Shown one piece after another: positions 1-30,568 of a stretch of DNA of 30,568 nucleotides. Numbering within the stretch: position 1 is the stretch's first letter; each line of letters starts with the position of its first letter. This DNA comes from a virus. The position numbers and the translations under genes are program-made. The stretch is from IMG/VR virus record IMGVR_UViG_3300044798_000087, positions 1 through 30,568 of that record. One strand, written 5' to 3'. Below the pieces are notes generated by a model that worked only from the letters and a program-made list of their open reading frames with translations, had not been told where the DNA came from and made no database searches.

Positions 1-683
1 CTCCCCTCATGCACCATCTCAAACTCGTCCGCATCCATCTCCCGCTTGTCCCGATAATACTTATCTTTTGGGTACGTCGGATTATCGAGAGAACTCATGT
101 AGACGACCTTGTAGTCGGGGTCGCCATTCCGCCACTTCTGGACAAAATCGGTCAGGAACCAGTTCTCTCCATAGGGGGTGGTCGTTCCCAAGAGTCTCGC
201 GTCGGGTCTATCCATACGACCCTTGACGGCCTTCCACGTTTCCAGTGAATAACTTCCGAGTTCGTCACACCAGATGACGGCGGGGTGAATCCCTTGAATG
301 GCCGTTGGAGATTTATTCGTACAGAAGTAAATATCCGCATACGGTGTACGGTAGACCATATCTTTCTCGTGGAATAAACCCCTGAAGGCGGAGTGTTCCA
401 GTGCGGGAAAGAGAGACGGGAAGACGTTGCGTCTCAGCGCTCCTTCGGTATATCCCACCACCATTGCATCTTCCCCAATGGATAGTTCTAACTGCTGCAT
501 CATCCAGAATGGCCCGAGAGAAGTCTTGCCCGACCCAGTTCCGCCACTGACAGTCAAGTGGGCAACATCGGAGAGTAGGATGACCTGTTGGGCAGGAGAG
601 GGGTGAACGTAGATGTCTTCAACCCCATTCTCAACACGACTCTCCCACAAGGTGTGTGGTTTATCAATCAACCTAATCGGCAC
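1..683 (-). CDS. terL: Terminase large subunit, N-terminal part (runs off the left edge)
   Basis: This is the ATPase end of the phage DNA-packaging motor, which translocates DNA into the prohead. About 227 residues are present from a GTG start that overlaps the upstream stop by one base (TAGTG). Residues 47-54 are a P-loop (GGTGSGKT). Residues 136-141 (VIWCDE) are a Walker B with catalytic Glu, and TTTP at 167-170 fits the coupling motif III. The C-terminal nuclease domain lies outside the window. It is the last visible gene of a leftward packaging cluster that starts with the small-terminase candidate. The motif order makes the family call firm; the exact start is set by the TAGTG overlap. 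Confidence 0.93.
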   Translation of the reverse strand, partial: MPIRLIDKPHTLWESRVENGVEDIYVHPSPAQQVILLSDVAHLTVSGGTGSGKTSLGPFWMMQQLELSIGEDAMVVGYTEGALRRNVFPSLFPALEHSAFRGLFHEKDMVYRTPYADIYFCTNKSPTAIQGIHPAVIWCDELGSYSLETWKAVKGRMDRPDARLLGTTTPYGENWFLTDFVQKWRNGDPDYKVVYMSSLDNPTYPKDKYYRDKREMDADEFEMVHEG

Positions 684-1072
684 TAGTTTCCCTTATTGCC
701 ATACCCCGTGGCATATTGATACATCTGGTCTGCCCGTTCTTTCACTTCCGCGAAGATTGGATGAACGGTTTCGATGATACTTTCCATCGTGGCAATCTGC
801 CGGAGGGCAAACTCAAAGTAGGCAATCCCCTCTGGACTTTCGGAGACAAGATAATTTGCGTTCCCTTTGTTGTGTTCGGCATCCAACTGGGCAGCCAACT
901 CCTTGCGGGCTTCGCCTTCCGCATCCCAACCACGGTTAAGTTGTTCCATGCCCGCCTCTGCCGCGCCCATAATGGCATCCATTTCCAATGCAGTCATAAC
1001 CTTCGCTTCACCACCAAGGTATTCAATAGAACAGTTCCCGTGCCGAGCACAAGCCAAGCAGTCATCGTTCAT
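683..1072 (-). CDS. Hypothetical protein, 129 aa, between tRNA and terL
   Basis: No family recognised. I chose the ATG at 1072 because GAGGAG precedes it by a normal spacing; a longer reading frame back to 1150 would run into the tRNA. The N-terminus has three cysteines and a histidine (CLACARHGNC), possibly a small metal site. The remainder is Ala/Glu-rich and predicted helical (residues about 25-70 and 85-120). The stop overlaps the terL start by one base, so translational coupling is likely. Its place between small and large terminase suggests a packaging or accessory role, but that is position only. Confidence 0.75.
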   Translation of the reverse strand: MNDDCLACARHGNCSIEYLGGEAKVMTALEMDAIMGAAEAGMEQLNRGWDAEGEARKELAAQLDAEHNKGNANYLVSESPEGIAYFEFALRQIATMESIIETVHPIFAEVKERADQMYQYATGYGNKGN

Positions 1073-1096
1073 CTCAACTCCTCGTCTGGAACCGTA

Positions 1097-1164
1097 TGGC
1101 GGGTCTGGAGCGAGTCGAACGCCCGTCGCTGGCTTTGGAGGCCAACTCAAACCGTATCAGACCC
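1097..1164 (-). tRNA. tRNA-Trp (anticodon CCA) with a shortened D-arm
   Basis: Reading the minus strand: a perfect 7-bp acceptor stem (GGGTCTG with CAGACCC), a 5-bp anticodon stem (TTGGC with GCCAG), loop CTCCAAA giving anticodon CCA, a 5-bp T-stem (GGGCG with CGCTC, one G-U), T-loop TTCGACT, discriminator G and an encoded CCA tail. Only 12 nt lie between acceptor and anticodon stems, where about 19 are usual, so the D-arm can form at most a 2-bp stem. Total 68 nt. Its 5' end overlaps the last codons of the upstream 97-aa gene. The tRNA call is firm apart from the D-arm. Confidence 0.82.
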
Positions 1165-1440
1165 ATCCTCCGCCCAGTGTCCGATAATGGCGTCGATCCG
1201 TCGCTGGACGATAACATACATACGAGGATCCCCGCCATAACACTCTATGACCCCTCCGCGAGTAATGCGCCATCGAATCCATGCTGTTTTCTTGTCGCCC
1301 GTTGAGAGTTTGAACTTGCCAGAAATGCGTTTCGTTGTCCTCTTGATGACTTCGATGGTGACATACAGGGGCATACAACCGCCTCGGTCGGGATTCGGAA
1401 CCCGTAAATATCCCCCAATAAGGCCGGGGACCCATTTCAT
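1147..1440 (-). CDS. Hypothetical protein, 97 aa; 3' end overlaps the tRNA
   Basis: No family recognised. The start ATG overlaps the HNH gene stop (ATGA) and is preceded by GAGAAGG inside that gene, so it is probably coupled to it. The protein is basic and beta-rich in the middle (CMPLYVTIEVIKRT, then KFKLSTGDKKTAWIRWRIT). The stop TGA lies within the D-region of tRNA-Trp, so transcript processing at the tRNA 5' end would remove the last codons. An overlapping reading frame in the same area (1157-1450) has less protein-like composition and was discarded. Confidence 0.6.
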   Translation of the reverse strand: MKWVPGLIGGYLRVPNPDRGGCMPLYVTIEVIKRTTKRISGKFKLSTGDKKTAWIRWRITRGGVIECYGGDPRMYVIVQRRIDAIIGHWAEDGSDTV

Positions 1441-2063
1441 GCCTTCTCAACCTCAGACAAAAACTCTACGGTTTGCCACTTACGGTTATGAAGTTTTCCA
1501 TATCTGCGATGAAACTCGCGATGACAGTCAAAACAAAAGGTAATGCCATTGTCTACTTCCATCCGCTTTTCAGGAAAATCGGCGAAGCAATCCATGTGGT
1601 GTCCAACTATCGCCCCGCCAACCCGCCCGCATTTCTGACAAGTATAACTATCATGAACAAACACGGTTTCACGCCATACCAAGTAATCATTACTTGTTCG
1701 AATGGACGCACTAATTGAGGTAATGCCCCCCTTCCAAGACGGAGATTCCTTCCCTTTCCGCCCGATAGTGCGAAGCCACCCCTCACTTCGCGGTAGAGTT
1801 TTCCCCGCAAGTGACATTTTGGCTCTAGTTTCTGCAGAAAGTTTTCGTCCTTTTAGTAGGGCACTAATCTGTGCCCCAAAACCCTCGGGAACGGATTTCC
1901 CCTTTTCCGAGGCAGAAATCTTTGCCCTCGTTTCTGGAGAACACGGTCTACCGCGAAGGCCAACAGATATTTTGGCTTTAGATTCGGGAGATTGGGGCCG
2001 ACCCGTGTGCCAAAGAGCGTCTTTCGTCTTTTGTTCAACTGTTAAGTGACTTCCGAGCCTCAC
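1437..2063 (-). CDS. HNH endonuclease with NUMOD3-like repeats (canonical zinc HNH)
   Basis: Free-standing homing-type endonuclease, 208 aa. I chose the GTG at 2063, which overlaps the small-terminase stop (GTGA) and has GGAGAG just upstream. The N-terminal half carries repeats of the SPETRAKIS type (NUMOD3-like DNA-binding modules; about residues 20-95). The C-terminal half is an HNH with treble-clef cysteines: YTCQKCG, IVGHH, then the N-x-x-x-F-C-x-x-C-H-x-x-F-H finish. The nuclease domain differs from the seven-member family elsewhere in the window, but the repeats match those of the genes at 5976 and 29400. It splits the two terminase genes, a common landing zone for such nucleases. Confidence 0.88.
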   Translation of the reverse strand: MRLGSHLTVEQKTKDALWHTGRPQSPESKAKISVGLRGRPCSPETRAKISASEKGKSVPEGFGAQISALLKGRKLSAETRAKMSLAGKTLPRSEGWLRTIGRKGKESPSWKGGITSISASIRTSNDYLVWRETVFVHDSYTCQKCGRVGGAIVGHHMDCFADFPEKRMEVDNGITFCFDCHREFHRRYGKLHNRKWQTVEFLSEVEKA

Positions 2064-3082
2064 GCTCTCTCCGATTCTTCTTTTCTTGATTTTTCGTTCA
2101 TCGCCTCTCGCGCTCGCCACTCATCTTCGCTTATGATGATAAATATTTGTCCGGGTCTAACCCCACTTGCGTTTTTCGCGCCGGTTAGTTCTTCGAGTTT
2201 CACCATTGTATCCAAAAGTTCCTTGGTATTTTTGAAGACCTCTTTTCCGTTCTTTGCCTCCATTACCTTTGCCTTCAGTTGGGCAATGACTTCCCTTCGA
2301 ATATCGAGGACTTCGTGGATATTCTCTTCCTTGGCAATCTGGGCGACATCGGCAGTCACCTGAGACCGATAGGCATTCTCCCACAAGTCTTCTTTCGCCC
2401 ACTCCTTGATGGATTCAAGAGGGACTCCCATGATTTGACTGCACCGTTCTAGGGTGCGTCCTTCTCCCAAGCGACAGAATTGGGTAAAGGCAGTCCTCCT
2501 ATCAATCCGGTCATTCCCCGTGACAAAGGGAGAAGATACCGTTACCTCTTTCGTATCAAACGGAGCTTCGATTTCAGGGGTAAAGGGCACTTGTTTTACC
2601 TCCTGGGTGAGTGAACATACATCCTCCCTACCCAAATCTTCACCTACCCCACCCAAATCGCCTAAAACGGGCATATGGGATTGAGGAAGAAGTGAGGGTT
2701 TCTTGAGGAGGGGGGAAATCTTGGGTAAGGGAGGAATTGGAGGAAGGGGCTTAGCAGTTACTTTTGACTGTCGCAATGAATCGTCCGACCTACCTCCGGC
2801 CTCCCGGGCAATCTTCTCTTCTTCTGCCTTCCTCGGCTCATCATGCCAATCGTTCGGCCAGTTCATGCCATCAATGACCCCGGGAACAACGCCCAATGAA
2901 GCAGGTCGTTCATCCTCCTTGCCATCAAGCAGGCTTCCTACCCTGTTAGCAACCTCTTCTCGTTCATAAATAGTGGTTTGTGAACCATCAAAGGCAATGG
3001 ATTGACTGCCTTCCTGAATGGCTGCCAGGTCAACGATCCGGGCAGGGGCAACTTTCTTCAATGGCTTCTTCGATTGCTTCAC
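2060..3082 (-). CDS. terS: Putative terminase small subunit, 340 aa
   Basis: Probable DNA-recognition subunit of the packaging terminase. Called from its position as first gene of the terminase cluster and from a helix-turn-helix-like stretch in the C-terminal half (TAFTQFCRLGEGRTLERCSQ, then SIKEWAKEDLW), followed by a long charged helical region that could oligomerise. The N-terminal half is Pro/Lys-rich and low complexity. Start is uncertain. No Shine-Dalgarno precedes the GTG at 3082, but an extended -10 (TGCTATACT) ends 6 bases before it, so the mRNA may be leaderless; a TTG at 3100 is the alternative. Without a family search the terS call stays moderate. Confidence 0.62.
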   Translation of the reverse strand: MKQSKKPLKKVAPARIVDLAAIQEGSQSIAFDGSQTTIYEREEVANRVGSLLDGKEDERPASLGVVPGVIDGMNWPNDWHDEPRKAEEEKIAREAGGRSDDSLRQSKVTAKPLPPIPPLPKISPLLKKPSLLPQSHMPVLGDLGGVGEDLGREDVCSLTQEVKQVPFTPEIEAPFDTKEVTVSSPFVTGNDRIDRRTAFTQFCRLGEGRTLERCSQIMGVPLESIKEWAKEDLWENAYRSQVTADVAQIAKEENIHEVLDIRREVIAQLKAKVMEAKNGKEVFKNTKELLDTMVKLEELTGAKNASGVRPGQIFIIISEDEWRAREAMNEKSRKEESERA

Positions 3083-3088
3083 CGCATG

Positions 3089-3099
3089 AGTATAGCACA
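3089..3099 (-). promoter_or_regulatory. Extended -10 promoter for the packaging operon
   Basis: On the minus strand TGTGCTATACT contains TGn-TATACT, a near-ideal extended -10. Any -35 at 16-17 bp spacing would be TGTAAC or GTAACA, a poor match that lies inside the inverted repeat, so activation or repression there is plausible. The start site would fall close to the GTG at 3082. Confidence 0.5.
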
Positions 3100-3101
3100 A
3101 A

Positions 3102-3123
3102 TGTAACGGTTGTTACATGTAAC
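3102..3123. promoter_or_regulatory. Operator-like cluster of three TGTAAC half-sites
   Basis: TGTAAC at 3102-3107 faces GTTACA at 3112-3117 across 4 bases, and GTTACATGTAAC (3112-3123) is a perfect 12-bp palindrome. The cluster spans the -35 position of the leftward promoter and faces the divergent rightward operon, which fits a repressor or activator site. The cognate regulator was not identified. Confidence 0.5.
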
Positions 3124-3395
3124 ACCAAAAATAAGGTCAGGTCCTTCGCCATAGTTCCCTTCTTCATCCACTCATACTAATCAATAAGACCATAGACCAT
3201 CACCAATCCTCTACTCTGTATCACCTTCCTTATATGGTTCCCTCTTTGCCCTCCTCAACGTCTTGGTAAACTTGCTGATTGTGAAGAACGGCGAAGCAAA
3301 TCTTCTTGATTACCTCTCGTATATTTCACGGAACTTTCTATTATTATGGTAGCATCATGCGTTAAGCATGGTGACTCTCAAGGGGAGGAAAGACA
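3124..3395. other. Divergent intergenic region
   Basis: No credible gene on either strand. It separates the leftward packaging operon from the rightward early operon. The only signals seen are the operator-like cluster at its left edge, the TTCACGGAA/TATTAT promoter-like element near 3325-3344, and a strong Shine-Dalgarno (GGGGAGG) just before the ATG at 3396. Confidence 0.6.
3325..3344 (+). promoter_or_regulatory. Candidate early promoter with TTCACGGAA element
   Basis: TTCACGGAA (3325-3333) lies 5 bases before TATTAT (3339-3344), with no good -35. The same 9-mer precedes the -10 of the promoters at 5.1 and 11.2 kb by 7 and 6 bases. It would drive the gene at 3396. A TAGCAT further downstream is an alternative -10. 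Confidence 0.4.
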
Positions 3396-3770
3396 ATGAT
3401 TCACAAACCGCTTAGCAAGCGCACCGAGTATATCAATGGACGTATGCAACCATGGCTGGACAACTACCAAGAAAAGAACGGGCACGCACCGTCGGCGCTC
3501 GCACAAATAGACATGCACGACGCTTTCGCCATTATCTTCGACAACTACGAGCCGTACCGGACCTTGACACAAGCAGAAAACGCAATAGCCCTCTACATTC
3601 CATACACCGACAGCCCAGATGACTTGAGCGTCTGGGAAGCCCTGACATCTTGTATCGGATTCGACGAACAAGCAACACTGGTGGCGGATACGAAAAACTC
3701 GCACTGGGTTATTGTATTCACCGATAAGTCCCGGCTAGTCTATGGTGAGACAGGCTGGCGTAGCGAGTAA
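3396..3770 (+). CDS. Hypothetical protein, 124 aa, first gene of the rightward region
   Basis: No family recognised. ATG at 3396 follows GGGGAGGAAAGACA, a strong ribosome binding site. The protein looks like a small soluble alpha/beta domain: a charged N-terminal helix with NGRMQPWLDNYQEKNGHAPS, a central hydrophobic stretch (AIALYIPY), and a C-terminal pair of strands (SHWVIVFTDKSRLVYGETGW). First genes of phage early operons are often host-takeover proteins, but nothing in the sequence shows this. A GCAA-capped hairpin (3785-3796) follows the stop and is too weak to be a clear terminator. Confidence 0.75.
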   Translation: MIHKPLSKRTEYINGRMQPWLDNYQEKNGHAPSALAQIDMHDAFAIIFDNYEPYRTLTQAENAIALYIPYTDSPDDLSVWEALTSCIGFDEQATLVADTKNSHWVIVFTDKSRLVYGETGWRSE

Positions 3771-3816
3771 TTCGTGAGCTGGAGACCCGCAAGGGTAGGC
3801 TCTGGGGAGGTATGGA

Positions 3817-4290
3817 GTGAATCAGACACAAGCAAGTAAGTGCGCACTTGACATTCAGACCGATACACTCATGAGTGAGGGCGTGTTTGCGATTCTGGGC
3901 AGCGATCACGTGTGCATGTTCAAAGACGGTTCAATGCTCTTGGACGCCAAGCAAGACGAAATCGGCGCATGGGTCGTCATGAAGCGCCACGGCTACAAAT
4001 ACTACGAGTTCCCGACCGCTGGAGCCGCGAAGACGTTTTGCTCCGTCAATCATTGCCCGTCCTCTGGACTGTTTGTCCGCGAGAACGGCAAGAGTTATCA
4101 CGTGGTGATGTTCACTGGATGGGAGAGCGAGAACGGCAACCAGATGAGAGAACATCCGCGTTTTATCGAAGTTCAAGACATGACGGCTGCCGTACTAGCG
4201 GCGAATGAGGCCGAAGAAATCAGCGAAGACGACCTCGAAGCCGCTGCCGCTTTCATGAATAAGTTGTCTCATACGCTCGAACAGGAATAG
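3817..4290 (+). CDS. Hypothetical protein, 157 aa
   Basis: No family recognised. The GTG at 3817 is supported by GGGGAGG seven bases upstream. The protein has three cysteines in its first half, a beta-rich centre (HVCMFKDGSMLLDAKQDEIG, then GAWVVMKRHGYKYYEF), and an acidic helical C-terminus (AEEISEDDLEAAAAFMNKL). It sits 46 bases after the preceding gene and 8 bases before the next GTG, so the three are probably one transcription unit. Confidence 0.75.
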   Translation: MNQTQASKCALDIQTDTLMSEGVFAILGSDHVCMFKDGSMLLDAKQDEIGAWVVMKRHGYKYYEFPTAGAAKTFCSVNHCPSSGLFVRENGKSYHVVMFTGWESENGNQMREHPRFIEVQDMTAAVLAANEAEEISEDDLEAAAAFMNKLSHTLEQE

Positions 4291-4298
4291 GCGACACC

Positions 4299-4505
4299 GT
4301 GAGCGCCACTATCCAAGTTTTGCACAACGCATGGGGTCGTGCCATGCTCGATGACGATTTCGTTGCTGCCCGCAGGTGGAGAGAGGCACGCGAACGCCTG
4401 GAACTGTACGAGTCACGCCATGCCATGCACAATCCTTGTGCTCGGTGCCCTTGGACGAACTCGGAAACGTGCAGGACGTGTCCATTATCGGGCGTGAGAG
4501 TATGA
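4299..4505 (+). CDS. Small Cys-rich protein, 68 aa (possible zinc knuckle)
   Basis: GTG start. The stop TGA overlaps the next ATG (ATGA), which supports this frame against the longer overlapping frame that begins at 4376. Residues about 20-40 are a charged helix (RRWREARERLELYESRHAM). The C-terminal third has CARCPWTNSETCRTCP, two CxxC pairs spaced as in a small zinc-binding site. Similar Cys-rich mini-proteins occur at 7656, 9525 and 12482. Function unknown; nucleic-acid or protein binding is only a guess. Confidence 0.68.
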   Translation: MSATIQVLHNAWGRAMLDDDFVAARRWREARERLELYESRHAMHNPCARCPWTNSETCRTCPLSGVRV

Positions 4506-4753
4506 AGACTTGGACGAAAGCCAGCGCAGATTTGCGCCTTTTTAACGGTCTTGTGCAGTCTCGCAGAACCACAGAGAGCCGCGACATCGGTATCTTCAAG
4601 GAGCGGCACCCTCTTTATAGTCATCGGTGGAGCATTCGCACCCGTCAAGACGGGGGCCGGTGGGGCCTTGATAGTGACTTCAACACCAAGCATGAGGCCG
4701 TCGAGTATGCTGACAAATGGTATAAGAACACCGGTGAGGGGGTGAGAGCATGA
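4502..4753 (+). CDS. Hypothetical protein, 83 aa
   Basis: The start ATG overlaps the previous stop and the stop overlaps the next ATG (both ATGA), which fixes both ends. A basic, Trp-rich small protein: the centre reads HPLYSHRWSIRTRQDGGRWG and the end is a short helix with EYADKWYKNTGEG. The RWxIRTRQDGGRW... pattern suggests a small beta-strand fold that could bind nucleic acid, but no family was recognised. Confidence 0.68.
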   Translation: MKTWTKASADLRLFNGLVQSRRTTESRDIGIFKERHPLYSHRWSIRTRQDGGRWGLDSDFNTKHEAVEYADKWYKNTGEGVRA

Positions 4754-4839
4754 AAGAGCTCCTCAGTACCATAGGTCTTTGCGCCCTGTGCTGGATGATT
4801 TACCTCTTCATCGCAGTAATCGGAGCCGGGGACGACTGA
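4750..4839 (+). CDS. 29-aa membrane mini-protein
   Basis: Starts by ATGA overlap with the preceding gene. Sequence MKELLSTIGLCALCWMIYL and onwards to a GAGDD end: one hydrophobic helix of about 20 residues with a charged residue pair at each end, so a single-pass membrane peptide is likely. It is the last gene before a hairpin terminator. Phage peptides of this shape can be holin-like, superinfection-related or host membrane effectors; the sequence does not decide. Confidence 0.6.
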   Translation: MKELLSTIGLCALCWMIYLFIAVIGAGDD

Positions 4840-4863
4840 CCACCTCAACATAAGGCATCAACT

Positions 4864-4885
4864 AGGCCACTCGAAGGGGTGGCCT
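4864..4885 (+). terminator. Hairpin terminator after the first rightward gene group
   Basis: AGGCCACTC pairs with GGGTGGCCT (9 bp with one T-G) around a GAAG loop. The following CTTCATAT is only weakly T-rich, so termination may be partial. The reverse complement would serve leftward transcription equally poorly. Confidence 0.5.
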
Positions 4886-5091
4886 CTTCATATCCTGCCA
4901 ATGTCAAATATCCTGTCGCCTTGCCATACTTGGAGACTTTTGACTGCCGAACGGTCAGAACTTGCCCATTTCTAGGCCCGTGGCGACAATCTCAAATACC
5001 TTGCCGTATGAATGGATGGCCTCTGCCAGAAATCACGTTAAACACCGCAAGACCGTGAAACTCTCCGGCCTCGGTCGTGCGAAGGTAAGGC

Positions 5092-5118
5092 TTGACTTCA
5101 CGGAAAACGTGGTATACT
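5092..5118 (+). promoter_or_regulatory. Promoter with TTCACGGAA element
   Basis: TTGACT (5092-5097), 15-bp spacer, TATACT (5113-5118) preceded by TGG as an extended -10. The spacer begins with the TTCACGGAA element shared with two other rightward promoters. The short spacing may be compensated by the extended -10 or by a factor binding the shared element. Start site expected near 5125. Confidence 0.55.
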
Positions 5119-5126
5119 GGTATTCG

Positions 5127-5170
5127 CGTACGAGTGACAAAGTACGGGCCGGTATGAGCGACAAAGTACG
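5127..5170 (+). repeat. Tandem 15-bp repeat in the 5' leader
   Basis: GAGYGACAAAGTACG occurs at 5132-5146 and 5156-5170 (one mismatch, 24-bp period). The first copy also forms a hairpin, CGTAC (5127-5131) with GTACG (5142-5146). It lies just downstream of the predicted start site, so it may be an operator or a leader RNA element. The 24-base period also keeps a reading frame, so repetition of a coding segment is not excluded. Confidence 0.5.
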
Positions 5171-5227
5171 CACGGCAGTAGGAGTTTGAAGAGGTGGCGC
5201 CAAGAAGTGGCGCAAGAGGAGGTGTCC

Positions 5228-5443
5228 ATGCTTACGGGAAAACTTAAGTGGTTCAAGCCGAAAGAGCAACCGAAGAAACCCACGACGATAATTTCTGACC
5301 CCAGTTTCTGGGCTATCGTCTTCGCGTGGGACGCGAACGATCAGGAATTGGCCTATGAGAACTTCGAAAAAGTGAGGGAGGAGAACTTTAACGACGGAAT
5401 TGAATATGCTAAAGACACGGTGAACGAATGGCATCGGCCATAA
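5228..5443 (+). CDS. Hypothetical protein, 71 aa
   Basis: ATG at 5228 follows GAGGAGGTGTCC, a strong ribosome binding site; the upstream in-frame TTG at 5186 has none. Residues 1-20 are Lys-rich (GKLKWFKPKEQPKKPTT) and the rest is an acidic helical segment (AWDANDQELAYENFEKVREE). The unusual ribosome-site tail GTGTCCATG recurs before the next gene, suggesting a duplicated translation start. No family recognised. Confidence 0.65.
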   Translation: MLTGKLKWFKPKEQPKKPTTIISDPSFWAIVFAWDANDQELAYENFEKVREENFNDGIEYAKDTVNEWHRP

Positions 5444-5455
5444 AGGAGAGTGTCC

Positions 5456-5752
5456 ATGGGGTGGATTAAGAGTACAGATGGAAAGCGAATGGAGTGGTTC
5501 CCCGATGAACAGTTCCAGCGATTCTTGCAGGAGCAGGGGTACAAGTGGGAACGAAACGGAGACACAATACGGTATTGGCGGGAAGTAAATAACCCCACCT
5601 CCACGGTCACGAAGCATGAAGGGTGGATTGCCATCGAGCCCGAGGGGAACGTAATGATTGTTGATTCGCATGTTGTTTTTCCTGCGGAAGGGGTACTCAG
5701 AAGGTCATACGGCCCTCCGGCGATTGCTGCGCACATCACTTGGGAGGACTAG
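5456..5752 (+). CDS. Hypothetical protein, 98 aa
   Basis: ATG at 5456 preceded by AAGGAGAGTGTCC; an in-frame GTG six bases earlier is an alternative. The protein starts with a WIKSTDGKRMEWFPDEQ hairpin-like segment and continues with a helix (FQRFLQEQGYKWER) and beta strands (EGNVMIVDSHVVFPAEG). Small, soluble, no recognised motif. The stop abuts the next ATG directly. Confidence 0.68.
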   Translation: MGWIKSTDGKRMEWFPDEQFQRFLQEQGYKWERNGDTIRYWREVNNPTSTVTKHEGWIAIEPEGNVMIVDSHVVFPAEGVLRRSYGPPAIAAHITWED

Positions 5753-5959
5753 ATGAGTGAGCCAAATGTGAGAATCGATGCACCAGAAATCAGGAATCCG
5801 CGCCGGCCCATTATTCCACGGGCGGAACGAGCCAGAAGGTCGTGGTCATGGTGGATCCAGGCAAGCGCCTTAGAGGGCTGGGACAGACTACCAGAGTTCG
5901 AGGCATTCCAAAAAGCAGGGTTTAGCCTCCTGAAAGCCATCGACAAAAGAGTGAAATAA
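5753..5959 (+). CDS. Hypothetical protein, 68 aa
   Basis: ATG immediately after the previous stop, so coupled translation is likely. Basic N-terminal half (RNPRRPIIPRAERARRS) followed by a Trp-rich helix (WSWWIQASALEGWDRLPEFEAFQK). Could be a small nucleic-acid- or membrane-surface-binding protein; not recognised. It is followed 16 bases later by an HNH nuclease gene. Confidence 0.6.
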   Translation: MSEPNVRIDAPEIRNPRRPIIPRAERARRSWSWWIQASALEGWDRLPEFEAFQKAGFSLLKAIDKRVK

Positions 5960-5975
5960 TGGGGCCGGAGGTTAC

Positions 5976-6539
5976 ATGACAGAGGAAACGAGAGTAAAAA
6001 TGTCCACTAGTCATATGGGCCACAAACCCTCTCCCGAGACCAGGGGAAAAATGTCTGCGAGTCTTATGGGAAATACGAACGCTCTTGGCTACATTCAACC
6101 GGCTGAGGTCAGGGCGAAGAATTCCGCATCGAAGATGGGACACCCCGTATCCCCTGAAACACGGGCAAAGATGTCTGTGGCGGGCATGAAAAGGACGGCT
6201 TCTCCAGAAACGCGGGTCAAAATGTCCGTAGCGAAAATGGGGAAAACTGGCGCCTTGGCCAATCGCTGGAGGGGCGGAACGCAAATGTTTGTGGCCAGAG
6301 AACACGCCAGACGCCGTACTTATGGGTTTGTTGCGTTGAATGAACCATTTGATGGTTCTGAGGGGCATCACGTTGATAATGAGCAAGTCATCTATATGCC
6401 AAAAGTCCTGCATCGTAGTATCTTTCACCGTCAAACTGACGGATTAGGCATGGCACAAATAAATGCCATCGCCTATAATTTCTTGTTCAAGCAAGAGGTA
6501 AAAGCCGCAATGGCGGCAAGGGAGTGTGCCCGTGCCTGA
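5976..6539 (+). CDS. HNH-like homing nuclease, family copy 1 (NUMOD3-like N-terminus)
   Basis: Free-standing homing-type nuclease, 187 aa; ATG preceded by GGAGG. Residues 1-90 hold about five imperfect repeats built on (S)PETRxKMS, matching NUMOD3 DNA-binding modules. Residues 110-175 are the shared nuclease-like domain: GFVALNEPFDG, then HH at 131-132, VIYMPKVLHRS (to 149), His151, and GMAQINAIAYNFLFKQEV. His-rich order suggests a beta-beta-alpha-metal (HNH) fold without the zinc cysteines of canonical HNH. Its 3' end overlaps the annealing-protein gene by 8 bases. It probably targets one of the flanking genes in phages that lack the insert; this is inferred from placement. Confidence 0.82.
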   Translation: MTEETRVKMSTSHMGHKPSPETRGKMSASLMGNTNALGYIQPAEVRAKNSASKMGHPVSPETRAKMSVAGMKRTASPETRVKMSVAKMGKTGALANRWRGGTQMFVAREHARRRTYGFVALNEPFDGSEGHHVDNEQVIYMPKVLHRSIFHRQTDGLGMAQINAIAYNFLFKQEVKAAMAARECARA

Positions 6540-7290
6540 GAACGAGATTGTACCGGTTAGCGGCATTGATGCGGCAACAGTCGAGACGGTGTTGGTCGGC
6601 GGCGATTTATCCAAATTGACCCCGCCGCAGAGGGTATCGTACTATAGTGCCGTCTGCAAGAGCCTCGGACTGAATCAACTGACCAGACCGTTCGATTATC
6701 TTGTCCTGAATGGAAAAATGGTGCTCTACGCCCGCAGGGATGCGACCGACCAGTTGCGTTCCATCAAGGGGATTTCCATCGTTATCACCAGCAGAGAAAC
6801 AATCAGCGATGTTTATATCGTGACGGCGCAAGCCAGCGAGGGCGGGCGCACGGACGAGTCAACGGGGGCGGTCTCTATCAAAGGACTCGCCGGGGACGCC
6901 CTTGCCAATGCCATGATGAAGGCAGAGAGTAAGGCAAAGCGCAGGGTGACCCTTTCTATCGTAGGCCTAGGGCTGTCCGATGAATCCGAAGTGGAGACAA
7001 TCCCTGGCGCAAAGAAAGTTGAAGTCAGCGCAGAGACCGGGGAGATTCTCGAGGCCGACCTGATTACACCCGAACTCGAAGAAGATGTCCATCGGGAAGT
7101 GGATACCGCCAATATTCTTCCTGGCGCGACCCTCAAGGAGCTGGTCAAGTCCATGTACGACGTGGCGGGAACCTTGAAGAAGACGACAAAAGACGTCCAT
7201 ACCCTATTCCATGATAGGTTTGGTATCGACAAATATACCGAATTGAATGAAGACCAAGTGCGGCAGATTATCGTCCTGTTGGGTTCATGA
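6532..7290 (+). CDS. Putative single-strand DNA annealing / recombination protein, 252 aa
   Basis: Resembles a widespread phage protein recognised by TPPQRVSYYSAVCKSLGLN (about residues 30-50), LNGKMVLYARRDATDQLR (about 62-80) and DESTGAVSIKG followed by ALANAMMKAESKAKRRVTL (about 110-148). It is usually found beside phage recombination nucleases. Here a PD-(D/E)XK exonuclease follows 1.1 kb downstream, giving a Red-like pair: one resects ends, the other anneals strands. The C-terminal 90 residues are a variable charged tail. The GTG at 6532 is favoured by GGGAG spacing; 6526 is an alternative. Assignment to a named annealing superfamily (RecT, Erf, Sak) cannot be settled by eye. Confidence 0.62.
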   Translation: MPENEIVPVSGIDAATVETVLVGGDLSKLTPPQRVSYYSAVCKSLGLNQLTRPFDYLVLNGKMVLYARRDATDQLRSIKGISIVITSRETISDVYIVTAQASEGGRTDESTGAVSIKGLAGDALANAMMKAESKAKRRVTLSIVGLGLSDESEVETIPGAKKVEVSAETGEILEADLITPELEEDVHREVDTANILPGATLKELVKSMYDVAGTLKKTTKDVHTLFHDRFGIDKYTELNEDQVRQIIVLLGS

Positions 7291-7418
7291 GCGACCAAGA
7301 GAATATCCAGTGGATTATCGACCGGATGGCTACGATAGTCGAACAGATGAAAAAGATGCAGGAGAATATCGCGTGGCTTATTGGTCAATTGATGATGTTG
7401 GAGGAGAAGAAGAGATGA
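7287..7418 (+). CDS. 43-aa coiled-coil mini-protein
   Basis: ATGA overlaps at both ends fix this short gene between the annealing protein and the next gene. Sequence begins MSDQENIQWIIDRMATIVEQ and continues with heptad-like spacing of Ile, Met and Leu (MKKMQENIAWLIGQLMMLEE), so it is almost certainly one amphipathic helix or coiled coil. It may modulate its neighbour or oligomerise; no family recognised. Confidence 0.62.
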   Translation: MSDQENIQWIIDRMATIVEQMKKMQENIAWLIGQLMMLEEKKR

Positions 7419-7678
7419 GGCGGGGAATGGCACACAAGTGGCTCGTTCTGTATTATCATGGCCCCAAGCCAAAGACGATTGTTGTGCGGGGCATCCCAGT
7501 TACTCCGTCTGAGGATGGGTTGAACATTGCTAACTTCCTGTCAACCTCAGAAACGGGGGTATTCAGGGCGTTCCGAGAGTCAATCAAGTTCGGGGATATT
7601 GAAAAGGGCAGTAGAATCAAATACATTGGCTACATGGATTCTGATGGGGGTGGATATGGACGAACTATCCGAAAATAG
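7415..7678 (+). CDS. Hypothetical protein, 87 aa
   Basis: Starts by ATGA overlap with the coiled-coil gene; an ATG 12 bases further on is an alternative start. Contains beta strands KWLVLYYHG and KTIVVRGIPV, then a stretch with SEDGLNIANFLSTSE and a Gly-rich end (DSDGGGYGRTIRK). No motif recognised. Its last 23 bases overlap the next small gene. Confidence 0.65.
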   Translation: MRRGMAHKWLVLYYHGPKPKTIVVRGIPVTPSEDGLNIANFLSTSETGVFRAFRESIKFGDIEKGSRIKYIGYMDSDGGGYGRTIRK

Positions 7679-7757
7679 GTGTGGGTTCTGTTGGCCCGTT
7701 GCCCGCTCCAATTGCGGCGAAGTCGATTGTGCCGATAGGGCGGGTGAGAGACAATGA
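7656..7757 (+). CDS. 33-aa Cys-rich mini-protein
   Basis: ATG at 7656 preceded by GGGGGTGG; the stop overlaps the next ATG (ATGA). Residues 9-25 read CGFCW...NCGEVDC, a four- to five-cysteine cluster typical of a single small zinc site. Too short for family assignment. The overlap structure and cysteine pattern are the case for its being real. Confidence 0.52.
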   Translation: MDELSENRCGFCWPVARSNCGEVDCADRAGERQ

Positions 7758-8137
7758 GCCAATATACGTATCCCGCGAAGGGGGTTATCCCCAACCCAGA
7801 AGACCTTTGTATGTCCCATTGGCCGAAGGCGGGCGACCTTGTAGAATGGAAAGACCCTAAGTCTAAGAAAACACTGCGGGGAAGGGTGGAGATTTGCGAC
7901 CCCCACCGTATGCTTGTGTTTCTGTTTGATCGCTCATTCATTGGTCACCATAAATGGGTCGGGTATGGGGAGAATATCGCAATCAAGCGGTCATTGCCGC
8001 CCCTAGAGGGCGAAGAAGGATTTCACCAGATTGAGGCAGCCCTTTCTGAAATCGCTGTCGCGGCGTTTGACGCGGGGCCGCACATGACGAAAGACGGAGT
8101 TATGGAAATTAGTTATCCGCCCAGGGGGCTAAAATGA
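7754..8137 (+). CDS. Hypothetical protein, 127 aa
   Basis: ATGA overlaps at both ends. Residues 22-75 look like a small beta barrel (AGDLVEWKDPKSKKTLRGRV, then HRMLVFLFDRSFIGHHKWVG), similar in style to SH3-like or KOW-type folds that read DVVEW...GRV, though I cannot place it in a family. The C-terminal part is helical (FHQIEAALSEIAVAAFDAG). Confidence 0.7.
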   Translation: MSQYTYPAKGVIPNPEDLCMSHWPKAGDLVEWKDPKSKKTLRGRVEICDPHRMLVFLFDRSFIGHHKWVGYGENIAIKRSLPPLEGEEGFHQIEAALSEIAVAAFDAGPHMTKDGVMEISYPPRGLK

Positions 8138-8403
8138 GCGGCATCAATGACTGTGTCCAGCGAATGTGGGCACATATCCATGTCCAAACGGAATCTGATT
8201 GGGACATGATAGACGGGGAACTTCACGCCGCCCTTGCCATTGCCCGTACCGAAGGGATAGAAGAAGCAATAACAAGAATAAAGATGTCGAGCGATGACGG
8301 TATCAGCCAATTCGGGGGAGTAGTAATGCGTGGCAAGACGGTTGGGGATAATGCGGTCTATATTGTACCCGCCTCTGTTCTTGATGTCAAGGGTGTAAAA
8401 TGA
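8134..8403 (+). CDS. Hypothetical protein, 89 aa, with cassette-type C-terminus
   Basis: ATGA overlaps at both ends. Helical N-terminal half (DCVQRMWAHIHVQTESDWDM, then LHAALAIARTEGIEEAI). The end, IVPASVLDVKGVK, resembles the end of the HNH gene at 11821 (FVPASVLAPKEKP) and, more distantly, the tails of the genes at 12270-13035. This suggests that gene ends in this operon have been exchanged as modules. Function unknown. Confidence 0.68.
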   Translation: MSGINDCVQRMWAHIHVQTESDWDMIDGELHAALAIARTEGIEEAITRIKMSSDDGISQFGGVVMRGKTVGDNAVYIVPASVLDVKGVK

Positions 8404-9071
8404 AAGACGGTTGGCTTTCTGTCAGTGAGGTCATCTCCTTTCCCGACAAACCGTTCCTCATGAATTGGGCACGGAAGTTGGCTCTGGCAGGACAGGATCA
8501 CAATCGTGTCAGTCTGTTGGGCCGCTACGCAGGACGCATTATGCACTATGAGTTCCAGAGACTTTATGCCCCATGTGATGACCCCATGCCGAAGGATGTG
8601 GTAGAAGCCTATTCCGACCACGAAGCCGTGGAACACGGGGGTACGGCGTGGGGAAAGTTACGGGCATGGGCAAACTTGTACGGCTTTGAGACACCGAAAG
8701 GTCGGGGTCAGGTGCAGGTAGAGATTCCTATTGAAGACCCTTCTCTCATGGTGCGCGGACGCATGGATTGTATCGTTGGGCCATGCCTCTTTGATTGGAA
8801 GTCCTCGAAGCACCTATACACCGAGAGTCTATTGGAACTCGGCGCATATGACCTGATTTGGTCACACCTATATCCCGATAAGCCGTTTGCGGTATGGACA
8901 ATCGTCCAATGTTCTCATGACAACGATATTCCTGCGGTAGAATACGGTTTCGAGGAGTCGGATATAAAAAACGCAGGGTTGACCTTTGCAAGTATGGTGC
9001 CTGCGGTCAGGGCGTACAGAGAGTTTGAGGCTACGGCGTCCAAAGTGATTGCCGGAGGGAGGAAAGCGTGA
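8400..9071 (+). CDS. PD-(D/E)XK exonuclease (RecB/Cas4-like), 223 aa
   Basis: Predicted metal-dependent DNA exonuclease that would process ends for the annealing protein upstream. Motifs: helix with HYEF near residue 49, GRMD at 120-123 (motif II Asp), DWKSSK at 132-137 (D-x-K motif III), and a helix ELGAYDLIW at 146-154 matching the conserved motif that follows in RecB- and Cas4-type nucleases. Length fits the small phage exonucleases. It starts by ATGA overlap and ends by GTGA overlap with its neighbours. The four-cysteine iron-sulphur cluster of Cas4 is absent. Confidence 0.82.
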   Translation: MKDGWLSVSEVISFPDKPFLMNWARKLALAGQDHNRVSLLGRYAGRIMHYEFQRLYAPCDDPMPKDVVEAYSDHEAVEHGGTAWGKLRAWANLYGFETPKGRGQVQVEIPIEDPSLMVRGRMDCIVGPCLFDWKSSKHLYTESLLELGAYDLIWSHLYPDKPFAVWTIVQCSHDNDIPAVEYGFEESDIKNAGLTFASMVPAVRAYREFEATASKVIAGGRKA

Positions 9072-9412
9072 TAAACCTGTTCGGCCTTGTCATTTTGACA
9101 AAGAAGGAAGTTGTCCAACTTGCAAAAGAGGAACGGAGTCTGGGCTATGGTGCTGGACTGAAATCGAAGTGGCGGGCGAAGAAGAAGACTCTCGAATGGC
9201 AAAATGGTACGCCCGACAACAAGGCCATTCCACTTCCCGTAGAAGAAGAGGAACGACTGAGGAAAGAGATTGCGGAGAGTATTTTTACGACGCCACCAAG
9301 CGTCTATGGGGATTCCCTTCCCGTCAAAGATGTTCCGGAAGTTACGGTTCATATCGGAGATGTTGGGCCGGTTGAAACGGGAACTGTGACCGACAACTTG
9401 CACTATACATAG
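9068..9412 (+). CDS. Hypothetical protein, 114 aa
   Basis: GTG start overlaps the exonuclease stop (GTGA) and follows GGAGGGAGG. The first half is basic and helical (KKEVVQLAKEERSLGYGAG, then KSKWRAKKKTLEW); the second half is acidic and Pro/Val-rich (VEEEERLRKEIAES, then VPEVTVHIGDVGPVE). Possible DNA-binding accessory of the recombination genes, from composition only. Another frame (9049-9375) has a CPTC cluster early on but degenerates later. Confidence 0.65.
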   Translation: MINLFGLVILTKKEVVQLAKEERSLGYGAGLKSKWRAKKKTLEWQNGTPDNKAIPLPVEEEERLRKEIAESIFTTPPSVYGDSLPVKDVPEVTVHIGDVGPVETGTVTDNLHYT

Positions 9413-9426
9413 AATCGGAGTATACT
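9398..9426 (+). promoter_or_regulatory. Sigma70-type promoter for the replication gene group
   Basis: TTGCAC (9398-9403), 17-bp spacer, TATACT (9421-9426). The -35 overlaps the last codons of the preceding gene. Start site expected near 9433, at the base of the hairpin-rich leader. The same TTGCAC/TATACT pair with 17-bp spacing occurs on the minus strand at 17578-17606. Confidence 0.72.
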
Positions 9427-9431
9427 GTTGG

Positions 9432-9488
9432 GGCGGCTAGTGTGGAGTGATCCCCCACATGAACCCGAACCCAATCTCGGGGGCCGCC
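9432..9488 (+). promoter_or_regulatory. Structured 5' leader: three-way junction
   Basis: GGCGGC (9432-9437) pairs with GCCGCC (9483-9488) and encloses two hairpins: GTGTGG with CCACAT (9440-9445/9455-9460) and CCCGA with TCGGG (9464-9468/9477-9481). The element starts at the predicted transcription start and lies 36 bases before the ATG at 9525. A regulatory RNA, a protein-binding leader or a DNA-level inverted repeat are all possible. I do not match it to a known riboswitch class. Confidence 0.5.
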
Positions 9489-9524
9489 ACTTTCAGACAG
9501 ATTGGGAAGGGTTGGGTGAAAAAC

Positions 9525-9737
9525 ATGAACGGAATCTTAGACAACCACTGTCACCTCAAGGGGCATACCGTTATCGTCAGCGATTGCGAAACGTGTCTTA
9601 GTGAGCGCAAATGCGACCCCGTTTGTTTGTATCGTGGCTTTGTGTGGGGAAGGCCAGACGAATGGAGACCCCTATGGGTACACCGCTACGAAACCATGCG
9701 GAAACGAGTGCTGGCGTTTACCATGCACAACGCATGA
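9525..9737 (+). CDS. Small Cys-rich protein, 70 aa
   Basis: First gene after the structured leader. ATG at 9525 has GGGTG 6 bases upstream; the frame is open back to 9447 but that would run through the hairpins. Residues 8-35 hold HCHLKGH, then DCETCLSERKCDPVC: five Cys plus His residues, fitting one or two zinc sites. The stop overlaps the next ATG (ATGA), coupling it to the replication protein. Could be a small regulator of that operon; unproven. Confidence 0.62.
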   Translation: MNGILDNHCHLKGHTVIVSDCETCLSERKCDPVCLYRGFVWGRPDEWRPLWVHRYETMRKRVLAFTMHNA

Positions 9738-10723
9738 AACCCGACGGCAAGGGGCCATGGGTTGCCCTCTATCGTAAAACGGGGAGCAGCGACACGTTCC
9801 TTTCCCTTAGTTGCGCTGAACGGAGCATCTTCCTCCAGTCGCTATTCCTCGCGGCAGGAACAGAATATGATTGCCTCTATCATGGACGCACCTATCGCCT
9901 CCTTCCAGGACAGTTTGTGACGACCCTAGACGACCTTGCCAAGAAGTGCGGGCGAGGTTGTTCCATTAAGATGGTGCGCCGAACGCTTGACAAATTAAAA
10001 GAGGCACAGACTTGGGCAGACAACAGGGTAAGTAAAAGGGCAGACGCCCCGCACCTTGTAGCCTTCTCTAATTGGGCTTCCTACCAGTTGGGGTACGGAC
10101 ATAGGGCAGACGAAAGGGCAGACGATAGGCACACCCTAGGTCAAGACGAATGCCAACAAACGCTGTCTGGCATTGAAGATTTTTCCAGTAATAACGTATT
10201 AGAGCGTATTAGAACGAAAGATAAAGATACAGATTGTGGGGTATTGCCAACCTTGGCAACGCCTGACGGAACAGAAGAGGTGATGGCATACCTCAATGAA
10301 AAGATGCACACCAAACTGAGGGAACCCCACGACCTTCCTGCTCGGTTGAAGGACGGATATACGGTCGAGGACTGTAAGAAGGTCATCGACATCAAGTATG
10401 CCGAGTGGCATGGGGGGGAACACGAGAAGTATATCCGGCCCTCCACTCTCTTTCGCAAGGGGCACTTCGATGAATACCTCAATCAATCGACCGTCATCAA
10501 AGATACCTTTCTCCATTTTATTGAAGGGAAATCAGACTTGGACTGGCACCTTCTTCCTGAGAGCGACCAGTACGCGCGTTCTTGTCGATTGCTTCTCGCT
10601 TTCAAGGAAGCGGAGAACTCTGGCAAGGTCGCCTTTACCAAACAGGACTACGATATGCGACAGATTGCCTTGGGCATCAAATCCGATGAAACACATATCC
10701 TTATCAGGGGAGGGGGGAGATGA
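9734..10723 (+). CDS. Phage replication protein with Phg_2220-type C-terminal domain, 329 aa
   Basis: Likely replication initiator or replisome organiser. The N-terminal part (about residues 20-115) looks like a winged helix: ERSIFLQSLFLAA, QFVTTLDDLAKKCG, MVRRTLDKLKEAQ. Residues about 182-250 match the phage conserved C-terminal domain seen in DnaD-like replication proteins: VMAYLNEKMHTKLR, ARLKDGYTVEDCKKVID, EWHGGEHEKYIRPSTLF and FDEYLN. The linker is charged and Asp/Arg-rich (about 122-160). It is transcribed from the 9.4-kb promoter behind the structured leader. No helicase or polymerase gene is seen here, so replication would rely on host proteins or genes outside the window. Confidence 0.78.
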   Translation: MKPDGKGPWVALYRKTGSSDTFLSLSCAERSIFLQSLFLAAGTEYDCLYHGRTYRLLPGQFVTTLDDLAKKCGRGCSIKMVRRTLDKLKEAQTWADNRVSKRADAPHLVAFSNWASYQLGYGHRADERADDRHTLGQDECQQTLSGIEDFSSNNVLERIRTKDKDTDCGVLPTLATPDGTEEVMAYLNEKMHTKLREPHDLPARLKDGYTVEDCKKVIDIKYAEWHGGEHEKYIRPSTLFRKGHFDEYLNQSTVIKDTFLHFIEGKSDLDWHLLPESDQYARSCRLLLAFKEAENSGKVAFTKQDYDMRQIALGIKSDETHILIRGGGR

Positions 10724-11157
10724 CTGACGGCTTACTTTCCGAGGGTATTCACGGCTTCATATCTCGACTCTCGGAGATTGCTGGGAATATCAGTGTCCTT
10801 GAACCAATGGTACGCGAGGAACTTGGCCACATGGATGACCAGACCTTCTGGAAATCGGTCTGCCACAACATCATCTCGGATACTCTTGAAACGGTCAAGG
10901 AGGGGACGCACCTGTATCAGTGTCCTTGGCGGAACCGAGATGTGTTCGACAGTATCAACAATCCGCACCACTACATGATTGCGAAAGATGCGAGTACCCC
11001 AGAGCGGATGGTGGAAGTGAAACCAGAGATACTTGTGAACATCGCACGACTAGCAAGATTTTCTATGAAGTGTCCATATGCGAGTACGGAACGGTGTCCG
11101 CGAAGAAACTTCAGATTTTTGTCCGACAAAGAGCGGGGAGAACGAGAACGGATATGA
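10720..11157 (+). CDS. Hypothetical protein, 145 aa
   Basis: Starts by ATGA overlap with the replication protein. Mostly helical (EGIHGFISRLSEIAGNISVL, then MDDQTFWKSVCHNIISDTLE) with four scattered cysteines, the last two in MKCPYASTERCPRRNFRF. A paired-Cys end could bind metal. Operon position suggests a link to replication. No family recognised. It is the last gene before the 11.2-kb promoter. Confidence 0.7.
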   Translation: MTDGLLSEGIHGFISRLSEIAGNISVLEPMVREELGHMDDQTFWKSVCHNIISDTLETVKEGTHLYQCPWRNRDVFDSINNPHHYMIAKDASTPERMVEVKPEILVNIARLARFSMKCPYASTERCPRRNFRFLSDKERGERERI

Positions 11158-11160
11158 CGC

Positions 11161-11189
11161 TTGACTTTTTCACGGAATGAGAGTATACC
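11161..11189 (+). promoter_or_regulatory. Sigma70-type promoter with TTCACGGAA element
   Basis: TTGACT (11161-11166), 17-bp spacer, TATACC (11184-11189). The spacer contains TTCACGGAA (11169-11177), six bases before the -10, as in the promoters near 3.3 and 5.1 kb. It sits in the 61-base gap before the gene at 11219. Confidence 0.68.
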
Positions 11190-11218
11190 ACACAGTACCG
11201 AAATTGGGGAGGTGAAGG

Positions 11219-11623
11219 ATGCCTTACAAAAAGAGACCGTGCGAACGGTGCGGCCAAGAGTACCGGCCAACCGATACGGGCCAGAAATGGTGTGCGGCAT
11301 GCAGACCTCGGGGTCGCGCAAAAGTTCATCCCCTCTGCGTTGGGTTTGCAGAACGCCCCGTGAGTATGGGAAGCGGGAATCCCCAGTTGTTCCTCTGGGA
11401 TTTTCAACATTGTGGTGGCCATGTCCGCGATATTGTCCAATTCTTGTGGAAGGAGTCGAGACGATTGAATCACCGGACTACCGCCGTTATTAGAACCCGC
11501 CAGTCAACTTGGGTTGTGGACGTAGTACAGACAGATACGCGGATTGGACATTTCAGAAGGGTTTGGTCACGCAAGGAATTGAGGGAGGAAGATATGGGGA
11601 GAGACGAGATTGAGGGGGTGTGA
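11219..11623 (+). CDS. Zinc-ribbon protein, 134 aa, sharing its N-terminus with the HNH family
   Basis: ATG preceded by GGGGAGGTGAAGG. Residues 1-30 (PCERCGQEYRPTDTGQKWC and a following AAC) are the same CxxCG-x-E-Y-x-P-T...WC..C zinc ribbon that heads the HNH-like nucleases at 13708, 16589, 25095 and 26760. The remaining 100 residues carry no HNH-like domain; they include a helical stretch (HVRDIVQFLWKESRRL) and a beta-rich part (STWVVDVVQTDTRIGHFRRV). It may be a zinc ribbon captured from a nuclease, or the donor of it. Function unknown. Confidence 0.65.
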   Translation: MPYKKRPCERCGQEYRPTDTGQKWCAACRPRGRAKVHPLCVGFAERPVSMGSGNPQLFLWDFQHCGGHVRDIVQFLWKESRRLNHRTTAVIRTRQSTWVVDVVQTDTRIGHFRRVWSRKELREEDMGRDEIEGV

Positions 11624-11624
11624 T

Positions 11625-11834
11625 GTGGCCGAAGACACGGTCGAACGGGCAATTGCAGACTTGAAGGAACTGATGCGGGAAGCCGAAGAGAACGGCCTGA
11701 TGCTGCTGGCACGCCAACTGTCTAGAATTATTGAGTCGATAGACTCTCTTATCTCCGCCGTCCATGCCAAAGGCGTGGCAGAGGAGAGGGAGCGTTGGAC
11801 TAAACAAGAGGCGATGAAAGATGAGCGCAGATGA
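11625..11834 (+). CDS. Hypothetical helical protein, 69 aa
   Basis: GTG at 11625 preceded by GAGGGGGTG, one base after the previous stop. Nearly all amphipathic helix (VERAIADLKELMREAEENG, then LARQLSRIIESIDSLISAV), probably a coiled coil. The last 14 bases overlap the HNH-like gene downstream. Confidence 0.65.
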   Translation: MAEDTVERAIADLKELMREAEENGLMLLARQLSRIIESIDSLISAVHAKGVAEERERWTKQEAMKDERR

Positions 11835-12273
11835 CAAGGCAAGGAGTTCGGCCTATGACAAGGAGTACTACGCTACCCATCTCAATGAAAGAAAGGCGGT
11901 TAATCGAGCATGGAAAGCGGCACATCCAGAAATGGTGAAGGCGAAGATGGAACCCTATCGCGCCGAGCATCGAGAACAAGCAGCACTCGCTAGAAGAGAA
12001 TGGAAAGTGGCTCATCCAGATAGCATCAAGATACGGAGAAAGAAGGATAACGCTGCGCGTCGTGTGTTGGGTTTTGTTCCACTTAATCAACCATTTGACG
12101 GTTGTGAGGGGCATCATATTGACCAAGAACGCGTTGTCTACATTCCTAAGGAACTCCACAAAAGCGTTCGGCACAGCGTATGGACGGGGCAGAATATGGA
12201 CAAGATTAATTCCGTTGCTTTGCAATGGGCGTTTGTTCCCGCCTCCGTCCTCGCCCCAAAGGAGAAGCCATGA
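11821..12273 (+). CDS. HNH-like homing nuclease, family copy 2 (basic helical N-terminus, foreign tail)
   Basis: 150 aa. Residues 1-80 are a basic helical region with repeated (R)xWKxAHPxxxK units (NRAWKAAHPEMVKAK, then REWKVAHPDSIKIR). Residues 84-137 are the shared domain: GFVPLNQPFDGCEGHHID, VVYIPKELHKSVRH, WTGQNMDKINSVALQWAF. After that the family's usual KQEV or TEDW ending is replaced by VPASVLAPKEKP, which resembles the end of the small gene at 8134-8403. The nuclease therefore seems fused to the tail of an invaded small gene. Stop overlaps the next ATG (ATGA). Confidence 0.78.
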   Translation: MSADDKARSSAYDKEYYATHLNERKAVNRAWKAAHPEMVKAKMEPYRAEHREQAALARREWKVAHPDSIKIRRKKDNAARRVLGFVPLNQPFDGCEGHHIDQERVVYIPKELHKSVRHSVWTGQNMDKINSVALQWAFVPASVLAPKEKP

Positions 12274-12482
12274 AATCGTGGCGCAAGGTATGGTGGACTG
12301 CTTTCCATATCGGATATTGGGAAGGACACCATCAAGGTTATAGTGAGGGATGGGAAGAAAAGCAAGAACAACGAGCAGATTATGATGCAGACATTATGGC
12401 GGGTATCGAGTATGATATGTGGCGAGAGCAAAGACTTGCTCTAAAGGTTTCCGTCCTCGCCCCCGACACAAAGGAGGAATAA
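12270..12482 (+). CDS. Hypothetical aromatic-rich protein, 70 aa
   Basis: ATGA overlap with the HNH-like gene and TAATG overlap with the next gene set the ends. Very rich in Trp, Tyr and His in the first half (SWRKVWWTAFHIGYWEGHHQ), acidic in the middle, ending with the repeated tail SVLAPDTKEE. No family recognised; first member of the run of small genes joined by the repeated junction. Confidence 0.68.
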   Translation: MKSWRKVWWTAFHIGYWEGHHQGYSEGWEEKQEQRADYDADIMAGIEYDMWREQRLALKVSVLAPDTKEE

Positions 12483-12679
12483 TGAACAAAATCAAACGGA
12501 ATGTAGATGCTAAGACATTAGAGGAAATTGTCAGATGTGGTGATTGCAGTAATGGAAAACCGTATGGTGACAAGCAGCAATGGCGAAAGTGCAAGTTGAT
12601 GGCGGGCCTGATGGAAAATCATGAGTTCTGCTCCATGGGTGAAAGGGAGGTCGCCCCCGACACAAAGGAGGGGAAATGA
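12482..12679 (+). CDS. Small zinc-finger-like protein, 65 aa
   Basis: ATG overlaps the previous TAA by one base. Pattern C-x2-C at residues 19-22 (RCGDCSNGKPYG), then W-R-K-C and NHEFCSMGER gives four cysteines in the spacing seen in small phage zinc proteins that end FCxxGE. The tail EVAPDTKEGK is the repeated junction peptide, overlapping the next start. Function unknown. Confidence 0.68.
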   Translation: MNKIKRNVDAKTLEEIVRCGDCSNGKPYGDKQQWRKCKLMAGLMENHEFCSMGEREVAPDTKEGK

Positions 12680-13035
12680 CCGCAGAGGAACAGCGTCAGA
12701 TTCAGGCACAAGCAATTTTAACGGTGAGTCTTGAGATTGTTAAGGTTCCTGCCGTGCTCGAAGCGATTACTGACCTTATGGTAAATGGTCAGAGCGCGAC
12801 CTATGAAAGTTTTCACCATAAACTTGCCGTACTTGTTGCCACAGTAAGGGCAGAGGGGGCAGAGCAAGAAAGGGCGCGTATTGACGGACTTTCCTACAAC
12901 GTCCACGAGGGGATGTGGTGCAGTGTGGCCGACCACCTGATTGACGCCGACAAGGTTTACGGCCTATGCGTTGCGGAAGACCTTAGAATCATTCGCTTGT
13001 CCGACTTCTCTCCCGACACAAAGGAGGGGAAATGA
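12676..13035 (+). CDS. Hypothetical protein, 119 aa, with repeated junction tail
   Basis: ATGA at both ends. Helical N-terminal two thirds (EEQRQIQAQAILTVSLEIVK, then HHKLAVLVATVRAEGAEQER). The C-terminal third has VADHLIDADKVYGLCVAEDL and ends SPDTKEGK, the repeated junction. The middle and end loosely resemble the 8134 gene (LHAALAIARTEGIEE), so the two may be distant relatives. Confidence 0.68.
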   Translation: MTAEEQRQIQAQAILTVSLEIVKVPAVLEAITDLMVNGQSATYESFHHKLAVLVATVRAEGAEQERARIDGLSYNVHEGMWCSVADHLIDADKVYGLCVAEDLRIIRLSDFSPDTKEGK

Positions 13036-13181
13036 GAGTCACGACAGAACAATGGCGTAAGATTTTGAAGGCGATTGATGATGGCGATTTGGCGGAACTT
13101 ATTGGTGATATGCTGGACGACGCCTACGATGAGGGCAAGCGGGACGGGGTAGAAATTGGTAGAGACAAGGAGACGCCATGA
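13032..13181 (+). CDS. Acidic mini-protein, 49 aa
   Basis: ATGA at both ends. MRVTTEQWRKILKAIDDGDL followed by AELIGDMLDDAYDEGKRDG: two short acidic helices. It follows the repeated junction sequence that supplies its ribosome binding site. No family recognised. Confidence 0.6.
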   Translation: MRVTTEQWRKILKAIDDGDLAELIGDMLDDAYDEGKRDGVEIGRDKETP

Positions 13182-13357
13182 CCGACGATCTTATTGTTGG
13201 CAATATCACGATTCCTGCCGAGCAACGTCAACCCTGTGAAGTGTATTCTAGGGTCGTAGGGTATCTGAGACCCGTTGCCCAGTGGAACAAGGGAAAACAG
13301 AGCGAGTGGACCGACAGAATACCGTTCAGGGTCAATACGCCAAAGGAGGTCAAATGA
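13178..13357 (+). CDS. Stand-alone glycyl-radical domain of class III ribonucleotide reductase (NrdD-like), 59 aa
   Basis: Residues 20-50 match the very C-terminus of anaerobic ribonucleotide reductase NrdD: C-E-V-Y-S-RVVGY (25-29), LRPV, WNKGK (36-40), then E-W-T-D-R (43-47). In NrdD the Gly of RVxGY carries the stable glycyl radical, so Gly28 is the candidate. Only this domain is present: no catalytic barrel and no zinc CxxC pairs. By analogy with YfiD, which replaces the radical domain of pyruvate formate-lyase, it could serve as a spare radical domain for host NrdD; phage mini-NrdD proteins are known but their role is not. ATGA overlaps at both ends support it as a real gene. Confidence 0.72.
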   Translation: MTDDLIVGNITIPAEQRQPCEVYSRVVGYLRPVAQWNKGKQSEWTDRIPFRVNTPKEVK

Positions 13358-13530
13358 GGGTTACGCACCGGCATCGTGAAACGCGGAAGTCCAAAGTCCT
13401 CAAGATTCCCCCCTATCACGTTGTCTATCCGCCGATTACGGAACTGATGGTACAGGAAATGGCAAGAGCTTATGAGAGGTCGTTGCGGTTTATCGTAGAG
13501 AATCTGTTCAGGGAGGTCTCATGCAAATAA
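13354..13530 (+). CDS. Basic hypothetical protein, 58 aa
   Basis: ATG overlaps the NrdD-like stop (ATGA) and follows AAAGGAGG. Basic N-terminus (RVTHRHRETRKSKVLKIPPY) and helical C-terminus (LMVQEMARAYERSLRFIVEN). The last 10 bases overlap the next gene. Possible small nucleic-acid-binding protein from charge alone. Confidence 0.62.
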   Translation: MRVTHRHRETRKSKVLKIPPYHVVYPPITELMVQEMARAYERSLRFIVENLFREVSCK

Positions 13531-13706
13531 AGTTTCAGGCAATCATCGCAGCGACAAGTAGCGCTTTCAAGGTGGGTGATGAAGGTGCTTCAAGGTTATC
13601 CCTTGATATCCCCGTAACAGAAATGGCATCTATTTTGCGCCTCATTGCATTTGGACGCGGGAAAGAATTAAGCATTACCGTGGATATTGAGGGAACAGAA
13701 GACTAG
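13521..13706 (+). CDS. Hypothetical protein, 61 aa
   Basis: ATG preceded by GGGAGGTCTC. Beta-rich, small: QIKFQAIIAATSSAFKVGDE, then RLSLDIPVTEMASILRLIA and LSITVDIEGTED. The pattern strand-helix-strand suggests a compact alpha/beta fold. Stop TAG lies two bases before the HNH-like gene's GTG. No family recognised. Confidence 0.65.
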   Translation: MQIKFQAIIAATSSAFKVGDEGASRLSLDIPVTEMASILRLIAFGRGKELSITVDIEGTED

Positions 13707-13707
13707 C

Positions 13708-14400
13708 GTGAACTACAAGAAAAAAATCTGTTTGATTTGTGGTTGTGAATACCAACCAACAGACGGCAAGCAGAAATGGTGTTTGGTTTGTGGGCCAGAG
13801 GCGCACAGAAATGTACAGAAGAAGCGCAACAAGGAATACTATGCAAAGAACAGAGACGCGATTTTAGTTAGCAGCCACATCTACGGAATGGAACATAGGG
13901 CCGAGAAAAAAGAGCACAATGCAGCGTATCTCGCCGCCAACAGAAAGGAACTGAATGAGGCGTGCCGTAAATATCGTCTTGCCAATCTAGACAAGGAAGT
14001 AGAACATCACCATCGCTGGAATCTCGAACATCCAGGGGCGAGTGCGGTTACCGCCAAACAATGGAGAGAGGAGAATCCAGGGCGAGCAAATGAGCTACAC
14101 AAAAACTGGAAACTAGAACACCCCGAAGAGGCACGACAGATGGCCTTAAGGCATGCCCATAAGCGCCGCAATCTTGGCTTTGTTTTGCTCAATGTTCCAT
14201 TCGTCGGTTGTGAGGGCCACCACGTAGACAATGAGCAAGTCATCAATATGCCCAAAGAGCTACACCGAAGCATTTACCATAGGCAAGATACCGGACAGGG
14301 CATGGCAAAGATAAATGCGATCGCCTACAACTTCTTGTTCAGGCAGGAAGTAGAAACTGCAATGATTGACATCGAGGAGGCGCACAATGGAGAAACGTGA
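13708..14400 (+). CDS. HNH-like homing nuclease, family copy 3 (zinc ribbon N-terminus)
   Basis: 230 aa from a GTG directly after the previous gene; the ribosome site is weak, so coupling is likely. Residues 6-30 are a zinc ribbon (ICLICGCEYQPTDGKQKWC and a following C). A long basic helical region follows (about 35-150) with repeats of AANRKELNE and WRxENPGRA type, similar to NUMOD-like spacers. The shared domain at about 155-225 has GFVLLNVPFVGCEGHHVD, VINMPKELHRSIYH, GMAKINAIAYNFLFRQEV. Ending of the KQEV type, as copies 1 and 7. The last 14 bases overlap the next gene. Confidence 0.82.
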   Translation: MNYKKKICLICGCEYQPTDGKQKWCLVCGPEAHRNVQKKRNKEYYAKNRDAILVSSHIYGMEHRAEKKEHNAAYLAANRKELNEACRKYRLANLDKEVEHHHRWNLEHPGASAVTAKQWREENPGRANELHKNWKLEHPEEARQMALRHAHKRRNLGFVLLNVPFVGCEGHHVDNEQVINMPKELHRSIYHRQDTGQGMAKINAIAYNFLFRQEVETAMIDIEEAHNGET

Positions 14401-14581
14401 AACCGTAGAGGAAATGCTGGAACATATTTCTATTGAACTGATGGACGCGAACATTTTAACCGCCATGAAGATGCTACATGATACAACCCGCAGTTATTCC
14501 GATAGGGAGAAAGACTATCTTGACGAGTTCGCCGACATTCCTTTTAGCGAAGAAGAGGATGACGAGGACGACGAGAAGTGA
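14387..14581 (+). CDS. Very acidic protein, 64 aa
   Basis: ATG after GGAGGCGCACA, inside the HNH gene's end. Helical (ETVEEMLEHISIELMDANIL), then a C-terminal run of Asp/Glu (FSEEEDDEDDEK). DNA-mimic inhibitors in phages have this composition, but so do many unrelated proteins. Stop overlaps the next GTG. Confidence 0.6.
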   Translation: MEKRETVEEMLEHISIELMDANILTAMKMLHDTTRSYSDREKDYLDEFADIPFSEEEDDEDDEK

Positions 14582-14661
14582 ATCTCTTCTGGTTTCTAGT
14601 TATTGCCCTTGGCTCTGCCCTCATCGGATTTGAGTTTGGGAGATGGTGGGAAGAGAAGTGA
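14578..14661 (+). CDS. 27-aa membrane mini-protein
   Basis: GTG start overlaps the previous stop (GTGA). VNLFWFLVIALGSALIGFEF followed by GRWWEEK: one transmembrane helix with Trp/Glu/Lys anchor at the C-terminus. Similar in size and shape to the peptide at 4750. Role unknown; membrane insertion is the only supported statement. Confidence 0.58.
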   Translation: MNLFWFLVIALGSALIGFEFGRWWEEK

Positions 14662-15191
14662 AACGTCTCGTTTCCCAATCGGTCATTGATGCGAGTGATG
14701 CCCTTCTTGCACGAATTGACGCCAAGAGGAGACTCAAACGCAAAGTGTCCGGTGAGGTGGTCGAGGTGGAAGTCATAGATAAGCCCGTCAAGGTAAGGGG
14801 CAAGCGGAAGAAGTCCGACCGTACCAAGCGCATTGAGTTGTTGGATACCCTTTTCTCTGAGGCCATTCGATTGAGGGATGATTTTACCTGTCAGAAGTGT
14901 GGACACCAGAACAAGTCGGCGCAGACAGCCCATATCTGGACGCGCAATAACTATAGCACAAGGTGGGATATGGAGAATGCTCTATGCCTCTGTTATATGT
15001 GCCACATCAGGGGTTTCCATTCTGCCCACCGAGAACCAGCCGAGTTTATGGAATGGGTACATCAACGCATGGGAGATGAACGGTGGGAGGAACTCAGGGC
15101 GCGATCCATGAACACGGTCAAGGTCAATGATATTTTCATGGACGAGACAGAACAACGATTGAGGGAATATCTAGGTAGCAACTTGCGCTAG
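14658..15191 (+). CDS. HNH endonuclease, canonical zinc type, 177 aa (NinG/Rap-like possibility)
   Basis: GTG overlapping the previous stop; an in-frame ATG at 14643 is an alternative. Basic N-terminal 60 residues (RLKRKVSGEVVEVEV, KVRGKRKKSDRTKR). HNH domain at about 75-125: DDFTCQKCGHQNKS, AQTAHIWTRN, WDMENALCLCYMCHIRGFH, then PAEFMEWVHQRMG. The layout of two CxxC pairs around AHI...N...C..CH resembles phage recombination nucleases such as lambda NinG (Rap) as well as generic HNH enzymes. It lacks NUMOD repeats and may be a real recombination gene rather than a mobile one. Last gene of the rightward operon. Confidence 0.78.
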   Translation: MKRLVSQSVIDASDALLARIDAKRRLKRKVSGEVVEVEVIDKPVKVRGKRKKSDRTKRIELLDTLFSEAIRLRDDFTCQKCGHQNKSAQTAHIWTRNNYSTRWDMENALCLCYMCHIRGFHSAHREPAEFMEWVHQRMGDERWEELRARSMNTVKVNDIFMDETEQRLREYLGSNLR

Positions 15192-15210
15192 TCAAAACTT
15201 GTGCTAGAAT
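15183..15210 (+). promoter_or_regulatory. Possible promoter ahead of the terminator
   Basis: TTGCGC (15183-15188), 16-bp spacer, TAGAAT (15205-15210) within TGTGCTAGAAT, an extended -10. It would make an RNA of only about 40 nt ending at the hairpin below. May be fortuitous. Confidence 0.3.
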
Positions 15211-15229
15211 ATGGATACCTTCCCAGGTC

Positions 15230-15257
15230 GGGCGATACTTCGGTGTCGCCCATTTTT
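15230..15257 (+). terminator. Rho-independent terminator of the rightward operon
   Basis: GGGCGATAC pairs with GTGTCGCCC (9 bp, one T-G) around a TTCG tetraloop, followed by ATTTTT. It lies 38 bases after the last plus-strand stop codon. Confidence 0.82.
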
Positions 15258-15416
15258 ATACCTAGATGTGATTCTAGCCCCGTAGCGATGATTTGGGGGG
15301 TATAGACGTACCTGAGTAGGGTCAGATTGCGGAAATGGCACATAGACGTATATGGTGCATACGTCCCCGCAGAAAATGTGCAAATAGCGGGAGCAATGTG
15401 CAGATAGGGCGGTTCC
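15258..15416. other. Non-coding region with iteron-like repeats
   Basis: No gene seen. Contains the three AATGTGCA-type repeats, an inverted repeat GACGTAT (15345-15351) with ATACGTC (15359-15365), and a second ATAGACGTA at 15302-15310. It leads directly into the strong promoter at 15417. Candidate control region or replication origin. Confidence 0.5.
15334..15407 (+). repeat. Three phased iteron-like direct repeats
   Basis: AATGGCACATAG (15334-15345), AATGTGCAAATAG (15375-15387), AATGTGCAGATAG (15395-15407). Starts are 41 and 20 bases apart, close to four and two helical turns, so the sites face the same side of the helix. The last copy ends 9 bases before the -35 of the next promoter, the usual place for an activator or initiator site. 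Confidence 0.6.
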
Positions 15417-15445
15417 TTGACACTGGTGTGCTGAACTGATATAAA
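15417..15445 (+). promoter_or_regulatory. Near-consensus sigma70 promoter in front of a non-coding region
   Basis: TTGACA (15417-15422), exact 17-bp spacer, TATAAA (15440-15445): the best promoter in the window, yet no open reading frame follows before the convergent minus-strand gene. Start site expected near 15452. Confidence 0.78.
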
Positions 15446-15451
15446 ATATCT

Positions 15452-15790
15452 CTTCTGCCAACGGCGATATCAACCATGAAACGGTGATGTTATCACCAAA
15501 TGACGAGCCATCAAGTACCCATCAAGTAAATGCGGAAGCCGCCCTAGAAAAGCGACGGCTTGGGATCTACTTCCACACTTGGCGGATGAGGCTGTTCCTG
15601 GCTGAGGCGCTCCGGTAGACCCATTTAATCTCCTAGTGGGAGAACCAGGTTGAACTATTCAGTATTCCTTAACTGTTCAAGAGACTCTGTACGGTGCCCA
15701 CAGGGTCGGGAGCCCACCTCGCCTTGCACGAGGGAAGGAACCACTCGGATTTGTACGCACCATCGCCGAGGGCAAGGAACTGGCTGGCAT
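15452..15790 (+). ncRNA. Candidate structured non-coding RNA, about 340 nt
   Basis: No reading frame of useful length exists on either strand. Ordered helices can be drawn by eye: GGTGAT/ATCACC (15483/15492), AGCCG/CGGCT (15537/15556), TGGGATCTAC/GTAGACCCA with one bulge (15561/15615), TCTCC/GGAGA (15629/15639), TTGAAC/GTTCAA (15650/15675), GACTCTGT/ACAGGGTC (15683/15700), CCTCG/CGAGG (15717/15729), CTCGG/CCGAG (15744/15766), with CCTTGC/GCAAGG (15722/15772) as an alternative long-range pair. The strong promoter just upstream sets the strand. The 3' end is uncertain. I cannot match it to tmRNA, RNase P RNA or a group I intron. Confidence 0.5.
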
Positions 15791-15797
15791 CTAGATT

Positions 15798-16589
15798 TCA
15801 TTCACTAACGTGAACATCATGCCGGAGACCGTCGAGTCTTATTCTAGGGCATCCGGTGTGGCTTGGGGGTAAGCCAGCCTGTTCGGCATAACTCCCATCC
15901 CAGTTCAGGAAGGAACCGGAATCGATGAGAAATACCTTGTCGGCCTTCAGCATGGACTTCCCCTCTTTCGTGGCATGGAGGCGGTAGCGGTCAATCGGAG
16001 CGGCAGCTTCAAGATGATTGTGTGCCCCGACCAGAAAGTCGGCTCCCTCGAACAGGTCGGTCAACTTGTACACCCTGTTCAGTTTTCCCCCAGGAGTAGC
16101 ACCCCCGCCCGTCGTATGATGGAAGTAGCCAGTGTAACTTATCCTTGAGCCTTCCCATTCCTTCTCACCGTTCTTGCGGGCGTTATGTCCTACCCCGATA
16201 TGGAGAACTGCGGAGAAACCACAGTACGGAATCGACAAGTCATCGCACAAGTCCTCAATCAAGTCGCATCCAGCAAAACGCACAAGGCGTTGCTCGTGAT
16301 TCCCGACAACCGCCCCAACGATAAGGTCTTTCACGGGCCGCAATCTATCCCGTAAGTAGTGTTTTGCCTCTCGCAAGTTCATGTTGCAGTCAAACAAGTC
16401 TGATACCCCGTCTTTCGTCACCGTATCGTAGAGATCGCCCATAAGGAAAATATATGCTTTTTCACTTTTTGCCCAATCCAAATATCCCTCAAACTTCTTC
16501 AAGTCAGATTGAGCCGAGCCACAATGCACGTCTCCTATTGGCAGAAGATAGACAAAGTTTCTCTTATCGGTTATCTCGATAAGGCGCAT
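15798..16589 (-). CDS. Calcineurin-like metallophosphoesterase, 263 aa
   Basis: Metal-dependent phosphoesterase; substrate unknown (phage members include nucleases and nucleotide phosphatases). The dimetal motifs are complete: GDVH (Asp20, His22), GDLYD (Asp52), GNHE (96-99), a His-containing FHHTTGGG strand, and GAHNH near residue 195. The ATG overlaps the upstream HNH stop (TAATG). It is the last gene of a three-gene minus-strand operon with its own promoter at 17.6 kb and converges on the candidate RNA gene. No terminator follows it. Confidence 0.85.
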   Translation of the reverse strand: MRLIEITDKRNFVYLLPIGDVHCGSAQSDLKKFEGYLDWAKSEKAYIFLMGDLYDTVTKDGVSDLFDCNMNLREAKHYLRDRLRPVKDLIVGAVVGNHEQRLVRFAGCDLIEDLCDDLSIPYCGFSAVLHIGVGHNARKNGEKEWEGSRISYTGYFHHTTGGGATPGGKLNRVYKLTDLFEGADFLVGAHNHLEAAAPIDRYRLHATKEGKSMLKADKVFLIDSGSFLNWDGSYAEQAGLPPSHTGCPRIRLDGLRHDVHVSE

Positions 16590-17227
16590 TACGTCCAATC
16601 CTCCGTTAGGTATGCGCCAGCCAAGAGATTGATTTCAGTCATATTCCTCCCCGTCCACACGTTGTGTGAAACGCTTTTGTGCATCTCTTTGGGAATGTAA
16701 ATAACGTCAGTCAGATTGATGTGGTGTCCCTCGCAACCGTCAAACGGGGAATTGAGGGGGTTAAAGCCCAAAACTCTCCGCTTGGCTTTCATCTTTCTCA
16801 TGGCAAGACTGTCATTTTCGGGATGTTCCGTATGCCACTTCTCATTAGTTGCGCGGGCCCTTTCGGTCGTTCCGTACATCCTCATCCTTTCGGGATTCGC
16901 TATTGCCCACGCCTTGCCCGTGACGGCTTTTTGTTCTCGCGTGACTAACGGGGCGCACCCTGCGCAATATTTTTGTGCCGTTCCCGTCGGAAAGTATTGT
17001 CTCCCACATCGGGAACACGTCCTCGACACGGTCCCAATTGGTCGATGGTGATAACAGCGATCACGGTTGGCCGCTACCTTGTCGGGATTAGCGGTTCGCC
17101 AAATCTTCGATGTTACCTTGGCGATTTCCTTTCGGGCGAGCGGGGCGCAAGCGGGACAATACCAACTACGCGACCCACTGGGAACATATTCTATCCCGCA
17201 CCTACGACAGTGTTTTGCCCGATACAT
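16589..17227 (-). CDS. HNH-like homing nuclease, family copy 4 (two zinc ribbons)
   Basis: 212 aa. ATG at 17227 preceded by GGGGAGGAAGA, both lying inside the upstream gene's last 26 bases. Two zinc ribbons in tandem: HCRRCGIEYVPSGSRSWYC (about residues 6-24) and CSRCGRQYFPTGTAQKYC (about 64-81), each followed by a fourth Cys. Shared domain near the C-terminus: GFNPLNSPFDGCEGHHIN, VIYIPKEMHKSVSH, WTGRNMTEINLLAGAYLTEDW. This is the TEDW-ending subtype with copies 5 and 6. It separates the metallopeptidase-like gene from the phosphoesterase gene. Confidence 0.82.
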   Translation of the reverse strand: MYRAKHCRRCGIEYVPSGSRSWYCPACAPLARKEIAKVTSKIWRTANPDKVAANRDRCYHHRPIGTVSRTCSRCGRQYFPTGTAQKYCAGCAPLVTREQKAVTGKAWAIANPERMRMYGTTERARATNEKWHTEHPENDSLAMRKMKAKRRVLGFNPLNSPFDGCEGHHINLTDVIYIPKEMHKSVSHNVWTGRNMTEINLLAGAYLTEDWT

Positions 17228-17531
17228 TCTTCCTCCCCTTCCGTTCGACAAGAGCCTTAACCATGACCTCTGCAACGAGATATACGTTCGTCTCGTCATC
17301 GAGGCAATCAGTCAAATACTGAAGGCAATGGAATAATTCGTGGGCTATCGCTACTCGTGTCTTGTACTGCGACATTTTCTCTTGAATCATAACTTCAATT
17401 TGCTGATACCCCCCACGCTTCTTCGGCCAGAGAGTTAGTCCTTCGGGTATTTCCCCGACAGGTTCCGCTTTGTCAGCATATGGTTTGAGTAGAGCCTTCG
17501 GAACCTTCTCAACCTTGATGACAACGGTCAT
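17202..17531 (-). CDS. HExxH metallopeptidase-like protein, 109 aa
   Basis: Residues 62-71 (IAHELFHCLQ) hold the zinc-protease signature HExxH at 64-68; Asp/Glu at 78-80 and Glu88 in the next helix are candidates for the third ligand. Small phage proteins of this type are common and mostly uncharacterised. The start ATG overlaps the stop of a 7-codon upstream frame. The last residues (KGRKNVSGKTLS) are encoded by the DNA that also holds the ribosome site and first codons of the HNH gene, so the original C-terminus may have been replaced at insertion. Confidence 0.65.
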   Translation of the reverse strand: MTVVIKVEKVPKALLKPYADKAEPVGEIPEGLTLWPKKRGGYQQIEVMIQEKMSQYKTRVAIAHELFHCLQYLTDCLDDETNVYLVAEVMVKALVERKGRKNVSGKTLS

Positions 17532-17551
17532 GACTTATGCCACTTCATCAT
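17528..17551 (-). CDS. 7-codon upstream frame (MMKWHKS), possible leader peptide
   Basis: The strong ribosome site GGGGAGGCAAA precedes this tiny frame, not the metallopeptidase gene. Its stop overlaps that gene's ATG (ATGA). It probably sets translation of the peptidase gene by coupling. It could also simply be a chance frame, with ribosomes starting at the downstream ATG. Confidence 0.4.
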   Translation of the reverse strand: MMKWHKS

Positions 17552-17577
17552 TTTGCCTCCCCATACTAGGATAGTTT

Positions 17578-17606
17578 AGTATACCACAATTTTCTTGACA
17601 GTGCAA
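17578..17606 (-). promoter_or_regulatory. Sigma70-type promoter for the peptidase/HNH/phosphoesterase operon
   Basis: On the minus strand TTGCAC (17606-17601), 17-bp spacer, TATACT (17583-17578) preceded by TGG as an extended -10. It fills the gap between the 1666-aa gene and the upstream frame. Same hexamers and spacing as the 9.4-kb promoter. Confidence 0.75.
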
Positions 17607-20600
17607 CTAGGGTCGCTTGGGAATGATAAGATGCGGCCGTACTGTGGATGGTGTTGGACGAGATGTCGGGCCGGAAGGGGGCGCGGTTTGAGCCGGGAAT
17701 AACCACTTCTTCGCTTCGAGGTATCCCTTGACGGGTGCGGCAGTAACGTATCCCCCAAGTTCAATGATGAATCCCGCAACTGCCTTCCAGTTTCCCTTTG
17801 ATGCGGACGAGAAGATGTTTTTGATAATCTCGAAGGGTTGGAGGGCGACGGGTGCACTACCCCACGTCATTCCCTGCAATCCCTGGGTGATGTATCTTCC
17901 AAGGATAGGAATCATGTTCTCGATGGCCGAAAGCGCCACATATCCCCACCAGGTATCGTACCACTTACCCGCATTGGGATTCTTCTCGCGTCCGCGACTT
18001 ATCCTATCGGCAAGGCGCATGACGAGGGCGACCCCGACGATGGTGAACAGGAGTTGGCGGAAGGCGCGATGTGCTGGAACCTTTCCCTTTGCTGCACCTC
18101 TCCCGAGATAGTTCAGATAATCCGCCGCCGCAGTCGCTTCTCCCGTAAAGGCCGTAAAGATGCGGGCAATCTCAGACTGCTTGTAGACATCCGATTTATC
18201 TTCCACGAGTTCGGAGGCATGGGTGGCGAGAATCGCACGCTGTACCTCGAAGGCGTTTTCCTCAATCGTTCGTTCGGGATGTTCGCGTGTCGCCCGTGCC
18301 AGACCTCCGATTGCTGCCGAAGCAATATCTGTTGTATCGGCAATGCGGAAGGTGACATTCTCCCAATCTCTGAGTTTGGAAACGCCCCTCTGCCAGTTCT
18401 TTTCTAGGTCTGACATCGTGACCTCTGCCTCAGTACGAATGGGGTCAAGAACACGGTCATAGAGAACGGGCATGAACTCCTTGATAACTCGCATTGCCGC
18501 ATTCGGATTACTGATGAGTTTTACTGTTCCGTATAGCATCGTTTCTGGCCCGAACTGACCCATAGAGGTCATATAAGATGCACCCGCCGTCACCATCTTG
18601 GATGCACGGAGTGCCAGAATGGAGCAGGATACCGCGAGTCTGCTGTTGCGGATGACTCGCTCAAGTTGTCTCCATTGTGGAGGAACCGCTTGAAGTCCGA
18701 GTGCGCCCGCTGGATTACCTAAGTCTTTGGCATACTGGAGAACAGACCGGTATCCCTCCCGCCCCATGCGGATTGTGAACGCGTCCTTGACGTGAACGTC
18801 CTTGACGATTTGCAAGATGTCTTGCGATACTCCTTCTCGATGAATGAAGTCCGTCGTCTGGCCGATGTAAGAAATAAATGTGGCAATGGGGTCTTCCCTT
18901 AAGGGAATAGCCGAACGGGGAACACGGGACTTTTCCCAGTCCTTCGTTGTCGAGTTCTGTACCCAACCCCTATCAATAACATCTTGATGTAGGAGTTCAG
19001 TTGCGCCCCTCCCTTCTGGTTGACCCACAGTATCCCCCCGTTCGAGTTCGATGTGGACGTAGTTCTCCAACTCTGGCAAGGACTCTCCGTTATGGCTATA
19101 CTCATAGGCCGCATTGACCGCAGGCCAAGAACCGCCATAATCGTCTATCATCATATTGGCGACATCCACTTCTTCGGGGGTCATACTCTGAATGGCCTGT
19201 GCGATTGTCTCTTCGGTATACTTGTTTCCTGCCATCAGGTGATACAGGTTGTCCTGCCGCAGGGAGTTGATTGCCACAAGGAGGACTTGCGCCTGGGTCA
19301 CAACTTGACCATTCGGAAGTGTCCTTTCCACGTTATAGGTCTTCCCTGTAATCCCGTCTTTTGCGATGCGTTCCGTAATACGTTCCTGAACCGTGCGAAC
19401 AGAACTACGGACGGCGTTCTCCATCTTGATTGCATTGTCGTAAAGAGTAGTCGTGATTGTTCCGTCCTTGAACCCATCGAGTTCTTGGAACTGCCAGACC
19501 TTTCTTCCTTTCTCATCGGCAATCCACTGAATATCTTCCTTGAGTTGATTGGAGCGAACACGAACGTGAGACTCTTCCCCGACATTGGGAATACTCGAAG
19601 GTTTGACGCTCGTCAATATCTGTGCGGTAATGGCATCTGCCGTCTTATTGAGATATTCTGTCCGAGCGAGTTTCATGGCGTCGCGTTTCTCTATCCCAAG
19701 ATCACGGAGTGCCCGTACCTTTGCTTCAAGTTGCCGAAGGTCGGGAAGCGAAATCTCCTGTTCGGAAGGAACGGCCGGACGCTGGTTGACGTGTAATCCA
19801 ACCCTCTCTGCCAACATCGGAAATTGGGTAGAGGATTCTTTCTCGAATAACTTCTCTGTACCTTTCACGCCAGCAGTTGCAGTCTGAACCGCCCTTCGTT
19901 CCTCGGCGGTCTTGATGGAGACTCCCTTGATACTCGCAATCAACCTTGCCCGCTCAGCAATATCCTTTGCCTTGCGTTCGGCCTCGGCACGCATCCATTC
20001 CTGCGTCTTCAAGAGGTTCTTTGCCCGCTCCTTGAGTGCCGCGATAATTCGTTCTGCCTGTACCTTCTTCTGGGCAAGGGCAAGGTCTTCGCCAAACTTC
20101 TGACCCTCCATTGCCTTCTTCGCCTTTGCCATCAATTCCTGACCGTTCTTCTCAATCTGTTCCTGCGTCTGTTCTTTCAGGGCCGTGAACTTCTCGGCAG
20201 TAATCCGTTTGGCCACCGTAGATGCCTTTCCTCTCGCCATCTGTTCTGCCAAGACCTTATCGTTGTATTTCTTGACGGCATCTGCCACCATTGCCTTGCG
20301 TTTGTCCAATGACGGCATATTCTCAATTTTGTGATATGCCTTCCAATGCAACGCATTTGTTGGAACCTTTGCGGCAACCATCGCTTGATAGAACTCGTCT
20401 ATTATCCGTTTGGTAATCCCACCCGACTTCTTGGCGGCAGTAACCCTGTCAAGGGCCGCGGTGATGCGACTGATAGTATTATTATCCGTTGGGATGGTAT
20501 TACTCGTTCCCTGCGTGGCAGAGGGTTCAACGGCGGTATTCAGGGGAGCAACTTCCTGACCCGTCAATCCTGTCTGACCTGCGGGAAGGGGGGCGATATT

Positions 20601-22607
20601 GGTGATGGAGGGTTGATTTGCCAATCCCTTATCTATGTGATACGATGCAACAACTGAACCGACCGCATCCCTCTTTCCCCAACGAAGACTCACATCAATG
20701 CCATTGTTGTCTTCTATCCTTGTGACAACAATTCCCGCCCTCGCAGGAATAATGCTTGCATCTGCCGATTCGTTGGCAATTCCCAAGATGTCTTGTTCTG
20801 ATGGAACCTTCTTGGTAATGACAACGTCGATGGGTTCCCCATACTTGGAGGGACTTGCAAACCTTCCCACTTTCGGAACGATGGGTTGAACTACCGCACC
20901 TTTCTCGGTAGATGGGGTAATGGGTATTGTCGTTTCTACAACAGGTGCGGCTTGTGCGGGAACCCCTCGCACAGTCGGAGTTTCAATGGGGGGAACGGAA
21001 CCCGCAGGGATTTCCGACTTCGAGATTCCATATAGTTTCCCTTGTCCATCTTGCACAACGATTCCATTATGGTTCACTCCGTCTCTCGTGGTGAAGGCAA
21101 CTTCGTGAACAGTAGTCCTTAATCCTGTCGTGGGGGATCTCTCACCCCAATCGGATTCCTGAACTGACGGTGCACTGATATTCGGAGAAACGATAGGGGC
21201 GGGAAGTGCTAATTGGGCGGGAATATGAAGATGTACCTTCTGCGTTGGCCCCGCAGGAATGATGTTCCCCACAGGAACCGCCTTCGGGATTTCCGCAAGG
21301 GCAGTGGAAGGTTTCGCTACCGTGACGGGTTGACCGACGGTAGTAGCCTTGGTTGTTGCCTTACCAACGGGAACGGCAAGACGTTTCCAACTACCCGTAC
21401 TTATCTCTGAACGCAAGTTCTGGAAGAATATCGTTGCATCTTTCTCCACACTATCCGCGATTGCTTGTGTCGGATGTTGTGCCGAAAGAAGTGGAATCAA
21501 GATGTTAGCGAGAGCAGGCGGGGGTTGGGGTAATGCGTCTCCAATCGCCAACAAAAGTTGAGTCATGTTCCCCACACGAGTTCCCGATTCGGTTAATGTA
21601 GAATTGACAAATGACGTTATCGCATCCGTTGATATGGCTGGAACATTGGGTGCGGTGGTGCTGGCGCGAAGACCCGCAATCATGTTATTGATTTCATCGC
21701 CAGTCATATCCCAACCGGCGCGGGTAACAAGTCCACGGATCTCATCATCGGAGAACTGTTTCATTGCGGAACTGACGTTTTGCTGGATATACCCCAATGT
21801 CTGGTTCGCATTACGAGAAGACGCAAGGGCGGCTTGTATGTCTTCCGTGTACTGATATCCCGATGTGGACTGTACCAACTGTTCTGTCTTTTGTTGACCC
21901 AATTCTTGACCCAGTTGCAGGTCATGTTGGCTCAATTCCGAAACCGCCTTGCGAGTTCCGAGAGAGTTCGCGACCACGGCAGAGAGAAACATGACAATAC
22001 CGGTGAGTATGCCGCCAACACTATAGAACATCTTGTTGATAGTATCGTTCTTAACGGAGGGGTCATTCCACGGGGCAAGATATACCTTATTGCCACCAGC
22101 GTCCGTTGTTCTTTCCCAGTTAAGATGTGGGTTTTCATCCCCAAATGGAAGGTTTCTCAACGGTACGACAGGTTGACCCTTAGAGTTCTTGGGAACATTG
22201 GGGCCAGGAGACATAAACCAGTCCGTAAACTTTGCAAGGGGGACTTCCCCAAACTTCGGAGTACGGACAGAAGTTGCAGAAAGTGCCGTCATCTTTGTTT
22301 CTGGAATTGATGGCGTTACAACCCCCCTCGTCGCAGTTCGATTCTGTAACCCCGTCTGATAAGGTTTATCATTGAGGGCAGTATGCCACATGGACTGTAC
22401 CGCACTGCGGTTTGCCGTTTCCGTCGGAGTAAGTGACCCAATCGGGGGTGGTGTATAGGTACTGACTGGTGCCGTTCCCGCATCATTCGCCTTGGAGACT
22501 ACGGTACTTCCCGTAAAGGGAGTAACGGTGAATCTCGGTATGGTCTTGACCGTAGTCTTGCCCCCGACTGATTTGGTGATAGCCTTTCCAATCGTGAACT
22601 TAGGCAT
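17607..22607 (-). CDS. Giant internal virion / DNA-ejection protein, 1666 aa
   Basis: Called from size, position after tail genes and composition; the closest concept is the large ejection protein of podoviruses or phage polyvalent proteins. Residues 1-190 are Thr/Pro-rich. One membrane helix is at about 193-216 (GGILTGIVMFLSAVVANSLG). Ala/Lys/Glu-rich coiled coil spans roughly 740-960. The C-terminal 400 residues are helical with REHPERTIEENAFEVQRAIL, IARIFTAFTGEATAAADYL, hydrophobic segments (RQLLFTIVGVALVMRLADRI and GYVALSAIENMIPILGRYI) and a Pro/Ser-rich end; this resembles C-terminal domains of phage polyvalent proteins. No lytic transglycosylase or protease motif was spotted. ATG with GGGAAC... 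spacing, 8 bases after the previous gene. Confidence 0.72.
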   Translation of the reverse strand: MPKFTIGKAITKSVGGKTTVKTIPRFTVTPFTGSTVVSKANDAGTAPVSTYTPPPIGSLTPTETANRSAVQSMWHTALNDKPYQTGLQNRTATRGVVTPSIPETKMTALSATSVRTPKFGEVPLAKFTDWFMSPGPNVPKNSKGQPVVPLRNLPFGDENPHLNWERTTDAGGNKVYLAPWNDPSVKNDTINKMFYSVGGILTGIVMFLSAVVANSLGTRKAVSELSQHDLQLGQELGQQKTEQLVQSTSGYQYTEDIQAALASSRNANQTLGYIQQNVSSAMKQFSDDEIRGLVTRAGWDMTGDEINNMIAGLRASTTAPNVPAISTDAITSFVNSTLTESGTRVGNMTQLLLAIGDALPQPPPALANILIPLLSAQHPTQAIADSVEKDATIFFQNLRSEISTGSWKRLAVPVGKATTKATTVGQPVTVAKPSTALAEIPKAVPVGNIIPAGPTQKVHLHIPAQLALPAPIVSPNISAPSVQESDWGERSPTTGLRTTVHEVAFTTRDGVNHNGIVVQDGQGKLYGISKSEIPAGSVPPIETPTVRGVPAQAAPVVETTIPITPSTEKGAVVQPIVPKVGRFASPSKYGEPIDVVITKKVPSEQDILGIANESADASIIPARAGIVVTRIEDNNGIDVSLRWGKRDAVGSVVASYHIDKGLANQPSITNIAPLPAGQTGLTGQEVAPLNTAVEPSATQGTSNTIPTDNNTISRITAALDRVTAAKKSGGITKRIIDEFYQAMVAAKVPTNALHWKAYHKIENMPSLDKRKAMVADAVKKYNDKVLAEQMARGKASTVAKRITAEKFTALKEQTQEQIEKNGQELMAKAKKAMEGQKFGEDLALAQKKVQAERIIAALKERAKNLLKTQEWMRAEAERKAKDIAERARLIASIKGVSIKTAEERRAVQTATAGVKGTEKLFEKESSTQFPMLAERVGLHVNQRPAVPSEQEISLPDLRQLEAKVRALRDLGIEKRDAMKLARTEYLNKTADAITAQILTSVKPSSIPNVGEESHVRVRSNQLKEDIQWIADEKGRKVWQFQELDGFKDGTITTTLYDNAIKMENAVRSSVRTVQERITERIAKDGITGKTYNVERTLPNGQVVTQAQVLLVAINSLRQDNLYHLMAGNKYTEETIAQAIQSMTPEEVDVANMMIDDYGGSWPAVNAAYEYSHNGESLPELENYVHIELERGDTVGQPEGRGATELLHQDVIDRGWVQNSTTKDWEKSRVPRSAIPLREDPIATFISYIGQTTDFIHREGVSQDILQIVKDVHVKDAFTIRMGREGYRSVLQYAKDLGNPAGALGLQAVPPQWRQLERVIRNSRLAVSCSILALRASKMVTAGASYMTSMGQFGPETMLYGTVKLISNPNAAMRVIKEFMPVLYDRVLDPIRTEAEVTMSDLEKNWQRGVSKLRDWENVTFRIADTTDIASAAIGGLARATREHPERTIEENAFEVQRAILATHASELVEDKSDVYKQSEIARIFTAFTGEATAAADYLNYLGRGAAKGKVPAHRAFRQLLFTIVGVALVMRLADRISRGREKNPNAGKWYDTWWGYVALSAIENMIPILGRYITQGLQGMTWGSAPVALQPFEIIKNIFSSASKGNWKAVAGFIIELGGYVTAAPVKGYLEAKKWLFPAQTAPPSGPTSRPTPSTVRPHLIIPKRP

Positions 22608-22615
22608 GGGAACTC

Positions 22616-25084
22616 CTATGGAAGGGGCGGAGGTTGTGCTGGCGGTTGTGTTCCGTAGTAACTGATGAAGATTTTCTCCAATGCAGCGATCTCGTTAGTA
22701 GAGAAATCATATCCATTCGCACCCAACTTCTTTGTGCTGTTCTCGTTGATGAAACTCTGCATCGCATCGAACCATGAAGTCGAAGCATCTTTCAAGTCCT
22801 TGTTCCCGTAGATGATAGCGAGGGATGCCTGACGAACGGGGTCTGAAACGGAATGGATAATCTTTTCTGCTTCCGTAAAATCAACGCCCATAAGTCCAGG
22901 GAGATGATAGATGGTAGTTCCCTTCGGTGCCCCCGTTGAAGGAGCAGGAACCCAACCAGCGGATGCCTTATCATAATAGAAATCCATTCCACCCATAAAG
23001 TCGGCGAGGTTCGTATCAGAAATTGCCCCCGTACCCGCCATCAGGCGAAGGTTTGCCATGTTGACTGAAGCGGAATCTGCGCCTCCATTGGACATGATGG
23101 ATAGGTCGGGTTTCTGGTCATAGACAGGGGTTCCATCGGGATTCGTTGTACCTGTCCCACCCGCTGCACCTTGCGCCTCCATGACTCCATTGTGCCGTTT
23201 CGTTTCGGCGGCAACGGCAGCGGATGTATCTCCGTTCATCTTCCCGATTTTCTCCATTTCGAGGTTATGCCGGTTAGTTTCTGCCTCGGCAGGAGTCATC
23301 ATATGCGTAAGTGTCTTCTTCACAGGATCATAGTAGATTCCATTTTCCATCCATTTTGCAATATCGTCTGTGGTCGGAACCCTCCCTCCCGTAATGTTCC
23401 CGTTCGCATCAATGGGCCAGCCAGCCGCAATCAGGTCATTTCTATCTTTTTGTGAGAGAACCTGAGTAAGAGAGACCGAACCATCGGCATTTTTACCAAC
23501 CACAATGCCCTTATCCAGCGCATTGACGCTCATTGTAATCCACCACTTCGCATCTTCGCTGGCCGCAGTAGCAACCGCAGCCGCCTCTCCGCGTGCACCC
23601 GTCTCGAAGGTAACCTTGGCGGTTCCAGCTTCACCCGTAAGAGAGGTAATCTCGGTGGTTGCCATGTTGTAGATGTCCTGCAATGTCTTATTCTGAGGGT
23701 CTAAGAAACTTGCCCTGAGTGCCGCGAGTTGAGTGGTCTTCGCAACATCAAGGTCATTTGCGAAGGTCAACTTAGAGGCCGTCAGGATTGCCATCTGGTT
23801 TCCGAGTGCCACCAGGTCTGCCCCGGTCGTTGCCGTGGCAGAGGCGACTTGGTTCATGCCAGATGCGGCGTTCTGTCCATAGAGATAACCGAGCATCCCC
23901 GTAAACGCCATGCCCGAGGCTGCGAGAGATTGTCTCGACCTCCAGTCGGCAGTGGCGATTTCCCGTTTGATGGTATTGAGTTGGAACGTCAGACCAGCCT
24001 TTTCAGATTCCTGTTTTCCAGCAAGACCTGCAACCTGAGCATCCACCGCCGCATTATTTTGATGAATCTGCGCCGTGATGGAGGCCGTAAGAACATCCAC
24101 CTGAGTGAGGAATGCGGGGTTCTTCTCGATAGACGCGGGGTCTGCAAGTGTCAAGTTGGTTGTGGAAAGTGTCTGGACATCGTTCCAAATCTTGAAGTTC
24201 TTGCCGTACCAGTCCAACTGCGCCTGTGTTGCCCCACCCTCTACGGACGTATCAAATATCTTCTTGCCGCTTGCATCGGTCTTGAAGGGAAGGTTGACGC
24301 CTTGTTCAAGCGCCCATCCCAAGAAGTCATTATTCTTGAAGTATTGGGATTGGATGAACTGGCCGTAGACACTATTGACGTCGACTCCAGTTATATTCTG
24401 TTTGACGATAGAGGTTCCGCCTGCCGCTGCTTGATAGCCAGGGGGAACGACATCGCCAACTTTCCAGTTGGTAATCGTTGCATCTGCGCCCGCGCCCGTA
24501 GGCGCAACTGCCCCCATACCACTGACCGGTGCCTGTGCCGGGGTTCCAACTCCAGGGGCTCTCCCCGTTGTATTTATTGCCGTCTTTGCGAGAGGATTGG
24601 CCGTTCCTACGGAAGTCGGTGATGCTAGTTGGGGAACGACCCCGCCAGAGACAATTCCCGCCGCAGGACTTGTACCACCCATCACTGGAGTTGCAGTACT
24701 CGTGATGGTAGAAGAAGCACTTGTGGGTTGGGCGGCGCTCTGTTTCTGCCATACGGGAAGGTTCCTTGTCAGGTATTCCCCCAAGGCCCGGTCGAATGCA
24801 CTCCTTGTGGAACCAGCCTGCGTTGTTCCTAGAATATCGGCGGCATTCCCAAGGACATTCCAGTCAATCTTTCCCCCGCCAGGAGTATTTGCTAACGCCA
24901 CACCCGCCCCGTAATCGGCATCGATATTCGTCATGCCGAACTGGGTTTTGAGAATATTCCGAAGTGAGTTTGCCTTTGTTTGATAGAGAAGACGTGCATC
25001 CGAACCTATGGGTGCGTTTTCTCCCTGGAGTTTCAGGGCCTTGAGGGCCATCAAATAAAAGTCGGCATTATTCGTTTGTGCCAT
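22616..25084 (-). CDS. Internal virion protein, 822 aa
   Basis: Second large structural protein, immediately upstream of the giant one and probably acting with it. ATG preceded by GAGGAA. Residues 1-115 are helical (DFYLMALKALKLQGENAP). About 115-215 is a long Ala/Thr/Gly/Pro linker. A central region has alternating helices, including a hydrophobic Ala/Gly-rich helix with GMLGYLYGQNAASGM near 420-440. The C-terminal part has Gly/Asn/Asp-rich segments and ends in a poly-Pro tail (PPAQPPPLP). Tape-measure protein is the alternative; the short membrane-like helix and pairing with a 1666-aa protein favour ejection protein. Confidence 0.65.
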   Translation of the reverse strand: MAQTNNADFYLMALKALKLQGENAPIGSDARLLYQTKANSLRNILKTQFGMTNIDADYGAGVALANTPGGGKIDWNVLGNAADILGTTQAGSTRSAFDRALGEYLTRNLPVWQKQSAAQPTSASSTITSTATPVMGGTSPAAGIVSGGVVPQLASPTSVGTANPLAKTAINTTGRAPGVGTPAQAPVSGMGAVAPTGAGADATITNWKVGDVVPPGYQAAAGGTSIVKQNITGVDVNSVYGQFIQSQYFKNNDFLGWALEQGVNLPFKTDASGKKIFDTSVEGGATQAQLDWYGKNFKIWNDVQTLSTTNLTLADPASIEKNPAFLTQVDVLTASITAQIHQNNAAVDAQVAGLAGKQESEKAGLTFQLNTIKREIATADWRSRQSLAASGMAFTGMLGYLYGQNAASGMNQVASATATTGADLVALGNQMAILTASKLTFANDLDVAKTTQLAALRASFLDPQNKTLQDIYNMATTEITSLTGEAGTAKVTFETGARGEAAAVATAASEDAKWWITMSVNALDKGIVVGKNADGSVSLTQVLSQKDRNDLIAAGWPIDANGNITGGRVPTTDDIAKWMENGIYYDPVKKTLTHMMTPAEAETNRHNLEMEKIGKMNGDTSAAVAAETKRHNGVMEAQGAAGGTGTTNPDGTPVYDQKPDLSIMSNGGADSASVNMANLRLMAGTGAISDTNLADFMGGMDFYYDKASAGWVPAPSTGAPKGTTIYHLPGLMGVDFTEAEKIIHSVSDPVRQASLAIIYGNKDLKDASTSWFDAMQSFINENSTKKLGANGYDFSTNEIAALEKIFISYYGTQPPAQPPPLP

Positions 25085-25094
25085 AGTGTTCCTC

Positions 25095-25733
25095 CTACAT
25101 CCAGTCTTCGGTCAGAAACGCGCCAGCCAACTTATTAATCGCGTCCATACCCTTGCCTGTCCAGATATTATGATACACGCTCCGATGGAGTTCCCTCGGA
25201 ATATAAATAACATCGTTCTTGTTGATGTGGTGGGCGTCGGAGTCAACAAAGAAAGAGTTCAGAGGAACAAAACCCAAGGCCCTGCGCTTAGCAACCTTTC
25301 TGCTCCCGATGACTCTTGCCTTTTCGGGATTCTCCATAAACCACTTCTTGGCAGCAATAACGGCTTTTGCTCTGCGGCTCATACCATTCGCTTCTGCCAT
25401 TTCAGGGTTATCCCTTCGATACATCCTTACTGGTTTTCCCCCAGCATCTGCCCGCTTCCGATAGTACCCTCTTTCTTTTTCCAATAGCGCTTCCTTATGG
25501 TCACCCCGCCAATTTGCAATATACTTCTTGCGTTCTGGGCGTTGATTCCTTTCCCGCTCTTTCTGCCGAATGAGAACTGCGTTGTCAACAAGCCATTTCT
25601 CTTTGTCAAATTGGGCGTGTTCTTTCCGTCCATCGATTCGGCAGTCCGTACAATACCACTGATTCGGTCCAACGGGAAGGAACTCTTGTTTGCACCGAAC
25701 GCAAATCTTCTTCTTGTAATCCGGCTTTTTCAT
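25095..25733 (-). CDS. HNH-like homing nuclease, family copy 5 (zinc ribbon)
   Basis: 212 aa; ATG overlaps the upstream stop (ATGA). Zinc ribbon at residues 7-29 (ICVRCKQEFLPVGPNQWYC and a following C). Basic helical middle with KERERNQRPERKK and YRKRADAGGKP. Shared domain: GFVPLNSFFVDSDAHHIN, VIYIPRELHRSVYH, IWTGKGMDAINKLAGAFLTEDW. Unlike the others it has DAHH instead of EGHH. It stands between the 323-aa tail protein and the 822-aa protein; the stop is followed after 10 bases by the next ATG. Confidence 0.82.
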   Translation of the reverse strand: MKKPDYKKKICVRCKQEFLPVGPNQWYCTDCRIDGRKEHAQFDKEKWLVDNAVLIRQKERERNQRPERKKYIANWRGDHKEALLEKERGYYRKRADAGGKPVRMYRRDNPEMAEANGMSRRAKAVIAAKKWFMENPEKARVIGSRKVAKRRALGFVPLNSFFVDSDAHHINKNDVIYIPRELHRSVYHNIWTGKGMDAINKLAGAFLTEDWM

Positions 25734-26701
25734 ACGCCCATGTACCAGATTGCATTGGACTGAATTGGTTTGACTGCCGCCAATAATCGGTGTACCAATT
25801 TTAGGCTAGAATCCAGTACGACCCACCCACAAGTATTATACCCCGTGACACACATGATAAATTGCCCATTATACAACCTAGCGGGGGCAACCATCGTTCC
25901 CGTCCCCCATGAGGAATAGGCGGCAAGTGAAACTACGCCCGCACTAATCTCGGTTGTATAGTCCACGATTCCACTCCACGTTCTAGCCCCCGCATTTACC
26001 TGACCGAAATATCCGGGGGAATATCCATCAAGCAATATGCCCCAAATATAAGATGCGTCTACCGCAAACACACAACCCCAATGATTGGGGTAGACATTGA
26101 TGGTTCCCGTAACTTCGTTAGGGTCGCCACTAGAAAGCAGAACGATTCGTACCATGTTGTCCAATCCACGTGACTCAAAATAGTCAGTTCCATCGTTAGC
26201 CAGCATTAAACACTTTGCGGCAGCAACCTCGGCCGAAGTTGCATCGGTCTTGGAACAATCAGTCCCATACTTGCGCCACGGCCCATCGGTATCTGTCCTC
26301 GGGGTATAGAAATTACTTCCGTCACTGTATTGACACTTGAACTGTGAATCGAAAATATCAAGAGATGTCAGAGCCTCGTTACTTGAAACAACTGTCATTG
26401 TTGCGGTATTGATACAGGTCAGACCAAGATGATTGTTGTCACTTCCGACAGAACTCCATACAATCCACAAGTATCCGTTGCCAACAGAGATGTTTTGTGG
26501 GTACGCTGACGGACGATAGGCAGGAGAAAATGGCAACTCACAACTTGAAATCTCTAGGTATCCGCCTGTCTTTGGACGAACTAGGTAGAACTTACTATCT
26601 GTATGCTGAATGATGCCATATGGTTGCCCGTCCTGCCCCATGCCCGTCTGGACAAATGTGGCGGCCCCGAATTGATAGAACCGCTTGTCGGTATAACTCA
26701 C
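25730..26701 (-). CDS. Putative tail protein with beta-propeller-like strands, 323 aa
   Basis: GTG overlapping the stop of the displaced 3' end upstream (GTGA). All-beta appearance with many short W/Y/G-rich strands: RFYQFGAATFVQTG, GYLWIVWSSVGS, GCVFAVDASYIWGILLDGY, QFIMCVTGYNTCGWVVLD. Such strings are typical of tail or fibre proteins with propeller folds. Located in the structural block. No named family. Cys-rich for a virion protein (eight or more Cys), which is unusual. Confidence 0.6.
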   Translation of the reverse strand: MSYTDKRFYQFGAATFVQTGMGQDGQPYGIIQHTDSKFYLVRPKTGGYLEISSCELPFSPAYRPSAYPQNISVGNGYLWIVWSSVGSDNNHLGLTCINTATMTVVSSNEALTSLDIFDSQFKCQYSDGSNFYTPRTDTDGPWRKYGTDCSKTDATSAEVAAAKCLMLANDGTDYFESRGLDNMVRIVLLSSGDPNEVTGTINVYPNHWGCVFAVDASYIWGILLDGYSPGYFGQVNAGARTWSGIVDYTTEISAGVVSLAAYSSWGTGTMVAPARLYNGQFIMCVTGYNTCGWVVLDSSLKLVHRLLAAVKPIQSNAIWYMGV

Positions 26702-26760
26702 GCCGTTCTCACTTTCAGGTTAGACGTCCACATTCCCGTATAAAACTTCAAGTCGGAAAT
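26698..26760 (-). pseudogene. Displaced 3' end of the upstream tail gene (20 codons plus stop)
   Basis: Directly after the HNH stop codon the minus strand reads ISDLKFYTGMWTSNLKVRTA and a stop. The upstream 210-aa gene ends IADLKLYAGMFTQDMRIRTA: 11 of 20 identical, most others conservative, about 59% identical at DNA level. It has no start codon or ribosome site of its own. Its stop TGA overlaps the next gene's GTG, as a genuine gene end would. This is the old end of the target gene, cut off by the nuclease insertion, or what remains of a tandem paralogue. Confidence 0.75.
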
Positions 26761-27263
26761 CATGTCCAGTCCTCTGTCAAGTATGCACCAGCCAGCATAT
26801 TCATTTCCTCCATGTTCTTCCCCGTCCAGACATTATGGTAAAGACTCTTGTGCATCGCTTTTGGAATATAAATCACATCACTTTGGTTAATATGGTGACC
26901 CTCACTATTGGGAAATGGTGAGTTCAACGGATGAAACCCCAGGGAGCGGTGTTTAGATACTTGTTTCTTTCTCGAAAGCAATGCCTTTTCGGGATTGGCA
27001 ATTCTCCACGCCTCGACCTGTGCGTAGACCTTCTCTTTGTTGTTGACATAATACCGATGGCCATTTGCCGCCATGTTTTCTGGATGTTTAGAGAACCATC
27101 GATGGTTGAGTTCCATCGCCCTGTCGTGGTTCTTCGCCCGCCAATCTTTCGCATTATCTCTATGCGCCTCAATGCCACAATCCGCGCAATAACTTTGATG
27201 TCCGCTTGTGGGTTGATACTCTTTCCCGCATCTTTTGCAAAACTTCAGTTTCCACGCACGCAT
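26760..27263 (-). CDS. HNH-like homing nuclease, family copy 6 (zinc ribbon)
   Basis: 167 aa, the shortest zinc-ribbon copy. ATG at 27263, ten bases after the upstream stop, with AGGGG in between. Zinc ribbon at residues 8-30 (FCKRCGKEYQPTSGHQSYC and a following C). Helical middle with ENMAANGHRYYVNNKEKVYA and WRIANPEKALL. Shared domain: GFHPLNSPFPNSEGHHIN, VIYIPKAMHKSLYH, WTGKNMEEMNMLAGAYLTEDW. Its stop codon shares one base with a leftover of the upstream gene's 3' end, so the insertion point can be placed almost to the base. Confidence 0.83.
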   Translation of the reverse strand: MRAWKLKFCKRCGKEYQPTSGHQSYCADCGIEAHRDNAKDWRAKNHDRAMELNHRWFSKHPENMAANGHRYYVNNKEKVYAQVEAWRIANPEKALLSRKKQVSKHRSLGFHPLNSPFPNSEGHHINQSDVIYIPKAMHKSLYHNVWTGKNMEEMNMLAGAYLTEDWT

Positions 27264-27273
27264 CGCGCTGCCC

Positions 27274-27906
27274 CTACGCCGTTCGGATACGCATATCTTG
27301 GGTAAACATCCCCGCATACAATTTGAGGTCTGCGATATATACAAAACTTAGCATATCAAACGCGTCCAGCGTTGCCGTCATCGTTGGTGCGACCCCACCC
27401 ATCCAATAAATCTTTGGGTAGAGGGCGTTGGCAAAGGAATCCATGAAGGTAATCGTTGCATCCCCCGCCGCCTTCCTCTGCCATACCAAGAGACAACAGG
27501 TCTGGTCTAGGGGATTCAGGAGATAGATGTTCCGATTCTCCGTCAGATAGAGATACTGTCTGCATCCCCTTGACCAATCTACCGAAATAGGTACGGTTGT
27601 CTTGATGGTTCCGCCCGCGTTATAGGGAGTACAATCAACCCACTTCACGACGGTCTGGCCAACGGATACCTGGACTCCTTGCTGGACGGAGGAACCAGCG
27701 GTCGTCAAGTTCTGGAACTCAGCAGAGGTTGGCAGGTGGGAACCGAGAAACCCACCACCATTTAACTTAGCAAGAACGGGGTTGGGGATTGCTGCCTGTT
27801 CCTGCTGAAAGATTTGATAGGCCGCCCGTTCTTCGGGGGTCTTGATAAGTGCGGGGTTTGTTCCCCATATCCACTTTCCATCTGGCCCCAACAGTGTACT
27901 AGGCAT
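27274..27906 (-). CDS. Structural (tail) protein, 210 aa, with replaced 3' end
   Basis: ATG overlaps the upstream 505-aa gene by 8 bases. N-terminal part is extended (GPDGKWIWGTNPALIKTPEE), then beta-rich (GVQVSVGQTVVKWVDCTPYN, RQYLYLTENRNIYLLNPLDQ, CCLLVWQRKAAGDATITFMD, YPKIYWMGGVAPTMTATLDA). Looks like a small jelly-roll or fibre-tip protein; unassigned. Its last 20 codons (27274-27336) have a diverged counterpart beyond the HNH gene, indicating that this gene was the insertion target. Confidence 0.65.
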   Translation of the reverse strand: MPSTLLGPDGKWIWGTNPALIKTPEERAAYQIFQQEQAAIPNPVLAKLNGGGFLGSHLPTSAEFQNLTTAGSSVQQGVQVSVGQTVVKWVDCTPYNAGGTIKTTVPISVDWSRGCRQYLYLTENRNIYLLNPLDQTCCLLVWQRKAAGDATITFMDSFANALYPKIYWMGGVAPTMTATLDAFDMLSFVYIADLKLYAGMFTQDMRIRTA

Positions 27907-29416
27907 CTACGTCTCCCGCGCTTCGGGTACTGAACTCGCAACCTACGTCACAAATCTGCGCCGTTCCCGTTCCACTGACCGTGAAGTACACGCCTTCGCC
28001 AATCTCGGCATGACACTCCAAGTCCTTTTGGAACAATCCCCCGCCCGTTCCCACCATATCAAGGGTCGTCGTTGCCCTCGTGACGAGGGTATCCGCCGAA
28101 CCCGCAACCCCATCCCGACAGACATATTGGCTGACGGTGACGGGAGAGGTCGCGGCTTGCCCCACATACCGAATCTTGAAGTGGACGAAACGGGAATATG
28201 CGTCAAAACTTGGGGTATACGTCTTCGTTGTAAATGACCACGCTAGGGGTATTCCTGTGGCCGTAGGCGAAAGGTAGAACACTTTTCCTAGTGTAGTACC
28301 AATCCAGAGCCTATCGCCCCGTACGCCGATAGAACGGTCTTCCCCGCCCATGAGGGCAGTCGGGGTATCGATGTTCGGAGATGCGGCAGAAGTCATCTGA
28401 ACATCGTACTTCTCCCATGCCCCCGAATCTCTATCAATGGCATAAATGTAGTTCACTTCCGAACCTGTTGGGAGTGCCGCGGTAGAAACAAGGAACCAGA
28501 GGCGGTTGTCGTATTCTCCCGTGAACCAGCAGAGTGCGGCGGGCAGATTCAACTTGTCGCTGATAACCTGCGGCCTACTTCCAGAGAAGGCGTAGAACTT
28601 GTTATTGCCCACCCAGTAGGCCATCTGCCCATCGGTATAGATTCGGAAAGGTGCGCCCGTCCCGAACCGTGGCATGGCGGCTCCGAGATAGACGGGTCGT
28701 TGTGTTCCATCAATGAAGGTGTTCTGTGAATAAATCCCGTCATCGCAGAAGATGTACAGAGCGCCGTTCATCTTCAAGAGGTATCGGATCTGTTGCTGCA
28801 TCTTTGCCATGAAGAGGGTATTTGCCAGCGTCAAAGTTCCATCTACGGGATCGGCGGGGCCACGCCACGTCGCCTCCAAACTAGGGTCGGTGACATCAGA
28901 CCCGCGCAATATCTGGGCGAGGTTGAACCAGATACGTCCCTCCTGTTCGCAGACAGTGGCACACATGTGGGTCTGGTCAAAATCCTGGTCGGCGGCAGTA
29001 ATGTTCGTCCCACCCGTCGCGGTTGACCACAGCCCTGTCGTATAGCGAACATAGTATCGTACCGCAGTATCGGCGGGGCTATCGGCAATCTGCGCCGTAT
29101 TCGTGTCTACGGTGTAGACCGTTCCTTGGTTGGACTCGTTGTACATCGAGCCGTTGCGGTTGATGAACAGGTTGGCCCATGACCCCATGATGGAACGTAT
29201 TGAGCCGGAGAGTCCGGCGGCGTAGCAATCCGTATTCTCTACCGGCTTCGTGACCGAATGAAGAACCCCGTAATGGTCGATATGCAGGTTGGAGATGGCG
29301 TGAAGGGCGTTATCGGGTATCAGCGCCCCGTCAATGCTATCAAACAGGCCGCCCAGAAACCCGCCGCCCCAGATCGTATACGATTTTGTAGTGTTTATCT
29401 CACGATTTAGTGGCAT
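27899..29416 (-). CDS. Putative tail/neck protein, beta-propeller-like, 505 aa
   Basis: ATG overlaps the HNH stop by 17 bases. The opening GGGFLGGLFDSIDGALIPDN followed by AISNLHIDHYGVL resembles the N-termini of podovirus neck or stabilisation proteins (P22 gp10-like, T7 tail-tubular-B-like), where a DG...N...D..G.L segment starts a propeller. Repeated blade-like strands follow: NGALYIFCDDGIYSQN, GQMAYWVGNNKFYAFSG, NRLWFLVSTAAL, DRLWIGTTLGKVFYLSP. The C-terminal 120 residues look like a separate beta domain. The family call is by resemblance and may be wrong in detail; structural role is well supported. Confidence 0.65.
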   Translation of the reverse strand: MPLNREINTTKSYTIWGGGFLGGLFDSIDGALIPDNALHAISNLHIDHYGVLHSVTKPVENTDCYAAGLSGSIRSIMGSWANLFINRNGSMYNESNQGTVYTVDTNTAQIADSPADTAVRYYVRYTTGLWSTATGGTNITAADQDFDQTHMCATVCEQEGRIWFNLAQILRGSDVTDPSLEATWRGPADPVDGTLTLANTLFMAKMQQQIRYLLKMNGALYIFCDDGIYSQNTFIDGTQRPVYLGAAMPRFGTGAPFRIYTDGQMAYWVGNNKFYAFSGSRPQVISDKLNLPAALCWFTGEYDNRLWFLVSTAALPTGSEVNYIYAIDRDSGAWEKYDVQMTSAASPNIDTPTALMGGEDRSIGVRGDRLWIGTTLGKVFYLSPTATGIPLAWSFTTKTYTPSFDAYSRFVHFKIRYVGQAATSPVTVSQYVCRDGVAGSADTLVTRATTTLDMVGTGGGLFQKDLECHAEIGEGVYFTVSGTGTAQICDVGCEFSTRSAGDVDA

Positions 29417-30083
29417 CTTGTGCCTCCAAGGCCGCCTCTACCTCTTGTTTGAACAAGAAGTTGTAGGCTACGGCGTTTATCTTTGCCATTCCGCGACCGT
29501 CTGACTGACGATGCCAAACACTACGGTGTAATGCCTTCGGCATATAAATGATCTGTTCGCCATCAACGTGGTGGCCTTCGTACCCATCAACGGGTTGGTT
29601 AAGGGGGACAAAACCGAGAGAACGATGTTTAGCATTTGTCTTCTGTCTGCTCACTTGCATTCCACCGCGCCACCTATTGCTCAATGACCCCAACTTCCCC
29701 TTTTTAGCCATCGACATCTTTTCTCTAGTTTCTGCGGAGGGATTAGTTTTGGCCACAGATATTTTCACTTTCGTTTCTTCAGTACAGTGGGTACCGAGTC
29801 TCTTCGTATTCCCCATGTCAGCGGCAGACATTCTTGCCCGCATTTCAGTAGTACGAACTTTCCCCATATTTGCCCTAGATATCTTGGCTTTATGTTCGGA
29901 AGAAAGGGCGCGACCCTTATGCGCGGCAGACATCTTTTCCCTTGCTTCGGGGGATGGATTCTTCCCCGTATTTGCAGTACCAATCTTTGCTCTCGTTTCT
30001 GCAGATACAGGATGCCCCATCAACTTAGCAGATATGTTGGCTCGCTGCTCATCAGTTCTGTGCATCCCACTATTACTTCCCAT
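29400..30083 (-). CDS. HNH-like homing nuclease, family copy 7 (NUMOD3-like repeats)
   Basis: 227 aa, ATG two bases after the upstream stop. Residues 5-130 carry about six repeats of the (S)xETRAKIS type (SAETRAKIG, SPEAREKMS, SSEHKAKIS, TTEMRARMS, TEETKVKIS, SAETREKMS). Then the SNRWRGGMQV linker found also in copy 1, and the shared domain with GFVPLNQPVDGYEGHHVD (HH at 171-172), IIYMPKALHRSVWH, GMAKINAVAYNFLFKQEV. Closest to copy 1 in architecture although on the opposite strand 23 kb away, which suggests spread within the genome or from a shared pool. Confidence 0.83.
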   Translation of the reverse strand: MGSNSGMHRTDEQRANISAKLMGHPVSAETRAKIGTANTGKNPSPEAREKMSAAHKGRALSSEHKAKISRANMGKVRTTEMRARMSAADMGNTKRLGTHCTEETKVKISVAKTNPSAETREKMSMAKKGKLGSLSNRWRGGMQVSRQKTNAKHRSLGFVPLNQPVDGYEGHHVDGEQIIYMPKALHRSVWHRQSDGRGMAKINAVAYNFLFKQEVEAALEAQDATKS

Positions 30084-30084
30084 A

Positions 30085-30568
30085 TTAGGAAGGATACCAG
30101 GTATCGGTTATCGTGATTGGTTGTATACTCGGATTATATTCCCACCGTTGGCGAATCTCACTGAACAGGGCCAAGTGCTGTTGGGCAAGAGCAATTTGCT
30201 CGTCCTTGTAATAAAGCATGGCAACGGCATACTCTATCGCCCCCACGACATATTCCTCGGTCAAGTCCATCGTGATTCCATCTGCTGTCCAGAGGTCGGG
30301 AAGGCGCGTTCCCAAGAGAACGATAACGCCCGTCATATTCTCATCGAACGTCATTAGACCATCGTGGAACGAGAAGTCGTCACCCACCATAATAAGTGGG
30401 GCATCGGTGAACCTTCCCTCATAAATAACATAGGTTGAGGCGGCGGCAGGGTTGACCGTCCATGTAGCGACCGTCAAAACCGTGGCCGTATTGGACGTAA
30501 TCCTGCGGACTTGCCCCACACCGGTTCCTCCGGTGACGACAAGGTAATCTCCAAGATAGGTGTTGACC
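30085..30568 (-). CDS. Head-tail connector/structural protein, C-terminal part (runs off the right edge)
   Basis: The frame is open to the window edge, so the true start lies outside; the internal GTG at 30519 is not favoured. The stretch LVVTGGTGVGQVRRITSNTA followed by LTVATWTVNPAAASTYVIYE matches a recurrent phage structural motif (GTGxGQxRxI...W...PxxxStY.I) found in neck or connector and minor virion proteins. The second half has acidic helices (GITMDLTEEYVVGAIEYAVA, then HLALFSEIRQRWEYNP). Position before the tail genes fits a connector. Stop lies one base before the HNH-like gene. Confidence 0.65.
   Translation of the reverse strand, partial: VNTYLGDYLVVTGGTGVGQVRRITSNTATVLTVATWTVNPAAASTYVIYEGRFTDAPLIMVGDDFSFHDGLMTFDENMTGVIVLLGTRLPDLWTADGITMDLTEEYVVGAIEYAVAMLYYKDEQIALAQQHLALFSEIRQRWEYNPSIQPITITDTWYPS

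Follow-up and report, generated by a model that had tools for sequence, protein, structure and literature searches.

In an uncultured virus of bacteria we found a nuclease gene, HNH1, within the last 60 bases of the gene for a tail protein, gene A. We consider it rather likely that HNH1 is a free-standing and probably mobile nuclease gene located at the joint of two diverged alleles of this tail gene, with a functional substitute end upstream, a displaced old end downstream, and a putative relay from that old end to the following gene, C. The outcome is visible in the DNA: gene A keeps a full-length C-terminal domain with a recoded end, and the last strand of the other copy, which we call A', is left behind the nuclease. 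Throughout, the window is the whole stretch of DNA analyzed, 30,568 nt in length.

Two similar gene ends flank the HNH1 nuclease

On the minus strand, the genes around HNH1 run in the order adaptor, HNH4, B, A, HNH1, a 21-codon open reading frame (ORF), C, HNH2, D and E (Table 1). The 3' terminus of gene A (27906-27274, minus) reads ...SFVYIADLKLYAGMFTQDMRIRTA-TAG. HNH1 starts at the ATG at 27263, which is preceded by TAGGGG, and stops at the TGA at 26760-26762; a longer open frame around it, a 194-aa ORF from the TTG at 27344, is not a likely start. The TGA of HNH1 overlaps the ATG of the 21-codon ORF (ATGA), so that the leftover is an ORF with its own start codon. Its letters (26763-26698) are ATG ATT TCC GAC TTG ... 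GCG TGA, and this TGA in turn shares bases with the GTG at which gene C starts (GTGA, 26701). The leftover thereby keeps the 4-base overlap with C that would be expected of an uninterrupted pair, comparable to the TTGA of an empty site described below. A first-pass annotation of this DNA had proposed the same layout (the end of A, the nuclease, a second end, the GTG of the next gene), and the coordinates agree with it. It had placed the second end directly after the nuclease stop; the two do adjoin, but the leftover overlaps that stop by its ATG.

Table 1 Genes and gene ends of the window discussed in the text
Feature	Position	Strand	Remarks
Adaptor gene	30085-30519	minus	
HNH4 nuclease	29400-30083	minus	NUMOD3 repeats in N-terminus
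Gene B, 505 aa	27899..29416	minus	Upstream neighbor of A; in G006 its homologue stands before that of A
Gene A, 210-aa tail protein	27274..27906	minus	Tail-fibre C-terminal beta-domain at residues ~107-210, substitute end at 191-210
Substitute (in-use) 3' end of gene A, IADLKLYAGMFTQDMRIRTA and stop	27274..27336	minus	Last beta-strand, residues 196-205
HNH1, predicted HNH-type free-standing nuclease gene, 167 aa	26760..27263	minus	Zinc-ribbon N-terminus; C-terminal domain HH...YIP..H...H
Displaced 3' end of gene A, 21-codon ORF, MISDLKFYTGMWTSNLKVRTA and stop	26698..26763	minus	Own ATG (ATGA overlap); stop overlaps C (GTGA)
Gene C, 323 aa	25730..26701	minus	GTG start, no clear Shine-Dalgarno; missing from G006
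HNH2, second nuclease of the HNH1 family	25095..25733	minus	Far side of C; ends GAAGAC...TAGGAGG before D
Gene D, 822 aa	22616..25084	minus	In G006 its N-terminal homologue lies directly after the A homologue
Gene E	17607-22607	minus	
M109	17202-17531		Upstream gene at the HNH3 junction
HNH3, sister nuclease	16589..17227	minus	Comparison case; L178 has this gene overlap (TTGA) without an insertion
MPE	15798-16589		Downstream gene at the HNH3 junction
Further nucleases of the HNH1 family	5976-6539, 11821-12273, 13687-14400	plus	Among replication genes

The substitute and displaced ends share 11 of 20 residues and 37 of 63 bases (59%), confirming the figures that were first given for them (11/20 residues, DNA about 59%). 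Their BLOSUM62 score of 66 was reached by none of 10,000 shuffles (maximum 38), which rules out chance similarity, and no other ungapped match of 20 residues, over the six frames of the window, scored above 22. By codon position 1, 2 and 3, the two ends agree at 11, 17 and 8 of 20 sites, and the 11 identical residues are encoded by the same codon in only five cases. This pattern points to conservation at the protein level with synonymous sites scrambled. The two ends would thus have a long history of divergence under constraint on the protein, for which separate genomes are the simplest setting.

The repeated segment is the last strand of a tail-fibre domain

The C-terminal ~100 residues of A form a widespread viral tail-fibre domain. 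With a search pattern derived from A plus two proteins of marine phages, we detected homologues of the domain in >100 viral contigs; most of them end ...D[IV]xSF...YG...QNF. In a structural model of A the domain has pLDDT values mostly of about 75-92 and ends in a strand at residues 196-205; among viral structures, it matches tail-fibre-like proteins best (lowest E 8e-10, with an rmsd of 1.3 over 97 columns). PDB fold searches with the models of A and of the nuclease returned nothing informative. The repeated segment, residues 191-210, corresponds to a turn and the final strand. Since a conserved domain would lose its last strand without this segment, A would need a substitute end once its own was displaced.

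We scored the two ends against 95 distinct tails of this domain taken from other viruses. The maximum score was 25, against 66 for the two ends to each other, and the RTA terminus occurred in none of the 95. Thus, the two ends look like two alleles of one gene, and the leftover looks like an allele of A rather than a generic end of the domain. An unrelated virus (L043, 777-1720) has a tandem pair of genes that both end in the tail-fibre C-terminal domain.

HNH1 belongs to a many-copy nuclease family found at gene junctions

HNH1 to HNH4 have a common C-terminal domain (LGFxPLN...EGHHI...VIYIPxxLHxSxxHN...M..IN) and differ in their N-termini, which are zinc-ribbon-like in HNH1-3 and carry NUMOD3 repeats in HNH4 (Pfam E=3.8e-17); both are DNA-binding parts typical of homing nucleases. 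The columns HH, P, H, H and N are invariant in 17 members of the family, and the nuclease model has a strand-strand-helix order. The domain had no profile match in Pfam, PHROG or PDB, and fold searches gave no informative match. Its provisional assignment as an HNH-type nuclease rests on the conserved histidine pattern together with the modeled strand-strand-helix order.

The family is present in many copies at many gene junctions, with N-terminal DNA-binding parts swapped between members. The 30 kb of the window hold at least seven copies, related contigs carry several each, and a scan of genome contigs gave only two weak loci. A repeated gene end was found at one of 67 distinct junctions, that of HNH1 alone, so the repeat is exceptional and not the rule of the family. 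A candidate second case in L012 (score 56) proved to be a non-coding leader common to two tandem nuclease cassettes; this contig carries the two cassettes at 5524-6955, with a similar leader sequence before each.

Presence and absence of a nuclease at an overlapping gene pair can be seen for the sister HNH3. In L178 (2916-3230) the homologues of M109 and MPE overlap by TTGA with no nuclease between them, while the same junction holds a nuclease in the window, L012 and L013. The HNH3 insertion is clean: the downstream TTG start is replaced by the nuclease's own GAGGA...TAATG. Judged by its sequence, the A'/C pair, overlapping by GTGA, is a target of the same kind as M109/MPE; at A, the upstream end appears rebuilt instead.

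Some nuclease 3' ends carry a predicted ribosome site for the next gene

Twelve distinct nuclease members end in LTEDW[TM], and we compared these ends (window 26760-26780, 16589-16610 and 25095-25115; L011, L012, L013, L171 and others). In seven of them the next ATG overlaps the stop or lies directly against it, and the E-D codons are GAG-GAY in all seven, a spelling that places GAGGA 6 or 9 bases upstream of that ATG. In the other five the next gene starts at least 12 bases later, mostly with its own Shine-Dalgarno, and the codon is GAA in every case. Such a perfect split between GAG and GAA would arise by chance once in 792, or once in 252 with the three orthologues at the MPE junction counted once, for a pattern that was noticed post hoc. 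On the sequences compared, this codon choice at the LTEDWT end, with GAGGA only when the next start abuts the stop, is new. It may be a more general sign of parasites that carry a translation start for their neighbor.

HNH1 belongs to the GAG class, with GAGGA 6 nt before the ATG of the 21-codon ORF. As its 3' end spells a Shine-Dalgarno and the ORF abuts it, the displaced end has a predicted ribosome site. Our model suggests that the last codons of HNH1 (GAGGA-N6-ATG) would restart ribosomes on the leftover ORF, whose stop would then hand them to the GTG of C, keeping the old coupling from A' to C. Among the reading frames of the leftover, only that of the ORF itself reaches the TGA overlapping C. 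The displaced end thus probably couples translation into gene C and helps to switch it on. More generally, we tentatively hypothesize, at somewhat less than even chances, that the cassette enters essential overlapping gene pairs and repairs both neighbors, with a recoded 3' end for the upstream gene and its own ribosome site plus a start-stop relay for the downstream one.

A recombination model for the origin of the joint

We propose that recombination took place between two alleles, one in which A with its own end was followed by HNH1, and one that lacked the nuclease and had A' overlapping C by GTGA. HNH1 would cut A' near codon 190, and the left broken end could copy the end of A together with HNH1 by homology. 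The left join would fall in homologous A sequence, so that the new end is in frame with the body of the gene. The right join would lie at the 3' end of HNH1, at about codon 190 of A', most simply at the nuclease cut. Because there is no shared sequence beyond HNH1, this right end would be joined directly, and codons 191-210 of A' would stay behind the nuclease. The first-pass annotation held that a cassette entered about 60 bases before the gene end and carried its own diverged end. Two diverged ends do flank the nuclease and the leftover keeps its GTGA; the arrival of the end with the cassette stands as a candidate step.

It had also been argued that the recoded end gives the carrier self-immunity. 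This logic holds for a recognition site spanning the insertion point, but a site wholly within the old end would still be cut: the old end survives downstream, so only a spanning site would be lost. Recoding matters here because an identical substitute end would rebuild such a site.

A whole-record search identified one contig, G006 (IMGVR_UViG_3300025846_000002), in which both B (E=6e-49) and A (31% identity, E=4e-13) have homologues. Its gene order is B, A, a D-like gene and a giant E-like gene. There is only one A gene, and HNH1, the leftover, C and HNH2 are missing. Being distant (A only 31% identical) and without C, it cannot tell the old end from the new. In viral contigs and phage records, close relatives of A, B, C and E were absent or limited to domain-level matches, and a close nuclease-free relative with A' joined directly to C was not found. 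A degenerate scan for DLKxYxGM gave 24 stretches, none of them a relative of A.

An unlikely alternative, which would differ from our model mainly in direction, is that C, the last 20 codons of a foreign A' and HNH2 arrived together from another phage as a nuclease-bracketed island and were joined to a resident A-HNH1. The leftover would then be the incoming and not the resident end, and HNH1 would merely mark the boundary. Such an origin fits the bracketing of C by HNH1 and HNH2, its absence from G006, where D directly follows A, its GC3 of 0.48 against 0.53-0.64 in A, B, D and E, and the nucleases described at exchange boundaries and in HEG-islands of phages (PMC10448857). However, it takes a second event on top of the one non-homologous join at the nuclease end that our model also needs, and G006 is too distant to separate loss of C from gain.

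We regard as more improbable still that the leftover is the remnant of a tandem paralogue, that is, of a second complete gene with the same domain that once stood between A and C and of which the nuclease replaced all but the last 20 codons. Tandem genes with the domain do exist, at one of 88 loci (L043), but the leftover resembles A specifically (it scores 66 with A and no more than 25 with the 95 other tails, none of which has the RTA end). The single A gene of G006 also argues against an ancestral tandem paralogue. Two full tandem paralogues were the alternative named in the first-pass annotation; the distant G006 has one tail gene and no such paralogue, in line with its preferred reading.

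Finally, a self-splicing intron holding the nuclease, with the two ends as alternative C-termini from unspliced and spliced mRNA, is hardly credible. HNH genes often lie in introns and the two ends would yield equivalent proteins, but only 573-576 bases separate the insertion point from the leftover; once the 63 of the substitute end and the 504 of the nuclease gene are subtracted, about ten remain, too few for an intron core. An Rfam search of 25000-28000 gave no match at E up to 1 either, and on these two grounds we also reject a group I intron-encoded nuclease.

The HNH1 locus resembles mitochondrial mobile ORFs

The recombination model has a parallel outside phages. Integrative elements in tRNA genes had been offered as the comparison; mitochondrial mobile ORFs (mORFs) that carry gene ends are the closer match (PMC3630166). 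In atp6 of Glomus sp., the endonuclease follows a foreign C-terminal end, with the native end ~1 kb downstream; the two ends are 63.5% alike in DNA and 91% in protein (PMC3630166). Allomyces macrogynus atp6 was the first case of an mORF gene hybrid, and in Glomus sp. the hybrids comprise atp6, atp9, cox2 and nad3 (PMC3630166). As in mORFs, a coding duplication of the C-terminus of A flanks the endonuclease ORF on both sides: the functional, presumably foreign end is in frame with the resident gene, the displaced end is kept, and protein is conserved while DNA has diverged. In contrast to the donor and native ends of mORFs, those at HNH1 are putative. Unlike mORFs, HNH1 lies in a phage operon and not in a mitochondrion, the enzyme is of HNH type and not LAGLIDADG or GIY-YIG, and the displaced end has its own start codon and a predicted ribosome site and touches the next gene.

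Among phages, HNH1 resembles the T4-type free-standing homing endonucleases (seg, mob), with nuclease genes at junctions and translation overlap with neighbors (PMC2988022). Co-conversion of flanks and protection by sequence differences are described for T4 (PMC2988022). Among T4-like phages, the invasive insertions of mobE into nrdA and of mobA into gene 60 divide the interrupted gene into two polypeptides (PMC2988022); at HNH1, in contrast, the end of gene A is rebuilt and the other end is surplus. We found no report of a rebuilt gene end in phages in the open-access papers searched.

Taken with these comparisons, the core interpretation of the first-pass annotation appears the best available, and the HNH1 arrangement would be the phage form, with an HNH-type enzyme, of a phenomenon known from mitochondria. 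If so, the gene-hybrid trick of fungal mitochondrial mobile ORFs reaches phages, where free-standing nucleases commonly drive mosaicism. It would also account for a nuclease residing within an essential gene or an overlapping pair while the protein stays unsplit and the next gene unsilenced.

The locus further resembles the HEG-islands of phages (PMC10448857), in which two nuclease genes flank a cargo gene that differs between relatives: HNH1 and HNH2 bracket C, which varies in being missing from G006. Unlike in HEG-islands, a duplicated target-gene end marks one boundary at HNH1, and collaborative movement of C is putative. The segment at 25095-27263, in which C of lower GC3 lies between two nucleases of one family, is a possible HEG-island in itself.
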